Below are positions 1 through 64,000 of a stretch of DNA of 64,000 nucleotides, in pieces. The stretch comes from Adhaeribacter terrigena. Its GTDB lineage: Bacteria; Bacteroidota; Bacteroidia; Cytophagales; Hymenobacteraceae. The DNA lies in assembly GCF_016623615.1 (NCBI RefSeq), contig NZ_JAEHFX010000001.1, forward strand, positions 434,001 to 498,000. The letters are read 5' to 3'. The notes under the pieces are model-generated. The model was given only the letters and a program-made list of their open reading frames with translations, had not been told where the DNA came from and did no database searches. A program made the position numbers and the translations under genes. Each line of letters starts with the position of its first letter. Positions within the stretch are counted from its first letter, which is position 1.

Positions 1-1657
1 CTAACTGCATGGCATCAAATTCAGCAGATGGCCGGTCATTGCCCGGTACAGCAGAATAGGTTGCTTCTGCCTGCCTTGGTTTGCCCGCAAAGAAGTTTTT
101 AAAGCTGGAGAATTGGTAATAGCCGTTGCTGTTGTTTATGAACAGGTTGCGGAAGCTGAAGAATTCGTTATGCGTTCCGATGGTAAACGTATGCTTGCCT
201 TTAAAAATGGTCAGGTTATCGGTAAATTCAATAATGTCCTGATCCAGTTCGTTCGCTGCAGAGCTGCGCTCGCTGCCGGCCACCACGTTGCCATTGCCAC
301 CATTGCTGTAATTGATCTGCATCTGCGGGAAAAGGCTGCCTAAGGTTTCGCGGAAATCGCGGATGCGGGAATACCCTACAATTAAGTTGTTGGAATACGT
401 TGCTGAGAAATTGCTTCTTAATTCGGCTACGGTGCTGTTGGTAGTGCTGTTGAATTTATAAGCGTTGTTTCCGAAACGGAAGTTGTTGGAGAAACGGGTT
501 ATATTATCGTCGAATGCATCTACGAAGTTGTGGCGCAGCGTTAACTGGTGTTTGGCATTGATGTTCCAGTCTAAACGGGCGAATAATTTATTGCTTTCCG
601 TTAAGCGGTCAATGTTTCCGAAAGAGCCGGCATCGTAACCATAATTGTTTTTCAGGAAATCGTAAACCAGTTGCACGCTGTCAGCCGGCACAATAGAAGT
701 AGAAGAGCCCAGGTTATTTTGCAGCGGCTCGCTGCGCCGGGTTACTTCCCCGTTCAGGAAAAAGAATAGTTTATCTTTCAGGATCGGACCGCCAATGCGG
801 AAACCAGCCTGGTAATCTTTAAAGTCCGCAGCTTTGGTGCGGGTTACGTCTACGCTTTTGCCAACGGTGTTTTCGTTGCGCAAGAAACCAAAAACAGAAC
901 CTTCAAAGTTGTTGGAACCGCTCCGGGTTACGGCATTTATGCCGCCGCCGGTAAAGTTGCCCATTTTTACGTCGTAAGGCGCCACTACTACCTGTATCTG
1001 TTCAATGGCATCGAGGGAAATGGGTTGCGTGCCTGCCTGACCGCCCGGCGTACCGCTGCCGGCCAAACCAAAAACATCGTTGTTTACCGCGCCATCTATG
1101 GTAATATTGTTGTAGCGGTTATTAGCACCACCAACCGAAGTTCCGCCGGAAGTGTTGGAGGCCTGTGGCGTTAAACGGGTGAAATCGGATAAGCCCCGGC
1201 TCAGAGTTGGCAAACGTTCCAGTTGTTCTCTTGAAATGTTGGTGGCTGCGCCGGTGCGGTCAGGGTTTATCACATTGTCGCGGCGGGTAGAGATCTCCAC
1301 TTCACCCAGACCAATGCTGCCGCTGGTAATGGCAAAATCAAGTTTCACCGATTGCCCTAAACTAAGGAAAATATTTTCGCGGATTTGCTCCTGAAAACCT
1401 ATATAGCTCGTTTTTACGGTGTAAGGGCCACCCACACGCATATTCTGAATGTTGTAGCGGCCATCGGTATTGGTAGTAGCCACGTACTGGGTATTGGTAG
1501 GATTGTGAAGCGCAATGATTGTGGCACCCGGCAGGGGAGAACCACTTTCATCGCTTACAAGGCCGTTCAAAGAAGCCGTTGTACTTTGTGCCCAACTTAA
1601 ATGCATTGGCAAAACCAAGGCAACCAGCAGGAACATTTTCTGGTAGATTTTTTTCAT
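1..1657 (-). CDS. TonB-dependent outer-membrane receptor, 5' part
   Basis: The frame is open from an ATG at 1657 to the window edge, giving about 552 residues without a stop, so only the N-terminal part is visible. A signal peptide (MKKIYQKMFLLVALVLPMHL, then SWAQS) is followed by a carboxypeptidase-regulatory-like beta domain (residues about 25-110, with LNGLVSDESGSPLPGATI), a plug domain (about 120-250, with NNITIDGAVNNDVFG and the GGGINAVTRSGSN motif) and the first barrel strands. This build is that of Oar/SusC-like receptors which bring large substrates through the outer membrane with TonB energy. The substrate cannot be read from the sequence. A TAccTTTG box lies 22 bp upstream. Confidence in the family is high. 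Confidence 0.93.
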   Translation of the reverse strand, partial: MKKIYQKMFLLVALVLPMHLSWAQSTTASLNGLVSDESGSPLPGATIIALHNPTNTQYVATTNTDGRYNIQNMRVGGPYTVKTSYIGFQEQIRENIFLSLGQSVKLDFAITSGSIGLGEVEISTRRDNVINPDRTGAATNISREQLERLPTLSRGLSDFTRLTPQASNTSGGTSVGGANNRYNNITIDGAVNNDVFGLAGSGTPGGQAGTQPISLDAIEQIQVVVAPYDVKMGNFTGGGINAVTRSGSNNFEGSVFGFLRNENTVGKSVDVTRTKAADFKDYQAGFRIGGPILKDKLFFFLNGEVTRRSEPLQNNLGSSTSIVPADSVQLVYDFLKNNYGYDAGSFGNIDRLTESNKLFARLDWNINAKHQLTLRHNFVDAFDDNITRFSNNFRFGNNAYKFNSTTNSTVAELRSNFSATYSNNLIVGYSRIRDFRETLGSLFPQMQINYSNGGNGNVVAGSERSSAANELDQDIIEFTDNLTIFKGKHTFTIGTHNEFFSFRNLFINNSNGYYQFSSFKNFFAGKPRQAEATYSAVPGNDRPSAEFDAMQL

Positions 1658-1678
1658 GATAGGGGTTGAGAATTTGCA

Positions 1679-1686
1679 CAAAGGTA
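1679..1686 (-). promoter_or_regulatory. Bacteroidota -7 box upstream of the TonB receptor
   Basis: On the minus strand the sequence is TACCTTTG, an exact match to TAnnTTTG, 21 bp before the start codon at 1657. No convincing -33 TTG is seen at the usual spacing. Confidence 0.45.
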
Positions 1687-1800
1687 ATACGGCCACCCCG
1701 GAAGAATGCTAAGCCCGGATTAAGAAAATGTTAAATTTGGTGAAGGAATTTTTAGTCTGGAAATAAATTGATAATGCAAACCGCTGCAGTCAGGAAAGCG

Positions 1801-2421
1801 CTAGATCTGCGGCCGCACAGCTTTAATAAAAAGATCGCTCCAGTAACTCGAGAAAACGTTATCTTCTTTTACGCCTAAACTCGTGGAAGAATGAATGAAA
1901 CGCACTTCTTCTTTTTCTTTAATTACTTCGGTTACCAAACCCACGTGCGTGATCTGGCTGCTGCCGCGGCGGGCGCTGAAAAATACAAGGTCGCCTTTCT
2001 GCAACTCTTTGGGGCGGACGGATGGGCCAAGCTGGCTTTGCTCGTTGGAGCTGCGCGGCAACTGCACGTCTATAGCACTGAAACTCTGGTATAATAAGCC
2101 TGAACAATCGATGCCGATGCGGGTGGTACCGCCGTATTTATAAGGCGTGCCATAATACGAACGGGCGGTAGATATAACTTTTTCTATTTTTTGATTTTCG
2201 CCGCGCCGCGCTTCTTTCAGTTTGCGTTTCTCCGACCAGCCGGCTTGTTTGGCCGCTTGCTTTTCGAGCTTTTTAAATTCGCGGGCCAGTTGCTGCTGCT
2301 CGCGGTCGTCGGGCGAAACCGGGCCGGAAGAACGCAGATGAAATGACTGGCAGGAAGCCATGGCAACCAAAACCAGCATCAGAAAAATCGGATATTTTTT
2401 AAATAACGCCTGCAAACCCAT
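1801..2421 (-). CDS. NlpC/P60 (C40) peptidase lipoprotein
   Basis: Predicted cell-wall gamma-D-glutamyl-L-diamino-acid endopeptidase of 206 residues. The N-terminus is a lipoprotein signal ending in MASC with the lipidated Cys at 24. A charged, Lys/Glu/Arg-rich linker (about 40-80) precedes the C40 domain, which begins at KVISTARSYYGTPYKYGG. The catalytic Cys is in the motif IDCSGLLYQSF (Cys106) and the catalytic His in ITHVGLV (His159); the later FIHSST may hold the third polar residue. The domain is complete. It is divergent from the oxidase gene at 2477, with only 55 bp between them, so their promoters must overlap. Confidence 0.9.
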   Translation of the reverse strand: MGLQALFKKYPIFLMLVLVAMASCQSFHLRSSGPVSPDDREQQQLAREFKKLEKQAAKQAGWSEKRKLKEARRGENQKIEKVISTARSYYGTPYKYGGTTRIGIDCSGLLYQSFSAIDVQLPRSSNEQSQLGPSVRPKELQKGDLVFFSARRGSSQITHVGLVTEVIKEKEEVRFIHSSTSLGVKEDNVFSSYWSDLFIKAVRPQI

Positions 2422-2476
2422 ATCTTAGCTTTTCCTGTTCCTGCTCTAAAATTAAGTTAAAATTTTTTCTTTCAAA

Positions 2477-3877
2477 ATGACTTTTTCGCCCGTTTCCGAT
2501 ACCGTTTTAAACCAGTTCCGCCAGATAATAGGCGAAGCATTTGTGTTAATTTCCCCGCACGAAGATTTTGCCCGCTACGCCTCCGACGAAACCGAAGACC
2601 TGAAATTTTTTCCGGAAGTAGTTTTAAAACCAGCAAACGCCGAACAGATTGCCGAAATTGTACAGCTCTGCCATCAAAATTTTATTCCGGTTACGCCGCG
2701 CGGCGCCGGCACGGGTTTAAGCGGCGGTGCTTTGCCGGTGCACCAGGGCGTGGTAATTTCCACGGAAAGGCTGAACAAAATTCTGGAAATAGATGAACGG
2801 AATTTGCAGGCAACCGTGGAGCCGGGGGTGATCAACGAAGTTTTTCAGCTGGCGGTGCAGGAAAAGGGCTTGTTTTACCCGCCCGACCCGGCCAGCAAAG
2901 GTAGCTGTTTTTTAGGCGGCAATCTGGCGGAAAGCAGCGGCGGGCCCAAAGCGGTGAAATACGGCGTTACCAAAGATTATGTGCTTAATTTACAGGTGGT
3001 TTTGCCAACCGGCGAACTGATCTGGACCGGCGCGAATGTGCTCAAGAATGCTACCGGCTATAATTTAACTCAGCTCATGATCGGGAGTGAAGGCACGCTG
3101 GGCATTATTACCAAAATTGTTTTCCGCTTAATTCCTTTCCCCACCAAAAATCTGCTGTTGCGCGTGCCGTTTTATTCCGCCGAAGAAGCCTGCGCTGCTG
3201 TTTCGCACATTTTTCGCACAGGTTTGGTGCCTTCGGGTCTGGAGTTTATGGAGCGCGAAGCCATAGAATGGGCCAGCCGGTATTTAAATATTGAAACGGA
3301 GCTGCCGGAAGGAATTGAAGCGCATTTGCTCATCGAACTCGACGGCAATGATTTGGATACTTTATACAAGGAAGCTGAGCAACTTTACGAACTGCTGCAG
3401 AACTACAGCATCGGCGAAATTCTGCTGGCCGATAACGAAGCCCAGAAAGCCGAACTCTGGAAACTGCGCCGGAATGCCTCCAATGCGGTGCGTTACAATT
3501 CGGTTTACAAGGAAGAAGATACGGTGGTGCCGCGCGCCGAATTACCCAAATTGCTGCATGGAGTAAAGGAAATCGGTAGGCGTTACGGCTTCAAAAGTGT
3601 GTGCTACGGCCACGCCGGCGACGGCAACCTCCACGTAAACATCGTAAAAGCCGACATGACCGACCACGACTGGAACCACAAACTCACCGACGGCATCAAA
3701 GAACTTTTCGAGTTGTGCGTGAAACTGGGCGGCACTATTTCCGGCGAACACGGCATCGGGCTGGTGCAGAAACCCTACATCGGCATCGCCCTTGGCGAAA
3801 CGCAACTAAACCTGATGCGCGGCATTAAAAACGTTTTCGATCCGCATGGCATCATGAATCCGGGAAAAATCTTTTAG
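2477..3877 (+). CDS. glcD: FAD-binding oxidase, glycolate oxidase GlcD type
   Basis: A 466-residue flavoprotein of the GlcD/D-lactate dehydrogenase family (FAD_binding_4 plus FAD-oxidase C domain). It oxidises a 2-hydroxy acid such as glycolate or D-lactate to the 2-oxo acid. Visible marks are the FAD pyrophosphate motif PRGAGTGLSGGALP (about 75-90), GSEGTLGIITK (about 200), GHAGDGNLHVNI (about 377) and the C-terminal ISGEHGIGLVQK, all intact. Length is normal for GlcD. No GlcE or GlcF partner and no Fe-S domain is adjacent, so it probably works as a single subunit with its own electron acceptor. The exact substrate is not decided by sequence. Confidence 0.88.
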   Translation: MTFSPVSDTVLNQFRQIIGEAFVLISPHEDFARYASDETEDLKFFPEVVLKPANAEQIAEIVQLCHQNFIPVTPRGAGTGLSGGALPVHQGVVISTERLNKILEIDERNLQATVEPGVINEVFQLAVQEKGLFYPPDPASKGSCFLGGNLAESSGGPKAVKYGVTKDYVLNLQVVLPTGELIWTGANVLKNATGYNLTQLMIGSEGTLGIITKIVFRLIPFPTKNLLLRVPFYSAEEACAAVSHIFRTGLVPSGLEFMEREAIEWASRYLNIETELPEGIEAHLLIELDGNDLDTLYKEAEQLYELLQNYSIGEILLADNEAQKAELWKLRRNASNAVRYNSVYKEEDTVVPRAELPKLLHGVKEIGRRYGFKSVCYGHAGDGNLHVNIVKADMTDHDWNHKLTDGIKELFELCVKLGGTISGEHGIGLVQKPYIGIALGETQLNLMRGIKNVFDPHGIMNPGKIF

Positions 3878-3965
3878 ATGGTTAAACAGTTGAATTATTA
3901 AATGGTTGATTGGTTAAAGGGTTTATTTTTTACGGGAAATGGTGAGTTATCTGGCCGTTTTACGT

Positions 3966-3996
3966 AAAAATGGTATGGTTTTTCGGCTAAAAAGTA
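3966..3996 (+). repeat. Short A-tract repeat, copy 1
   Basis: Matches the recurrent intergenic element (A tract, GGTATGG, T tract, CGGC, A tract, GTA). It lies in the 198-bp gap between the oxidase gene and the SdpI-like gene. Confidence 0.6.
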
Positions 3997-4075
3997 TGGT
4001 CCGGACGTTTTGCTTTTAGCTAAACGTTTCCTTACGAAAGCCACCAACCAATTTAACTATTAATCAATTATAACA

Positions 4076-4432
4076 GTGAATCATTTATCATTTATCGGGC
4101 TATTTTCGGGGTTTATTTTTGTGGTTGCCGGCTTGGTGATGCGTTTTTTCCCGCCCAAAAAAATTAACTGGTACTATGGCTACCGCACCTCCACTTCCAT
4201 GCGTAACCACGAAGTCTGGAAGGCGGGCAACCGGTACGCCTCGCAACTCCTCTGGCAGCTAGGCCTGGTAATGTTCTTGTTCGGGGTTTTTACGTTTCCT
4301 CTGCCGCCTTCAGCCTTTACCGGAATTCTGGCCGGCATCCTGCTGATGCTTTTGCTGGTTGGCGGTATGTATTTTCTTACCGAACGCTATTTGAAAAAAC
4401 ATTTCGATGAGCAGGGGAGAAGAAGAAACTAA
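4076..4432 (+). CDS. SdpI/YhfL-family membrane protein
   Basis: A small integral membrane protein of 118 residues starting at GTG 4076. Three hydrophobic stretches are seen (about 5-25, 60-80 and 84-106). After the first comes the family signature WYYGYRTSTSMRN followed by VWKAGNRYA, which matches the SdpI domain. In Bacillus SdpI gives immunity to the SdpC toxin and also works as a signal receptor; most homologues elsewhere are uncharacterised. No toxin gene is adjacent, so an immunity role is not supported here. An inverted repeat follows 11 bp after the stop. Confidence 0.78.
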   Translation: MNHLSFIGLFSGFIFVVAGLVMRFFPPKKINWYYGYRTSTSMRNHEVWKAGNRYASQLLWQLGLVMFLFGVFTFPLPPSAFTGILAGILLMLLLVGGMYFLTERYLKKHFDEQGRRRN

Positions 4433-4954
4433 ATATCTTGCGGCGTCATCAAAATCCTTGTTATGAAACCAAGCTTTTGATGACGCAGCCGCAGCATAAG
4501 ATTTTTGTACCCAGGTCCTGTTCAGAAAGTTGGAACGCGATAACGCTGCAGGCAAAAGGCCGGTTCTGGGCCAGTTGCCTCTAAAAATTCCAATCTATTA
4601 CCTTCGCAACCACTGGTGGAAAAACCAAAAATGTGTTCCGCAGGCAGGATGGTTATTTTTCGGGAGAATAACACTTACACCTGAACCTTTCCAGATATAG
4701 TCTGAAAGTATCAGGTACTTTTCAGTCCCAAACCCTACCATTTTACTGTTAGTCAAGCCGCTGTTCAGGAGTTTTACGAAATAGATTTCATAAAGCAGTC
4801 CATTTCCGGACTTCATGGTGTGGATATGCGGAGATGTTGCTTCAGGCTTTCCGAAATAGTATAAAAACCTGGATGTAAAAGCGTGTTTCAAAGGCCGGTA
4901 TGAAAACCACGAGGCCAGATAACCGGTATACCTTTTATCGCTTTTACATTTGCT
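4433..4954. other. Non-coding stretch between sdpI-like gene and exported protein gene
   Basis: About 520 bp without a credible gene. Its first 60 bp hold a strong inverted repeat (listed separately). A 121-codon minus-strand frame (4963-4598) is open but is rich in Trp, His and Tyr, matches no family I recognise and has no start signal. I see nothing else in the stretch. Confidence 0.5.
4443..4486. repeat. Inverted repeat with 12-bp perfect arms after the sdpI-like gene
   Basis: Left arm GCGTCATCAAAA at 4443-4454 and right arm TTTTGATGACGC at 4475-4486, loop 20 nt. Outside the arms pairing resumes with GCGGC/GCCGC and ATCTT/AAGAT after small bulges, giving an imperfect stem of about 20 bp. 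There is no run of T after it, so it may be a transcript-end stabiliser and not a classical terminator. Confidence 0.65.
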
Positions 4955-6088
4955 ATGTACCAAAAGAGCCTCTTCATTTTTCTTTTAAGTATCGTGCTTC
5001 CCCAGGTAGTTGCTGCGCAGGAATTTCGGAAAATGGAAATAAAACCGCATCAGAAGCTATGGGAGGAAGGATCCGTAGTTACAGGCGATTTTAAGGGTGA
5101 ACCTTTACTTAATGCTGCTGCCAACTCCGACCTTTCTTACCAGATCGGCTATTTTCCTGAAAAAATAAAAAGACCTGACTCCACAATTTTCCGGTATTCG
5201 GCTTTTAGTTTCATGGACCGGAACAAATCATGGCTTAACCCCAAAGCGAACCCGGAACAGCTCTTAAAATATAATCAGGTAATCCTGAACCTGGTGGAGG
5301 TTTACGAACGAAAATTGCAGCGTGAACTAAACCTGCTCACAGATCAGGCAGAGGCAGATGCGGTTACGAGCCAGCTTTTTAATCAGTTAAATCAGGAAAC
5401 CAAACGCCTGGCCAGCGAAACCAGGAACGGGGAGGATGGCGCGATGGTAGCGCAATACCTGGCCGGTACAGAAAAACAGCTTGCCGAGGATCCCGCGTCA
5501 TTGTTGCCGAACTTTTCTGACCGGAATTTTAGTTACGGGGTTCATGCCGGTTTTGGCTATTCCGGTCTGACCGGTAATATGAACCGGTATTTTCAAAACC
5601 CCATTAATCTGGTTTTTGGCCTTGATGCTGGTTATAAAAAGCTGGTGCTGCACCTGAATGCTACCCAAGGTTTCTCGGAAGTGAAAAATAATTTTACGGA
5701 AGCCCGCATCTGGCCCGCCGATATTCGGGTGAGCGTAAACCTGATAGAAGCGTCGGCAGGTTTCCGGTTGCTGCATACCGCCAGACTGAACCTGATCCCT
5801 TTTGCCGGCTGGGCTTTTGCCGATTTTTCCGGCAGCGATAAAAATGATGTGTACCGTTATCACGAATTACAGGAGCACACCTTCAGCGCCGGCATTTGCC
5901 TGGATTATAAACTCAGGCACCGCTTAAACTTCATTCCCGGCTACTTTGGCAAACCCGAAGGTTCTGAAACCCGCATTCGCACCCGCCTGAGTTTTATCCC
6001 GGTGCAATATAATGACCAGCAGAAAGGAGGCATCGTGAGTTTGTCTGCTTCGCTGAATTTTGGAGGCCGCATGCTGAAGGTTCGCTAA
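4955..6088 (+). CDS. Exported protein, predicted outer-membrane beta-barrel C-terminus
   Basis: I do not recognise a named family. The 377-residue product has a signal peptide (MYQKSLFIFLLSIVLPQVVA, cleaved near AAQ). Residues 30-185 are polar and probably helical. From about 188 (NFSYGVHAGFGYSGLTG) to the end alternating strands appear in about eight repeats, ending in IVSLSASLNFGGRMLKVR, as in outer-membrane barrels of Bacteroidota. The start is placed at 4955 because it gives a clean signal peptide. It is a single gene with no functional clue from its neighbours. Confidence 0.7.
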   Translation: MYQKSLFIFLLSIVLPQVVAAQEFRKMEIKPHQKLWEEGSVVTGDFKGEPLLNAAANSDLSYQIGYFPEKIKRPDSTIFRYSAFSFMDRNKSWLNPKANPEQLLKYNQVILNLVEVYERKLQRELNLLTDQAEADAVTSQLFNQLNQETKRLASETRNGEDGAMVAQYLAGTEKQLAEDPASLLPNFSDRNFSYGVHAGFGYSGLTGNMNRYFQNPINLVFGLDAGYKKLVLHLNATQGFSEVKNNFTEARIWPADIRVSVNLIEASAGFRLLHTARLNLIPFAGWAFADFSGSDKNDVYRYHELQEHTFSAGICLDYKLRHRLNFIPGYFGKPEGSETRIRTRLSFIPVQYNDQQKGGIVSLSASLNFGGRMLKVR

Positions 6089-6182
6089 AATTCTATCGCA
6101 GTCACTAAAATCAATTTTTACCGGTATTTTCCGGGTTACGCTTGCCGGGCACGCTGGTTTTCATTCAGGTCTTAATACACAG

Positions 6183-6214
6183 GCACTTTTTCTGGCCAAA
6201 ACCCTAGCGTTTTT
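6183..6214 (-). repeat. Short A-tract repeat, copy 2
   Basis: On the minus strand it reads AAAACGCTAGGG, a T tract, GGCC, then an A tract and GTGCCT. Copy 15 at 58044 is nearly identical. It lies about 80 bp before the asparagine synthetase start. Confidence 0.6.
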
Positions 6215-6294
6215 CTCACGTTACTCCCGCATTTCAGGATTTTCTGAAAATAAATTCTATTATCTCCAAATTACCCGTATTTTTGACGCTTGCT

Positions 6295-8199
6295 ATGTGT
6301 GGAATATCTGGAATATACGCTTTTAACGACGCCGGCCGGCATTTTATCGGCAACCTGAAGGCCTCGACCGATGCCATTGAAAAACGCGGACCTGATTCGC
6401 AGGGCCATTTTGTGAGCTCCTGCGTAGGCCTGGGCCACCGCCGTTTGTCTATTATCGATACTACCGAAGGCGGCGCGCAGCCCATGCACGACGAAACCGG
6501 CCGCTACACCATCGTTTTCAATGGCGAAATTTTTAATTACCGCGAACTGAAAGCAAAACTGGCAGCCAAAGGCCATACCTTTCAAAGCCAATCCGATACC
6601 GAGGTGTTGCTCAAAATGTACATCACCGAAGGCAAAAGTTTCCTCAAAAAACTGAATGGCTTTTTTGCTTTCGCCATTTACGATAAACAGGACGATAGCC
6701 TTTTTGTGGCCCGCGACCGCATGGGTATAAAGCCGCTCTTGGTTTACAAAGACGCAGATAAATTCATTTTCGCTTCGGAAATGAAAGCCATGATGGCCTT
6801 TAATATTCCGAAAAAGCTCGACCTGACTTCGCTTTATAATTATCTGCAGCTGAACTATATTCCTGGTCCGGCCTCTATTTTTAAAGGCGTTAAAAAATTG
6901 CGTCCGGGTTATTACCTGCATATTCGCAACGGGAAAGTGATGACCAAAGCCTGGTACAAGATTCCCTACGATAAAAAGAAAACCAAAAACAACCCGCTCA
7001 ACTACGATCAGCAGCAAAAAGAACTGGTGCGCCTCATGGACCAGTCAGTAGAACGCCGGATGATAGCTGATGTGCCTTTGGGCGCTTTTTTGAGCGGAGG
7101 CATCGACAGTTCAGTGATTGTGGCGCTGGCGTCCAAATATACCAACAAGCTCAACACGTTCTCGATCGGGTATAAAGACGAGCCATTTTTCGACGAAACA
7201 AAGTACGCTAATTTAGTTGCCGAGAAATATAAAACGAACCACACCGTTTTCTCGCTTACCAACAACGATCTTTACGACCACATTTTCGATGTGCTGGAAT
7301 ACACCGACGAACCTTTCGCCGATTCTTCCGCGCTGGCCGTTTATATCTTAAGCAAACGCACCCGCGAAAAAGTAACAGTAGCCCTTAGCGGCGACGGCGC
7401 CGACGAACTTTTTGCCGGCTACAACAAGCACATGGGCGATTACCGGGTGCGCCATGCCGGCTGGAAAGAAGAGGCTGTGTTAGCTTTATCACCACTTTGG
7501 GACGTTTTACCAAAATCCCGAAACTCTGCTATGGGAAATCGCGTACGGCAGTTTCAGCGTTTCTCTAAAGGCATGATGCTTTCGAATAAGGAACGTTACT
7601 GGCAGCTGGCCACTTTCACCAACGAAAAAGACGCGCGCAAACTCTTCAAAAAGCAAATAGCCCGGGTAATAGGCAAGAAACTTTTCCAGAAACGCAAAAA
7701 GAAGATTCTCGAGAACATTCACCAGGACGGCGATATTAACGAGGTGCTGTACACCGACATGCAACTGGTACTTCAGAACGATATGCTTACCAAAGTAGAT
7801 CTGATGAGCATGGCCAACAGCCTGGAAGTGCGTACTCCGTTCCTCGATTACAAAGTGGTGAATTTTGCTTTTTCCCTGCCGGAATCTTCCAAAATAGATG
7901 GCGGCATGAAGAAAAAGATCGTTCAGGATGCATTCCGTCACTTATTACCCGAAGAACTTTACAAGCGCCCGAAACACGGTTTTGAAGTACCTTTGCTGAA
8001 GTGGTTTCGTAATGAACTAAAGCCATTGATCACCGATGATCTGCTTTCTGATCAGTTCATTGAAGCCCAGGGTTTGTTTGAAGTAGAGGAGATCCGGAAA
8101 CTGAAAACCAAGCTGTTTTCCAGCAACCCCGAAGACATTCACGCCAGGATCTGGGGCTTAATTGTGTTTCAATACTGGTGGAAGAAGTGGATGGCCTGA
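6295..8199 (+). CDS. asnB: Asparagine synthetase (glutamine-hydrolysing), copy 1
   Basis: Class II glutamine amidotransferase fused to a synthetase domain, 634 residues. The start is set at ATG 6295 because the nucleophile Cys must be residue 2 (MCGISGIY); an upstream in-frame TTG at 6283 would bury it. The N-terminal half carries KRGPDSQGH and GLGHRRLSIID and FNGEIFNY. The synthetase half carries the PP-loop LSGGIDSSVIV (about 265) and SGDGADELFAGYN (about 370). All catalytic parts are intact. It is the first gene of the surface-sugar locus and ends 73 bp before ugd. It could serve asparagine synthesis or amidate an uronic acid; sequence alone does not decide. Confidence 0.9.
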   Translation: MCGISGIYAFNDAGRHFIGNLKASTDAIEKRGPDSQGHFVSSCVGLGHRRLSIIDTTEGGAQPMHDETGRYTIVFNGEIFNYRELKAKLAAKGHTFQSQSDTEVLLKMYITEGKSFLKKLNGFFAFAIYDKQDDSLFVARDRMGIKPLLVYKDADKFIFASEMKAMMAFNIPKKLDLTSLYNYLQLNYIPGPASIFKGVKKLRPGYYLHIRNGKVMTKAWYKIPYDKKKTKNNPLNYDQQQKELVRLMDQSVERRMIADVPLGAFLSGGIDSSVIVALASKYTNKLNTFSIGYKDEPFFDETKYANLVAEKYKTNHTVFSLTNNDLYDHIFDVLEYTDEPFADSSALAVYILSKRTREKVTVALSGDGADELFAGYNKHMGDYRVRHAGWKEEAVLALSPLWDVLPKSRNSAMGNRVRQFQRFSKGMMLSNKERYWQLATFTNEKDARKLFKKQIARVIGKKLFQKRKKKILENIHQDGDINEVLYTDMQLVLQNDMLTKVDLMSMANSLEVRTPFLDYKVVNFAFSLPESSKIDGGMKKKIVQDAFRHLLPEELYKRPKHGFEVPLLKWFRNELKPLITDDLLSDQFIEAQGLFEVEEIRKLKTKLFSSNPEDIHARIWGLIVFQYWWKKWMA

Positions 8200-8227
8200 T
8201 TTTTTTAGTTAAAAAAGATACCGTTTT
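8199..8227 (-). repeat. Short A-tract repeat, copy 3
   Basis: On the minus strand it reads AAAACGGTATC, a T tract, then CTAAAAAAA. It overlaps the last base of the asnB stop codon and lies 45 bp before the ugd start. Confidence 0.55.
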
Positions 8228-8272
8228 GAATTTTCGTTTTAGCTTCGTTTAAAACATTTGAAGTAGAAAATT

Positions 8273-9619
8273 ATGAAGATAGCAGTTGTAGGCACCGGTT
8301 ATGTTGGTCTAGTTACCGGCACATGTTTAGCCGAAGTAGGTATGGAAGTTACCTGCATTGATATTGATCAGAAAAAAATAGATAGCCTGAAGCAGGGCAT
8401 TCTGCCGATTTACGAACCCGGCCTGGAAGAAATGGTACTCCGCAACACTGAAAAAGGGCGTTTGCAATTCTCTACCAATCTGGCCGAAAGCATTCAGGGC
8501 GCCGATGTGGCCTTTATTGCCGTAGGTACGCCTCCCGGCGAAGATGGCAGCGCTGACCTGAAATACGTGTTAGGGGTGGCCCGTGAAATTGGCCGCAACA
8601 TGAACAACTACATGGTAGTGGTTACCAAAAGTACCGTGCCGGTTGGAACAGCTAATAAAGTGCGCGCCGCGCTGGAAGACGAACTTAGTGCTCGCGGAAA
8701 AAATTTCGATTTTGATGTAGCTTCTAACCCGGAATTCCTGAAAGAAGGTGCCGCTATTGAAGACTTCCTGAAACCGGACCGCATTGTAATTGGCGTGGAA
8801 TCGGAAAAAGCGGAAGGTATCATGTCTAAAGTTTACAAGCCATTCCTGCTTAACGGCCACCCGATCATTTTCATGGATATTCCTTCCGCTGAAATGACCA
8901 AATACGCGGCTAACTCCATGCTCGCTACCAAGATCAGCTTTATGAACGACATTGCCAACCTCTGCGAAATTATGGGCGCCGATGTAAACATGGTGCGTAA
9001 AGGCATTGGCTCCGACGCCCGTATCGGCAATAAATTCATTTACCCAGGCATTGGCTATGGGGGCTCTTGCTTCCCGAAAGATGTGAAAGCCCTCATCAAA
9101 ACAGCAGCCGATCACGGTTACAAAATGCAGATACTGGAATCAGTTGAATCGGTAAATGAGAATCAGAAATCGGTGCTTTTCAATAAGATCCAAAAGCATT
9201 TTAACGGCGACCTGAAAGGAAAAACATTTGCGGTCTGGGGTTTGTCTTTCAAACCAAAAACCGACGATATGCGCGAAGCGCCTTCCTTGGTAATTATTGA
9301 AAAACTGCTTGCTGCCGGTTGCCAGGTAAAAGCCTACGATCCGGTAGCCATGAAAGAAGCCCAACACATCATCGGCAATAAAATTGAATACGCCAACGAT
9401 CAGAATGAAGCTCTGGTAGACGCCGATGCACTTTTGATCGTAACGGAGTGGCCGGAGTTCAGATCGCCTAATTTTAAAGTTGTAGGTAAACTGATGCGCG
9501 ATAAAGTTATTTTTGATGGTCGTAATATTTACGATACCAAAGAAATGCACGACGCCGGCTTTACTTATTACGGCATAGGCGTAAAGCCTTATTACCATTC
9601 TACAGTAGAAATTGCATAA
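8273..9619 (+). CDS. ugd: UDP-glucose 6-dehydrogenase
   Basis: Makes UDP-glucuronate from UDP-glucose with two NAD+. The 448 residues show the Rossmann motif VVGTGYVGLVTGTCLAEVG at the N-terminus, the substrate loop ASNPEFLKEGAAI (about 162), the catalytic Cys in GYGGSCFPKD (about 265) and the C-terminal domain beginning WGLSFKPKTDDMREAPS. Length is normal. The next gene, 6 bp away, is UDP-glucuronate decarboxylase, which supports UDP-glucose as the substrate. The diacetamido-uronate trio downstream would need UDP-GlcNAc 6-dehydrogenase, and no second dehydrogenase is present in the window, so a wider substrate range is possible. Confidence 0.93.
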   Translation: MKIAVVGTGYVGLVTGTCLAEVGMEVTCIDIDQKKIDSLKQGILPIYEPGLEEMVLRNTEKGRLQFSTNLAESIQGADVAFIAVGTPPGEDGSADLKYVLGVAREIGRNMNNYMVVVTKSTVPVGTANKVRAALEDELSARGKNFDFDVASNPEFLKEGAAIEDFLKPDRIVIGVESEKAEGIMSKVYKPFLLNGHPIIFMDIPSAEMTKYAANSMLATKISFMNDIANLCEIMGADVNMVRKGIGSDARIGNKFIYPGIGYGGSCFPKDVKALIKTAADHGYKMQILESVESVNENQKSVLFNKIQKHFNGDLKGKTFAVWGLSFKPKTDDMREAPSLVIIEKLLAAGCQVKAYDPVAMKEAQHIIGNKIEYANDQNEALVDADALLIVTEWPEFRSPNFKVVGKLMRDKVIFDGRNIYDTKEMHDAGFTYYGIGVKPYYHSTVEIA

Positions 9620-9625
9620 ATAATA

Positions 9626-10564
9626 ATGGGTAGAAAACGCATTTTAATTACCGGCGGCGCCGGCTTTTTAGGCTCACATTTATGTGACCGGTTTTTGAAA
9701 GAAGGGTACCACGTTATTGCCATGGATAACCTCATTACGGGAAGCCTGGCCAATATCGAACATCTTTTTAAGGAGCAACATTTTGAGTTTTACCACCATG
9801 ATGTTTCCAAATTCGTATTCGTGCCGGGTAAGCTGGATTATATCCTGCATTTTGCTTCACCCGCTTCACCGATCGATTACCTGAAGATCCCGATCCAGAC
9901 GCTGAAAGTAGGATCGCTGGGTACGCATAATTTGCTGGGCTTAGCCCGTGTAAAACATGCCCGCATGCTCATTGCTTCTACTTCCGAAGTATACGGCGAT
10001 CCGGAAATTCACCCGCAGGTAGAAGAATATTGGGGGCACGTAAACCCGGTTGGCCCACGCGGTTGCTACGACGAAGCCAAGCGTTTCCAGGAAGCGATCA
10101 CGATGGCTTACCACATGCACCACGGTCTGGAAACCCGCATTATTCGCATCTTCAACACGTATGGCCCGCGTATGCGCTTGGATGATGGCCGCGTTTTACC
10201 AGCTTTTTTAAGTCAGGCATTACGGGGCGAGCCCCTTTCCATTTTTGGTGATGGCTCGCAAACCCGTTCTTTCTGCTACGTAGACGATCTGGTGGAAGGA
10301 ATCTATCGCTTACTGCTCAGCGATTACCACTTGCCGGTTAACATTGGCAACCCTTCGGAAATCACGATCAAGGAGTTTGCCGAAGAGATTAGTAAACTGG
10401 CGGGCGTAGAGCTGAACTTAACATACCAGCCGTTGCCTGAAAACGATCCGCAGCGTCGCAGGCCGGATATTACCAAAGCGAAAGAAATTCTGGGCTGGGA
10501 ACCTAAAGTGGACCGGGCAGAAGGCTTGAGAAGAACTTACGAGTTTTTTAAGGATAAAGTGTAA
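9626..10564 (+). CDS. uxs: UDP-glucuronate decarboxylase (UDP-xylose synthase)
   Basis: An extended SDR of 312 residues that turns UDP-glucuronate into UDP-xylose through a 4-keto intermediate. It has the NAD motif [24 protein letters not shown] after it, the [20 protein letters not shown] block typical of UXS, and the catalytic YDEAKR motif (YxxxK) in [15 protein letters not shown]. It follows ugd in the same direction with a 6-bp gap, forming a two-step module. A terminator-like inverted repeat follows it. Confidence 0.92.
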
Positions 10565-10588
10565 GGTGTAGGTTCCTCATTATTAATT

Positions 10589-10642
10589 ATACCGTTTCTC
10601 AGAGATCTAATGCGATTCTCTTTGTAGGAACGGTATTTTTTT
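10589..10642 (+). terminator. Terminator-like inverted repeat after uxs
   Basis: Arms ATACCGTT (10589-10596) and AACGGTAT (10629-10636) are perfect over 8 bp and run into TTTTTTT. The loop is long (32 nt) but holds additional short pairing. It would close the asnB-ugd-uxs transcript. Confidence 0.5.
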
Positions 10643-10766
10643 AGAAAGCATAATCGAAGGATAAGGGTGGAGAAAGTTCACAGATAAGGGAAATCGAACT
10701 TTAAAAAATAGAAGCAAATAATTTTTGAAGCTTAACTCTTAATAATAGTAATCTTTCAAATTATCT

Positions 10767-10774
10767 TATATTTG
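10767..10774 (+). promoter_or_regulatory. Candidate -7 box for the 10.9-23 kb sugar operon
   Basis: TATATTTG matches TAnnTTTG exactly, 113 bp before the start at 10888. No TTG at the usual -33 distance was seen, so the call rests on one box and position. Confidence 0.4.
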
Positions 10775-10887
10775 TAAATTACTCTTAATTTAAGATGTTC
10801 GATCAGGTATAGTAAAGAAAATACGTCTTGATTTAATTAGTTAATCCTGAAAAGTAAAAGGTTATCAGCAAAACTTACGTTCAAAAA

Positions 10888-12042
10888 ATGATTCACTCTG
10901 TTCAAGTAGAACCGATCCAGATGGTGGATCTCAAAAACCAGTATCTACGGATAAAAAATGAAGTAGACGCAGCTATTGCTCAGACTTTAAATACTACCAC
11001 ATTTATTAATGGGCCTCAAGTTACAGAATTTGCTCATAATTTAGGGCTTTTTCTGCGGGTTAAACACGTAATTCCGTGTGCTAACGGTACGGATGCGCTT
11101 CAGATAGCTATGATGGCTTTAGGACTGGAACCCGGTGATGAGGTAATAGTTCCTACATTTACCTATGTCGCGACCGCCGAAGTAATAGCTCTATTAGGGT
11201 TTGTTCCGGTTATGGTAGAATCAGATCCCGAAACCTTTAATGTTAGGGCTGAAGATATTATAAACGCTATTACTGCTAAAACCAAAGCTATTGTACCTGT
11301 ACACCTTTTTGGGCAATGTGTTGATATGGAACCATTGCTTAAACTGGCAGAAGACCACAATTTATATGTAATTGAAGACACAGCTCAAGCCCTTGGCGCA
11401 GAATACACTTTTTCAGATAGTACCATAAAGCGGGCCGGTACAATGGGTACAATTGGTTGTACTTCTTTCTTTCCTTCTAAAAACTTAGGTTGCTATGGCG
11501 ATGGGGGAGCTTTATATACTGATAACGATGACCTTGCCGAAAAAGTAAGAATGATAGCCAACCATGGCCAGGCTAAAAAATACCATCACAAAATGGTGGG
11601 CATAAATTCTAGATTAGATACGTTACAGGCCGGAATTCTGAATGTGAAATTAAAGTATCTTGATGAGTATGCTGCGAACCGCAATGCCGCTGCCGATTAT
11701 TATGACAAAGCATTTTCTGGAGTTTCTGGTTTACAAACGCCCCGGCGTCAAAATAATTCAACTCATGTATTTCACCAGTACACTCTAATTGTTAATAATG
11801 GAAAGCGAGATGAATTAAAAGCGTATCTGGAAACCAGGGGGATCCCTTCCATGGTATATTACCCTTTGCCTTTATACGCCCAAGAAGCATTTAAGAACGA
11901 TAAATATAAGGCAGAGAACTTTCCAACGGCAGAATACCTTTGTTCATCTGTTCTCTCCTTACCAATTCATACTGAAATGACCGAAGAGCAGCTTAACCAG
12001 ATTGCTGCAGCAGTTTTAGCATTTTTTAATTCCCAAAGATAA
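10888..12042 (+). CDS. DegT/DnrJ/EryC1 aminotransferase, WbpE/WlbC-like
   Basis: A PLP-dependent sugar aminotransferase of 384 residues. The family marks are [15 protein letters not shown] (about 63), [26 protein letters not shown] and the PLP-lysine segment [15 protein letters not shown] (about 190-205). The next two genes are a WbpD-like N-acetyltransferase and a WbpB-like dehydrogenase, so the likely reaction is transfer of an amino group to C3 of UDP-3-keto-GlcNAcA in the route to UDP-2,3-diacetamido-glucuronate. The overlap with the next gene is 1 bp (TAATG). Product assignment is inference from the trio; family is certain. Confidence 0.88.
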
Positions 12043-12623
12043 TGGCTGAAAACGAATTTTTTGCGCACACCACCGCTGTAGTAGATGAAGGATGCACCAT
12101 TGGTAAAGGCACTAAGATATGGCACTTTAGCCATATTATGTCTGGTTGTATCCTAGGAACCAGTTGCAACATTGGTCAGAACGTAGTGATTTCTCCCGGA
12201 GTTGTTCTGGGTAATAATGTAAAGGTGCAAAATAACGTTTCAATTTATGAAGGTGTTACCTGCGACGATGATGTGTTCCTGGGGCCTTCCATGGTTTTTA
12301 CCAACGTAATTAACCCCCGAAGTGCGGTTAACCGCCGGGGACAATATTCTAAAACTCATGTAGGTAAAGGTGCGTCTATCGGGGCCAACGCTACTATTGT
12401 TTGTGGCCACGATATTGGTGAATTTGCATTTATCGGTGCCGGAGCTGTAGTAACCAAAACTGTTCCGGCCTTTGCCCTTTTAGTAGGGAATCCTGCCCGG
12501 CAATTGGGTTGGATGAGTGAATTCGGGCATCGCCTTAATTTTGATGCCGATAACAAAGCAGTTTGCCTGGAAAGCGGACAGGAGTATCAATTAGAAGCGG
12601 GTAAGGTAACCAGAACTAAATAA
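12042..12623 (+). CDS. Left-handed beta-helix N-acetyltransferase, WbpD/WlbB-like
   Basis: An acetyl-CoA dependent transferase of 193 residues, the same size as WbpD. Hexapeptide repeats run from about 15 to 160 ([35 protein letters not shown]), with the insert [20 protein letters not shown] found in the WbpD/WlbB group and the closing [28 protein letters not shown]. It would acetylate the 3-amino group put on by the preceding aminotransferase. It is translationally coupled to it (TAATG overlap). Confidence 0.88.
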
Positions 12624-12689
12624 TTCAAATAACAATTCAGGATTTTACAAGAAGGGTTCCCTTTTTATAAATCCTTATGTCTGAACACG

Positions 12690-13721
12690 GTGGAAAATAA
12701 CCAAAAAATAAAATATGCGGTAATTGGATGCGGCCACATTGGGAAGCGTCATGCCGAAATGATTGTTCGTAACCCTGAATCAGAGTTAGTAGCCCTAGTA
12801 GACGTGAAAGATCGTTCCCAATTAGGCTTGGAGAACTTCGAGGTCCCTTTTTTTAATGATATCGATACCATGCTTGCTTCCGGCCTGGAAATAGATGTGG
12901 TAAATATCTGCTCACCGAATGGCTTTCACTCAGAACATGCTTTAAAATCGTTAGCTGCTAAAAAGCATATTGTGGTAGAAAAGCCAATGGCTCTTACTAA
13001 AAATGATGCTGAAAAGGTAATCTTTAAAGCGCTGAACATGCACCGGCATTTATTTGCCGTAATGCAGAACCGGTATTCACCGCCATCTGTGTGGATTAAG
13101 GAAATGATAGAATCCGGGAAATTAGGGAATATTTATATGATGCAGCTAAATTGTTATTGGAACCGCGACGATCGTTATTATAAACCGGATAGCTGGCATG
13201 GTAAGAAGGATCTTGATGGTGGGACTTTATTTACCCAGTTTTCTCATTTTATCGATATCATGTACTGGCTTTTTGGTGATATTGATAATATTCAGGCTAA
13301 GTTCAACGACTTTAACCACGCCAATCTTACCGATTTTGAAGATTCAGGTTTTGTAAGTTTCGATTTTGTAGAAGGGGGCATGGGCTGCATTAACTATTCC
13401 ACATCAGTATGGAACCAGAATTTGGAAAGCAGCATGACCATTATTGCTGAAAAAGGCAGCGTAAAGATTGGTGGTCAGTATATGAACGAAGTAGAATACT
13501 GCCACATTAAAGATTATGAAATGCCTGAATTGGCCCCAACTAACCCTGGAAATGATTATGGCGCTTATAAAGGATCTGCTCAAAACCACCATTACGTTAT
13601 CGAAAATGTGGTAGATGTTCTTAAAGGTAGAGCTCCAATTACTACCAATGCACTGGAAGGCTTGAAAGTAGTAGATATTATTGAGCGGATTTACAAAGAA
13701 AAAAAAGTCGACCAGAAGTAG
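12690..13721 (+). CDS. Gfo/Idh/MocA dehydrogenase, WbpB/WlbA-like
   Basis: An NAD-dependent sugar dehydrogenase of 343 residues with start GTG 12690. The Rossmann motif YAVIGCGHIGKRHAEMI is followed by the EKPMALT motif (about 98) and by the segment CYWNRDDRYYKPDSWHG then DGGTLFTQFSHFID, which is characteristic of the WbpB/WlbA group that oxidises C3 of UDP-GlcNAcA. With the two preceding genes it completes the oxidise-aminate-acetylate module. A seven-codon frame at 12677 (MSEHGGK) ends before this start and is not counted as a gene. Confidence 0.88.
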   Translation: MENNQKIKYAVIGCGHIGKRHAEMIVRNPESELVALVDVKDRSQLGLENFEVPFFNDIDTMLASGLEIDVVNICSPNGFHSEHALKSLAAKKHIVVEKPMALTKNDAEKVIFKALNMHRHLFAVMQNRYSPPSVWIKEMIESGKLGNIYMMQLNCYWNRDDRYYKPDSWHGKKDLDGGTLFTQFSHFIDIMYWLFGDIDNIQAKFNDFNHANLTDFEDSGFVSFDFVEGGMGCINYSTSVWNQNLESSMTIIAEKGSVKIGGQYMNEVEYCHIKDYEMPELAPTNPGNDYGAYKGSAQNHHYVIENVVDVLKGRAPITTNALEGLKVVDIIERIYKEKKVDQK

Positions 13722-13727
13722 GATATA

Positions 13728-14726
13728 ATGGAATTAGCAAATAAAAAAGTATTAGTAACAGGTGCAGATGGTTTTATCGGCAGCCAGTTAGTAGAAAGAC
13801 TTTTAGAAGAAGGATGTCAGGTAAAAGCATTTGTTTATTATAACTCATTTAATACCTGGGGATGGCTTGATACGCTTCCTAAAGAAAAACTTAACCAGAT
13901 CGAGATATTTACCGGCGATATCCGCGATCCGAACGGGGTACGCGTGGCCTGTCAGAACGTAGATGTTATTTTTCACTTAGCAGCCCTGATTGCCATTCCA
14001 TATAGCTATCATTCGCCAGATAGTTACGTTGACACGAATATTAAAGGGACCCTGAACATCCTTCAGGCTGCTAAAGACCTGAATATTGAAAAAGTGCTCG
14101 TTACTTCTACTTCCGAAGTGTATGGCACAGCCTTATATGTGCCAATTGATGAAAAACATCCGAAGCAAGGGCAGTCACCTTACTCCGCTACCAAAATCGG
14201 AGCAGATTATATTGCAGAATCGTTTTACCGCAGCTTTAACCTCCCGGTTACTATTGTAAGGCCGTTTAATACCTTTGGTCCTCGCCAATCAGCCCGGGCG
14301 GTAATCCCAACGATCATTTCGCAATTGGTTTCTGGTTACAACGAAATTAAACTCGGTGCCTTACACCCTACCCGCGATCTGCTTTTCGTTAAAGACACGG
14401 CCAATGGTTTTGTAGAAATTGCAAAGTCTGATAAAGTATTAGGCCAGGAGATAAACATAGCCACTAACTCCGAAATAACGGTAGGCGATCTGGCACAAAA
14501 ACTCATTGACAAGATCAATCCGCAAGCGAAAATCGTGACTGACGATGTACGCATGCGCCCGGAGAAAAGCGAAGTGGAAAGACTGTTCGGCGACAATAAA
14601 AAAATTATTGAGCTTACCAACTGGAAACAACAGTATTCGTTAGATCAGGGGCTGGAGCAAACAATAGAATGGTTCAGTAACCCGGCAAACTTGGCTCGCT
14701 ATAAGGCCGATATTTACAACCTGTAA
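13728..14726 (+). CDS. legB: NDP-N-acetylglucosamine 4,6-dehydratase, LegB-like
   Basis: An extended SDR of 332 residues. NAD motif VTGADGFIGSQLVERLLEEG at residue 9, the TSTSEVYGTALYVPIDEKHP block, catalytic YSATKIGAD (YxxxK) and RPFNTFGPRQSARAVIPTII. This pattern fits LegB, which makes the 4-keto-6-deoxy sugar from GDP-GlcNAc (in some species UDP-GlcNAc) as the first dedicated step of legionaminic acid synthesis. The gene order that follows (legC, neuD-like, legI, legG, ptmE, legF) makes the assignment strong. The gap to the preceding gene is 6 bp. Confidence 0.88.
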   Translation: MELANKKVLVTGADGFIGSQLVERLLEEGCQVKAFVYYNSFNTWGWLDTLPKEKLNQIEIFTGDIRDPNGVRVACQNVDVIFHLAALIAIPYSYHSPDSYVDTNIKGTLNILQAAKDLNIEKVLVTSTSEVYGTALYVPIDEKHPKQGQSPYSATKIGADYIAESFYRSFNLPVTIVRPFNTFGPRQSARAVIPTIISQLVSGYNEIKLGALHPTRDLLFVKDTANGFVEIAKSDKVLGQEINIATNSEITVGDLAQKLIDKINPQAKIVTDDVRMRPEKSEVERLFGDNKKIIELTNWKQQYSLDQGLEQTIEWFSNPANLARYKADIYNL

Positions 14727-14747
14727 CTCTTTCCGGAAAGGAAAAAA

Positions 14748-16004
14748 TTGCTATTATATAAACGTTCTGCCCCAAATATCTCAGGTTATATGCTAAATAA
14801 TGCCAGTTACACCGTTCCAGAAACCAAAAATGCTAATTCTACCCAGGTTATGGAAGCAATTTATAAAGAGATTGTAGATTACATCAAAAATTTATACGGC
14901 AATAAGGATTTTATTCCGCTCCACGCCCCGGTTTTTCAGGGCAATGAGAAAAAATATGTAGTTGAAACGATCGATTCTACTTTTGTTTCTTCGGTAGGTG
15001 CTTTTGTAGATCGTTTTGAGGAAATGATCCGCGATTATACAGGGGCCAAATTTGCTATTGGCACTATGAATGGAACGGCAGCGCTGCACATGGCATTGCT
15101 GCTGGCCGGGGTTAAACAGAACGAACTGGTTATTACGCAGCCATTTTCATTTATTGCCACCTGCAATGCCATTTCTTACATAGGTGCCCAGCCGGTTTTT
15201 GTTGACATCGATGCCAAAACGCTAGGCTTATCGGCCGAAAAACTGGAAGCCTTTTTAGTAACGGAAATTGAAACAAAAAACGGTAGCTGTTTTTATAAAA
15301 AAACCGGGCAACGTATTGCGGCTTGCGTACCCATGCATACCTTTGGCCATCCTGCAGATATAGAAAAACTGGTTGAAATATGTAACCGTTACAACGTGCC
15401 TTTAGTAGAAGATGCTGCGGAATCTATTGGTAGCACCTATAAAGGCCGCCAAACCGGTACCTTTGGCTTACTAGGGACGTTTAGTTTTAATGGAAATAAG
15501 ACAATTACCAGCGGCGGCGGTGGAGTAATAACTACCAACGATCCCAGTCTTGGGAAAATGGCAAAGCATTTAACCACCCAAGCCAAAGTTCCGCACCGTT
15601 GGGATTTCGTACATGACCATATCGGTTATAACTACCGTCTGCCGAATTTAAATGCTGCATTGGCTTGCGCCCAGATGGAACAATTAGATGCGTTTATTCA
15701 AAACAAGCGGGAAACTGCTGCTGTTTACGCAACTTTCTTTCGCGAAAAAGGAATAACCTTCGTGCAGGAACCGGAAGGCTCTCTCTCTAACTACTGGCTG
15801 AATGCTGTTTTATTAAAGAATCAGGCGGAACGCGATGCTTTCTTAACTTTTACCAACGACAACGGTGTAATGACGCGACCGGCCTGGCGCACCATGCATA
15901 AATTACCAATGTTTCAGAATTGCCACCGGGGCGACTTGTCAGTTGCCGAAAATATTGAGGCCCGGTTGGTGAATATTCCAAGTAGTGTAAGGTTTGAAAG
16001 CTAA
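14748..16004 (+). CDS. legC: 4-aminotransferase LegC
   Basis: PLP aminotransferase that puts an amino group on C4 of the LegB product. The marks are FIPLHAPVFQGNEKKYV, DSTFVSSVGAFVDRFE, TMNGTAALHMALLLAGV, EDAAESIGSTYKGRQTG and the lysine segment FSFNGNKTITSGGGG, all typical of LegC. The frame opens at TTG 14748, behind a purine-rich AGGAAAGGA, giving 418 residues; the conserved part begins near ATG 14850, which would give 384 residues, close to the family's usual length. The start is therefore uncertain. Its end overlaps the next gene by 11 bp. Confidence 0.9.
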   Translation: MLLYKRSAPNISGYMLNNASYTVPETKNANSTQVMEAIYKEIVDYIKNLYGNKDFIPLHAPVFQGNEKKYVVETIDSTFVSSVGAFVDRFEEMIRDYTGAKFAIGTMNGTAALHMALLLAGVKQNELVITQPFSFIATCNAISYIGAQPVFVDIDAKTLGLSAEKLEAFLVTEIETKNGSCFYKKTGQRIAACVPMHTFGHPADIEKLVEICNRYNVPLVEDAAESIGSTYKGRQTGTFGLLGTFSFNGNKTITSGGGGVITTNDPSLGKMAKHLTTQAKVPHRWDFVHDHIGYNYRLPNLNAALACAQMEQLDAFIQNKRETAAVYATFFREKGITFVQEPEGSLSNYWLNAVLLKNQAERDAFLTFTNDNGVMTRPAWRTMHKLPMFQNCHRGDLSVAENIEARLVNIPSSVRFES

Positions 16005-16632
16005 GGAACCAATTCTACTGATTGGGGGCGGCGGGAATTGTAAATCGGTGATCGAAGCCATAGAATCGGAAGGAAAATATCAGGTAGCCGGTATTGTGGA
16101 TGCACCTGACCGGGTTGGGAAACTCGTGCTCGGTTACCCCATAATCGGCAGCGACGAAGATCTTCCTGAGTTTTTAAAGCAAGTTCCCAATGCCCTGATT
16201 ACAGTCGGCCAGTTGAAAAGTGCGGCAAGCCGGATCAGGATTTTTGATGCAATAAAGGCCGCTGGTGCACGGCTTCCGGTTATAGTAGCTTCCACTGCGA
16301 ATGTTTCCAAGCATGCTTTAATCGGAGAAGGAACCGTAATTCTTCACGGTGCTCTGGTGAATGCCGACGCTGTGGTTGGAGTAAACAATATTATAAATAC
16401 CGGGGCTATCATTGAGCACGATGCAGTAACCGGAAACCATTGTCATATTTCCACAGGTGCAGTTCTGAACGGCGATTGTGTTGTTGGGAACGAAGTGTTG
16501 ATCGGTAGTAATGCCGTATTGAAGCAGGGAATTAAGATTGCTGACAAAGCCGTAGTCGGTGCGGGTTCGATAGTGTTGAAAGATGTAGATGCGGGTATGG
16601 TAGTAGTAGGTAACCCTGCTAAAATAAAGTAG
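15994..16632 (+). CDS. NeuD/PglD-family sugar O/N-acetyltransferase (LegH role)
   Basis: A 212-residue protein starting at TTG 15994. The N-terminal nucleotide-sugar binding fold has LLIGGGGNCKSVIEAIE; the C-terminal beta-helix carries hexapeptide repeats from about 95 to the end, closing with GAGSIVLKDVDAGMVVVGNPAKI. The His in INTGAIIEHDAV is in the place of the PglD catalytic base. In the legionaminic pathway this family acetylates the 4-amino group made by LegC. Its position between legC and legI supports that job. Confidence 0.85.
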   Translation: MKAKEPILLIGGGGNCKSVIEAIESEGKYQVAGIVDAPDRVGKLVLGYPIIGSDEDLPEFLKQVPNALITVGQLKSAASRIRIFDAIKAAGARLPVIVASTANVSKHALIGEGTVILHGALVNADAVVGVNNIINTGAIIEHDAVTGNHCHISTGAVLNGDCVVGNEVLIGSNAVLKQGIKIADKAVVGAGSIVLKDVDAGMVVVGNPAKIK

Positions 16633-16635
16633 AAA

Positions 16636-17655
16636 ATGAATAGAACATTAATAATTGCTGAAGCTGGCGTAAACCATAACGGCAGCATCGAACTGGCAAA
16701 AAAGTTAATAGACGTTGCCGTTGAAGCCGGGGTGGATTATGTGAAATTCCAGACCTTTAAAGCGGAGAACCTAGTTAGCAAATCGGCCAAGAAAGCGGCT
16801 TACCAGGTTAAAAACATTAATGATAACGACGATTCGCAGTTTGCCATGCTCAAAAAGCTGGAGCTGGATATCGACACCCATAAACTGCTTATCGATTATT
16901 GCCAATCCAGAAATATTAAATTTCTTTCTACCGCTTTCGATCTCGACAGCATCGATCTGTTGAATGAATTGAATATTGATCTCTTTAAAGTTCCTTCCGG
17001 CGAAATAACCAATTACCCGTACCTGCAAAAGATCGGACGTTCGGGCAAATCGGTTATCGTTTCAACGGGTATGGCCAACCTGTCCGATATTGAGGCTTGC
17101 ATCGAAGTACTAACCAACGCCGGTACAAACCGCGACCAGGTTACTATTCTGCATTGCAATACCGAATACCCTACTCCAATGAAAGATGTGAATCTTAAAG
17201 CTATGCTTACCATTGGCGAAGCCTTTAAGGTTCCAGTTGGATATTCTGACCATACACTCGGGATCGAAATTCCCGTTGCTGCCGTAGCAATGGGTGCTAC
17301 TGTTATTGAAAAGCATTTTACCTTAGATAAGACCATGGAAGGCCCGGATCATAAAGCTTCGCTAGAGCCGGATGAACTTATAAAAATGGTGGCGGCCATC
17401 CGGAATATCGAAAACGCTATGGGAAATGGTATAAAAAGTCCTTCGGCTTCCGAAGCCAGGAATATAGAAATAGCCCGGAAAAGCATACATATAGCTAAAG
17501 ACCTGCCAGCCGGCCACACATTGACAGAAGCCGACTTGCTTATGAAACGGCCTGGTTCCGGCATTTCCCCGATGAAAATCAATAGCATTTTAGGCAAGAC
17601 AATTGCCGTATCTTTACGGGAAGATGATATTTTATCCTGGAGCCACCTGCAATGA
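16636..17655 (+). CDS. legI: Legionaminic acid synthase (NeuB family)
   Basis: Condenses 2,4-diacetamido-2,4,6-trideoxymannose with phosphoenolpyruvate to legionaminic acid. The 339 residues start EAGVNHNGSIELAKKLID, with the KFQTFKAENLVS motif, STGMANLSDIE, LHCNTEYPTP and GYSDHTLGIE, and EKHFTLDKTMEGPDHKASL. A C-terminal antifreeze-like SAF domain starts near 282 (ARKSIHIAKDLPAGHTLTE). All NeuB motifs are intact. It overlaps legG by 4 bp (ATGA). Specificity for legionaminic rather than sialic or pseudaminic acid is inferred from legB, legC and ptmE beside it. Confidence 0.92.
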   Translation: MNRTLIIAEAGVNHNGSIELAKKLIDVAVEAGVDYVKFQTFKAENLVSKSAKKAAYQVKNINDNDDSQFAMLKKLELDIDTHKLLIDYCQSRNIKFLSTAFDLDSIDLLNELNIDLFKVPSGEITNYPYLQKIGRSGKSVIVSTGMANLSDIEACIEVLTNAGTNRDQVTILHCNTEYPTPMKDVNLKAMLTIGEAFKVPVGYSDHTLGIEIPVAAVAMGATVIEKHFTLDKTMEGPDHKASLEPDELIKMVAAIRNIENAMGNGIKSPSASEARNIEIARKSIHIAKDLPAGHTLTEADLLMKRPGSGISPMKINSILGKTIAVSLREDDILSWSHLQ

Positions 17656-18764
17656 ATATAACTGTTTTAACAAGTTCGCGCGCAGATTACGGAATTTATT
17701 TACCGCTACTTAAAAAGCTTCAGGCCGATCCGTTCTTCAATCTGAAAATTTTCATTTTTGGTACTCACATGTCTGTTTTTCATGGGCTTACCAAAAACCA
17801 GATAAAAGAAGACGGCTTTGAAATTTCCCGCGAAATAGAGTCGCTGATTTTAGGTGATTCGGCAGAGGCTATTTCTTCTGCAATGGGGCTTACTATGCTC
17901 AAATTTGCTTCGGTCTGGGCGCAGGAGCAAAATGAAGTAGATCTGATTTTCTGCCTCGGCGACCGTTACGAAATGTTCGGAGCGGTCATGGCTTCTGTTC
18001 CATTCAATATTCCGGTAGCGCATATTCATGGAGGGGAAACTACCATTGGAGCTATCGATAATATTTTCCGACATGCTTTAACGCTTGCTTCAAAGCTGCA
18101 CTTTGCCACTACACAACACCACGCAGGCCGGATAAAAGAGCTAACTGGTCAGGAGAATAATATTTACAATGTTGGCTCTTTAAGTTTAGATAATTTAAAC
18201 AATATTGATTTTTATTCAATTGGCGAGTTTAAAACAAAGTTTGGGGTAGATATGTCCATTCCTACTATACTGGTGACTTACCATCCCGAAACAGTAGATC
18301 TTAGGAATAATTTAAACTCCCTGAACGAAGTGATTGCCGCATTAGACACACTTGATGAACAGATCCTAATTACAATGCCGAATGCCGATACCCAGGGAAA
18401 TGAAGTAAGAACCGTATTGTTGCGATTTGCGGCTCGTAAAAAGAATGTGGTAACTGTTGAATCTTTAGGCACTAAAGGCTACTTTTCTGCGATGCATTAC
18501 AGTAAATTTTTGCTAGGTAATAGTTCTAGCGGAATAATTGAAGCAGCTTCTTTCAGAAAATACGTAATTAACATCGGCGACAGGCAGAAAGGCCGGGAAG
18601 CAGGCAGAAATGTAATTCATTGCGCCGCCCAAAAAGATAATATTTTAAATGTAATCAGGCAAATAAATGAATTGCCTGATTACGACGGGTTCAATATTTA
18701 TGGTAGAGGAAACGCTTCTGAGAAGATTGCCAGGATTCTGAAAGAAATTAATCTGCAGAATTAG
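17652..18764 (+). CDS. legG: NDP-sugar hydrolase / 2-epimerase LegG (NeuC family)
   Basis: Member of the hydrolysing UDP-GlcNAc 2-epimerase family, 370 residues, which releases the nucleotide and inverts C2 to give the mannose-configured substrate for LegI. Seen are TSSRADYGIYLPLLKKL at the N-terminus, CLGDRYEMFGAVMAS, HIHGGETTIGAIDNIFRHALT, VTYHPETVD and LLGNSSSGIIEAASF near the end. GT-B fold family; the length is usual. It is the only 2-epimerase in the window, which matters for the diacetamido-uronate route (no separate WbpI-like gene). Confidence 0.9.
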   Translation: MNITVLTSSRADYGIYLPLLKKLQADPFFNLKIFIFGTHMSVFHGLTKNQIKEDGFEISREIESLILGDSAEAISSAMGLTMLKFASVWAQEQNEVDLIFCLGDRYEMFGAVMASVPFNIPVAHIHGGETTIGAIDNIFRHALTLASKLHFATTQHHAGRIKELTGQENNIYNVGSLSLDNLNNIDFYSIGEFKTKFGVDMSIPTILVTYHPETVDLRNNLNSLNEVIAALDTLDEQILITMPNADTQGNEVRTVLLRFAARKKNVVTVESLGTKGYFSAMHYSKFLLGNSSSGIIEAASFRKYVINIGDRQKGREAGRNVIHCAAQKDNILNVIRQINELPDYDGFNIYGRGNASEKIARILKEINLQN

Positions 18765-18826
18765 GGTTTAGTGAGGCAGTTTTCTACCTTAATAAATATT
18801 GGCTTATCAATCAGGAATATTTATAT

Positions 18827-19876
18827 ATGAAGTCTTTAGATAGTAATATTATTAGTAATAATGCATCTGGCCGTGAAGCAATAATACAACTGGACCGGGC
18901 TAAAATAGGGAGCAAGGCTTTATTTATTGTAGATGAGAATGGTAAGTTACTTGGTACATTAACCGATGGCGATATAAGAAGAGGGCTAATTGCCGGGAAA
19001 GATATTGATGCTTCGGTGGAAAATTTTATTAACCGGAATTTCCGCTACCTCTATGAGAGCCAACTTACTCTTTCTGATTTGAATGCTTTAAGGGAAATTA
19101 AGATAGTCTTGGTTCCGGTACTTGACCAAAGTAAAAAATTAATAAAGATACTTGACCTGAACGATCGGAAAGCCATTTTACCGGTAGATGCTATTATCAT
19201 GGCGGGCGGGAGGGGCGAAAGATTGAAGCCGCTTACCGATGCTGTTCCGAAACCAATGCTGAAAGTAGGCGATAAACCTATTATTGAACATAACCTCGAC
19301 CGGTTGATCTATTTTGGCATAGAGAATATTACAATCAGCATTAAATATTTAGGAGAACAGTTAAAGGCCGCATTTGGTAACGGAGAAGAAAAAGGCATTC
19401 ATATCCAGTACATTACCGAAGAGCAGCCTTTAGGCACAATAGGCGCCGTTAGCATGATTGATGGGTTTAAAAATGACCATGTACTAATCATGAATTCGGA
19501 TCTGTTGACCAACATCGATTTCGAAGATTTTTTTCAGACATATCAGGAACAAAACGCAGATATTGCCATAGCTACGGTTCCTTATAAAGTAGATATTCCT
19601 TATGCCGTACTGGAAGTAGAAAATTCCCGGATCAAAGATTTCAAGGAAAAGCCAAGTTATACCTATTATTCTAATGCGGGTATTTACCTGATAAAAAGAG
19701 AGTTCCTTAGGCTGATTCCTAAAGGTGCGCATTATAATGCTACCGACTTGATGGAATTGTTACTGAAGAATGGCCATAACGTTGTTTCTTATCCAATTTT
19801 GGGCTATTGGCTTGATATTGGTAAGCATGAAGACTTCTTAAAAGCCCAGGTCGATATTAAGCATATTCAATTTTAA
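18827..19876 (+). CDS. ptmE: CBS-domain glucosamine-1-phosphate guanylyltransferase, PtmE-like
   Basis: Two CBS repeats (about 8-110, with VDENGKLLGTLTDGDIRR and VPVLDQSKKL) are fused to a nucleotidyltransferase domain (from about 120) with IIMAGGRGERLKPLT and PKPMLKVGDKPI. This fusion is the mark of PtmE, which makes the GDP-linked amino sugar that starts the legionaminic pathway in Campylobacter jejuni. It explains the sugar nucleotide used by LegB here: GDP and not UDP. Length 349. A 62-bp gap separates it from legG. Confidence 0.9.
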   Translation: MKSLDSNIISNNASGREAIIQLDRAKIGSKALFIVDENGKLLGTLTDGDIRRGLIAGKDIDASVENFINRNFRYLYESQLTLSDLNALREIKIVLVPVLDQSKKLIKILDLNDRKAILPVDAIIMAGGRGERLKPLTDAVPKPMLKVGDKPIIEHNLDRLIYFGIENITISIKYLGEQLKAAFGNGEEKGIHIQYITEEQPLGTIGAVSMIDGFKNDHVLIMNSDLLTNIDFEDFFQTYQEQNADIAIATVPYKVDIPYAVLEVENSRIKDFKEKPSYTYYSNAGIYLIKREFLRLIPKGAHYNATDLMELLLKNGHNVVSYPILGYWLDIGKHEDFLKAQVDIKHIQF

Positions 19877-19896
19877 AGCCGTAGTAAAAACTTGAA

Positions 19897-20622
19897 ATGA
19901 AACAGAATAGAAATGTTTTAGCAATTATACCGGCAAGGGGAGGTTCTAAAGGAATTCCTGGGAAAAATCTGCGACTATTGAATGGAAAGCCATTAATTCA
20001 GTATTCCATTGATGCAGCTCTTGAGTCTGAATTAATTAATAAGATTGTAGTTTCTACCGACGACGATAAAATTGCTGAGGCAAGTATAGGTTTAGGGGCA
20101 GAAGTTATCAAGCGCCCAGAATCCCTGGCCGGCGACAAAGCTTTAGTAATAGATGCAATCAGGTATACTATTAAGGAGAGTGAATTGCAGGGCTTTGTAC
20201 CCGATATTATTGTTCTTCTTGAATGTACTTCACCGATCAAAAGTGTTGAAGAAATCGATCTTGCTATCCGGAAATTGATTAACAATGAAGCGGACTCGGT
20301 AGCTACTTTTAAGGAAACAGCCGTATCTCCTAACCGGCTTTGGCGCATTGAAGATGGCAAAGTTGCTCCCTTTATTGAAAGTGCTTCACCCTTCATGCCA
20401 AGACAGGCTCAACCAAAAGGCTATGAATTAACCGGGCAGGTCTATGCTTTTACAACCTATATCTTGAACCAGAACCCGGAGGCCATTTCAATCCTTCTTG
20501 GCAGAGTGTTGCCTATTATTTCGAAAAGTAAGGCTGTAGATATCGATGAAGAGTTAGATCTTTTAATTGCAGAACAAGTTTTAAAATATATTGAGAATGA
20601 AAAGATTACAGGAGCTTTTTAA
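19897..20622 (+). CDS. legF: CMP-legionaminic acid synthetase (NeuA family)
   Basis: Activates the nine-carbon acid with CTP. The 241 residues open with the motif AIIPARGGSKGIPGKNLR, followed by VVSTDDDKIAEAS and LLECTSPIKS and the ELTGQVYAF segment. Pathway context gives legionaminic acid as the likely substrate. The 3' end overlaps the next gene by 26 bp, an unusually long overlap that suggests tight translational coupling. Confidence 0.9.
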   Translation: MKQNRNVLAIIPARGGSKGIPGKNLRLLNGKPLIQYSIDAALESELINKIVVSTDDDKIAEASIGLGAEVIKRPESLAGDKALVIDAIRYTIKESELQGFVPDIIVLLECTSPIKSVEEIDLAIRKLINNEADSVATFKETAVSPNRLWRIEDGKVAPFIESASPFMPRQAQPKGYELTGQVYAFTTYILNQNPEAISILLGRVLPIISKSKAVDIDEELDLLIAEQVLKYIENEKITGAF

Positions 20623-21391
20623 TTTAAAAGGCAAAACTGCATTTGTTACCGGTGGCGCAGGATACCTGGGGAAGGCTATCTGTGAAACTTTGGCCGAGCT
20701 CGGCGCGAACCTGGTTATTGCCTCCCGGGATGAAACTAAATGTAAGGATTATGCCCGAGTAATTACCGAGAATTTCGGCGTAAAAGCTATTGGGATTGGA
20801 ATGGATATTACCAGTATCGATTCCATAAAGGCGGCCTTGAGCCAGATCGAAAATGAATTTGGCAGTATTGATATTCTGGTGAATGATGCCTGGTCCGGCA
20901 ATAAGAATACGTTTGAATCCATTTCTTACGAAGACTGGCAATACGATATTAACGTATGCCTTAACGGGGTTTTTTACACCATTAAAGAAACTACTCCTTA
21001 CCTGATAAAATCAAAAGGCGTAATTCTGAACATTGCCTCTATGTATGGGCATGTATCCCCGGACTACCGCCTGTATGATGGTGCGAAACTGGCTAACCCG
21101 CCAAGCTATGGCGCTGCCAAGGCTGGAGTAATTCAGCTAACCAAATATCTTTCAAGTTTCCTGACTGAGCACTCCATCCGGGTTAATGCTATTAGTCCGG
21201 GTCCGTTCCCTTTCCCGCAAACCGGAGTAGATAACCCGGAGTTCATTCAAAAGCTGAGCGATAAAAATATTGTAGGCCGGGTTGGAACGCCGGATGACCT
21301 GAAAGGTGCTGTGGCATTATTATGCACAGATGCTTCTAAATACATGACCGGACAGAATATTTGCGTTGACGGGGGCTGGGCAGTATGGTAG
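20597..21391 (+). CDS. Short-chain dehydrogenase, PtmA-like, copy 1
   Basis: Classical SDR of 264 residues. The start at ATG 20597 is preferred over an in-frame TTG at 20591. It has VTGGAGYLGKAICETL, NDAWSGNKN, NIASMYGHVSPDYR, catalytic YGAAKAGVIQ (YxxxK) and the C-terminal GQNICVDGGWAVW. The same kind of SDR (PtmA) stands next to ptm/leg genes in Campylobacter flagellar glycan loci. Its substrate is unknown; modification of the nonulosonic acid or its precursor is the natural guess. It is a paralogue of the SDR at 22304. Confidence 0.82.
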   Translation: MKRLQELFNLKGKTAFVTGGAGYLGKAICETLAELGANLVIASRDETKCKDYARVITENFGVKAIGIGMDITSIDSIKAALSQIENEFGSIDILVNDAWSGNKNTFESISYEDWQYDINVCLNGVFYTIKETTPYLIKSKGVILNIASMYGHVSPDYRLYDGAKLANPPSYGAAKAGVIQLTKYLSSFLTEHSIRVNAISPGPFPFPQTGVDNPEFIQKLSDKNIVGRVGTPDDLKGAVALLCTDASKYMTGQNICVDGGWAVW

Positions 21392-22311
21392 AAATCAAAG
21401 TTGGAATTATTGGGTTGAGTAAGGGTAATGGTCACCCTTATTCATTTTCATGTATAATTAATGGTTATAACGATTCTGGTCTAAAAAATTCTGGTTGGGA
21501 TGGTATTTATAGCTACGTTCGGCTGCGCGATGATTCGGATTTCACTTTCCCAGGCGTTAAAGTAACCCACGTCTGGACCCAGGATCCGGAAGAAAGCAAG
21601 AAGATCGCTGCTGCAGCCAATATACCCAATATTGTTTCTGCATACGAAGACTTTATTGGTGAAGTGGATGCCGTAATAATTGCCCGCGATGACTACGGAA
21701 ACCATTATAAAATGGCGCGCCCTTTTCTGGAAGCCGGACTTTTTGTTTTTGTAGATAAACCTCTAAGCATAGATCTGGAAGAACTCAGGTTCTTTAAGCC
21801 ATATTTGGAAAGCGGCCATTTAATGAGCTGCGCGGGCATGCGATATGCCCAGGAACTGGACCCGGTAAGAAACGTAAACGAATGGTTAGGCGAAATAAAG
21901 CTGGTAAGAGGAGCTGTATTGAATGACTTTGAAAAATACGGAGTCCATATGCTGGATGGCATTTTCAGCTGTGTTCCTTTTAAAGTTGACCGGGTTCTGG
22001 CTATCAAATCTAATCACAAAAGTGCGGTTCTTTTTAATTCCGATGATTCCATCATCCAGATCGATGCCTTGGGCGAAGTTGTGAAAACGTTTCAGATAGA
22101 TTTTTTTGGTACCACCGGAAGATTTACTGCTGAACTGAATAATAATTTCAGTGCCTTCCGTCGTACTCTTTTTCATTTTTTCAAAATGATAAGAGAAAGA
22201 AAGCCTTCTATTGATCCGGAGCTGACACTGTCTATTATGAAAACGATCATTGCTTTTAATATTTCATTGAAAGAAAACAGAGAGGTTAAAGTTAGCGAAG
22301 TTCATGTTTAG
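21385..22311 (+). CDS. Gfo/Idh/MocA-family oxidoreductase, PtmF-like position
   Basis: A 308-residue member with a less canonical N-terminus (VGIIGLSKGNGHPYSFS in place of GxGxxG) and the later VDKPLSIDLEEL motif in the place of EKP. It is shorter than the WbpB-like enzyme at 12690. It overlaps the SDR before it by 7 bp and the SDR after it by 8 bp, so the three are made together. A Gfo/Idh-type protein occupies a comparable place in Campylobacter ptm clusters, from memory. Substrate not determined. Confidence 0.75.
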   Translation: MVEIKVGIIGLSKGNGHPYSFSCIINGYNDSGLKNSGWDGIYSYVRLRDDSDFTFPGVKVTHVWTQDPEESKKIAAAANIPNIVSAYEDFIGEVDAVIIARDDYGNHYKMARPFLEAGLFVFVDKPLSIDLEELRFFKPYLESGHLMSCAGMRYAQELDPVRNVNEWLGEIKLVRGAVLNDFEKYGVHMLDGIFSCVPFKVDRVLAIKSNHKSAVLFNSDDSIIQIDALGEVVKTFQIDFFGTTGRFTAELNNNFSAFRRTLFHFFKMIRERKPSIDPELTLSIMKTIIAFNISLKENREVKVSEVHV

Positions 22312-23044
22312 TTTAAAAGATAAAGTAATCATTGTAACGGGTGGGAGCGGGCTTTTAGGTTCTCTTTTCCGGAAAACCATTGAACAGGCTGGTGGTATTG
22401 CAATCAATGCCGACGTGAATGCTTCCAAAGACTTAGATCAGAAAGAATACTATTGTAACATCACTGAAGCCGGTTCTATTGAGGAGCTTTTTGAAGCGAT
22501 CGTCCATAAATATGGCAGAGTAGATGGCTTGGTAAATAACGCTTATCCTAGAACTAAAGACTGGGGGGTGAAATTTGAAAAAATTCCGGCCGAATCCTGG
22601 AAGCAAAACGTAGATATGCACCTGAACGGTTACTTTTTATGCTGTCAGGTAGCAACTAAGTTCATGGAAAAACAAGGTTTTGGAGCAATTGTTAATATTG
22701 CATCTATTTACGGCATTGTTGGTCCGGATTTTACGATCTATGATGGCACTGAAATGACAACGCCGGCTGCCTATTCTGCAATTAAAGGGGCAATAGTTAA
22801 CTTCAGCCGCTATCTGGCTTCATATTATGGACCAAATGGCATCCGGGTAAATTGTCTTTCTCCGGGTGGTATCTTCGATAACCAGCCTGAAAGTTTTGTG
22901 AGAAATTATTCAGCCAAAGTACCTTTAAGACGCTTAGGAAAGCCCGAAGATATTGCTCCGGCGCTGGTTTTTCTGTTAACGGATGAAGCCGCCTATATTA
23001 CCGGGCATAACCTGATAGTGGACGGAGGCTGGACAGCAATTTAA
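22304..23044 (+). CDS. Short-chain dehydrogenase, PtmA-like, copy 2
   Basis: Classical SDR of 246 residues: VTGGSGLLGSLFRKTIE, VNNAYPRTKDWG, NIASIYGIVGPDFTIYDGT, catalytic YSAIKGAIVNFSRYL and GHNLIVDGGWTAI. The NIAS..YG..xPD...YDG block and the following residues are shared with the SDR at 20597, showing a paralogous pair that brackets the Gfo/Idh gene. It ends the tightly packed legionaminic unit; the next gene is the flippase after an 89-bp gap. Confidence 0.82.
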   Translation: MFSLKDKVIIVTGGSGLLGSLFRKTIEQAGGIAINADVNASKDLDQKEYYCNITEAGSIEELFEAIVHKYGRVDGLVNNAYPRTKDWGVKFEKIPAESWKQNVDMHLNGYFLCCQVATKFMEKQGFGAIVNIASIYGIVGPDFTIYDGTEMTTPAAYSAIKGAIVNFSRYLASYYGPNGIRVNCLSPGGIFDNQPESFVRNYSAKVPLRRLGKPEDIAPALVFLLTDEAAYITGHNLIVDGGWTAI

Positions 23045-23133
23045 TTTATATATTATTTCTTTAATTCAATATAATCCTGTGTTGGAAAATGCTGTTAATA
23101 ATTGCTCTAGCAAAAGGATGAGAAGTTTTTAAA

Positions 23134-24564
23134 ATGTTAAAAAAAATTTTTTTTCATTCTGCACTTTATGCACTTCCCTCAATAAGCTTGCAGATAGTAT
23201 CATTATTGATGCTGCCATTTATTACTCCTCATCTCTCCGCTTCAGACTATGGTATTTATGGAGTTATATTAGCTTACATATCTTTTATTGGCCCTCTACG
23301 GGATTTGGGGTTCAATATTTCATTTGTTAATTCGTATTTTAAGCATCCAAAGAGGTGGCCACTTATCTGGCGGGCGTTATATGGTCATTTAATATTATGG
23401 AGTATTTTGTTTTCCCTGATTTACATTACTTTAATATTAATAGCTGTTCCTAAAAGTGAGTTTCAAAATATTTATGAAATTTTAGTTTTAACCTTATTAC
23501 CCGGAGTCGTTTTTGATACTGCTAACAATATAGCAAATTATTATTTTAGATTTAGTGAAAGACCAATTATCATCGCAACTGTTGGAATATTTTCAGGAGT
23601 TATAGGGATGATTGTAATGTACTACTGTATTGTGGATCTGAAAATGGGTTACCTTGGATGGTTTTATAGCACATTTGCAACTTCATTAACATTGTTTTTA
23701 ATTTACTTATATCCAGTATTTATAAAAAATAAATTATTTCCTATTGTTAAATACCGTAAAAACTTTATTAAAAAGTATCTAAGGGTATCCCTGCCTATGA
23801 TACCTCATAATTACTCTTCTTATCTCTTAAACTCCTCTGATAGGGTAGTGATGGATTGGTATAAAATAGATTTAAAACAAGTAGGATTATTTAATATTGC
23901 ATACAGATTTGGCGGTGCTTTTGAAATGATTGGTGAGGCAGCTGGAATGGCAATTGGTCCCCAGTATGTTAAGCTGTATATTAGTAAGAAGAAAAGTGAT
24001 TTACAGCTTGCAAGACAGCTTACATTTATTTTAATGGCGCTTTTTCTAACTGCTGGGTTTAATGGGGCAATTTGGCTGAAAGAAGTTTTCCAGATATTAA
24101 TTAAGAATAAAGACTTGGCTTCCGCATACGGTATTGGTACTATAATTCTTATGGGGTATTGTTATAGGCCAATGTATTGGGCCGCAATCAATAAATTAAG
24201 CACTTTTGAAAAAACCGATGTCATTTGGAGAATTTCTTTTGGGGCAGGCATCATTAATGTTTTGTTGAACCTGATTTTTTTAGGTAGCTATGGTATTATG
24301 GCTGCGGCGATTACTACGTTTATTTCCTTAATGATTATAGGATTTGCTGGCTTTACATTGAAAGAATACCGAGAGATGGATAATTTACCGCATTATCCTA
24401 TTGTTTGGCTTCTGGCAATTATATTTGCTACTTTTCTTAGTTATTATGTTAAAGATATTGCAATTTGGCAGAAGGCTATAATTTCTTGTGCCTCATTGAT
24501 TTTTATTTTTTATTACATAAGGAAAATTTACTTTGAGTTCCACTTAGATTCAAATAATGGATAG
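23134..24564 (+). CDS. wzx: Polysaccharide flippase (Wzx-type, MOP superfamily)
   Basis: An integral membrane protein of 476 residues with about 12-14 hydrophobic segments through the whole length, beginning with FFHSALYALPSISLQIVSLL and including the loop SAYGIGTIILMGYCYRPMYW. Pattern and context fit a Wzx-type exporter of lipid-linked oligosaccharide repeat units across the inner membrane. Base composition turns clearly AT-rich here. It overlaps the next gene by 8 bp. Confidence 0.85.
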   Translation: MLKKIFFHSALYALPSISLQIVSLLMLPFITPHLSASDYGIYGVILAYISFIGPLRDLGFNISFVNSYFKHPKRWPLIWRALYGHLILWSILFSLIYITLILIAVPKSEFQNIYEILVLTLLPGVVFDTANNIANYYFRFSERPIIIATVGIFSGVIGMIVMYYCIVDLKMGYLGWFYSTFATSLTLFLIYLYPVFIKNKLFPIVKYRKNFIKKYLRVSLPMIPHNYSSYLLNSSDRVVMDWYKIDLKQVGLFNIAYRFGGAFEMIGEAAGMAIGPQYVKLYISKKKSDLQLARQLTFILMALFLTAGFNGAIWLKEVFQILIKNKDLASAYGIGTIILMGYCYRPMYWAAINKLSTFEKTDVIWRISFGAGIINVLLNLIFLGSYGIMAAAITTFISLMIIGFAGFTLKEYREMDNLPHYPIVWLLAIIFATFLSYYVKDIAIWQKAIISCASLIFIFYYIRKIYFEFHLDSNNG

Positions 24565-26059
24565 AGCACAACTTGGTAAGCTTCTTTATAAATTTGAATC
24601 AGAGAATACGGAAGCCATAGGAAAATTACAAATTAATAAATTTCTAATCTGGTCTATTGCTAAACCTTCAATCTTTTTTTTTCCGTTTGAACAAACGAGT
24701 GAAAGTAATAGTGGCAGTTCAAAATCTAACAATTCAGTTGTTACAAAATTAAAATCCATTTTAGGCTTTTTAATAAACCTATTCTTAGTTTTACTTAAAT
24801 GTATAGGTAGAAAAAAAATAGTTATACTTTTTAATTCTACAATTAATAAAAAAACAAAAAATAATAAAGGAGAGCATTTCAATTTCATCACTGACCCATA
24901 TGTAACCGAGGGTGTTCTACACACTTACTTAAATATAGAATACACTGTCGGAGAAAAAGTACAGGGACCATCGACTGTAAAAACTGACCTGAACATAGAT
25001 GGGCTATTTTCTTTGTCAATTTTACTTAGATTATTCATCTCAAAAAGAAAAATCAAAAGAGATAGTCAAAAGTTAGAAGGCCTCCTTAATGATTTTTTTA
25101 ATAAGTCTAATGTTAAGATTCAAATAGATTGCCAATTCATTGAGCAAATATTGATAAATTTTTATACAGATTATAAATTATGTAAGGCTTTGTTCTCCTT
25201 ATTAAAGCCCAAAATTATAATTTCTTCAGAAAAGATTGGGTCTGGAGTCTTTGGCGCTGCTATTGATTTGAATATTTCAAGCATAGATATTCAGCATGGT
25301 GTTGTGGATCCTTTTGATGGGATGTATCAGTACTCTCCAAATCTTTTACCATATAAACAAAAGATGGTAATCCCTACTGAGATAGGAGTATGGGGGATTC
25401 AATTTAAAAAGTTGATGCTAGAGAAAGGTTTTTGGGAAGAAAAGGAAGTAAGGGTACTAGGAAATCATAGAATAAACTCGTTTAAAGATAATTTTAAACG
25501 CTCAAATGCAGATTCAACTATAATACTATTTCCAACTCAATGGCCCTTTTTTGAGGAGGCTATGGAATTATTAAATAAATTAAAAGTTGAGAGACCTCAC
25601 GTTTTTAACTTAAAAATTAAAATTCATCCAATTGAACCAGACAACTTCGTAAAGCAATATGAGGAATTTGCTGAACAGAATAAAGAATGGGTAAGTATAT
25701 CGTATCCTGCTGAAGATATTTATAAACTGATAGCACACTCTAAAGTCGTTTTAGGCTTTAATTCTACAAGTTTAATTGAGGCAATTAATTTAGGAATTCC
25801 AGCAATTAGCTTAACTACTAGAGGATATAACCAAGGAGTACATTATTATTTAGGAACTAGTAGTTTACTACTTAAGAATTCTATAAAAGTCATCAGTTAT
25901 CAGGCTATAAATGAACTAATACTAACCTTAAATGCTGTTATTAGTGATGCTGATTTTTACCAAAATTGGTTAAATGAACTAAAAAGTTCCAGCTCTGAGT
26001 TATATGCAGAAGGATTTAAAGAGAATGCTGAAAAGCAAATCGCCGATTTATTAAATTGA
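24557..26059 (+). CDS. Candidate GT-B surface-glycan transferase, family uncertain
   Basis: I do not recognise a named family. The 500-residue protein is Lys/Asn-rich and soluble. The C-terminal half looks like a GT-B fold: IDIQHGVVDPFDGMYQYSP (about 245), ILFPTQWPFFEEAMELL, KIHPIEPDNF with His357-Pro358, then LGFNSTSLIEAINLGIPA with Ser403-Thr404. An HP motif followed by an S-S/T motif occurs in bacterial sialyl- and polysialyltransferases and in related capsule enzymes, so a nonulosonic acid transferase is possible. The D/E-D/E-G motif of those families was not seen. Translation is coupled to wzx. It is strongly AT-rich. Confidence 0.5.
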   Translation: MDRAQLGKLLYKFESENTEAIGKLQINKFLIWSIAKPSIFFFPFEQTSESNSGSSKSNNSVVTKLKSILGFLINLFLVLLKCIGRKKIVILFNSTINKKTKNNKGEHFNFITDPYVTEGVLHTYLNIEYTVGEKVQGPSTVKTDLNIDGLFSLSILLRLFISKRKIKRDSQKLEGLLNDFFNKSNVKIQIDCQFIEQILINFYTDYKLCKALFSLLKPKIIISSEKIGSGVFGAAIDLNISSIDIQHGVVDPFDGMYQYSPNLLPYKQKMVIPTEIGVWGIQFKKLMLEKGFWEEKEVRVLGNHRINSFKDNFKRSNADSTIILFPTQWPFFEEAMELLNKLKVERPHVFNLKIKIHPIEPDNFVKQYEEFAEQNKEWVSISYPAEDIYKLIAHSKVVLGFNSTSLIEAINLGIPAISLTTRGYNQGVHYYLGTSSLLLKNSIKVISYQAINELILTLNAVISDADFYQNWLNELKSSSSELYAEGFKENAEKQIADLLN

Positions 26060-26104
26060 TTTTATTTAAATATAATTATTTCTTAATATTCTAAGATTAT
26101 TAAA

Positions 26105-27961
26105 ATGTGTGGTATAGCACTTCTTATAAATAATAATATTACTACAATTAAAGAAGAAGAAATCCGCGCCATGACGGACATGGTTGAACATCGTGGTCCG
26201 GATGGTAGTGGTACCTTTATTGAAGGTAACGTAGCAATGGGACATCGGAGGCTGGCAATTTTGGATCTTTCGGAATGTGGAAAGCAACCAATGATGTTTG
26301 ATCATTATGTTATAGTATTTAACGGTGAAATTTATAACTATATAGAGCTTCGAGATGAACTGAAGCAGTACGGTTATACATTTGTTTCTGAATCAGATAC
26401 GGAAGTTCTTCTTAAATCTTATGACAAATGGGGTGAAAACTGCGTGCATCATTTGCGTGGAATGTGGGCTTTCAGTATTTACGACCGAAAAAATGAGCGC
26501 GTTTTCATAAGCCGAGACCGTTTTGGAATTAAGCCTTTATACTATACGCAAACGCCAACAAAATTCTTAGCCGGATCTGAAATAAAACAATTTACTGTTA
26601 TTAGTGATTTTGAAGCAGTAATGTTTCCTCCAATAGTTTATGAATTTTTGTTGCATGGGGCGCTTAATCATAACAAGTACACTTTTTATGAAGGTGTTTT
26701 TGCTTTACAACCAGGCCATAATTTGATTTATGATTTGAAGCAGCAGAAATACAATATTTACCAATGGTATTTCCTTGAGAAAACGGTTGAAAAACCGAAA
26801 GTGACTCCTGAAGAAGCTTTTAAAATTTTCCGGGAAAAGTTTGAAGAGGCAGTTAGGATTCATTTAAGATCTGATGTGAAACTTGGTGCTTGTCTTTCAG
26901 GAGGACTGGACAGCTCTTCGATCGTGACTATGTCGCGAAAGATCTTAGGAGAAAAGGTTCCTATATATACGGTTACTTCCTGCAATGAAGAGGCGCAATA
27001 CGACGAAAGAGAATTTTCCAAAGCAGTTGTTGACGCCTGCCACGCTGAAGAAGTGCTGACCTTTCCCGATTTAAATACCCTTTATGCGGATAGTATTTTA
27101 GAAAAGATATGCTGGCATCAGGATCAACCAATTGGTACAGGTAGCCATTTTTCTGAATATGCAGTGTTCGAAGCTGCCCGGAAGAATAATCTGATCGTAA
27201 TGTTGGATGGTCAAGGTTCTGATGAATATCTGGCTGGGTATCACAATTTCTTTATTTTCAGATGTATTGGTCTGATTAAGAAAGGCAAATTCCTTGATTT
27301 AGCCAGAACTGTAAAAGAACGGGCTGCCAACAGAGGATTGTCTGCCAAAAATATTTACCTGGATATTTTGAAGGTTTTTGTTTCCAAGAACAGAGAAATA
27401 GAATTTAAATTCACGCCTTGGTTAAGGAAAGAATGGGTGGAAAAGTATAAAGGGTCAGAGGCAATTACTTATAAAGGCTATCGAAACATTGAAAATATCA
27501 AAGACCTGTCTCTTTTAAGTATCAAGGAGATTAGCATTCCTTATCAGCTGCATTCTGAGGATAGAAACGCGATGTTATTCTCAATTGAATCACGCGTTCC
27601 TTTCTTAGATCATGAGCTTGTAGAGGCCATGATGGGCCTGCCTGAAGATGTATATTACTACTACGGGCTGGATAAAAACCCTATCAGACAAGGTTTAAAG
27701 GACATTCTGCCGGAGAAAATCTATAACCGTAAAACTAAGCTGGGATTTGCTTCCTCAGATGATATCTGGATGCGGAAGAATAGTAAGGAAATAAAAAGCA
27801 AACTGGAAGCAGCGGTCAATTATTTCAAAGATATATTAGATCCTCAGGTACTTACCGAATTTGATAAATATAGTGAAGGGAAGTCAGGATACAACAGTAT
27901 ATTTTTCAGGATACTTTCATTGCATGCTTGGGCAAAAGCTACCCAGGTGAGTGTTTATTAG
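26105..27961 (+). CDS. Asparagine-synthetase-like amidotransferase, copy 2
   Basis: AsnB-family protein of 618 residues with Cys2 exposed directly by the start (MCGIALLI). EHRGPDGSGTF, MGHRRLAILDLSE and FNGEIYNYIELRD form the glutaminase domain; the synthetase domain has LSGGLDSSSIVTMS (about 262) and LDGQGSDEYLAGY (about 372). All key residues are intact. Homologues inside O-antigen loci (WbpS type) are thought to amidate hexuronic acids in the glycan. Its place between the candidate transferase and the hisHF-wbpG group favours such a role over asparagine supply. The product is inference. Confidence 0.85.
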   Translation: MCGIALLINNNITTIKEEEIRAMTDMVEHRGPDGSGTFIEGNVAMGHRRLAILDLSECGKQPMMFDHYVIVFNGEIYNYIELRDELKQYGYTFVSESDTEVLLKSYDKWGENCVHHLRGMWAFSIYDRKNERVFISRDRFGIKPLYYTQTPTKFLAGSEIKQFTVISDFEAVMFPPIVYEFLLHGALNHNKYTFYEGVFALQPGHNLIYDLKQQKYNIYQWYFLEKTVEKPKVTPEEAFKIFREKFEEAVRIHLRSDVKLGACLSGGLDSSSIVTMSRKILGEKVPIYTVTSCNEEAQYDEREFSKAVVDACHAEEVLTFPDLNTLYADSILEKICWHQDQPIGTGSHFSEYAVFEAARKNNLIVMLDGQGSDEYLAGYHNFFIFRCIGLIKKGKFLDLARTVKERAANRGLSAKNIYLDILKVFVSKNREIEFKFTPWLRKEWVEKYKGSEAITYKGYRNIENIKDLSLLSIKEISIPYQLHSEDRNAMLFSIESRVPFLDHELVEAMMGLPEDVYYYYGLDKNPIRQGLKDILPEKIYNRKTKLGFASSDDIWMRKNSKEIKSKLEAAVNYFKDILDPQVLTEFDKYSEGKSGYNSIFFRILSLHAWAKATQVSVY

Positions 27962-28048
27962 TAATATTTTAATGGAAAGTACCTTCGAATAAATTTATTT
28001 TCATTAATCGGTTAAATGGGCTGTTTTTATATTAAGGAAATGGCGCTG

Positions 28049-28080
28049 TGAGTTTTTGGGCATAAACCCATACCGATTTT
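28049..28080 (-). repeat. Short A-tract repeat, copy 4
   Basis: On the minus strand: AAAATCGGTATGGG, T tract, ATGCCC, then AAAAACTCA. It shows that the element also occurs inside the AT-rich glycan locus. Confidence 0.5.
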
Positions 28081-28345
28081 AATTTATTGCTGTTAATATA
28101 AATATTCCAAGCTGGGGTAATGAGGACTTACGTCACGAATGAATAGTCAGAGCAATATTCTGGATAAACTGAGGTATAATTAGAATGACTGTCAGCAGAG
28201 TTTTTGACGAGATAAGAATAGAGTTTTAGCACAGTTATTGCCGGTAATTAGGTCCTTTGGGTAAATTATAAGCAAATAGGTTAGTAAAGAAAAGATAGTT
28301 CTTAAGTATTCGTTATTTAAGAGGTGGCTTTTTTTCTGATTACTA

Positions 28346-28379
28346 TTTCCAGAATAAGGTACTGGATTCTTTATCTTTG
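28346..28379 (+). promoter_or_regulatory. Promoter for hisH-hisF-wbpG-like operon
   Basis: TATCTTTG at 28372-28379 is an exact TAnnTTTG match; TTTC at 28346-28349 is a near -33 box at 22-bp spacing. The start codon of the hisH-like gene is 30 bp downstream. Confidence 0.5.
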
Positions 28380-28409
28380 TCGTAACTTTAGTTGTAAGTA
28401 GAGAATTAT

Positions 28410-29015
28410 ATGATTACTATAATCGATTATGGCCTCGGAAATCTTGGTTCTGTAGCCAATATGATGAAAAAGGTCAATGTGGATGCAATAATAACCAGTA
28501 ACCTTGCTGAAATAGAGCGTGCGGAGAAAATATTGTTGCCAGGGGTTGGGGCTTTTGATGCAGCCATGGAGAAACTTACAGATACGGAGTTACGGGAAAT
28601 TCTGGATCATAAAGTACTGGAAGAACGCATACCGGTTCTAGGTATTTGTTTGGGTATGCAGCTTTTAACTAAGGGAAGTGATGAAGGTACCTTGCCGGGT
28701 TTAGGATGGGTACCAGCTTATACTCATAAGTTTCCAGATAATCTTGGAATAAAAATACCGCATATGGGCTGGAATTATGTAATCCATAATCGTGATAACC
28801 CTCTTACCGGAAATTTTGACAAGGATTTTAGATTCTACTTTGTTCATTCTTATTTTGTTAAAGTAGAGAATGAAGAAAATTCAATATTAAAAGCAACCCA
28901 TGGAATAACTTTCGATGCTGCAGTCCAAAATTCTAATGTTTTTGGCGCCCAGTTCCATCCTGAGAAAAGCCATCGGTTTGGAATGCAATTATTTAAAAAT
29001 TTCTCCTTGTTATAA
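28410..29015 (+). CDS. hisH: HisH-like glutaminase subunit for glycan amidation
   Basis: Class I glutamine amidotransferase of 201 residues. LPGVGAFDAAM, the nucleophile elbow LGICLGMQLL (Cys about 82) and AQFHPEKSHRFG (His-Glu) give a full catalytic triad. It overlaps the hisF-like gene by 1 bp. No other histidine gene is near, and the third gene is a WbpG/PseA-like amidotransferase, so it very likely makes ammonia for sugar amidation, as HisH2 does in the Pseudomonas aeruginosa B-band O-antigen locus. Confidence 0.87.
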   Translation: MITIIDYGLGNLGSVANMMKKVNVDAIITSNLAEIERAEKILLPGVGAFDAAMEKLTDTELREILDHKVLEERIPVLGICLGMQLLTKGSDEGTLPGLGWVPAYTHKFPDNLGIKIPHMGWNYVIHNRDNPLTGNFDKDFRFYFVHSYFVKVENEENSILKATHGITFDAAVQNSNVFGAQFHPEKSHRFGMQLFKNFSLL

Positions 29016-29767
29016 TGGTTATTAAAAGATTAATACCGTGCCTGCTCTACGATGGAAAGTATCTGGTTAAAACAGTAAATTTCAAGAACCCTCAGTATAT
29101 AGGCGATCCGATTAATGCAATAAAGATTTTTAACGATAAGGAAGTTGATGAGCTGGTGTTCTTAGATATATTCGCTACTAAACAAAAGCGCTCACCAGAT
29201 ATTGCTAAGATATCACAATTTACTTCTGAGTGTTTTATGCCTTTTGCTTATGGAGGTGGAATTACTACTTTTGATGATTGTAAAAAATTATTTCATGCCG
29301 GAGTAGAAAAGGTAATAGTTAATTCGCTTTTATTCACTAATCCTAACGAAGTAAAGAAAGTTGTTGATGTGTATGGCTCACAGGCAGTAGTTGCATCAAT
29401 CGACGTGAAGAAAGGGCTTTTTAAGGGGTATGGAGTCCATTCGCATGTGGGCACAAAAGTTAATAAAAGCATAGAAGAACTCATATTATTTGTTCAGAAT
29501 GAATTGAAGGTAGGCGAAATAATGCTGACTTCAGTGGATAATGAAGGAAGCTGGAAAGGATTTGACGCGAAGTTAATTCAGAATATACACTCTTTAATCA
29601 AAGTGCCACTTATCGCTTCAGGGGGAGCAGGTACAATCGAAGATATTCGGAAGGTGCTTTATGAATTAAATGCAGATGCAGCAGCTATCGGAAGCATGGC
29701 GGTGTATCAAAAAAAAGGAATGGGAGTATTAATTAACTTCCCAAAGCGAGAAAATATAATATTATAG
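29015..29767 (+). CDS. hisF: HisF-like cyclase homologue for glycan amidation
   Basis: A TIM-barrel protein of 250 residues related to HisF. RLIPCLLYDGKYLVKTVNF at the start differs from the usual histidine enzyme, which has CLDVKDGRVVKG there, and matches the surface-glycan HisF2 type. The phosphate-binding segments PFAYGGGITT and IASGGAGTIEDI are present. In the WbpG system this subunit channels ammonia from the glutaminase to the amidotransferase. The next gene starts 4 bp after its stop. Confidence 0.86.
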   Translation: MVIKRLIPCLLYDGKYLVKTVNFKNPQYIGDPINAIKIFNDKEVDELVFLDIFATKQKRSPDIAKISQFTSECFMPFAYGGGITTFDDCKKLFHAGVEKVIVNSLLFTNPNEVKKVVDVYGSQAVVASIDVKKGLFKGYGVHSHVGTKVNKSIEELILFVQNELKVGEIMLTSVDNEGSWKGFDAKLIQNIHSLIKVPLIASGGAGTIEDIRKVLYELNADAAAIGSMAVYQKKGMGVLINFPKRENIIL

Positions 29768-29771
29768 CAAA

Positions 29772-30905
29772 ATGGCTAACCAGGAATATAAAATGTGTAG
29801 TGTTTGTGTAATGGATACAACCGATCCTTCAATTGTTTTTGATGAGAACGGACAATGTAATCATTGCAAATCGTATAGCGAAAAGTTTAAAAATACCCAA
29901 TTAATTTCACCTGAAAAGAAAAAAGAACTGCTTCACAAGAATATTCAGGAAATAAAGACTCGGGGCAAAGGAAGCAAATACGATGGTATTCTGGGAGTAA
30001 GCGGTGGTGTAGATTCTACTTACGCTGCCTTGCTTGCCAAAGAGCAAGGACTAAGAATGCTGATTTTTCATGTGGACAATGGGTGGAACTCTGAACAGTC
30101 TGTAGGAAACATTGAAAATCTTGCCCAGATTACTGGCTTTGATTATGTAACAAATGTTCTTGATTGGGAGGAGTTCCGGGATATTCAATTAGCCTACTTA
30201 AAAGCGTCAGTACTTGATTTTGAGGTACCGTCAGATCATGCAATCTATGCAACTACCTATAAGTATGCTGCCAAGTATAATATAAAAACTATTATTACTG
30301 GCCTGAATGCTTCTACAGAAGGTATTTTGCCAGGCACATGGCATTACAGCGAAAAGAATACAGATTCTGTAAATATCAAAGCTATTCACAAACAATTCGG
30401 GAAATTACCGCTTAAGAGCTTTCCTTTATTGAGCTATGAAGACTTCTTTTATTATACCAAAGTTAAAGGAATAAAATCTTTTGATATTCTAAACTATGTT
30501 GAATATAATAAGGAAGAAGTTAAAAAGCGGATAATGAAAGAACTAGGCTGGCGAGACTATGGCGGAAAACATTACGAATCTATAATTACGCGTTTCTATC
30601 AGGGATATATATTGCCACAAAAATTTGGAATTGATAAAAGAAAGGCACATTTGTCAACTTTGATAGCCGCTGGCCAAATTACAAGAGAAGAAGCGCTTAA
30701 AGAATTAGAGAAACCACCCTTAGATCCTGAAATTCTGAAACATGATCTTGAGTATGTTCCCAAAAAACTAAACATAAGTCAAGAGGAATTTCAGCAGCTG
30801 ATGAAACTGCCTAATAAAAGTCATTATGAATACCCTACCGACCAGTATAAACGTGGCAACTTAGGACGGATTAAAAATAAGATCAGCTCACTATTTAAAG
30901 CCTGA
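29772..30905 (+). CDS. wbpG: N-acetyl sugar amidotransferase, WbpG/PseA family
   Basis: A 377-residue PP-loop ATPase. The N-terminal zinc-type motif CSVCVMDTTDPSI and CNHC (four Cys about 9-38) precedes the PP-loop GVSGGVDSTYAALLA (about 75). The family uses ATP and ammonia to turn an acetamido group into an acetamidino group: PseA on pseudaminic acid and WbpG on the UDP-2,3-diacetamido-mannuronate unit. Both kinds of substrate could exist here (legionaminic acid and the WbpB/D/E product). Which one is used is not decided by sequence; the hisH-hisF partnership resembles the uronate system more. Confidence 0.88.
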   Translation: MANQEYKMCSVCVMDTTDPSIVFDENGQCNHCKSYSEKFKNTQLISPEKKKELLHKNIQEIKTRGKGSKYDGILGVSGGVDSTYAALLAKEQGLRMLIFHVDNGWNSEQSVGNIENLAQITGFDYVTNVLDWEEFRDIQLAYLKASVLDFEVPSDHAIYATTYKYAAKYNIKTIITGLNASTEGILPGTWHYSEKNTDSVNIKAIHKQFGKLPLKSFPLLSYEDFFYYTKVKGIKSFDILNYVEYNKEEVKKRIMKELGWRDYGGKHYESIITRFYQGYILPQKFGIDKRKAHLSTLIAAGQITREEALKELEKPPLDPEILKHDLEYVPKKLNISQEEFQQLMKLPNKSHYEYPTDQYKRGNLGRIKNKISSLFKA

Positions 30906-30916
30906 TAGCCGCCTTT

Positions 30917-30960
30917 GTATTTGTCGAAATACGAGCCTGTAATCTATTCAACACAGGCTT
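30917..30960 (+). terminator. Two small hairpins after the wbpG-like gene
   Basis: GTATTT-gtcg-AAATAC at 30917-30932 and AGCCTGT/ACAGGCT arms at 30934-30940 and 30953-30959, followed within 10 bp by a T-rich stretch. This may be a weak terminator before the glycosyltransferase gene at 30987. Confidence 0.35.
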
Positions 30961-30986
30961 CAATCTAAGTTTTTTATCCTATAAGC

Positions 30987-32120
30987 GTGGTGGGAAAACC
31001 GCAGAACATCTTATTAATTACTTCTCAGTTTATTGACCGGTATATCAGTGGTTTTACTAACAGATATGTTGGTTTATACACCTATATTCTAAATAATGGC
31101 TTTGCCAGGAAATTTACTTTTCTTACAAATGACCTGATCTGGGATCATTTTTTTAAAGGGAAAGATGATTCCAGAACTGAGATTTTATCTGTGCGATACA
31201 ATTTTTTGTATAAAATAACAAGTCGTTTATTTTATCCGCTCTATATATGTTACTTATATAAAAAAAATAAATGCACATCTGTTCATGTTTCTACCTCGGT
31301 AATAGATGTACTTTATCTGATCAGGGTCTTCAACTTTTTTGGTATCCCTTATTGTATCACATTTGCTTCCAACAGCATAGAAATGGCTGCCTATGGAAGT
31401 GATTGGAATAGAAGAAGATGGACAAAAATATTAACAGAGGCAAAAAATGTAGATATTTTAAATCCTACACACGACCTGCACTTTTTCCCGTGTAAGCAGT
31501 TTGTGTCACGGTGTAGTTTTCCTTATTTTTCAGAGCTGAACCATGTTGATGAAAGTGTTTATCTGAATCCGGTCAGAAATAACTGGATAATCTTTTGTGG
31601 ATCGTTAATACCTCAGAAGAATCCTCTGCTAGCATTAGAAGGATTTTACCATTTCATTAAAAACAATAATTTCCCTGATGATTTAAAACTGATTTTTTTC
31701 GGTAAAGGTGAACAGTTCGCGGAGCTGGACGAAAAGTTAAAAAGAGTGAATTCAGAATTTGGTAAAGAGTTGATTGCTTTTGCCAATTATAAAGATCTTC
31801 CTGAAGTGCTATCTAAGTCGAAGATTTTTCTTAGCTTACAGGATTTTGACAATTACCCTTCTCAGTCCTTAATGGAAGCCATGATCTTTTGCAATAGTAT
31901 AATTAGCATCGATAATGGCGATACATCAAAAATGGTAATAGAAGACCTTGGCAATGTATTGCTTAAAGGTAAGGATCCTGAGCAGTTGTCAGATGCGATC
32001 AATCAGCTTTTGCAAAACAGAGTGCCAAATGTTCAAAACAGAAATTTTATTCTTGAAAATCATAATCCAAAGCGGTTTATGGAGTACTTGTTAGAGGTAC
32101 ATAATAATTTAGCTAGTTAA
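30987..32120 (+). CDS. Glycosyltransferase, GT4-like
   Basis: GT-B type transferase of 377 residues, start GTG 30987 (second codon also GTG). The C-terminal nucleotide-sugar domain is clear: IIFCGSLIPQKNPLLALEGF (about 205), LIFFGKGEQF and IFLSLQDFDNYPSQSLMEAM (about 287-305). The N-terminal acceptor domain is divergent. It adds one sugar of the repeat unit at the cytoplasmic membrane face; donor and linkage cannot be read. It stands alone between two AT-rich gaps. Confidence 0.78.
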   Translation: MVGKPQNILLITSQFIDRYISGFTNRYVGLYTYILNNGFARKFTFLTNDLIWDHFFKGKDDSRTEILSVRYNFLYKITSRLFYPLYICYLYKKNKCTSVHVSTSVIDVLYLIRVFNFFGIPYCITFASNSIEMAAYGSDWNRRRWTKILTEAKNVDILNPTHDLHFFPCKQFVSRCSFPYFSELNHVDESVYLNPVRNNWIIFCGSLIPQKNPLLALEGFYHFIKNNNFPDDLKLIFFGKGEQFAELDEKLKRVNSEFGKELIAFANYKDLPEVLSKSKIFLSLQDFDNYPSQSLMEAMIFCNSIISIDNGDTSKMVIEDLGNVLLKGKDPEQLSDAINQLLQNRVPNVQNRNFILENHNPKRFMEYLLEVHNNLAS

Positions 32121-32185
32121 ATACAGTACTTTAAAAGTAATAATGCTTCAAAAGAACAGTTCTTTGGGTTTAAGGTAAATGCACT

Positions 32186-32214
32186 AAAACAGTATCGGTT
32201 TTAACTGAAAAGTC
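32186..32214 (+). repeat. Short A-tract repeat, copy 5 (degenerate)
   Basis: AAAACAGTATCGG, T tract, then CTGAAAAGTC. It is the least conserved of the listed copies, in the 270-bp gap between two glycosyltransferase genes. Confidence 0.35.
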
Positions 32215-32390
32215 AAAACAGGTTTTTCCAAAATTATTTTAATAAACGGTAACTGATAGCTTACGTGAACTTACGCCTGAAGTGCATTTATTGATGAAGC
32301 GGGCTGAATAGTTTGGTAAACACTTTGTATAGATTACATTTAAATTTCTATTATTTCTAAACGCTTCTCATACTCAGGTAATTAATATTT

Positions 32391-33446
32391 ATGGGTAGAT
32401 TACTTCACATTGTTGATACGCTGGAGCGAGGCGGTGCTGAGACCCTTGTTTTAAATACCGTAGAAATGATTAATAAATCATTTCCGGACTTTGAGCAGTA
32501 TGTGGCGGTAATGTATAGGTCTGGTGAACTGGAAAAGCAGCTCCCGGACAACGTTAAGCTGATAAACCTCAATTTCAGGTTAACCAAACTCCCAAAAGCC
32601 ATCATTCAATTACGGGATATTATAAAAAGGAATAATATTGAAGTTGTTCATTCTCACCTGATACATTCCACGTTACTTGCAAGATTAGCGCTGCCTAAAG
32701 GGGTAAAATTGGTTACAACTTACCATAGTGTTTTTTATGACCCTGAAATGGTAACTTATGCTAAATACGAATTGCCAATTGATAAATTTACTTACAAGGA
32801 ACAATACTTTACAATTTATGTATCTGATGCTGTAAGGGAAAATATTGCCAGTAAAGTAGGAATTAAGAAAAACTTCAAAGTGCTTCCAAATTTTGCATCG
32901 GTAAAGTTTAAACCTTCTTATAAATTAAATTCCCAAAAGCCTTTACGGATCGTGATGGTAGGTAATCTTCACGAAATAAAGAATCATGAAATAGCTATCA
33001 GGGCTTTGGCTAACTTAATGGAAGCGGATATTACCCTGGACATTTATGGGGATGGAATACTTCGCGGATTTCTTGAAAATTTAATTGCCGAGACCGGAGC
33101 GAAGGTAAATCTTAAAGGGAAAGTTTCGATGGATTCCGGAATACTTGGCCAATATGATCTCTTTCTTATGACTTCGCATCATGAGGGAATGCCTCTCTCG
33201 GTTCTGGAAGCTATGCAAACGGGCCTGCCATCGATTCTGAATGATATACCTATGCTGAAAGAAACTGCTGCAGATAGCGCGCTGTATTACAAGTATGATG
33301 ATCTTGACGCTCTTGTAGCCCAGATAGGTAAAGTTTATCAAAACCGTTCCATTTTGGCCGATCTTGCGCAAAAAGCAGTTGTGCGCTCCAGGCAATTTTC
33401 CGCGGAGAGTTATATGAACCAACTCCTTGAAATCTATCGTTCCTGA
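32391..33446 (+). CDS. Glycosyltransferase family 4
   Basis: A 351-residue GT4 enzyme. VDTLERGGAETLVLNTVEM at the N-terminus is the glycine-rich acceptor-domain motif; VMVGNLHEIKNHEIAIRALA (about 185) and the EX7E-like segment HHEGMPLSVLEAMQTGLPSI (about 262-282) mark the donor domain with its retaining mechanism. Donor unknown. It lies in the AT-rich part of the locus. Confidence 0.87.
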   Translation: MGRLLHIVDTLERGGAETLVLNTVEMINKSFPDFEQYVAVMYRSGELEKQLPDNVKLINLNFRLTKLPKAIIQLRDIIKRNNIEVVHSHLIHSTLLARLALPKGVKLVTTYHSVFYDPEMVTYAKYELPIDKFTYKEQYFTIYVSDAVRENIASKVGIKKNFKVLPNFASVKFKPSYKLNSQKPLRIVMVGNLHEIKNHEIAIRALANLMEADITLDIYGDGILRGFLENLIAETGAKVNLKGKVSMDSGILGQYDLFLMTSHHEGMPLSVLEAMQTGLPSILNDIPMLKETAADSALYYKYDDLDALVAQIGKVYQNRSILADLAQKAVVRSRQFSAESYMNQLLEIYRS

Positions 33447-33511
33447 CGTCTTATGGGTATACCAGGTTTTAGCAACGTTTCTGTATAGATAAGTCTTTAA
33501 TTTAAAAAGTG

Positions 33512-33569
33512 TACCTTTGTTGCCTTGCTTAGATTTTTAAATTATTTATTCATTCCTTTTTTATTTTTG
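33512..33569 (+). promoter_or_regulatory. Two candidate -7 boxes upstream of asnB-like copy 3
   Basis: TACCTTTG at 33512-33519 and TATTTTTG at 33562-33569 both fit TAnnTTTG. Neither has a clear -33 partner. The start codon is at 33672. Confidence 0.35.
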
Positions 33570-33671
33570 TAGAAAGAGGAGTAAAAGAGATTAGTATTTA
33601 CTAGATAATACATGGTATGCTTAATTGCCTGATTGAAAGGTTTTAAAGGTGCCAGGTTTAACGTTATCCTG

Positions 33672-35576
33672 ATGTGCGGAATTGCAGGTTTTATAGATTT
33701 TAATAATAAAAGTAGTGAGCAAACCCTTGGACAGATGGCGCAATGCGTTTCGCATCGCGGACCGGATGGGCAAGGTGTCTTCTTCAGACAAACTGGATCG
33801 GCACAGATTGGATTAGGTCATAGAAGACTATCCATCATAGATTTGAGCACTTCTGCCAACCAGCCAATGTCTTTCGGACGGTTGCATTTAGTTTTTAACG
33901 GTGAAATATATAACTACAATGAAATACGGGAGCAACTGATCGCAAAAGGCCATCAGTTCCAGACCCATTCCGATACGGAAGTGATTTTACATGCCTGGCA
34001 GGAATGGGGGGAAGCTGCTATTCAGCACTGGCGGGGTATGTTTGCCATTACGCTATTCGACGAAGAAGCGAAAGAAATAATTTGCATTAGGGATAGGGCT
34101 GGAGTAAAGCCATTTCATTATTACTGGAAAAATGGTTTATTCCTTTTTGGCTCTGAGCTAAAATCGATTATATCTTACCCAGGTTTCTCAAGAAAAGTAA
34201 GCAAACCTGCCTTGAAAACCTACCTCCAATATGGCTATGTTTCTCATCCTTATACAATCTTAGAGGGTGTTTCCAAACTTTCACCTGGGCATTTGCTCAG
34301 GCTTAATCTGAAAACAAGGGAGATCAAAATTAAGCAGTATTGGAACGTGTATGATTATTACAATAAGCCAAAGTTAAAAATTGGGTTAGAGGAAGCAACT
34401 GCCGAAACAGAACGGATTTTATCTGAATCCTTCCAATTAAGAATGGTGGCAGATGTTCCGGTTGGTGTATTTCTGAGTGGCGGTTATGATAGCTCATGCG
34501 TAACAGCGTTGCTTCAGAAAAATAATGCTGAAAAAATAAAGACGTTTACCATTGGATCTACAGATGGTAAGCTGAATGAAGCGCCATATGCGAAAGAAAT
34601 TGCTGCCTTTTTAGAAACAGACCATACCGAATATTACTGTTCGCCACAGGAAGCATTATCAATTATCCCGGAACTGCCGCATTTTTATGACGAGCCTTTT
34701 GCGGATAGCAGCGCAATTCCTACAATTTTGGTGAGCCGGCTGGCTAAGAAAAAAGTTACTGTGGCTTTATCTGCCGATGGAGGGGATGAAATATTTGCGG
34801 GTTATAACCGGTACGATTACATTACCCGATATACGCAAAAGATTAATTCAATACCCACTCCCATCCGAAAAGCCGCTGCTGCCACCATGGAACTTTTTAA
34901 TGCTGAACAGATACCGTTTTTAAAAAAGAATAAGATGGCCAGTAAGTATGGAAAATTAAAGAATATTCTCGCAGACCCATCTCCCCTTGAACTCCTTAAT
35001 AACCTGAGCCAGGTCTTTACTGATAAAGAATCTGATAAGATATTAAACGGTATGGCAAATGGATTAAAAACTGCTCATACCAGCACGGAGTTGCTTAGCG
35101 GCTATAATGATCCGCTGTCGTTCATGATGGCCATTGATTACCAAACCTACTTGGTAGATGATATTCTGCAGAAAGTGGATCGAGCAACTATGTCGGTGAG
35201 TCTGGAGGGCAGAGAGCCATTTCTGGATCAGAAGATTATAGAATGGGCTGCACAACTTCCCAATGAGCTTAAGTACTACAATGGACAGAAAAAGTACATT
35301 CTAAAGGAGATCGTGCATAAGCATCTTCCGAAGGAAATCATGGAAAGACCAAAAATGGGTTTCGGCATCCCATTAGCTTCCTGGCTTCGGAAGGAATTAA
35401 GAGAACTGGTAAATAATTACCTAAGTGAAAGTAAATTAAGCGAACACGGGCTTTTTAATATTGCCGTTGTAAAACAGATCGTATTCGACTTTTATAATGG
35501 AATGAACGAGAATCATTTAAAGATCTGGCATTTGCTTATGTTCCAGATGTGGTATGAAAAATGGATGGAAAAGTAA
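33672..35576 (+). CDS. Asparagine-synthetase-like amidotransferase, copy 3
   Basis: AsnB-family protein of 634 residues. The frame is open from 33633 but the start is put at ATG 33672, which makes the nucleophile Cys residue 2 (MCGIAGFIDF). SHRGPDGQGVF, GLGHRRLSIIDLS, FNGEIYNYNEIRE, the PP-loop LSGGYDSSCVTALL (about 275) and SADGGDEIFAGYN are intact. It is closer in motifs to the WbpS/AsnB group of glycan loci than to a truncated remnant. With two other copies in the same locus, amidation of different uronic acids or a shared ammonia role is plausible. Confidence 0.86.
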   Translation: MCGIAGFIDFNNKSSEQTLGQMAQCVSHRGPDGQGVFFRQTGSAQIGLGHRRLSIIDLSTSANQPMSFGRLHLVFNGEIYNYNEIREQLIAKGHQFQTHSDTEVILHAWQEWGEAAIQHWRGMFAITLFDEEAKEIICIRDRAGVKPFHYYWKNGLFLFGSELKSIISYPGFSRKVSKPALKTYLQYGYVSHPYTILEGVSKLSPGHLLRLNLKTREIKIKQYWNVYDYYNKPKLKIGLEEATAETERILSESFQLRMVADVPVGVFLSGGYDSSCVTALLQKNNAEKIKTFTIGSTDGKLNEAPYAKEIAAFLETDHTEYYCSPQEALSIIPELPHFYDEPFADSSAIPTILVSRLAKKKVTVALSADGGDEIFAGYNRYDYITRYTQKINSIPTPIRKAAAATMELFNAEQIPFLKKNKMASKYGKLKNILADPSPLELLNNLSQVFTDKESDKILNGMANGLKTAHTSTELLSGYNDPLSFMMAIDYQTYLVDDILQKVDRATMSVSLEGREPFLDQKIIEWAAQLPNELKYYNGQKKYILKEIVHKHLPKEIMERPKMGFGIPLASWLRKELRELVNNYLSESKLSEHGLFNIAVVKQIVFDFYNGMNENHLKIWHLLMFQMWYEKWMEK

Positions 35577-35634
35577 TTAAAGATTCAGTTTCTGTATTTT
35601 TATTAAACAATGTTTTAAATAACCGGCAGTTTTC

Positions 35635-36528
35635 ATGAACATAGCTGTAATTGGGGCTAATGGATACCTTGGGCAACACTTGGTATATTACCTTCTTAAG
35701 GAAAAACAGCAGAAACCGGATTGCTATGATATTCAGCCGGATTTCGCAGGTAAAGATACTGTAGCTTACCAGCAACTTAATATTTGCGATAAAGAACAGA
35801 TAGGTAACTGTTTTGCAGCCTACGATTATATATATTTTTTCTCAGGACTTACTGGTACTGATGTCTCAATTGATAGATATAGAAGTTTTATAGAAGTTAA
35901 TGAGCTTGGGCTACTGAATGTGCTCGATTCTTTAAAAGACCTTAATACTAAGCCAAAATTGATTTTTCCTTCTACCAGACTGGTTTATAAGGGCCAAGAA
36001 AACACGCCATTATCAGAAGATGCCGAAAAAGAGTTTCGTACGATTTATTCTTCGTCTAAATTTAACGGCGAGAAGTATCTCGAGATGTTCAGGAATCTTT
36101 ACGCCCAGCCCTATACCGTTTTCCGGATCTGCGTGCCTTATGGCAACGTAGTTGGGGGGCAACTTTCTTACGGAACGGTAAGCTTTTTTCTGAATAAAGC
36201 TACGAATGGTGAAGCAATTACTTTGTTCGGTAATGGGAATTTGAAAAGAACCTTTACGCACGTAATGGATCTTTGTCGGCAAATTGTAGAAGTTTCTGCC
36301 AAGCCTGAGAGTAATGGCAATTGCTTTAACACTGCGGGAGAAACCTATTCGTTGAAGGAGGTTGCAACAATGATCGGAGAAAAATTTTTGGTTCCGGTTC
36401 AATTTTCCGAATGGCCCAAAAAAGCTTGGAAGCTGGAATCCGGCGACACCATTTTTGAATCTTCAAAACTGGAGCAACTGTTACCGGAGGCCCTTAAATT
36501 TTCTATAAAAGAATGGATAAACGCTTAA
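35635..36528 (+). CDS. Extended SDR, NDP-sugar epimerase/4-ketoreductase
   Basis: A 297-residue NAD(P)-dependent SDR with IGANGYLGQHLVYYLLK, PSTRLVYKGQENTPLSED and the catalytic YSSSKFNGE (YxxxK). It overlaps the EvaA-like dehydratase gene by 16 bp, which ties the two in one pathway. In deoxysugar routes an enzyme of this type reduces the 4-keto group after 2-deoxygenation. Epimerisation is the alternative. Confidence 0.78.
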   Translation: MNIAVIGANGYLGQHLVYYLLKEKQQKPDCYDIQPDFAGKDTVAYQQLNICDKEQIGNCFAAYDYIYFFSGLTGTDVSIDRYRSFIEVNELGLLNVLDSLKDLNTKPKLIFPSTRLVYKGQENTPLSEDAEKEFRTIYSSSKFNGEKYLEMFRNLYAQPYTVFRICVPYGNVVGGQLSYGTVSFFLNKATNGEAITLFGNGNLKRTFTHVMDLCRQIVEVSAKPESNGNCFNTAGETYSLKEVATMIGEKFLVPVQFSEWPKKAWKLESGDTIFESSKLEQLLPEALKFSIKEWINA

Positions 36529-37970
36529 TAAATTATAATACAAAAGGAAGAGATCAAAACACAGAACTTGCATTTCTAAAATCTGCTTTGACTTTTCAGA
36601 ATCCATTTAATACTACTGAACAGGTACTGGAATGGGTACAGGAAAGAAACCGGCAGGTTCATGTCAATATCGAACGCATCCCGTTCGATAAAATGCGGAA
36701 TTGGTCTCTGGATGAAAAAAAGGAAAAGCTGCTGCATAGTTCCGGTAGCTTTTTTTCTATTGAGGGGATCAATGTAAAAACAAACTGGGGACTGGTTCCA
36801 GATTGGGATCAGCCGATTATCAATCAACCTGAGATCGGTTTTCTGGGCATTATTACCAAAGAGGTCAGTGGTATTCTATATTTTCTGCTACAGGCTAAAA
36901 TAGAGCCTGGTAACGTAAATAATGTACAGCTCTCCCCAACCTTGCAGGCTACCAAGAGCAATTATACCAAAGTTCACAAGGGCAAGGCACCTGCTTACCT
37001 AGAGTATTTTACAAACCGGACCCGAAGCGTGGTCTTATTAGATCAGCTGCAATCCGAACAGGGCGCCCGGTTCCTTAAAAAAAGGAACCGGAATATTATT
37101 ATTAAGATAAATGAGGAAATAGAAATACTGGATGATTTCTGCTGGCTTACCTTGGGGCAGATAAAAGACCTGATGCGATTTGATAATGTGGTAAATATGG
37201 ATACCAGGACCGTTGTTTCCGGTATCTCCTTCGGCAACCACTCAGATGAAACTGTTAATTTTTTTAATCTTATCAATGATGGCGTTTCTGGAGTGGGGGC
37301 TCAATTCTTAGCTTCAGATCTGAACAGCGAAGTTTCACTTTATTCATTCGATGAAATCATACATTGGTTTACAGATCTGAAAGTTAAATATGATCTAAAT
37401 ATCAAATCGATTCCGCTAAATGCAGTAAGAGACTGGCTGATCGAAGATAATTGTATCCGGCATGTTGATAATAAATTCTTTAGTGTGATTGGGGTTCACG
37501 TTGAAATTTCCAGCCGGGAAGTTACGAATTGGGATCAACCATTGGTTGCGCCGGTACAGGAAGGTATATGTGCTTTTATTGTAAAGGAGATAGATGGTAT
37601 TTTGCATTTTTTGGTGCAGGCGAAGTTGGAAAGCGGAAATTTTGATATTCTGGAAATGGCTCCGACCTTGCAGTGCCTGACAGGAAGCTACCATAACGAA
37701 AATAGTCTGCAAACACTTCCGTATCTGGATTATGTTCTAAATGCATCTTCAGAAGAAATAATTTTCGATACCCTACAATCGGAAGAAGGGGGCAGATTTT
37801 ACCGGGAACAAAACCGCAATATGGTATTACTTGTAGGAAAGAATTTTTCTCAGGAAGTGCCGGAAAACTATATCTGGATGACCTTAAACCAGCTAAAGAT
37901 CTTTATCAAATTCAATAACTACTTGAACATTCAGGCCAGAAGCCTGATCTCAGCAATCTCTTATAATTAA
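36513..37970 (+). CDS. NDP-hexose 2,3-dehydratase, EvaA type
   Basis: The 485-residue protein consists of two homologous halves (about 10-240 and 255-485). Each has FFSIEGINV/FFSVIGVHV, a WDQP motif, GILYFLLQAK/GILHFLVQAK, PTLQ, and LQSEQGARF/LQSEEGGRF. This duplication and these motifs are those of EvaA/TylX3/OleV, which removes water from dTDP-4-keto-6-deoxyglucose so that C2 becomes deoxygenated. Such enzymes are best known from antibiotic deoxysugars of actinobacteria. Its coupling to a SDR upstream and a Gfo/Idh reductase 6 bp downstream gives a complete 2-deoxysugar module. Confidence 0.85.
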   Translation: MDKRLINYNTKGRDQNTELAFLKSALTFQNPFNTTEQVLEWVQERNRQVHVNIERIPFDKMRNWSLDEKKEKLLHSSGSFFSIEGINVKTNWGLVPDWDQPIINQPEIGFLGIITKEVSGILYFLLQAKIEPGNVNNVQLSPTLQATKSNYTKVHKGKAPAYLEYFTNRTRSVVLLDQLQSEQGARFLKKRNRNIIIKINEEIEILDDFCWLTLGQIKDLMRFDNVVNMDTRTVVSGISFGNHSDETVNFFNLINDGVSGVGAQFLASDLNSEVSLYSFDEIIHWFTDLKVKYDLNIKSIPLNAVRDWLIEDNCIRHVDNKFFSVIGVHVEISSREVTNWDQPLVAPVQEGICAFIVKEIDGILHFLVQAKLESGNFDILEMAPTLQCLTGSYHNENSLQTLPYLDYVLNASSEEIIFDTLQSEEGGRFYREQNRNMVLLVGKNFSQEVPENYIWMTLNQLKIFIKFNNYLNIQARSLISAISYN

Positions 37971-37976
37971 TTAGCT

Positions 37977-38942
37977 ATGAATTGGGGCATATTAGGCTGC
38001 GCAGGCATTGCACAGAAAGCGGTGATACCTGCCATCTTATCTATCAATGAAAACAAGCTGGTTGCTGTAAGCAGCCGGAATCAGGAATCTGCGGATAACT
38101 TTGCCAAAAAATTTGGTTGTATTGGGATTGAAGGATATGAAGAGCTGTTGAAACGGGATGATTTAGATGCGGTTTATATTCCGTTGCCCAACGGGCTCCA
38201 TTTTGAGTGGATCATGAAAGCATTGGAGCATAATAAACATGTACTGGTAGAGAAAGCTGCATTTATTTCACTTTCCGAAGCGCAGGAAGCCGTGGACCTT
38301 GCCAGAAAGAAAGGCCTAGGGATTGTTGAGAATTTTCAATTTCAGCACCATTCCCAGAATACCTTTGTGAAAAAGATGCTAGTGAAAAACGAGATCGGCG
38401 AGATCCGGTGCTTTAGAAGCTCTTTTGGCTTTCCGCCTTTCGATCCGGAAACCAATATACGATATAAACCGGAATTAGGAGGTGGAGCCTTACTGGATAG
38501 CGGCGCTTATGTGCTGAAAGCGAGTAGTTTTTTCTTTGGTCATGATTTCGAAGTGAAAGCGGCGCACCTGGATTATCACGAAGAATATGGGGTAGATTGG
38601 TTTGGTGGAGCCTTTTTGATTAATAAAGCCAATGGGATCTTCGCTGAAGTAGCATTCGGATTTGACAATTACTACCAGTGTAATTATGAGATTTGGGGAA
38701 GCACTGGTAAGATTACAGCAACCCGGGCTTTTACAGCAAAAGCAGATTTTGCACCAACCATAATCCTCGAAAAAAACGGGGTAAGCACGGAAATTGTTTT
38801 AGAGACCGACGATCATTTCCGGAACATGCTGCAGTATTTTAACCAGACTGTGAAAGAGGAGAACTTTGAACCTGAACTGCAATATATTCTTACGCAGGCT
38901 AGGTTAATTGAGCAGGTGCGGCAATTGGGAGGCAGGAATTAA
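37977..38942 (+). CDS. Gfo/Idh/MocA reductase, probable sugar 3-ketoreductase
   Basis: A 321-residue oxidoreductase: ILGCAGIAQKAVIPAIL (Rossmann), YIPLPNGLHFEWIMKALE, VEKAAFISLSEAQEA (EKx motif with Ala for Pro) and GGGALLDSGAYVL. Directly downstream of the EvaA-like gene, it corresponds in family and place to KijD10-type enzymes, which reduce the 3-keto group of the EvaA product. The replacement of Pro after EK is a small departure from the family norm. Confidence 0.8.
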   Translation: MNWGILGCAGIAQKAVIPAILSINENKLVAVSSRNQESADNFAKKFGCIGIEGYEELLKRDDLDAVYIPLPNGLHFEWIMKALEHNKHVLVEKAAFISLSEAQEAVDLARKKGLGIVENFQFQHHSQNTFVKKMLVKNEIGEIRCFRSSFGFPPFDPETNIRYKPELGGGALLDSGAYVLKASSFFFGHDFEVKAAHLDYHEEYGVDWFGGAFLINKANGIFAEVAFGFDNYYQCNYEIWGSTGKITATRAFTAKADFAPTIILEKNGVSTEIVLETDDHFRNMLQYFNQTVKEENFEPELQYILTQARLIEQVRQLGGRN

Positions 38943-38957
38943 AATTCCTTTTACAAA

Positions 38958-40196
38958 ATGGCGGTTAAAAGGAATGTTTTGGTTCTGGTTGAGTTTTTTG
39001 GGCAAGGCGGAGCGGAAAGAGTTGGAGCTATGGTTGCTCAAATGCTTGCGGACAGCGGAAAGTATAATGTATGGCTCTATGCCATTCAGGGAGGAGACAT
39101 CACATCTACTTTAGCAGGAGTGACGTCCGGTAGTTTAAATATTCTAAATGAACCAGGATCGTTAAAAAAGGTCCGAAATTATTACCTGAAATTTGCCCGG
39201 TTAAGTAAATTAAAGAAGCAACTGAATATTGACCTCTCTATTAGCAGTCTGTGGCCGGTAGACTGGATCAATGCCTTAACCGGTTCCGATAAAAAAGTGG
39301 CCATTATCCAGATCAATATTCTGAACAATGTGCAAAATGAAAAAATGGTCAGATTTCGCAAATTAGTTTCTACCGTTTATTCCCGTTTCGATAAAATTGT
39401 ATTAGGTGGCGGCAATCTGGTGCCGGAAATGACAGATTTTTTCAAGATCAATGGTGAAAAACTGCTGGTGATCCAGAATCCGGTTGAAACCAAGCGGGTT
39501 GAAAAAAATCTGCGGGAGCCTTTACCGTTTGGCTTATCCACCACTTTTGATAAGTATCAGGTTTTGGTTGCCGCTAACCGGTTGAGTGCAATTAAAAACA
39601 CCCAAGCCCTGATTTACATTTATAAATTATTGACAGATAAAGAAAAGGTAAAAATTCTGATAATTGGAGAAGGCGAAGAAAAGGAAAGATTACAGCAACT
39701 TATTATCAATGAAGGTTTCACTTATTCTCAGGTAGAATCCGAGAGCTTTGATGAAAATTCGAATTTCTATTTTTTAAACTTCCAGAACAATATCCATAAC
39801 CTGATTGGCACGTCGAAGGTCTTTTTATTCCCTACCAAAGCCGAAGGGTTGCCACTAACGTTATTGGAGGCCATGAGCACCGGGGTGCCTGTATTAGTAA
39901 GCGACTGCCCGAACGGAGGCGTAGGGGAAATTATTAATGGAACTTACGATTTCGACTTTAGTAACCAGCGGTCTGAACCTGCAAAGTTTGATGGGGGTTA
40001 TTTAATGCCAATACCTCATACGGATAAGGCAGAGCAATTAGTTTTCTGGAAGGGCAAAATTGAGGAAATACTTGCCGCAGATAACCCAAGGCGGGAAAGT
40101 TACAGATTTTCGAATAAGGCTAGGGCAGAAAAGTTTGATGTGGAGCACGTGAAATTCACATGGGTAAGCATGATTGAAGGATTATTTACAAATTAA
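38958..40196 (+). CDS. Glycosyltransferase family 4
   Basis: A 412-residue GT4 enzyme. EFFGQGGAERVGAMVAQML opens the acceptor domain; LVAANRLSAIKNTQALIYI (about 195) and KAEGLPLTLLEAMSTGVPVL (about 295) form the donor domain, followed by SDCPNGGVGEII, a motif common in GT4 enzymes of GalNAc/Glc type. It overlaps the next transferase gene by 1 bp (TAATG). Confidence 0.87.
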   Translation: MAVKRNVLVLVEFFGQGGAERVGAMVAQMLADSGKYNVWLYAIQGGDITSTLAGVTSGSLNILNEPGSLKKVRNYYLKFARLSKLKKQLNIDLSISSLWPVDWINALTGSDKKVAIIQINILNNVQNEKMVRFRKLVSTVYSRFDKIVLGGGNLVPEMTDFFKINGEKLLVIQNPVETKRVEKNLREPLPFGLSTTFDKYQVLVAANRLSAIKNTQALIYIYKLLTDKEKVKILIIGEGEEKERLQQLIINEGFTYSQVESESFDENSNFYFLNFQNNIHNLIGTSKVFLFPTKAEGLPLTLLEAMSTGVPVLVSDCPNGGVGEIINGTYDFDFSNQRSEPAKFDGGYLMPIPHTDKAEQLVFWKGKIEEILAADNPRRESYRFSNKARAEKFDVEHVKFTWVSMIEGLFTN

Positions 40197-41407
40197 TGAC
40201 AACAGGAAATAAAAAAATACTTTATTTATCTTATGATGGTATGAGCGATCATATCGGGCAATCGCAGGTATTGCCTTATCTGATCGCTTCCAGTGAAAGA
40301 GGAATGGATATCCATATTTTGTCTTTTGAAAAAAAACAAAATGAGCAAAAGATCGCTGGGATCCAGAGTTTGCTGGAGAAGCATGCTATCAAGTGGTTCA
40401 AAATAAAATTCAATCAGGGAGGAGATCTATCTAAGGTATATGATTATATAAAATTCTTTTTTAGCGCCTTTTATGTTTGTATCAAATACCGGTACGATAT
40501 TGTGCATTGCCGGAGCTATACCGCCTCAAATATCGGTCTTCTCTTGCATTATATATTAGGTAGAAAGATAATTTTTGACAAAAGGGACTTCTGGATCGAT
40601 GCTAAAATCGAGACCGGTAGGATCAACCCCGACAGCAGCTTCAGCCATAACCTGATCAATAAATTCCTTCGGTTCTTTGAAAGAAGGCTTTTTTTGGATG
40701 CTGATCATATTATTTCACTAACCGAAAAGGCAAAACAGGTCGTGCTACAAAAGTATCCCTCCAGAAAACCAGAGGATATTACAGTAATTCCTTGTTGCGT
40801 TGATCTTAACCTATTTAATAAGAATAAATTGGATCAGGGAAAGGTTACGACCTTAAGATCGGATCTTGGACTTGATGGGGCTTTTGTGCTGGGTTATGTG
40901 GGGAGTATTGGTTCTACTTATATGATTCCTACGTTGTTTGAGTGCTTTAAAGCAATTCAAAAAGCAGTTCCGGAGGCAAAATTGTTGTTTATGGTTAATA
41001 ACGATAAGGAGGAAGTTTATAAGGCTGCCGCGGAAAGCCAGGTATCGCGGGAAAATCTGGTGGTTACTTCCGCTTCTCGCCCCGAAATGCCTTTGCATAT
41101 AGCCCTGGTCGATATGGGGATCTTTTTTATTACGCCTACTTTTGCCAAGCAGGCGACTTCCCCAACTAAGCTTTTTGAAATGCTGGCTATGAATAAACCC
41201 ATAATTACCAATGCGGGGGTTGGTGATGCTGAAAAGATTTTTAATGATCTGCAGTGTGGTTATTTATTAAATAACTTTACCGAAGAGGAATTTAAGAATG
41301 TTGCCAGGTGGGTTAAGGCTAATATGGCTGGAAAGCAGTTCGATCTGAGTTGCTATTCGTTAGAATTTGGCGCCCGGAAATATTACGAGGTGTATCAAAA
41401 AAAATAA
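40196..41407 (+). CDS. Glycosyltransferase, GT4-like
   Basis: 403 residues: YLSYDGMSDHIGQSQVLPYL at the N-terminus (a segment seen in many GT4-like surface-sugar enzymes), FDKRDFWIDAKIETG, then LGYVGSIGSTYMIPTLFECF and SPTKLFEMLAMNKPIITNAG in the donor domain. The donor-domain glutamate is in KLFEML. It is coupled by overlap to the transferase before it and followed at 2 bp by another, so three transferases are made in a row. Confidence 0.82.
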   Translation: MTTGNKKILYLSYDGMSDHIGQSQVLPYLIASSERGMDIHILSFEKKQNEQKIAGIQSLLEKHAIKWFKIKFNQGGDLSKVYDYIKFFFSAFYVCIKYRYDIVHCRSYTASNIGLLLHYILGRKIIFDKRDFWIDAKIETGRINPDSSFSHNLINKFLRFFERRLFLDADHIISLTEKAKQVVLQKYPSRKPEDITVIPCCVDLNLFNKNKLDQGKVTTLRSDLGLDGAFVLGYVGSIGSTYMIPTLFECFKAIQKAVPEAKLLFMVNNDKEEVYKAAAESQVSRENLVVTSASRPEMPLHIALVDMGIFFITPTFAKQATSPTKLFEMLAMNKPIITNAGVGDAEKIFNDLQCGYLLNNFTEEEFKNVARWVKANMAGKQFDLSCYSLEFGARKYYEVYQKK

Positions 41408-41409
41408 TA

Positions 41410-42501
41410 ATGAGAAAGATTTTATTTGTAGCACCGTATCCGGAAGGACTTGCCCCTAGCCAGCGATTAAAGTATGAACAATACTATCCGTATTTCAGGG
41501 AAGCAGGATATGAGATCACTACGAGATCCTTTATTGATGCGGAGTTCTGGCAGACCGTTTATAAGCCAGGTAATACCTTTAGGAAGATCCTTTTTACAAT
41601 TAAGGCCTACTTTAGGCGGATAAAAGACCTGTTTACCCTTGGTAAATATGATGTGGTATATGTGCACCTTTGGGTCACCCCAATTGGCCCGCCTTTATTC
41701 GAGTGGCTTTTCCGGAAGTTCTCAAAACGGCTGATCTATGATATTGATGACTTGATCTTTCTGAAACCGAAGAGCAAATCGAACCCCCTGATCAACTGGT
41801 TGAAGTCCAGTAATAAGTCCATTTACCTGATGAAAGTTGCTGATCATGTGATTACGTGTACCCCGCACCTTGATCAGTTTGTAAGACAATTCAACAACAA
41901 AACCACCGATATATCTTCTACGATAAACACCATTGCTTATCGGCCCCGAAAAGATTATTCTGTTAAAGAAAAGATCACGTTGGGGTGGAGCGGGAGCCAT
42001 AGCACTTCCAAATATGTTTATCTGTTAAATAATGTTTTTCTGAAACTGAAAGAAGAAATAGATTTCCGTTTGCTGGTTATCGGCGACCGGGAATTTAAGA
42101 TGGAAGGCATTGAAGTAATTGCTATTCCCTGGCAGGAGAGCACAGAAGTAGATGATCTTGCTAAAATAGATATCGGCCTTTACCCGTTGCCGGATGAGGA
42201 ATGGGTATTAGGGAAAAGTGGTTTGAAAGCCTTGCAATACATGGCGCTGGGTATTCCAACAATTGCAACTGCCATTGGTGCAAATTACAGAGTAATAGAA
42301 AGTGGTGTTTCCGGCTTCCTGGTAAATTCTCCGGAAGAATGGTTGCAGGCAATCCGTGATTTGGCGAAAAATGAGGCACTTAGAGTTTCTATTGGATCTA
42401 AAGCTGCTGAGCGGGTAGAGCAATTTTATTCTCTTAATGCCAATGCACCGGTTTATTTGAGAATTCTGGATAAAGTTATTTCAAATGAGGTCAATTCCTG
42501 A
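41410..42501 (+). CDS. Glycosyltransferase, GT4-like
   Basis: 363 residues with the start at ATG 41410, two bases after the stop of the previous gene; a longer frame from 41350 would overlap it and adds no conserved part. ILFVAPYPEGLAPSQRLKYE, DIDDLIFLKPKSKSNP, LGWSGSHSTSKYV and GKSGLKALQYMALGIPTIAT mark the two GT-B domains. It is the last plus-strand gene of the glycan locus. Confidence 0.82.
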   Translation: MRKILFVAPYPEGLAPSQRLKYEQYYPYFREAGYEITTRSFIDAEFWQTVYKPGNTFRKILFTIKAYFRRIKDLFTLGKYDVVYVHLWVTPIGPPLFEWLFRKFSKRLIYDIDDLIFLKPKSKSNPLINWLKSSNKSIYLMKVADHVITCTPHLDQFVRQFNNKTTDISSTINTIAYRPRKDYSVKEKITLGWSGSHSTSKYVYLLNNVFLKLKEEIDFRLLVIGDREFKMEGIEVIAIPWQESTEVDDLAKIDIGLYPLPDEEWVLGKSGLKALQYMALGIPTIATAIGANYRVIESGVSGFLVNSPEEWLQAIRDLAKNEALRVSIGSKAAERVEQFYSLNANAPVYLRILDKVISNEVNS

Positions 42502-42630
42502 TTTATAGAGTTTTTACAAAACAATATGTTATCCCGGAAACACCGATTGATTTGTTATTTTACCATTTTGCCAGGACTTTAGTTTCCAGAAGCAAATGTA
42601 ACGGTACTTTTTCGGTTTAAAATAATAGCG

Positions 42631-42664
42631 TTTGTATTCTATAGACCTGCGTCTTCTACCTTTG
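42631..42664 (+). promoter_or_regulatory. Orphan Bacteroidota promoter
   Basis: TTTG at 42631-42634 and TACCTTTG at 42657-42664, spacing 22 bp: a good -33/-7 pair. The following DNA has no open frame and the next genes lie on the other strand, so any transcript would be non-coding. Confidence 0.45.
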
Positions 42665-42671
42665 TTTGTTT

Positions 42672-42815
42672 AAAGCTTTCTCAGAAATACTTGCATTGTC
42701 AATTTAGCTAAACAACTTATTTGCTACTTTCAATAATTTGACTGCTGGCCCTTTTGTCCGCCGATAAGATGCTTCAGGGCACCCGCGCAATCTTTGGGTG
42801 CCTACGATCAATTAT
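42672..42815 (+). ncRNA. Candidate small RNA behind the orphan promoter
   Basis: Extent is estimated. About 110 bp after the -7 box lies a hairpin with perfect arms GGCACCC (42778-42784) and GGGTGCC (42796-42802), clearly GC-richer than its surroundings. No T run follows, which weakens the terminator reading. No known RNA family is recognised. Confidence 0.25.
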
Positions 42816-42950
42816 GTTAAGATGATAACAATGGGTTTGTATAACTACTAATAAAAACCATATTAAGAGGTCAAAGATAACCTTTTGAATAGATTTGGGT
42901 TCAATATTTTATAAAGACAATATCATTGCTTTTTAGCTAAAAATGATATC

Positions 42951-43004
42951 GTTACTACCAGGAATTTAATTCATAAATTATTGAATTGAATTCCTGGTAG
43001 TAAC
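42951..43004. repeat. Long inverted repeat spanning the wzy-like stop codon
   Basis: Arms of 23 bp, 42951-42973 and 42982-43004, pair with a single mismatch (16 outer pairs are perfect, beginning GTTACTACCAGG). The loop is 8 nt (42974-42981) and contains the stop codon of the minus-strand membrane protein gene. On the minus strand the stem is followed by CGATATCATTTTT, so it can act as a terminator. Confidence 0.85.
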
Positions 43005-44396
43005 GGGTTTTGAGATTACTGCCCTATTATTAATAGTCAATAGTAGTTTAGATTTCTTAGTTTTGATTTTAGACACCACAAACTTTTCTTTATACAAAAT
43101 TCCTAGAAAAAGCAGATAGAAGGGCATAAACGGTATTTTATAACGGACCAAAGAACCAAAGTTCGCAGAAGATACGCCAACCATAAATGCAAAGGTAAAA
43201 CTGAATAACAGGCAAAACTGGATAAGGGGGGAGTTCCAGATGATAGACATTGATCTGCCGAACCCTTTTTTGAAGAGCAGGTAAAGGGTGAAATATAGAA
43301 ATAACATACTTTCTGCCGATGCAAAGAAGATGAAAGGGCTCAGATATTCCCAAGGGTAAGGCCGGAACAAGCTGATATTTATTCCCTGCGGAATAGCAAT
43401 TAAAACTCCTAAGGGAGAAGAAAAGTCGACCTCAAAACTATATGCCGAACCAGCGCTGCTTTCCTGAATATAAACAGCAGTCTGGGCAGCCGTTTCTAAA
43501 ACCTGATCCACTGAATATCTTCCCAGTAATTCATCTGCATTCTGTAAAAAAAGTGCTATTGCAGCTGCACCAAACATGAAAATAAATGGAGTACTAAACC
43601 ATTTTATAGCTGGATTCTTTATCTTATCCCGATTACTGTTTATAATATAAATAATGAAGAAAGGAATAAATGCGGCTAAAATGTATAGTTTAATGGAAGC
43701 GATCATAAGCATGGCTATCAAAATACCAATGATGTTTCTGATTAAGTTTTTAGGTTTAATAAAGATATAGTAGCTACAGATAAACAGCCACATTAAGGCT
43801 GTAAATGTAATGGTATCTTTAAATATTCCGGAATCCCAAATCAGAACAGACGGGATCAAAATAGAACTGAAAGCAGCGATCTTAATGGGTATGTTAAATT
43901 CTTTGATTATAAAAATAAAGAAATTCCAAACCCCTATAAATGCTATAACACAAAAAAATATGGCGCAAGGTAGAAAAGTGTCAAAAGTGAAAAAATTAAA
44001 AACAGCCGCTATTTTGCTTACAGTAAACGATTCATTTGCAAAAATATGGACGTTTCCGCCAAAAAGCCCAAGTTTGTTAGTTTCATTAAAAGTATTTAAT
44101 TCCTGAAAGAGGACTGGGATAATTTGGTCTGGAAACTCTAACCAATATGAAGTAAGCATTTTGCCTCCTCTAAAATAATTTATTCCATCATAAGAACCTC
44201 CATAGTAATATTGGTAAATTAATGAAATAGAAATACAACCAAATAGTTTTAAGTATAGAGCCCAATTAAAATACTTCTTCAAGGTGCTATTCTTTCCATG
44301 TTTTACTTTAAAATAGAGGTTCATTAATAAGATTGCACCAATCAGATAAAAAGGGAGGAGCAAATAGTCTTTTAGAAAAATGAATTGGTTACCCAT
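42978..44396 (-). CDS. Polytopic membrane protein, probable O-antigen polymerase (Wzy-like)
   Basis: 472 residues with about 10-11 hydrophobic segments and a large periplasmic-type loop (about 285-345, rich in acidic residues and Gln, including YSVDQVLETAAQTAVYIQ). The tail NFGSLVRYKIPFMPFYLLFL is like that of many Wzy-family polymerases. Wzy proteins share little sequence, so the call rests on topology and on being the only such protein in a locus with a Wzx-type flippase. Its last codons lie inside a 23-bp-arm inverted repeat. Confidence 0.65.
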   Translation of the reverse strand: MGNQFIFLKDYLLLPFYLIGAILLMNLYFKVKHGKNSTLKKYFNWALYLKLFGCISISLIYQYYYGGSYDGINYFRGGKMLTSYWLEFPDQIIPVLFQELNTFNETNKLGLFGGNVHIFANESFTVSKIAAVFNFFTFDTFLPCAIFFCVIAFIGVWNFFIFIIKEFNIPIKIAAFSSILIPSVLIWDSGIFKDTITFTALMWLFICSYYIFIKPKNLIRNIIGILIAMLMIASIKLYILAAFIPFFIIYIINSNRDKIKNPAIKWFSTPFIFMFGAAAIALFLQNADELLGRYSVDQVLETAAQTAVYIQESSAGSAYSFEVDFSSPLGVLIAIPQGINISLFRPYPWEYLSPFIFFASAESMLFLYFTLYLLFKKGFGRSMSIIWNSPLIQFCLLFSFTFAFMVGVSSANFGSLVRYKIPFMPFYLLFLGILYKEKFVVSKIKTKKSKLLLTINNRAVISKPVTTRNSIQ

Positions 44397-45075
44397 GGAA
44401 AGTTATTTTATTTAGAAACCTTAAACCCGCCAAGAGTTATTTAAGATTATAACGATATTATAATAATTAAGACAGGTGTTGTTAAAAGTAGAAGTTACGA
44501 GTAATCTAATTGGGCTCTTTAGAGATCCTTTAAAGTTGTAAGTAAGAATGTTTAGCTTTGTTTTTTTAATTTAATGAATAAGTAATGGTTAAGAATTTAA
44601 ATTTACAACCCAATAGTTTTAAAATAAAGGAGATTTTATTTTAATCTTAATTTGGTTTGAAAATTTAAACCTTATAAAATGTTTGAAAAATAAATTGGTC
44701 ATTTTCTATATAGCAAGTTGCCTTATAAACAAAATGTTCCAATCATTTTAAAAAGACTATTAAAGATGGAGAACAGCAGCTCAAATTCTAAGTTTCCAAA
44801 ACTATTTCCTTAAGCTATTCAATCAAAACATAAATTATATAATTGAATCCTCCATACCTAATATTCATTTTGAGGTAAAATAAAAAATGTTATCAATTTT
44901 TATTTTTTTTTAATATTAGATTCAAATACATGCAAATTTTTTATCCTTTGTTAATTATCAATTGGTAATTATTTAGGCAGTAATTCTGGCGGAAATATCT
45001 TTTATTTTCAAAAAGTCTGGTTAACGGGACTGGAACGTTCTCCTCGTTTTAATAGCAGGGATGATAATATTGAGC
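44397..45075. other. Intergenic region, 679 bp, very AT-rich
   Basis: Between two minus-strand genes. No open frame of interest, no TAnnTTTG box on the minus strand and no clear repeat. Long for a gap between genes of one locus; it could be the remains of a lost gene, but nothing recognisable is left. Confidence 0.45.
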
Positions 45076-46182
45076 TTAGAGCTTGAAAAAAAAAATGATT
45101 GTTTTGCAAACTTTTTTCACCTGATCTTCCTGCAAGCCCGGATATATTGGTAAGCTCAAATAGGTTTTTGCTAATCCTTCTGCAATCGGGAATTCTCCTG
45201 GTTTATAACCTGATTCTCTATACGCGGCCTGTAAATGCGGTGGGAGCGGATAATGCACCATTGTTTGAATGTCTCTAAACGCCAAATTATCTTTCATTTT
45301 ATCACGGTCATTCATTTGAATTGCATACAAGTGATAAACATGTGTTGCACCTTCAGCAATTTTGGGAGTAATAATTCCTTGCATTCCATCCAACTCCTGA
45401 TTGTACAAAGCCGCAATCTTCTGCCTTTCTGCATTCCAATACGCTAAATATTTCAACTTTACATTCAGAATAGCTGCCTGCAATTCATCTAAGCGAGAGT
45501 TGAGCCCAATAACCTCATTATAATACTTCTTCTCCGAACCGTAATTCCGAAACATGCGCGCTTTACGGGCTAATTCTGCATCATCGGTTATAATGGCACC
45601 AGCATCACCTAGTGCACCTAAATTTTTGGTGGGGTAGAAACTAGTAGCGTTGATGTGACCAAAATTGCCGGTTAGTATTCCTTTAAAAGCAGCGCCCTGG
45701 CTTTGTGCATGATCTTCCACCACAAACAGGTTATGCTCTTTTGCGATTTTCATGATCGTATCCATTTCACAAGCCTGGCCATAAAGATGAACCGGTATGA
45801 TAGCTTTGGTGCGAGGTGTAATGGCTGCCTCAATTAAAGTCGGATCGATATTATAGGTATCTATTCGGGGTTCTACCGGAACGGGGGTAGCTCCAACTAA
45901 AGAAACTGCCAGCCAGGTGGCAATGTAGGTATTGGAAGGTACAATTACTTCATCGCCAGGGCCAATCTCCAGGCACATGAGGCAGATGCGCAAGGCATCC
46001 AGGCCGTTGCCAACTCCAATACAGTACCTGGTTTGGTTGAAAGCTGCATAATTGGCTTCAAATTTCTCAACTTCCGGACCCAGTATGTAGTTTTTAGAAT
46101 CGAAAACGCGAGCCATCGCTTCCAGCACTTCCTCGCGCATTTGGCGGTTCATGGGTTCGAAATCTAAAAACGGTATCTTCAT
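45076..46182 (-). CDS. fdtB: dTDP-3-amino-3,6-dideoxyhexose transaminase (FdtB/QdtB type)
   Basis: DegT/DnrJ/EryC1 aminotransferase of 368 residues: [49 protein letters not shown] and the PLP-lysine segment [17 protein letters not shown]. The gene just upstream (18 bp) is the FdtA-type 3,4-ketoisomerase, whose product dTDP-3-keto-6-deoxyhexose it aminates. Whether the product is Fuc3N or Qui3N depends on the isomerase and is not decided here. The acetyltransferase FdtC/QdtC is absent from the window. Confidence 0.87.
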
Positions 46183-46200
46183 GAGGTTAAAAAGTCAATC

Positions 46201-46602
46201 CTATTTCCACTGGTTTTGAAAATCGGAAATATCCCTGATGTAGTCAGTTTCATCGTAAAGTTCAGACGAAAGTACTAGTTGGAGCGCATTTTCGGAATAA
46301 TTCATAATGCGCCAGACATTCGGGGGAAGGTATAAAGCCTGGTCCGGGGAATGCAGTTCAAAGCTTTTTTCTTCACCCGACGGAGACGTAGTAATAACGG
46401 TTACGGAACCCTGTAAAGCTACCAGGATCTGCTGGTTCCGGTAATGCGCGTGGTTCCCTCTTATTGCCTGTGCCGGTATAGAATGGGTCCAGAAAACCCG
46501 TTTAACTTCAAAAGGAATATTTTTAAGATTCTCTGCTACGGTAATAAACCCTTTTTCAGGCGCGCCGATCTCTGGAAATTCAAATAAATATGGTTGGGTC
46601 AC
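46201..46602 (-). CDS. fdtA: dTDP-4-keto-6-deoxyglucose 3,4-ketoisomerase (FdtA/QdtA type)
   Basis: A cupin of 133 residues. I start it at GTG 46602 (MTQPYLFEFPEIG) because known FdtA proteins begin at this point and because an earlier in-frame TTG at 46632 lies inside the -7 box. Motifs are PFEVKRVFWTHSIP, the histidine pair in RGNHAHYRNQQILVALQG and PPNVWRIMNYSENALQLVL. It moves the keto group from C4 to C3 of the dTDP sugar. It is the first gene of a fdtA-fdtB(-wzy) group read against the rest of the locus. Confidence 0.87.
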   Translation of the reverse strand: MTQPYLFEFPEIGAPEKGFITVAENLKNIPFEVKRVFWTHSIPAQAIRGNHAHYRNQQILVALQGSVTVITTSPSGEEKSFELHSPDQALYLPPNVWRIMNYSENALQLVLSSELYDETDYIRDISDFQNQWK

Positions 46603-46629
46603 GAATAAAAATGGTAGGGTTTTGACTAA

Positions 46630-46637
46630 CAAAAGTA
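46630..46637 (-). promoter_or_regulatory. -7 box upstream of fdtA
   Basis: On the minus strand TACTTTTG, an exact TAnnTTTG match, 27 bp before GTG 46602. Its place argues against translation starting at 46632. Confidence 0.5.
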
Positions 46638-46679
46638 CATAAAATCTCTGGTCCGGCGGTTTAGAAGTTTCATTAATAA

Positions 46680-46710
46680 TACTTTCGGGGCTGAAAAGGA
46701 TACCGTTTTT
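46680..46710 (-). repeat. Short A-tract repeat, copy 6
   Basis: On the minus strand: AAAACGGTATCC, T tract, CAGCC, then GAAAGTATT. It separates the glycan locus from the TPR protein gene, both read on the minus strand. Confidence 0.55.
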
Positions 46711-46720
46711 AATCAGGAAA

Positions 46721-47989
46721 CTACACTTTCCGGTTCTTCTTCAACCACGCCTTTGCTTCCTTATGGGGTTGCGATTTCTTGTCAGCAATATCTTTTAACC
46801 GTTCGTAGTGCTTTTTGGCCAGTTTCAGATCCTGCTGTTGCTCGGCAATTTTAGCCAGATTGAGCAGGGCATATAGCGCATAGCCGGATTTTTCTTCGTT
46901 GGTCTGTTTCGAGAAATTTACGCATTGCTCGTAATAGTTTTTGGCGCGGTTCAGGTCTTTGTGCTTGTTTTGAGCAATGTAGGCCAGGAAATAAGAAGCG
47001 TAACGGCCACCAATTTCTTCGTAACCGGGCATGCGGCGATTCAGTTTATCAAGAATATCTAATGAAACGCGTTCAGATTCCATGAAATTGCCTTCCAGGA
47101 AAGCCAGTCGGGCGTAAAAGCGCTGAAAATACGCATTATCCGGGTACGTGTAGGCTAGGTAACGCGAGATGGGCATAGCGGCTGCCGGATTATTTTCTTC
47201 GTTCGCGTAAATCTTCATCAAAAAGAATTTCGCTTCGGTGCCAGTGTAAAAACCATTGGCAGCTACCATATTCAGCTGTTGCAAACCAAGCTTTTTGTCG
47301 CCATCCGGGAAGAAAAGGAGCACCGGTTTGAGAAGCGGATAATTATTCGAGATCCAGACCGCGTAGTAATTATAAAGGCCTTCACCGAATAAAAATTCCG
47401 GGCTCAGGTCGTTGCCAACCCGGCTTTTCTGCAAATATTCCAGCGAATTTTTACTGGCGAAAGTAGCTTTGCTCCAATCACTGCGCTCGGCATGAAGGCG
47501 GGCTTTGAAACCATAGGCGGCGGCCAGGAAAAAAGCGGCCTCAAAATTTTTCTCATTGGCATCGAACATCCGTTCGGCGTGCGTGATGGTGGTGTCCATG
47601 TAAGCATAAAAAGCGCCATCGTATTGTTTGGTGCGGATGTTGGTGGGCACGATTTTCCACCACTGGCTCAAACCCATCAAAAAATAAGGCATGGGGTGTT
47701 TCGGGTAGCGGCGGCGGAGCGACTTGAATTGTTTTTCGGCTAAAGCGTATTTAAAATTGTACAGATTATCTACCGCACCGCCAAGTTCATTCTGGATATC
47801 TTTGTCGAGCAAAAGCATGCCCCGGATATCTTTGGGTTGCGGCAGAACCACAACCGAATCGATCTCAATAATACGCATGATAGAATCCACAACCTGCTGT
47901 TCGCGCACCGAATTGCGGATCGAGTCGTTCTGGGCCTGCGCAGCCAGGGAGAAAAACGCTAGGAAAAAGAGGCAAAAAAGTCGCTTCAT
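46721..47989 (-). CDS. Exported TPR-repeat protein
   Basis: 422 residues with the start placed at ATG 47989, which opens a clean signal peptide (MKRLFCLFFLAFFSLAAQAQ); a longer frame to 48163 has no conserved or hydrophobic part. After a 60-residue N-terminal segment, helical repeats with TPR spacing run to the end (for example NLYNFKYALAEKQFKSLRR, PMPYFLMGLSQWW, ALLNLAKIAEQQQDLKLAKK). Such proteins scaffold partners in the periplasm. Function unknown. It is a single gene next to the glycan locus. Confidence 0.8.
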   Translation of the reverse strand: MKRLFCLFFLAFFSLAAQAQNDSIRNSVREQQVVDSIMRIIEIDSVVVLPQPKDIRGMLLLDKDIQNELGGAVDNLYNFKYALAEKQFKSLRRRYPKHPMPYFLMGLSQWWKIVPTNIRTKQYDGAFYAYMDTTITHAERMFDANEKNFEAAFFLAAAYGFKARLHAERSDWSKATFASKNSLEYLQKSRVGNDLSPEFLFGEGLYNYYAVWISNNYPLLKPVLLFFPDGDKKLGLQQLNMVAANGFYTGTEAKFFLMKIYANEENNPAAAMPISRYLAYTYPDNAYFQRFYARLAFLEGNFMESERVSLDILDKLNRRMPGYEEIGGRYASYFLAYIAQNKHKDLNRAKNYYEQCVNFSKQTNEEKSGYALYALLNLAKIAEQQQDLKLAKKHYERLKDIADKKSQPHKEAKAWLKKNRKV

Positions 47990-48305
47990 AGCTGCAAATA
48001 ACGAAAAATCGAAAGTAATTAAAAGTAAACGCAACAACTGCGGCGGTGTTGTACTAATTTTGCCTGAATGGCGGAAGTTGATGGCAATAAAAATTGAACA
48101 CAATTTTAAAGATTTGGGAGATGGGCAGGAATATTTGCCTGAAACGTAGTTCGGCGCAGCCAATTGGGATTTGTAGGATTCAGGGATTTAAGGATTCTTT
48201 TCTGAATCAGGATTTACAGAATTTTGAGAATTATCATAATCACGAATTAGGATTTCTCTGTAGAGACACCCTTCTCGTTGCCCTTTTACATTCCCATATC
48301 AAGTC

Positions 48306-48534
48306 TATCGCCAGCGCAGCGTACCTTGAAAATCACGTTAGAAGAGAAGCTAAACTAAAAAGAAGCTCACTACGAAGGAGCATGACACCAGTTTCTGTGA
48401 GAGCGGCCTCCAAGACTTCCGGTGCTGACGCAGGAGGCAGCCCGCAAGGGCAGGAAGGATTGCAGCCGCGAACGCAGAAACGAAGCCACCCGGCTTGAGG
48501 GAGAAAGTAAACTATGAAAGTAAAATGCTTGTAG
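48306..48534 (+). repeat. Large structured repeat, copy A
   Basis: A 229-bp unit beginning TATCGCCAGCGCAGCGTA and ending AATGCTTGTAG. The core is GC-rich with nested inverted pairs: GTTTCTG...CAGAAAC, GCGGC...GCCGC, CCTCC...GGAGG and the tight hairpin GCCC-GCAA-GGGC. Copies B (52403) and C (63084, minus) align along its length with few indels; the last 38 bp are identical between A and C. Confidence 0.85.
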
Positions 48535-48555
48535 TTAAGTACAGAAGCAATCTAT

Positions 48556-48586
48556 AAAAACGCTATCCTTTCAAGTATAAAAACTC
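48556..48586 (+). repeat. Short A-tract repeat, copy 7
   Basis: AAAAACGCTATCC, TTTC, AAGTAT, AAAAACTC. It lies 21 bp after large repeat A in the same orientation. Confidence 0.65.
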
Positions 48587-48726
48587 AGTAGCAAACTTAA
48601 CTACTCACCCAATGAAATTTAGCTACGCCGAACCTGTGGTTTCTCCTCACGTCAGGATGACAAAAAAAACGCTTTCATAATCACCAGAAAAACTAAATTC
48701 GCTACCAGTTACCAACACAAACCCTT

Positions 48727-49641
48727 ATGGAATTACTGCAAAAACTCTGCGCCATCCACGCGCCATCCGGCAACGAAATCAACATGACAAATTTTGTGCT
48801 CGAGTACATTGAAAAGAAAAAAGGCAATTGGAAAGTGCAGCCTCAGATCATTACCGGCGAAGCTTTTCAGGATTGCATCATGCTGGTTTTCGGCAAGCCG
48901 CGCACCGCTGTTTTTGCGCATTTAGATTCCATAGGTTTTATGGTTCGCTACGGCCGGCAACTCATTAAAATTGGCGGACCGGATGTGGAAACGGGTTACA
49001 AGCTGGTAGGCGAGGACAGCCAGGGAAAAATTGAATGCACTTTACAGGTTGACGAAGAAACCGGCGAATTGACTTACGATTTTGACCGGGAGATCGAGCG
49101 CGGCACCGAACTGGTGTTCAAACCTGAATTCCGCGAAACCGAAGAAACTGTACAGTGCTGCTACCTGGATAACCGCTTAGGCGTCTGGAATGCTTTAAAA
49201 GTAGCTGAAACGCTGCAAGACGGCATTATTGCTTTTAGTTGCTGGGAAGAACACGGCGGCGGTTCGGTGCGCTACCTGGCCAAATATATTTACGAAACCT
49301 ACGGCGTGAAACAAGCCCTGATCTCAGACATAACCTGGGTTACGGAAGGCGTGGAAGCCGGCAAAGGTGTGGCGATTTCCCTGCGCGACAGCTTGATTCC
49401 GCGGCGTAGTTTTATCATGAAAATCATTGAAATTGCGAAGAAATCAGGCGTACCGTTTCAGGTGGAAGTAGAGAGTGCGGGCGGTTCTGATGGCAAAGAA
49501 TTACAGCACAGCAGCATTCCCTGGGACTGGTGTTTTATAGGGGCGCCGGAAGATCACGTGCATTCGCCAAACGAGCTCGTGCACAAAGCCGATATTCAGG
49601 CCATGACGGAGATGTACAAGGTGCTGTTAAAGGAATTATAA
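48727..49641 (+). CDS. M42/M20-type metallopeptidase
   Basis: A 304-residue aminopeptidase-like protein. The metal ligands can be followed: His in FAHLDSIGF (about 61), Asp in [10 protein letters not shown] (bridging), the acid/base pair in CWEEHGGGS, Asp in [10 protein letters not shown] and His in [11 protein letters not shown] near the C-terminus. These are in M42 order, but the region between them is shorter than in typical M42 enzymes (about 340-360 residues), so the apical domain is small. Probably a cytosolic di-zinc aminopeptidase. Confidence 0.8.
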
Positions 49642-49657
49642 ATTTCACGTTCATTTC

Positions 49658-49689
49658 TTGCAGATTTCATTTAGAAAATTCTATATTTA
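49658..49689 (+). promoter_or_regulatory. Candidate promoter for hppA
   Basis: TTG at 49658-49660, 21-bp spacing and TATATTTA at 49682-49689 (one base from TAnnTTTG). The start codon is at 49733. Confidence 0.4.
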
Positions 49690-49732
49690 GAGCAATTAAA
49701 CGTCATTCACCATCACGCTCAAAATTTTCTAA

Positions 49733-51973
49733 ATGGAACAAATTGTTTACGCAGTCCCGGCGCTGGGCATCCTGGCGCTGCTGTACACCGCCGTAAAATC
49801 TGCCTGGGTTACCCGGCAGGATGCCGGCGACGAGAAAATGCAGACCATTGCCCGGTATATTGCCGAAGGTGCTATGGCTTTTTTGAAAGCAGAATATAAG
49901 GTACTCACCTATTTTGTGATCATCGGCGCTATTTTACTGGCGTATCTGGGCTTTACCGGCGAAAAATCGCACTGGACCATTTCCCTTGCTTTTATTATGG
50001 GCGCGGTGTTTTCGGCCCTGGCTGGTTTTATAGGCATGCGCATTGCTACTAAAGCGAACGTACGTACGGCTCAGGCCGCTAAAACCAGTTTGTCGCGCGC
50101 GCTGAATGTTTCTTTTACCGGTGGTTCGGTAATGGGAATGGGCGTGGCCGGCCTGGCTATTCTGGGTCTGGGTTCGCTCTTCATCGTTTTGTATCACATT
50201 TTCGTGCAAAGTACCGGTGCCGACGTAAATGGCATTGAAATGGAACGTGCCCTGGAGATTCTGACCGGTTTCTCGTTAGGTGCGGAAAGTATTGCCCTAT
50301 TTGCCCGCGTTGGCGGCGGTATCTACACCAAAGCTGCCGATGTGGGAGCAGATTTAGTTGGAAAAGTAGAGGCCGGGATTCCGGAAGATGACCCAAGAAA
50401 TCCTGCTACCATTGCTGATAACGTGGGCGATAACGTAGGCGACGTTGCCGGGATGGGCGCAGATTTATTCGGCTCTTACGTGGCTACGATGCTGGCTACC
50501 ATGGTTTTAGGCCGCGAAATAATTGCCAACGATAATTTCGGCGGCATTTCGCCGGTTTTATTGCCCATGGTAATTGGCGGCTTGGGAATTATCTTCTCTA
50601 TAATCGGGGTAATGTTTGTGAAAGTGAAGGAGGGAGGCAACGTGCAGGCCGCGCTGAACTTAGGAAACTGGGTTTCGGTGATCCTGACGGCAGTTGCTTC
50701 TTATTTTGTTGTGAACTGGATGTTGCCGGAAACCATGGATATGCGCGGTTTTGAATTCACTTCCATGGAAGTTTTCTACGCCATTATTGTGGGTTTAATT
50801 GTGGGTGCTCTCATGAGTATCATCACCGAATATTATACTGCCATGGGTAAACGGCCGGTTAACAGCATTGTGCAGCAAAGCTCTACCGGCCACGCTACTA
50901 CCGTTATCGGCGGTTTAGCAGTGGGCATGGAATCTACCGTTTTGCCGATTATCGTTTTAGCGATTGGTATTGTGCTTTCCTACGCCTTTGCGGGTCTTTA
51001 CGGCGTGGCCATAGCCGCTGCCGGTATGATGGCAACTACGGCTATGCAACTCGCCATAGATGCTTTCGGGCCGATTGCTGATAACGCCGGCGGTATTGCT
51101 GAAATGAGTGAATTGCCGAAAGAAGTACGCGAAAGAACCGATATCTTAGATGCCGTTGGCAACACGACTGCCGCAACTGGTAAAGGTTTTGCCATTGCTT
51201 CGGCAGCCTTAACTTCCTTGGCTTTGTTTGCGGCTTTTGTGGGAATTGCGGGCATCGATGCCATTAATATTTATAAAGCGCCGGTGCTGGCCGGACTTTT
51301 TGTGGGCGCCATGATACCGTTTATCTTTTCAGCACTTGCCATTGCGGCGGTTGGCCGGGCGGCTATGGCCATGGTACATGAAGTGCGCCGCCAGTTCCGC
51401 GAAATTCCGGGTATTATGGAAGGAACCGGTAAGCCGGAATACGACAAATGCGTGGCCATTTCTACCAAAGCTGCGATCCGGGAAATGATGTTGCCGGGAG
51501 CCATTGCCTTAACCGTGCCGGTTTTGGTCGGGTTCGGTTTGAAAGGGGTTTTTGACTATGCTTCTTCCGCCGAAATTCTGGGTGGTTTGCTGGCCGGCGT
51601 TACGGTTTCGGGCGTGCTAATGGCGATGTTTCAGGCAAATGCCGGCGGCGCCTGGGATAATGCCAAAAAATCTTTCGAGAAAGGCGTAATGATAAACGGA
51701 AAAATGGAATACAAAGGTTCTGAAGCTCATAAAGCCTCCGTAACCGGCGATACCGTTGGCGATCCGTTCAAAGATACTTCCGGACCTTCCATGAACATCC
51801 TTATCAAACTTATGTCCATCGTTTCCCTGGTAATTGCGCCGCACATTGCCGATAATTCCAAAGAACACGACCGCCGAATTGAGAATCCGGAAAATACCAT
51901 TGAGGCGGCTCCCGGAGCAAGAAACAATCAAAATACTGAAAACACGCACGTAATTACAGTAGCCAGAAAATGA
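49733..51973 (+). CDS. hppA: Membrane-bound proton-pumping pyrophosphatase, K+-dependent type
   Basis: Couples pyrophosphate hydrolysis to ion pumping across the inner membrane. 746 residues with about 16 membrane helices. Catalytic parts are complete: [20 protein letters not shown] then [11 protein letters not shown] (Mg-PPi site), [11 protein letters not shown] and [15 protein letters not shown] near the end. The segment [13 protein letters not shown] has Ala where K+-independent enzymes carry Lys (near residue 480), so the K+-dependent class is expected; H+ versus Na+ transport is not decided. Upstream: a TTG-N21-TATATTTA promoter. Downstream: two short repeats and a strong terminator. Confidence 0.95.
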
Positions 51974-51997
51974 TATGGTTTTCATCTGAAAAACGGT
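51967..51997 (+). repeat. Short A-tract repeat, copy 8 (degenerate)
   Basis: AAAATGATATGG, T tract, CATCTG, AAAAACGGTA. It begins on the stop codon of hppA and runs directly into copy 9. Confidence 0.4.
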
Positions 51998-51999
51998 AG

Positions 52000-52029
52000 A
52001 AAACGCTATGTTTTTAGCCTAAAAAAGTA
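52000..52029 (+). repeat. Short A-tract repeat, copy 9
   Basis: AAAACGCTATG, T tract, AGCC, then TAAAAAAGTA. It lies between the hppA stop and its terminator. Confidence 0.6.
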
Positions 52030-52036
52030 AAATCCC

Positions 52037-52070
52037 AAAAGTCCTTCCCGGAATCCTGGAAGGACTTTTT
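52037..52070 (+). terminator. Rho-independent terminator of hppA
   Basis: Arms AAAAGTCCTTCC (52037-52048) and GGAAGGACTTTT (52058-52069) pair perfectly over 12 bp with a 9-nt loop and run into T residues. Confidence 0.85.
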
Positions 52071-52402
52071 GTTTGCTGGTTTTTAACGCGGTATTTTTAT
52101 CTGTCTGGATCAGAGTTTTCAGGATTAATCCCACCCAACCCTCACCTAAATCAGGAGAGGGCTTTTTTTACCGTCAGCTAAAGCGGACGGCAATGAATAT
52201 TTGTCTGAATTGGGATTTGTAGGATTAGGGGATTTAAGGATTCTTGTCTGAACACGATTTCAAGGATTTATGGGATGGACAGGAATTTCGTCTGAATCAG
52301 AATTTGCAGAATTAGAGAATTATCAGAATTAAGAATCAGGAATTATAATTTCTTTCTAAAGGCACTTCTTGTGGATACCCTTTCACTTTACCATTTCACG
52401 TT

Positions 52403-52624
52403 TATCGCCAGCGCAGCGTATCCTGAAGATCACGTTATCCGGGAAACTAAACTAAAAAGAAGTGAGCTACAAAGGAGAATGACACCAGTTTCTGTGAGAG
52501 CGGCCTCCAAGACTTCCGGTGCCGACGCAGGAGGCAGCCCGGCAGGGCAGGAAGGGTTGCAGCCGCGAACGCAGAAACGAAGCCGCCCGGCTGGAGGGAG
52601 AAAGCTCAATTGAAAGTAAAAAGT
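52403..52624 (+). repeat. Large structured repeat, copy B
   Basis: Aligns with copy A from TATCGCCAGCGCAGCGTA to the AAAGTAAAA tail. The tight hairpin is GCCC-GGCA-GGGC: the stem is kept while the loop differs from copy A. The nested pairs CCTCC/GGAGG and GTTTCTG/CAGAAAC are intact. The short repeat copy 10 follows 28 bp later. Confidence 0.85.
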
Positions 52625-52652
52625 TAGAGGTTGAAAGCGAAAAACAAGCGAA

Positions 52653-52683
52653 GAAAACGCTATCCTTTCAGGCTAAAAAACTC
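52653..52683 (+). repeat. Short A-tract repeat, copy 10
   Basis: GAAAACGCTATCC, TTTC, AGGCT, AAAAAACTC. A near-consensus copy, in the same orientation as large repeat B just before it. Confidence 0.65.
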
Positions 52684-52761
52684 AATAGCAAGCTTTCTCA
52701 GCTGCTTAAACAGATCTCTCCTCACGCCGGGATGACGAAAAAGTCAGGATGACCAAAGAAT

Positions 52762-52791
52762 AAAACGCTATCTTTTCTAAGCAAAAAACTC
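52762..52791 (+). repeat. Short A-tract repeat, copy 11
   Basis: AAAACGCTATC, T tract, CTAAGC, AAAAAACT. It lies 79 bp after copy 10. Confidence 0.6.
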
Positions 52792-52825
52792 TGTGAAATC
52801 CTTTAATCCGTATCGATCCTGATCC

Positions 52826-52854
52826 AAAACGCTATTCTTTCAGGCACAAAACGC
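52826..52854 (+). repeat. Short A-tract repeat, copy 12
   Basis: AAAACGCTATTC, TTTC, AGGCAC, AAAACGC. It lies about 70 bp before the hpt start. Confidence 0.6.
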
Positions 52855-52888
52855 AGAGCTTCACGATTAAAAGTTTCCCATTTTGTAT

Positions 52889-52896
52889 TACTTTTG
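52889..52896 (+). promoter_or_regulatory. Candidate -7 box of hpt
   Basis: TACTTTTG matches TAnnTTTG, 28 bp before the start at 52925. No clear -33 box. Confidence 0.4.
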
Positions 52897-52924
52897 AAAC
52901 TTCAAACCTGACCAAACCCTTTCA

Positions 52925-53464
52925 ATGGCTGCGCAAACCGTTACCCTGCACGATAAATCTTTTGGCATTTACCTGCCGGAATCCGAAATCCTGAGCAATA
53001 TTAAAGCCCTTGCCGATAGAATTAACCAGGATTACGCCAGCCTGAACCCGCTTTTTGTAGCGGTTTTGAACGGCTCGTTCATGTTTGCTGCCGACCTGCT
53101 GAAAGAGGTAACTGTGCCCTGCGAAATTTCTTTTATGAAGGTGGCTTCTTATGAAAATACCAGCAGCACCGGGCAGGTAACCGAATTGGTTGGCCTGAAA
53201 GAAGAAATTGCCGGCCGTCACCTCGTTATACTCGAAGACATTGTAGATACGGGTAATACGGTAGTAAAATTGCTCGATATGTTAGGCGTGCGAAATCCGG
53301 CCTCCATCGAGATCGCAACTTTGCTTCAGAAGCCGGAATGCCTGCAACACAAACTTGATGTAAAATACACCGGCCGCGAAATTCCGAATGATTTTGTAGT
53401 AGGTTATGGCTTGGATTACAACGGTTTAGGAAGGAACCTGCGCGATATTTATAAGGTGATCTAA
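52925..53464 (+). CDS. hpt: Hypoxanthine phosphoribosyltransferase
   Basis: Purine salvage enzyme of 179 residues that joins hypoxanthine or guanine to PRPP. The PRPP-binding motif VILEDIVDTGNTVVKLLD (about 100-117) is intact; PLFVAVLNGSFMFAADLL is the second conserved block and FVVGYGLDYNGLGRNL the third, with the purine-site region before it. Length is usual. Its stop overlaps by 4 bp the stop of the convergent gene at 53461. Confidence 0.93.
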   Translation: MAAQTVTLHDKSFGIYLPESEILSNIKALADRINQDYASLNPLFVAVLNGSFMFAADLLKEVTVPCEISFMKVASYENTSSTGQVTELVGLKEEIAGRHLVILEDIVDTGNTVVKLLDMLGVRNPASIEIATLLQKPECLQHKLDVKYTGREIPNDFVVGYGLDYNGLGRNLRDIYKVI

Positions 53465-54201
53465 CGTTTTTTGAGCATAGACTTATAAAAGGAAGCCAGA
53501 TTTTCGTTTAAAAGCTCTACCATTTCCGGCTCCGACCGTTTGCGCGGCGGAATGTTTTGCGATGCCTTTATAAAGTAGGGGAAAGGTTTGGTAAGCTGGT
53601 GGAAATCATTGTCCCGCACCACGAGCGCTTTAAACGAAACTTCGGCGTTGTTGCTGGCATTCAGGTCGTCCGGTTCCGGGCGGTATTGTTCCAGGTCGGT
53701 AATTTCAGCCACGTAATAGTTGCGTTCTGTAATTTGAGGGTCGGCCGCCGGTTGCAGATTTTCATTTACAAACCCGCCCATATAATTGCCGGCTTTTATT
53801 TTTTCAGAATTAGTGCTGAAGAAGAAATAAACCGGGCAAAACTTGAAATGCTGCTGAAAAGCGGCGATCAAACGTTTGTTTTCTGCTTCCTGTCTTCGCT
53901 TTAACGTAGCGGCCATCTGCTCGTTTCCCGCTTTTTCCAGGCTGGAAATGGCTTTTTCTGAGGTTCGGAGCCGAACCAGCAATACCCCGTTTTTAAGGTT
54001 TTGAATGTGCGTCCTGGCCTGGATATCGGAAGGGATTGTTTGCTTTTTCTTTCCGGCCGTGCGATTCGATTTACGGCTGGTTTCTACTGCTTCCGGTTGT
54101 GCGTTTAAAGCCTCCTTTTTATTCAGGGACGGGTTTTGCTGCGAAAAGGCCGACGCAGATAACAGCAACAGAAGCACGATTGAAGTCATAGCTTTCTTCA
54201 T
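53461..54201 (-). CDS. Exported protein of unknown function
   Basis: No family recognised. 246 residues with a signal peptide (MKKAMTSIVLLLLLSASAFS, cleaved before QQNP), a Lys/Arg-rich stretch (about 42-60), then a mixed region with FKFCPVYFFFSTNSEKIKAG and a proline/lysine-rich end. Its stop overlaps hpt. It diverges from adk with 81 bp between. Confidence 0.7.
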   Translation of the reverse strand: MKKAMTSIVLLLLLSASAFSQQNPSLNKKEALNAQPEAVETSRKSNRTAGKKKQTIPSDIQARTHIQNLKNGVLLVRLRTSEKAISSLEKAGNEQMAATLKRRQEAENKRLIAAFQQHFKFCPVYFFFSTNSEKIKAGNYMGGFVNENLQPAADPQITERNYYVAEITDLEQYRPEPDDLNASNNAEVSFKALVVRDNDFHQLTKPFPYFIKASQNIPPRKRSEPEMVELLNENLASFYKSMLKKR

Positions 54202-54251
54202 ATTAAAAGGATAATTTTCTATAAGATTAACAGTTTACGCGAATTTATTCT

Positions 54252-54259
54252 TATTTTTG
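54252..54259 (+). promoter_or_regulatory. Candidate -7 box of adk
   Basis: TATTTTTG, an exact TAnnTTTG match, 23 bp before ATG 54283. Confidence 0.4.
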
Positions 54260-54282
54260 CTCTTTATTTTCACGAAGAAAGC

Positions 54283-54870
54283 ATGCTGAACCTCGTTTTA
54301 TTTGGCCCTCCGGGCGCTGGCAAAGGTACTCAAAGCCAGAAACTGATTGATAAATATAACCTAGTACACCTTTCTACCGGTGATTTGTTACGTTCTGAAA
54401 TTACGGCCGGCACGGAGCTTGGTTTAAAAGCCAAAGCGCTGATGGACCAGGGTATGCTGGTGCCCGACGAAGTGGTGATCGGGATGATCGATAACAAACT
54501 GAAGGAAAATAAAACGGCCGGCGGTTTCATTTTCGATGGTTTCCCGCGCACGGTTCCCCAAGCCGAAGGCCTCGACCGCCTTATGGAAGAGAACGGCACC
54601 GAAATTACCTGCATGATCGCGCTGGAAGTAGACGAAGAAGAACTTACCAAACGCCTGTTGCTGCGCGGTAAAACCTCCGGCCGCCCCGACGATCAGAACG
54701 AAGAACTGATCCGCAAGCGCGTGCAGGAATACAACAACAAAACCACGCCGGTAGCCAATTACTACGAAAAGCAAGGTAAATTCTTTTCGGTGAATGGCAT
54801 TGGCGAAATTGAAGAGATTTTTGCCGAAAGCTGTGCCATTATCGACCGGCATCTGGCCAAAGCAGAATAA
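54283..54870 (+). CDS. adk: Adenylate kinase
   Basis: Interconverts ATP + AMP and 2 ADP. The P-loop is LVLFGPPGAGKGTQSQKL at the N-terminus; HLSTGDLLRSE and FDGFPRTVPQAEGL bind AMP; LRGKTSGRPDDQNEELIRKR covers the LID and its arginines. At 195 residues it has the short LID form without a zinc site, usual in this phylum. Confidence 0.95.
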   Translation: MLNLVLFGPPGAGKGTQSQKLIDKYNLVHLSTGDLLRSEITAGTELGLKAKALMDQGMLVPDEVVIGMIDNKLKENKTAGGFIFDGFPRTVPQAEGLDRLMEENGTEITCMIALEVDEEELTKRLLLRGKTSGRPDDQNEELIRKRVQEYNNKTTPVANYYEKQGKFFSVNGIGEIEEIFAESCAIIDRHLAKAE

Positions 54871-54892
54871 ATACGCATATTAATCCTGCCGG

Positions 54893-54923
54893 AAAAACGG
54901 TAGGATTTCAGGCTTAAAAACTA
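54893..54923 (+). repeat. Short A-tract repeat, copy 13
   Basis: AAAAACGGTAGGA, TTTC, AGGCT, TAAAAACTA. It sits between the adk stop and its terminator. Confidence 0.65.
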
Positions 54924-54929
54924 TATCGG

Positions 54930-54961
54930 AAGCCGGTTTTGCCTCAGGTGAAACCGGCTTT
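54930..54961 (+). terminator. Terminator of adk
   Basis: Perfect 10-bp arms AAGCCGGTTT (54930-54939) and AAACCGGCTT (54951-54960), 11-nt loop, short T tail. Confidence 0.7.
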
Positions 54962-54985
54962 CAGCTATCATTAAAATCCATAAAC

Positions 54986-55981
54986 GTGTCAGGTTCAAAC
55001 TTCATCGACTACGTAAAAATATGTTCGCGCTCTGGTCACGGCGGCGCCGGTTCTGCGCATTTGCACCGCGATAAAAAGAATGCCAAAGGCGGCCCCGACG
55101 GCGGCGACGGCGGACGCGGCGGCCACATTATTCTGCGCGGCAACGCCCAGCTCTGGACGCTTTTACACCTGCAATATCAGAAACACGTAATTGCCGGTCG
55201 CGGCGAAAACGGTGGCTCCAGCCACAGCACCGGTGCGCAGGGCCAGGATATTATTCTGGATGTGCCCATCGGAACCATTGCCCGCGATGCGGAAAGCGGT
55301 GAACTGAAAGCCGAAATTGTGGAAGACGGCCAGGAAATTATTCTTACGCCCGGCGGTCGCGGCGGCCTGGGCAATTCGCATTTTAAATCTTCTACCAACC
55401 AAACCCCGCGAAACGCGCAGCCCGGCGAAGAAGGCATTGAAGAATGGGTGATTCTGGAATTGAAATTACTGGCCGATGTTGGTCTGGTTGGTTTCCCGAA
55501 TGCCGGCAAATCTACCTTGCTTTCGGTTGTTTCGGCGGCGAAGCCAAAAATTGCCAATTATCCGTTTACCACCCTGGTGCCAAACCTGGGCGTTGTGGCT
55601 TACCGCGATTATAAATCTTTCGTAATGGCCGATATTCCGGGCATTATTGAAGGCGCTTCCGAAGGCCGTGGTTTGGGCATCCGTTTCCTGAAACACGTTG
55701 AGCGTAACTCCATTCTATTGTTCATGATCTCGGCCGAAAGCCCGGATATTCTGGAAGAATACCACATTCTGCTAAACGAACTGGAAACTTTCAACCCCGA
55801 ATTACTGGATAAAAAGCGTTTGCTGGCCATTACCAAATCCGACCTGATGGACGATGAGCTGGAAGCCGAAATGCGCCAAACCCTGCCAACCGATCTGCCC
55901 ACTATTTTCATTTCCAGCATTACCAATAAGAATATAATGGAGCTGAAAGATATGATCTGGAAAGCGTTGAACGATAAGTGA
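54986..55981 (+). CDS. obgE: GTPase Obg/CgtA
   Basis: Ribosome-assembly GTPase, 331 residues, start GTG 54986. The N-terminal glycine-rich Obg domain (1-158) has [17 protein letters not shown] and [13 protein letters not shown]. The G domain has G1 [11 protein letters not shown] (about 166), switch [14 protein letters not shown], and ITKSDLMD as the guanine-specificity motif. It ends right after the G domain, without the variable C-terminal domain found in E. coli or Bacillus. Confidence 0.94.
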
Positions 55982-56048
55982 TTACTTAATTGTTGAGTTG
56001 TTGATCGCTGATCGTCAATTGCTGATTGTTTTCAGGATTTCAGCCTGG

Positions 56049-56077
56049 AAATGGTATCATTTAAATGCATAAAAGTA
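56049..56077 (+). repeat. Short A-tract repeat, copy 14 (degenerate)
   Basis: GAAATGGTATCA, T tract, AAATGCAT, AAAAGTA. In the gap between obg and grpE. Confidence 0.4.
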
Positions 56078-56150
56078 TCGGCAACGAAAAATAGCGTTAG
56101 GAAACATTCCTAATTATTAATTCTTAATTATTGATTAAAAAGGTGCCACT

Positions 56151-56801
56151 ATGTCAGAAAAACGCTTTGGCAAATTAATTGATAAGCTGGCCGATAAGTC
56201 TAAAAAGATAATTACAGGTATGAAAACCGGAAAAGATAAAAATAAGCCCGACTCGGAAGAGCATGTAGATAAGCACGAAAACGTTGAAGGTCAGACTGTA
56301 ACGGAAGAACAGGAAACCATTCCTGCCGATCATCAGATGCCGGATGTGCCAACCGATACGCTTTCGAAAACGGAGGAAGAACTGAGTGAGATGAAGGATA
56401 AATACCTGCGCCTTTTCTCCGATTTTGAGAATTTCCGCCGTCGTACATCCAAAGAACGCCTGGAACTGATGAAATCTGGCGGTGAAGACGTAATGACTGC
56501 CTTATTGCCCGTAATGGATGACCTGGACCGTGCCAAAATGGCCATGGAAAATGCCACCGATGTAGACGCTGTAAAAGAAGGTCTGGAATTGGTTTTCGGA
56601 AAACTGGCCAGCATTTTACAACAAAAGGGGCTGAAACCTATGGATGCCAAAGGCCAGCCATTCGATGCGGACCTGCACGACGCGATTACCCAAACGCCGG
56701 CCGGCGACGAAATGAAAGGCAAAGTGGTAGATGAAATTGAAAAAGGCTACTACCTGAACGATAAAGTGATCCGCTTCGCAAAAGTGGTTATTGGAGCATA
56801 A
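56151..56801 (+). CDS. grpE: Nucleotide exchange factor GrpE
   Basis: Cochaperone that releases ADP from DnaK. 216 residues: a charged N-terminal tail (1-75), a long coiled coil (about 78-115, with EELSEMKDKYLRLFSDFENF then RRRTSKERLE) and the beta-rich head with PFDADLHDAI and the final VDEIEKGYYLNDKVIRFAKV. dnaJ follows 6 bp later, so the two form an operon. No dnaK is in the window. Confidence 0.95.
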   Translation: MSEKRFGKLIDKLADKSKKIITGMKTGKDKNKPDSEEHVDKHENVEGQTVTEEQETIPADHQMPDVPTDTLSKTEEELSEMKDKYLRLFSDFENFRRRTSKERLELMKSGGEDVMTALLPVMDDLDRAKMAMENATDVDAVKEGLELVFGKLASILQQKGLKPMDAKGQPFDADLHDAITQTPAGDEMKGKVVDEIEKGYYLNDKVIRFAKVVIGA

Positions 56802-56807
56802 AATACA

Positions 56808-57956
56808 ATGGCAAAAAGAGATTATTACGATGTGTTAGGCGTGAGTCGGGAGGCAAGTGCGGAGGAAATTAAGAAAGCCTATCGCAAAATTGCCATTAAA
56901 TATCACCCCGATAAAAACCCGGACGACCACACGGCGGAAGATAAATTTAAGGAAGCTGCTGAGGCCTACGAAATTCTGAGTAATCAGGAGAAAAAGGCGC
57001 GTTACGACCGTTTCGGCCACCAGGGCATGAACGGCGGCGGCGGTTTTGGCGGCGGCCACATGAACATGGAAGATATTTTCTCCCAGTTCGGCGATATTTT
57101 CGGCGGCGGCGGTGGCGGCTTCGGCGATTTCTTTGGCGGCCAGCAACGTGGCGGCCGCAGAGTGCGCAAAGGCAGTAACTTACGCATTAAGCTCAAGCTG
57201 AACCTGGAAGAAATTGCCAACGGCGTTGAGAAAAAAATTAAAGTAAAGCGCTACGTAGCCTGCGAAGCCTGTTCCGGCAACGGTTCTAAAAACGGCGCTT
57301 CGTTACAGAATTGTTCTTCCTGCCAGGGTTCCGGCCAGGTGAGAAAAGTGGTAAATACCATGCTGGGCCAGATGGTGAGCACGGCAACCTGCCCAACCTG
57401 CCACGGCGAAGGCAAAATTGTAACCCAGAAATGCGAAGTTTGCCACGGCGAAGGGCGTCAGCTGCAGGAAGAAGTGATTCCGATCAACATTCCGGCGGGC
57501 GTGGCCGATGGTATGCAACTGAGCATGAGCGGTAAAGGCAACGTGCCGGAGCGCGGCGGTGTTCCGGGTGATCTTTTAATTCAGATTGAAGAAGAAGCCC
57601 ATCCAACCCTGAAACGTGACGGCAACAACGTGGTTTACGACCATTACATTAGCTTTGTAGATGCGGCTTTAGGTGCAAGCATAGAAGTACCAACCATTGA
57701 AGGCAAAGCGAAAATTACGCTGAAAGCGGGAACGCAAAGCGGCGAAATTCTGCGACTGCGCGGCAAAGGGATTAAAGACCTGAACGGCTACGGCAGAGGC
57801 GACCAGCTGATCTACATCAACGTCTGGACGCCGAAGAACCTGAGCAGTTCGGAAAAAGACCTGTTGGAAAAGTTACGTGATTCGCAGAACTTTGCGCCAA
57901 ATCCGGGCAAGAACGAAAAAGGCTTCTTCGAGAAAGTGAAAGAGTATTTTCAGTAA
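56808..57956 (+). CDS. dnaJ: Chaperone DnaJ
   Basis: 382 residues with all four parts: J domain with YHPDKNPDD (HPD about 35), Gly/Phe-rich linker (about 75-120), zinc domain with four CxxCxGxG repeats ([32 protein letters not shown]) and the C-terminal substrate domain beginning [17 protein letters not shown] type I DnaJ stimulating DnaK ATPase. It is terminated by the hairpin at 58005. Confidence 0.96.
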
Positions 57957-58004
57957 CAGCATTGTATTACCCTGTTTTATTGTTTTAGTTTTTGTTTGTT
58001 AGAG

Positions 58005-58036
58005 AAAGCCGGTTTAGAAACTTAAACCGGCTTTTT
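58005..58036 (+). terminator. Terminator of grpE-dnaJ
   Basis: Perfect 11-bp arms AAAGCCGGTTT (58005-58015) and AAACCGGCTTT (58024-58034), 8-nt loop, followed by TT-CG-TTTTT. Confidence 0.85.
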
Positions 58037-58043
58037 CGTTTTT

Positions 58044-58073
58044 AAAACGCTAGGGTTTGGGGCAGAAAAAGTA
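58044..58073 (+). repeat. Short A-tract repeat, copy 15
   Basis: AAAACGCTAGGG, TTT, GGGGCAG, AAAAAGTA; starts 8 bp after the dnaJ terminator. Close to copy 2. Confidence 0.65.
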
Positions 58074-58174
58074 CCTGCATTTTCAGATAATAAAGAGAAT
58101 AGAAACTACTTGTTTAAGACGCCGTAAGCAATTGTTCGAGCATTTTTTTTTCAACTTAATAAACCACCCAAACC

Positions 58175-58576
58175 ATGACCTTAACCCTGGAACAAGCTCA
58201 AGCCATGATTGCCGCAGCTACCGCTAAAGCCAAAGAACTGAACGTAAAAATGAATATTGCGGTAGTTGATGCCGGCGCCAATTTAACGGCTTTCGTGCGG
58301 ATGGATGGGGCTTGGTTGGGCTCGGTAGATATTTCGATCAAGAAAGCTAAAACGGCGCGCTTTTTCGATATGCCGACTGGCGAGATCGGGAAAATATCGC
58401 AGCCTGGCGGTTCGTTATACAATATTGAGCACTCCAATAATGGCCTGATCACGTTTCCCGGAGGCATTCCGATAAAAGCGGCCAACGGTGAAATTATAGG
58501 CGCGATCGGTGTATCGGGCGACTCTGTGGAAAACGACCATACTGTAGCCAGCGCAGGTTTAGAAGCCTACAAGTAA
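58175..58576 (+). CDS. GlcG/HbpS-family protein
   Basis: 133 residues of the GlcG/HbpS/DUF336 family. It opens [20 protein letters not shown] and has [21 protein letters not shown] and [20 protein letters not shown] then [15 protein letters not shown], the usual closing part. Members bind haem or small cofactors or act as accessory proteins beside glycolate or diol metabolism; no enzymatic role is established. The glcD-like gene of this window is 55 kb away. Confidence 0.85.
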
Positions 58577-58588
58577 AAAAAAACAAAA

Positions 58589-58626
58589 CGAAAAAGCCGG
58601 CAGTTATACAACTGCCGGCTTTTTCG
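58589..58626. terminator. Bidirectional terminator between convergent genes
   Basis: Perfect 17-bp arms (58589-58605 and 58610-58626) with a 4-nt loop ATAC; A run on the left and T run on the right let it serve both the GlcG-like gene and the hydrolase gene. Confidence 0.9.
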
Positions 58627-58630
58627 TTTT

Positions 58631-58660
58631 AAAATGCTATGGTTTCAGGCCGTAAAACTC
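58631..58660 (+). repeat. Short A-tract repeat, copy 16
   Basis: AAAATGCTATGG, TTTC, AGGCCG, TAAAACTC. Its end overlaps the stop codon of the minus-strand hydrolase gene. Confidence 0.6.
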
Positions 58661-59690
58661 AATTCTTTTCCAGCCAGGCAATCCAGTCTTTTGCGGTCTG
58701 GGTCCAGCCAGTTCCCCGGTCCGGAATGCCTTCGCCTTTAGCATCGACTTTAAAGTAATTATGTTCCAGACCGACGTAATCTTTAAAGGTGAAATTCTTT
58801 TTCTTGTCGCGGATCATGGCAATGCGCATAAAATCGTTGTATGGTGCGCAATGATCTTTGGTGCCATACGTAACCAGAACCGGCACTTTTATTTGCTGGA
58901 AATTATCGAAGGAGGGTTGATTGGCACTTAATTCATATCTGTATTGCTGTTCCAGCGTGAAACCCGGATGCACAGGCAGGTCAGGTGATTTATTCACCAG
59001 TTTTTCCCAGTATTCGAAAGTATCATTCGTATAAGTTTTGGTAGAATCGTCGTATGGGCGGCATTGGTGGATCATTGTTGCCATTTGTCCGAATGGGTTA
59101 GCGCTGGAACTGATCACGTGGGTTACGTCTTTGGAGATCCTGGCGAGTTTGGCCACAATCGTTCCGCCTTCGGAATGCCCGGCAATTACCATTTTTTTAG
59201 AATCTACCCAAGGCTGCTTTTTCAGGAATTTCAGCACCTTCGCATCACGGTCCACGTAATAATCGATGTGGTTAAGTTCCTGGTACTTTGCGGGAAACAA
59301 ACCGGTTTTCGGATCGGTGTATTCGCCGCGGTTAGTTATATTTTTAAAATTAACAATAGCCGGAACGCCGGGCTTGCTTACAAAAACCACATGGTAATCT
59401 TTGGTCAGGATCCGGGTATCGAAAGGCATGATGGAAGCGAATCCCTGGCCTTCGTATTCGATCAGCAACGGAATAGGTAACGATCCTTTTTCCAGCAGCA
59501 TAACGGGTTTCCGAAGCGCTTCCTCGCCCTTTTTCGAATGAATTACCAGGTCTACCGTATCTTTTTTATAAGGCATTTTCACGATGCGGTATCCAAAATC
59601 TTCCGGTTTGTATTTTTGGGCCATGGCACCGGAACCGCTGAAAACGAACAGGGAAATATGCAGCAAACAGGTTTTAATACGGATGTTCAT
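58659..59690 (-). CDS. Exported alpha/beta-hydrolase
   Basis: 343 residues, start ATG 59690, chosen because it gives a signal peptide (MNIRIKTCLLHISLFVFSGS then GAMAQ) and avoids overlap with the gene upstream. The nucleophile elbow is VIAGHSEGGTIVAKL; the acid is Asp in VTYGTKDHCAPYNDF and the base His in VGLEHNYFKV, so the triad is complete. Probably a periplasmic esterase or peptidase of the dienelactone/prolyl-oligopeptidase-like group; substrate unknown. Confidence 0.82.
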   Translation of the reverse strand: MNIRIKTCLLHISLFVFSGSGAMAQKYKPEDFGYRIVKMPYKKDTVDLVIHSKKGEEALRKPVMLLEKGSLPIPLLIEYEGQGFASIMPFDTRILTKDYHVVFVSKPGVPAIVNFKNITNRGEYTDPKTGLFPAKYQELNHIDYYVDRDAKVLKFLKKQPWVDSKKMVIAGHSEGGTIVAKLARISKDVTHVISSSANPFGQMATMIHQCRPYDDSTKTYTNDTFEYWEKLVNKSPDLPVHPGFTLEQQYRYELSANQPSFDNFQQIKVPVLVTYGTKDHCAPYNDFMRIAMIRDKKKNFTFKDYVGLEHNYFKVDAKGEGIPDRGTGWTQTAKDWIAWLEKN

Positions 59691-59717
59691 AAGCTGAATT
59701 AATATTTTTCTAAGTTT

Positions 59718-59748
59718 GAAAACGGTAGGGTTTTGCGGGCAAAAAGTA
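59718..59748 (+). repeat. Short A-tract repeat, copy 17
   Basis: GAAAACGGTAGGG, T tract, GCGGGC, AAAAAGTA. Very close to copy 1. Between two minus-strand genes, in antisense orientation to them. Confidence 0.65.
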
Positions 59749-59757
59749 TGAAGTGCC

Positions 59758-60537
59758 TTATTCATAAAAAATAGCGTACCCGTTCTGATCGTAATTGAAT
59801 GTCCACGATTTATTAACCGATTCATATACAAATCCATTGCGGTTTTTCCGGTGGCGGGTGTAGCTTCTGAAGTTATGATTAGATAAGGTCCGTAAAAATA
59901 CTTCCTCGAAAATAGCCAGGCTTTTGAGCTGGTTCGGAGCTTGGTCATAATCTCCAAACGTTTCCGTTTCGGTATAAATCGTATCCTGCAAATAATGGTC
60001 GAAGCTTAAGGTTTCAGTTTTTTGAAGGTTTCCGGCGGCATCGAAAAAGAAGCGTTTAATAGTAGAAATGTTGCGGTCTTTGTGCTGGGTATAAGATAGC
60101 CTGTGGCCGGCATAAAAAAACAAGGTTGTATCGTACGGATGGCTGGTGTTCATGGCGTTATGCCGGATAATCTTATGGATCTGGCCATAGAAGTTCAGGA
60201 ATACCCGTTTAGGTTCATTGCCAAAATTCAGTTCCGGATCTTTCTGGGTAATAATAATCTCGCGCCCTTTGTGGGTTATATCTTCATAAAGTTCAGGCCG
60301 GAAAGCGGATCCAAAACCCGTATTCGGGTTGATTTGAATAAAACCGCCCTGCCTTTTACTTACCTGGCCATTTGCGTTGTACGATAGCGTTACCAGCGGT
60401 TCCGGGCCCATAAAAACGTTAAGGGGATAGGCCATGTATTTTATCAAATATTTATCGGGCTTGGGAACCGGGTTTTCAAAATCGGATTTACAGGCGAAAA
60501 AGGGTAGGAAAAAGAGTACTAAAAGTAACTTGCGCAT
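59758..60537 (-). CDS. Lipoprotein of unknown function
   Basis: 259 residues, start ATG 60537 (MRKLLLVLFFLPFFACKSD); the lipobox is FFAC with Cys16. The remainder is rich in beta-type repeats of the kind NGQVSKRQGGF, RLSYTQHKD, RFFFDAAGNLQKTE, resembling the YD/RHS-like short repeats of Bacteroidota surface lipoproteins (DUF4595-like). No catalytic motif is visible. The gene lies 67 bp before the hydrolase gene and may share its transcript. Confidence 0.72.
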   Translation of the reverse strand: MRKLLLVLFFLPFFACKSDFENPVPKPDKYLIKYMAYPLNVFMGPEPLVTLSYNANGQVSKRQGGFIQINPNTGFGSAFRPELYEDITHKGREIIITQKDPELNFGNEPKRVFLNFYGQIHKIIRHNAMNTSHPYDTTLFFYAGHRLSYTQHKDRNISTIKRFFFDAAGNLQKTETLSFDHYLQDTIYTETETFGDYDQAPNQLKSLAIFEEVFLRTLSNHNFRSYTRHRKNRNGFVYESVNKSWTFNYDQNGYAIFYE

Positions 60538-60718
60538 AAAGTAAGAAGCCAAATGATCGCCCTAAATTACAGGATTAAAGTTGCCTTGCAAATATACCTT
60601 GTTGCTTTTGCTGTTTTATGTTAAAGAGGTTCAAATGCAGCAGTGTTCATTTTTCCTTTCAGCTTAAAGTTAATCTTCCTGCTTGCACATTCGGGGCAAA
60701 CGCGTAGTTTTACAGTAC

Positions 60719-60749
60719 AAAACCTTAGCGTTTTCCGCACAAAAACTAT
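60719..60749 (+). repeat. Short A-tract repeat, copy 18
   Basis: AAAACCTTAGCG, T tract, CCGCAC, AAAAACTA; its last bases run into the start codon ATG 60748 of the ABC transporter gene, so here the element forms the leader of the gene. Confidence 0.6.
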
Positions 60750-61653
60750 GTTGCAGATAAAAGAAGTCAGTAAAAAATACGCCAGCCACCTGGCCCTCGA
60801 TCATGTGAGTTTCGAGATCCCGAAGGGCTGCATTTTTGGTTTGCTGGGCCCGAACGGCGCCGGTAAAACCTCGCTCATCCGCATTATTACCCAGATAACC
60901 GGCGCCGATACCGGCGAAATTCTGTTTAAAGGCGAAAAACTGCAGCCTGATCACATCCGGTATATGGGGTATCTGCCCGAAGAGCGTGGCCTTTACAAAA
61001 AAATGAAAGTAGGCGAACAGCTGCTTTATTTAGCTCAACTCAAAGGTTTAAGCAAAGCCGAAGCCACAAGCCGCATTAAAAAATGGATCGATAAACTGGA
61101 TTTGCGCAGCTGGCTCGATAAAACCATCGAAGACCTGAGCAAAGGCATGCAGCAGAAAGTGCAGTTCATTGCTACCGTGGTGCACGAACCCGAGCTGATC
61201 ATTCTCGATGAACCTTTTTCCGGTTTCGACCCGGTAAATGCCAATATTATTAAAGACGAAATTCTGGAACTTCGCGAAAAAGGCAGCACGATTATTTTTT
61301 CTACGCACCGCATGGAAAGCGTGGAAGAGCTCTGCGACAATATCGCGCTCATCAACAGATCTAAAAAAGTGCTCGACGGGCCGGTGAAAACGATTCGCGA
61401 CAGCTATAAAACCAACACTTTTATGGTGGAAGGCAAAGGGAAACTACTGCTCGCTTCGCCTGATTTTAAAGTGCTGGAGCAAAACGAGCACCACGGTTTT
61501 TTCCATGCCACGGTTCAGATCTTAGATAACCAGAGCCCGAATGTTTTACTACGGTATATGCTGGAACGGGTAGAAATTCACGCTTTCCGTGAAAAAATAC
61601 CGAGCATTAACGACATCTTTATTCAAACTGTAACCGAAAAAATATATGCATAA
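60748..61653 (+). CDS. ABC transporter ATP-binding protein (NatA-like)
   Basis: 301 residues, start ATG 60748 (MLQIKEVSKKY), since an upstream extension to 60643 is not conserved in character. Walker A GLLGPNGAGKTSLIR, signature LSKGMQQKVQF, Walker B LIILDEPFSGFDPVN and the switch His in STHRM are intact. A C-terminal extension of about 80 residues follows, as in NatA-type exporters. The permease gene overlaps it by 8 bp. Confidence 0.92.
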   Translation: MLQIKEVSKKYASHLALDHVSFEIPKGCIFGLLGPNGAGKTSLIRIITQITGADTGEILFKGEKLQPDHIRYMGYLPEERGLYKKMKVGEQLLYLAQLKGLSKAEATSRIKKWIDKLDLRSWLDKTIEDLSKGMQQKVQFIATVVHEPELIILDEPFSGFDPVNANIIKDEILELREKGSTIIFSTHRMESVEELCDNIALINRSKKVLDGPVKTIRDSYKTNTFMVEGKGKLLLASPDFKVLEQNEHHGFFHATVQILDNQSPNVLLRYMLERVEIHAFREKIPSINDIFIQTVTEKIYA

Positions 61654-62947
61654 GATCTGGCTCATCGTTCAACGTGAATATTTAACCCGCGTCCGGAAAA
61701 AAAGCTTCATCATCATGACCTTGGTGGGACCGCTTTTAATGGCTGCGCTCATGGTGGTGCCGATCTGGCTGACCACCATTTCCGACGATTCTGAAACCAT
61801 AGAAGTGCTGGATGAAAGCGGTTTGTTTGCCGGAAAATTTCAAAACGAAGGTGATCTGAAGTTCAAACCGGTTTCCGGTTCGGTAGAAGCTGCCAAAAAA
61901 AGGGTGATGGAAACCGAAAATACCGCGCTGCTTTACATTCCGAAAATTAACCTGGATAAACCGGAAGGCATTAAACTTTTTTCGCAGGAAAATACGAGTT
62001 TAACCACGCAGATCGGGCTGGAGAAAATGCTGAAACGCGAGATCGAGGAACAGAAATTTGCCCGTTCCGGCGTAGATAAAAAAGTACTCGACCAGATCAA
62101 AACCGACATCAGCATCAGCACGGTAAACATGGCCGACGGCGATGAGAAAAGCAGCAACGCGGCGGTTACTTCGGCGGCCGGCTATATTGGCGCCATTCTG
62201 ATCTACATGTTCATTTTTATTTACGGCGTACAGATCATGCGGGGCGTGATAGAAGAAAAAACGAACCGCATTGTGGAAGTAGTTATTTCTTCGGTAAAGC
62301 CTTTTCAACTCATGATGGGGAAAATTCTGGGCATTGCCGCCGTGGGTTTAACGCAGTTCCTGCTCTGGATCATGCTTTCCACCGCCATCGTTTCGGTAGT
62401 TTCTTCCCAGTTCAAGGTAGATCGTTTTTCAGACGAAAAGATTGAGGAAACCCTGAAAACCACTTCCGATGCGGGGCAGGCCAAAGAAATGCACGATATT
62501 TTCAGCGCGATTAATAACCTGAACGTGCCGCTTTTGCTGGGCTGTTTCCTGTTCTATTTTTTAGGCGGTTACCTGCTTTACGGCGCATTATTCGGGGCGG
62601 TAGGCTCGGCGGTAGACAATGAAACCGATACGCAGCAATTCCTTTTCCCGATCACGATCCCGCTCATCATGTCGTTTATTGTGGCGCAAACGGTTATCAT
62701 TAAAAACCCCGACGGTCCGGTTGCTTTCTGGATGTCGGTAATTCCGTTCACGTCGCCTATTTCCATGATGCTGCGTTTGCCTTTCGGGGTGCCTACCTGG
62801 CAACTTTTGCTTTCTATGGCCATGCTGATTTTAGGCTTTATTTTTACGGTATGGCTGGCGGGTAGAATTTACCGCGTGGGTATTTTAATGTATGGTAAGA
62901 AAGTAAATTACCGCGAATTGAGTAAATGGTTGTTTTATAAAGGTTAA
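61646..62947 (+). CDS. ABC transporter permease (NatB/ABC-2 type)
   Basis: 433 residues. One membrane helix at about 18-42 (SFIIMTLVGPLLMAALMVVP), a large periplasmic domain (about 45-170), then five to six helices, including GYIGAILIYMFIFIYGVQIM and the conserved GVIEEKTNRIVEVVISSVKP loop after it. This is the ABC-2 exporter layout of NatB. With the ATPase before it the pair probably exports Na+, a drug or a peptide; the substrate is not determined. Confidence 0.9.
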   Translation: MHKIWLIVQREYLTRVRKKSFIIMTLVGPLLMAALMVVPIWLTTISDDSETIEVLDESGLFAGKFQNEGDLKFKPVSGSVEAAKKRVMETENTALLYIPKINLDKPEGIKLFSQENTSLTTQIGLEKMLKREIEEQKFARSGVDKKVLDQIKTDISISTVNMADGDEKSSNAAVTSAAGYIGAILIYMFIFIYGVQIMRGVIEEKTNRIVEVVISSVKPFQLMMGKILGIAAVGLTQFLLWIMLSTAIVSVVSSQFKVDRFSDEKIEETLKTTSDAGQAKEMHDIFSAINNLNVPLLLGCFLFYFLGGYLLYGALFGAVGSAVDNETDTQQFLFPITIPLIMSFIVAQTVIIKNPDGPVAFWMSVIPFTSPISMMLRLPFGVPTWQLLLSMAMLILGFIFTVWLAGRIYRVGILMYGKKVNYRELSKWLFYKG

Positions 62948-62951
62948 TCTT

Positions 62952-62984
62952 AACCCTCCTCTAAAAAAAAGGGAGGGTTTTTTT
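62952..62984 (+). terminator. Terminator of the ABC transporter operon
   Basis: Arms AACCCTCC (62952-62959) and GGAGGGTT (62972-62979), 12-nt A-rich loop, followed by a T run. Confidence 0.75.
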
Positions 62985-63030
62985 ATGTTTTTCCTTGGGT
63001 TATGCTGTCCTATAGCAAAAATGCTTTTTG

Positions 63031-63063
63031 GTAGTTTTTATGCCTGAAAGCATACCGTTTTCA
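63031..63063 (-). repeat. Short A-tract repeat, copy 19
   Basis: On the minus strand: AAAACGGTATGC, TTTC, AGGCAT, AAAAACTACC. It lies 20 bp after large repeat C in the same orientation, as copies 7 and 10 do after A and B. Confidence 0.65.
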
Positions 63064-63083
63064 TAGATTGCTTTTGTTCTAAA

Positions 63084-63311
63084 CTACAAGCATTTTACTT
63101 TCATAGTTTACTTTCTCCCTCAAGCCGGGTGGCTTCGTTTCTGCGTTCGCGGCTGCAATCCTTCCTGCCCTGGCGGGCTGCCTCGTGCCTCGGCACCGGA
63201 AGTCTTGGAGGCCGCTCTCACAGAAACTGGTGTCAGCTTCCTTCGTAGCTGGCTTTTTTTTAGTCTACTTTTCTTCAGTCCTTGATTTCAGGATAGGCTG
63301 CGCTGGCGATA
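63084..63311 (-). repeat. Large structured repeat, copy C
   Basis: Minus-strand copy of the 229-bp unit; its 3' tail is identical to that of copy A. The tight hairpin is GCCC-GCCA-GGGC and the inner stem CCTC/GAGG is kept although GACGCAGG of copies A and B is changed to GAGGCACG. Confidence 0.85.
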
Positions 63312-63566
63312 GGTGTGAAATCAGGTGTTAAAAATCCTGTCCATCATTTCAATCCCTAAAATCCTGTTCATACGAAAATCCTTAAATCCCTAAATCCTAA
63401 AAAAACTATTCAGACAAAACTCATTGCCCTCTGCTTTAGGTTACGGTCTCTAAGCTCCCGTCCTTTTCAAGTCGCAGATTCCGGAGAATTTCGGGCAAGG
63501 GGTTGGGGTGGTTGCCCTGCACTGCTGGCTGCTTTACCAGAAGAACCTGATGCGTAAATCCGATTT

Positions 63567-63601
63567 TGGCTGAAATTTCCTAAACTCTTTCTATCTTTAG
63601 C
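63567..63601 (+). promoter_or_regulatory. Candidate promoter of the ChaN-like gene
   Basis: TTTG at 63567-63570 and TATCTTTA at 63594-63601 (one base from TAnnTTTG), spacing 23 bp; the start codon is at 63622. Confidence 0.35.
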
Positions 63602-63621
63602 ATATCCCATTCCTCAAACCC

Positions 63622-64000
63622 ATGAAGCGCTTTTTTACGTTGCTGCCCCTTGTTTTTCTGTTACTTGCTATGAATGAAAAAACGGCTTACCAGCTTTTTA
63701 CTTCCGAAGGGAAAGCCACCGATACCGATAAAATGTTACGGGAACTGGCAAAAGCGGATGTCATTCTTTTCGGCGAACAGCATAACGATTCGGTGGCGCA
63801 TGCCTTGCAATTGCTCGTTACGCAAAAACTTTTTCAGACGCATGGTAGTCAATTGGTTTTAGGCGCCGAAATGTTTGAAAGCGATGTGCAGCTGGTGCTG
63901 GATGAATATTTGAGCGGTAAGATTAAGGAAAACAATTTTGAAGCGGAATCGCGGCCCTGGAGTAATTACACAACTGATTATAAACCTTTAATAACGTTTG
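63622..64000 (+). CDS. ChaN-like haem-binding lipoprotein family, 5' part
   Basis: Starts at ATG 63622 and is open to the window end (126 residues seen). A short hydrophobic N-terminus (MKRFFTLLPLVFLLLAM) is followed by VILFGEQHNDSVAHALQLL, LVLGAEMFESDVQLVLDEYL and ESRPWSNYTTDYKPLI. These are the opening motifs of the ChaN/Tiki-like fold (GEQHxxxxxH, GxExF, W.NY...Y.P). The family is linked to iron/haem uptake. The C-terminal half lies outside the window. Confidence 0.85.
   Translation, partial: MKRFFTLLPLVFLLLAMNEKTAYQLFTSEGKATDTDKMLRELAKADVILFGEQHNDSVAHALQLLVTQKLFQTHGSQLVLGAEMFESDVQLVLDEYLSGKIKENNFEAESRPWSNYTTDYKPLITF

Follow-up and report, generated by a model that had tools for sequence, protein, structure and literature searches.

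The window, a 64,000-nucleotide stretch of Adhaeribacter terrigena DNA, carries a module of three consecutive genes on the forward strand. Open reading frames were found at exactly the positions that an earlier note on this DNA had given for them, and recomputation returned the values claimed for their spacing, a 16-bp overlap between the genes for an SDR and an EvaA homologue and a 6-bp gap from the latter to a Gfo/Idh gene. The middle protein, of 485 residues and described in the note as having two EvaA-like halves, matches PF03559 (NDP-hexose 2,3-dehydratase) twice (E 1.4e-155). On its 5' side the proposed SDR is an extended SDR (PF01370, E 2.2e-31), and on its 3' side the proposed reductase is a Gfo/Idh/MocA oxidoreductase (PF01408, E 3.8e-24).

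Table 1. Positions and predicted roles of the module and its neighbours in the window.
Feature	Position	Strand	Basis
Wzx-like flippase, same glycan locus	23134..24564	+	PF01943, E 6.5e-13
Asparagine-synthase-like protein, syntenic neighbour	33633..35576	+	PF00733; same place in L069 (77%) and L020 (38%)
SDR, putative C4-ketoreductase finishing the sugar	35635..36528	+	PF01370; SDR motifs; no RmlB triad
EvaA-type NDP-4-keto-6-deoxyhexose 2,3-dehydratase (predicted), two related halves	36513..37970	+	PF03559 twice; PDB 4j7g; E131/E182
Gfo/Idh sugar C3-ketoreductase (predicted), KijD10-like	37977..38942	+	PDB 3rbv; conserved Lys and Tyr
Three glycosyltransferases, candidates for deoxysugar transfer	38958..42501	+	PF00534/PF13439/PF13692; same order in L069 and L020
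Polytopic membrane protein, possible Wzy-like polymerase	42978..44396	-	8 hydrophobic segments (simple scan); conserved in L020 and L069
FdtB-like aminotransferase	45076..46182		Best PDB match QdtB

Over 200 aligned positions the two halves of the EvaA homologue share 32% identity, and a profile search of the whole genome found PF03559 in these halves and nowhere else. EvaA (PDB 4j7g) is the sole PDB sequence matched at E values up to 0.01 (E 1e-103), a match from which a Nudix-superfamily fold is predicted. Glu139 and Glu190 are the likely catalytic residues of EvaA according to the review PMC8987622. They align with Glu131 and Glu182 in the N-terminal half of the window protein, and both are kept in all 16 full-length rows of its phylogenetic group as well as in 6 rows added later. 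The assignment to the EvaA family is thus borne out by the PDB match and by both glutamates. The claim of a KijD10-like reductase is supported too. KijD10 of Actinomadura kijaniata (PDB 3rbv) is the best PDB match (E 3.1e-67; residues 3-316), with the next protein about 40 orders of magnitude behind (E 1.2e-25). The Lys and Tyr that in KijD10 lie near the reduced carbon (K102 and Y186, at chain positions 120 and 204) recur in all 16 homologues that were aligned.

The surroundings are those of a glycan locus, with Wzx, glycosyltransferases, nonulosonate genes and amidotransferase-like genes. The neighbouring genes in L020 were located by tblastn. A Pfam scan gave no match for the polytopic membrane protein. 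The substrate proposed in the note, dTDP-4-keto-6-deoxyglucose, is consistent with a route encoded elsewhere in the genome, since RmlB (477 bits, cut-off 365) and RmlA (482 bits, cut-off 361) both lie on contig C23, outside the window; RmlC is also present in the genome. In all its parts that can be tested on sequence, the earlier reading is supported.

Among 23 related loci the reductase is found in 20, including all 7 gathered after the idea had formed. The SDR is present in 8 and a C4-type aminotransferase in 10; within the stretch examined the two occur together in 2 loci and neither occurs in 7, of which 5 have a methyltransferase instead. Gene order is rmlB-rmlA-methyltransferase-SDR-evaA-gfo in L021, from an Allomuricauda MAG, and rmlB-rmlA-evaA-gfo-aminotransferase-formyltransferase in L030. 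In two loci a dTDP-4-amino sugar formyltransferase adjoins the aminotransferase; for the Christiangramia set a 4-formamido-2,4,6-trideoxyhexose is the predicted product. NCBIfam models alone cannot separate C3 from C4 aminotransferases: even the FdtB-like protein of the window has its best score with a C4 model, below the cut-off. PDB matches were therefore used alongside them. The aminotransferases of L066, L029 and L090 score above the cut-off of the WecE-type model, and those of L022, L027, L030, L036, L068 and L095 score best with DesI, below its cut-off. Judged in this way, the aminotransferases adjoining evaA-gfo are C4 kinds.

The SDR retains the catalytic S/T, the YxxxK and the dinucleotide motif, and S113-T114, Y138xxxK142 and D32 do not vary among 6 sequences that include the one from the window. 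It was rejected as an RmlB-type 4,6-dehydratase because the T-D-E of RmlB reads T-R-L; S-T-R-L stands in all 6 sequences where the genome's own RmlB reads S-T-D-E. It was also rejected as RmlD (41 bits against a TIGR01214 cut-off of 224). Among solved structures those nearest to it are for the most part UDP-sugar 4-epimerases, at 18-24% identity, so its specificity cannot be read from sequence, and a structure search with a model of the SDR (mean pLDDT 82.7) placed the 4-keto-6-deoxy reductase 2pk3 at rank 33. The SDR is most likely a C4 reductase that would complete a dTDP-2,6-dideoxyhexose, given how many relatives place a C4-type aminotransferase next to evaA-gfo.

To place the EvaA homologue among its relatives, three trees were examined, none of which included the partial sequences L035 and L036 or L067, which shares its contig with L024. 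Most of the homologues with which the window protein clusters are from Bacteroidota, and the cluster is separate from the 8 actinobacterial rows that were sampled. This group of 16 rows has support of 100/100 in a tree that also held the very long branches L077 and L078, and with 22 rows it has support of 93/90 in a tree without L077, L078 and L096. When the distant L096 was added, support was 89/58 for the 22 rows and 54/0 for 23 rows including L096, which therefore cannot be placed. L034, L071 and L077 are non-actinobacterial but divergent, and fall outside the group. A recent transfer from actinomycetes finds no support, as no tree of the three puts any of the only 8 actinobacterial rows sampled inside the group.

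The genes, their families, the catalytic residues, the presence of RmlA and RmlB and the co-occurrence in relatives are the basis on which we infer the reactions, the SDR step, the stereochemistry and the sugar's place in the glycan. RmlA and RmlB would provide dTDP-4-keto-6-deoxyglucose, from which the EvaA homologue would take off the C2 hydroxyl to give a 3,4-diketo sugar, an unstable compound that would be expected to release maltol in the absence of the reductase. The KijD10-like enzyme would then reduce C3 and the SDR C4, yielding dTDP-2,6-dideoxyhexose. As RmlB precedes these steps, a 2,6-dideoxyhexose is the expected product, and not merely a 2-deoxy sugar. It would probably belong to the D-series (olivose, oliose, digitoxose or boivinose, for example), though an L-sugar is possible because the genome encodes RmlC and the window lacks RmlA and RmlB. 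Glycosyltransferases encoded in the glycan locus would attach the sugar to the Wzx-exported surface polysaccharide. We consider it rather likely, on the gene content described, that the three genes encode the last steps of dTDP-2,6-dideoxyhexose synthesis for such a polysaccharide; the bacterium thus probably carries an unusual 2,6-dideoxy sugar on its surface.

The step most exposed to another explanation is that of the SDR, which could be an epimerase or act on another sugar, the C4 keto group being finished elsewhere in an otherwise unchanged pathway. The predominance of 4-epimerases among the nearest structures would fit this, as would the failure to find an SDR orthologue in 15 of the 23 relatives within the stretch examined, its position on the opposite strand with one gene intervening in L024, and its distance of two or three genes from gfo in L090 and L091. 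However, the SDR gene directly adjoins evaA in L020, L021 and L069, as it does in the window, and in L027 and L096 it follows gfo immediately, while 8 relatives without it have a C4-type aminotransferase, and we regard the alternative as unlikely. A vancosamine/daunosamine-type pathway, in which the FdtB-like aminotransferase of the window aminates the diketo intermediate at C3 to give a 3-amino-2,3,6-trideoxyhexose, is much less probable. This enzyme is encoded in the same window, and its best PDB match is QdtB, a 3-aminotransferase. Yet it adjoins its own QdtA-like ketoisomerase, a combination typical of Qui3N or Fuc3N synthesis, and neither gene was found in L020 or L069, whose sequences end less than 2 kb past the shared block. 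Amination at C3 would, moreover, leave the C3 reductase without a role.

It is also very improbable, slightly more so than C3 amination, that the sugar is part of a secreted secondary metabolite and not of a surface polysaccharide, even if every 2,3-dehydratase named in passages of the review PMC8987622 comes from an antibiotic pathway. A Pfam scan of 37 window proteins, up to 46.6 kb, found no polyketide or peptide synthase; the locus carries the Wzx-like protein, several glycosyltransferases and the nonulosonate genes, and the EvaA homologue clusters apart from the sampled actinobacterial rows. Least probable of all is that this protein has left its family function and acts otherwise, for example on a UDP sugar. 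Its identity to four actinobacterial rows is only 43-44%, but the glutamates conserved throughout the group, the partner reductase of KijD10 type, and the presence of rmlA and rmlB, which immediately precede evaA in L021 and L030 and lie some 3 kb from it in L066, all speak against such a change.

A wider reading, beyond the window, is that of a separate, non-antibiotic EvaA branch that would make 2-deoxysugars for Gram-negative surface glycans, in which a constant evaA-gfo pair would be combined with exchangeable finishers: a C4-reductase, a C4-aminotransferase, sometimes with N-formylation, and perhaps a methyltransferase. We hold the case for this branch, and for overlooked, variable surface sugars in Bacteroidota, to be evenly balanced. 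Linkages of 2-deoxy sugars are acid-labile and are therefore easily lost in routine glycan analysis; if Bacteroidota carry such sugars, some of their surface chemistry would escape notice after standard hydrolysis. The homologues of this group are also a source of 2,3-dehydratases from outside the actinomycetes, which could serve glycodiversification and help to answer whether the second pocket of EvaA is ever active. Limited term matching in the open-access literature turned up no paper that describes an EvaA-type pathway for the surface polysaccharide of a Gram-negative; in the one matching paper on a Gram-negative, PMC11676643, 'EvaA' was a DOI in the reference list.

Like EvaA, the 2,3-dehydratase of Amycolatopsis orientalis, the window enzyme has two halves that match PF03559, keeps both catalytic glutamates in its N-terminal half and can draw on a supply of dTDP-4-keto-6-deoxyglucose. 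In the C-terminal half both have the motif SEEGGRF, whereas the window's Q-x-K-x-E-x-G-N has Asp for Glu and no G-N in EvaA; in the window-type branch this half, with its glutamates E373 and E424, may contain a working second active site. Unlike EvaA, TylX3, OleV, UrdS and SpnO (2,3-dehydratases named in PMC8987622), the window homologue lies in a Gram-negative glycan locus. Where KijD10 has Glu-Lys-Pro, the alignment shows Glu-Lys-Ser/Ala in its 13 non-actinobacterial homologues, a set without L028 and L090-L096. The actinomycete 2,6-dideoxysugar subclusters, represented by Pseudonocardia plasmid pLS2-1 (L073), share the adjoining evaA and gfo, there with rfbA and rfbB within about 4 kb; that pair lies beside polyketide synthases, the window pair beside a flippase and glycan transferases. 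The O-antigen 3,6-dideoxyhexoses paratose, abequose and colitose share with the predicted sugar a second dehydration of a 4-keto-6-deoxy sugar and a destination in a surface glycan, but in their pathways, as PMC8987622 describes them, an aminotransferase-related B6 enzyme removes the C3 hydroxyl, whereas the window enzyme, with its predicted Nudix fold, should remove that at C2.

Reading frames lie exactly where the earlier note had placed the SDR, EvaA-type and Gfo/Idh reductase (gfo) genes, and recomputation returned the 16-bp overlap between the first two and the 6-bp gap before the third; with this overlap and gap, the spacing of the module fits one operon. The middle protein contains two NDP-hexose 2,3-dehydratase domains, in keeping with the two EvaA-like halves claimed for it, and EvaA was the single PDB sequence matched. 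The likeness of the reductase to KijD10 also held, as KijD10 and its variants are the best solved relatives (E about 1e-67, next protein 1e-25). All 16 aligned homologues have the Lys and the Tyr that match KijD10 K102 and Y186 (chain positions 120 and 204). The SDR is of the extended type, and close solved relatives are absent.

Coordinates of the features discussed (L-numbers are related loci in other genomes)
Locus	Position	Strand	Feature
Window	6283-8199		asparagine-synthase-like gene
Window	13728-20622		LegB, LegC, PglD-, NeuB-, epimerase-, nucleotidyltransferase-, CMP-transferase-like genes
Window	26105-27961		asparagine-synthase-like gene
Window	28410-30905		HisH-, HisF-, PP-loop amidotransferase-like genes, consecutive
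Window	33633-35576	+	asparagine-synthase-like gene (asnB), syntenic with evaA module
Window	35635-36528	+	SDR
Window	36513-37970	+	EvaA homologue
Window	37977-38942	+	Gfo/Idh reductase
Window	45076-46632	-	FdtA/FdtB-like (QdtA/QdtB-like) pair
L021	799-1839		rmlB, frame open only in two pieces
L030	6029-12192		evaA-gfo-C4-type aminotransferase-formyltransferase, preceded by rmlB-rmlA
L070	4121-8425		evaA-gfo-C4-type aminotransferase-formyltransferase
L034	6745-8013		shorter EvaA form
L071	7962-9221		shorter EvaA form
L077	5914-7194		2,3-dehydratase-like gene, divergent

The composition of the module was counted in 23 relatives (L020-L030, G380, L066, L068-L070, L090-L096), with contig pieces L035 and L036 taken as one locus, G380, and L067 excluded as a copy of L024. 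The reductase occurs in 20 of the 23, the exceptions being L023, whose contig begins within evaA, L024 and L029. An SDR orthologue was found in 8 (L020, L021, L024, L027, L069, L090, L091, L096) and a C4-type aminotransferase in 10 (L022, L027, L029, L030, L036, L066, L068, L070, L090, L095). Both are present in 2/23 (L027 and L090, with the aminotransferase at least 6 kb from gfo or evaA) and neither in 7/23 (L023, L025, L026, L028, L092, L093, L094), L023, L025, L026 and L028 being short or cut contigs. The exclusion between SDR and aminotransferase is loose rather than strict. L090-L096, which were added once the idea had already formed, have the reductase in 7/7, the SDR in three, the aminotransferase in two, both in one and neither in three; L096 is the most distant relative (38%).

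Because relatives place C4-type aminotransferases with evaA and gfo, we infer that the SDR of the window performs the C4 step. Against the dTDP-4-amino-4,6-dideoxygalactose transaminase model, the aminotransferases of L066, L029 and L090 (partial) score above cut-off, and such transaminases are the best PDB matches of the L066 enzyme (5e-91 versus 2e-39 for QdtB). For those of L022, L027, L030, L036, L068 and L095 the DesI model scores highest, below its cut-off of 650. The best PDB match in L030 and L068 is 2po3, presumably the 4-aminotransferase CalS13, with a lead over QdtB of only six orders in L030; the L070 enzyme was classed by its 90% identity to that of L068. In L066 evaA and gfo flank the aminotransferase, and in L029 it precedes evaA; in L030 and L070 it is followed by a dTDP-4-amino-4,6-dideoxyglucose formyltransferase (above cut-off), sets predicted to yield a 4-formamido-2,4,6-trideoxyhexose. 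A SAM methyltransferase adjoins gfo or evaA in L026, L028 and L092, and the L092 enzyme has homologues in L093 and L094; L091 and, by homology, L090 carry the methyltransferase too. Since L026, L028 and L092-L094 have neither finishing enzyme, methylation may be a third branch beside SDR and aminotransferase. Within one Bacteroidota family, L091-L094 and, in part, L090 share the run evaA-gfo-methyltransferase-glycosyltransferase 2-TPR/SpoIIE protein; L026 resembles it, with TPR/SpoIIE proteins beside evaA too.

In the available part of PMC8987622, EvaA is the sole well characterised 2,3-dehydratase, with pocket A as active site, E139 and E190 as likely catalytic residues and pocket B as an inactive leftover. 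The window protein aligns E131 and E182 with E139 and E190. In an alignment of 30 rows, 29 containing the N-half, the E139 equivalent is kept in 29/29 and that of E190 in 26/29 (Asp in L034, L071 and L077). The first C-half glutamate is kept in 17/17 rows of the window's group (L035 left out, as its contig ends before the site), 3/4 divergent rows and 6/8 actinobacterial ones, EvaA having Asp there and L075 Gln; the second is retained in 25/25 rows of the window's group and actinobacteria together and in 2/4 divergent rows, Asp replacing it in the others. Six later-added rows keep all four glutamates, and L096 has Asp at the fourth position. In the window's group (16 rows) pairwise identity averages 62.0% for the N-half and 56.9% for the C-half; for the 8 actinobacterial rows the averages are 59.9% and 47.2%. 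From these C-half identities (56.9 versus 47.2%), the C-half varies less within the window's group than across the sampled enzymes of antibiotic type, which could reflect activity, dimer structure or closer kinship. The divergent shorter form (421-429 residues), with Asp for E190 in both L034 and L071, was counted in six genomes of one genus in the order sample.

The window's group forms one side of a branch supported at 100/100 (16 rows) or 93/90 (22 rows) and includes Kiritimatiellota and LCP-89 members; the distant L096 has no stable placement. A contig scan of genomes gave 13 loci, 11 outside Actinomycetota and the others in Streptomyces and Kutzneria. In overlapping samples that each include the host's own genome, PF03559 was found in 3/395 genomes of the phylum and 12/390 of the order (six being the shorter form of one genus), and at class level a profile search hit 10/395 (one marginal with an internal stop, one divergent). 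By these low counts, the family is rare and patchy in sampled Bacteroidota. Among 72,556 plasmid records 85 match, 75 from Streptomyces, one from Serratia and one from Hoeflea; the Hoeflea gene (L077) is flanked by glycosyltransferases, with transposases nearby.

No RmlA or RmlB scored above cut-off within the window; the host genome has one of each, both on contig C23. In L021, an Allomuricauda MAG, rmlB is split in two, so that its first piece falls below the RmlB cut-off, yet the stretch is 73% identical to L030 RmlB, and the break could stem from faulty sequencing or assembly. A rhamnose route might draw on the same intermediate as EvaA, since the host has RmlC (contig C19) and two RmlD-like genes, which score below cut-off (221 and 209 versus 224 bits). 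The FdtA/FdtB-like pair suggests a third use, in Qui3N or Fuc3N, and likely serves a 3-amino-3,6-dideoxyhexose.

The block asnB-SDR-evaA-gfo, three glycosyltransferases and a membrane protein is conserved over eight genes in L069, of the same family (69-85% identity), and from asnB to the membrane protein in Flaviaesturariibacter (L020, 38-75%). The asnB gene is the third of three asparagine-synthase-like genes in this glycan locus. We infer that the deoxysugar would belong to a surface polysaccharide, because the locus also holds a Wzx-like flippase, several glycosyltransferases, and nonulosonate and HisH/HisF/amidotransferase-like genes. LegB and LegC score above cut-offs and, with the NeuB-, epimerase- and cytidylyltransferase-like genes, would form a legionaminic-acid-type route. 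The HisH/HisF/amidotransferase-like row resembles WbpG systems, which amidate N-acetyl uronic acids.

The enzymes are of a known kind, and public records already carry the family name on such proteins, including the divergent one on the Gram-negative Hoeflea plasmid. A description of the window's group and its use in glycans was not found in the open-access literature searched, outside which much glycan chemistry lies. The accessible text of PMC8987622 lists 2,3-dehydratases from antibiotic pathways only, and in that of PMC3210612, which reviews antigens of marine Gram-negatives, 2,6-dideoxy sugars appear only as 2-amino derivatives. Olivose itself is not wholly unfamiliar as a bacterial glycan sugar, since the available part of a 2026 preprint (PMC12874011) includes it, with no source given there, among 18 bacterial monosaccharides that a modelling tool covers.
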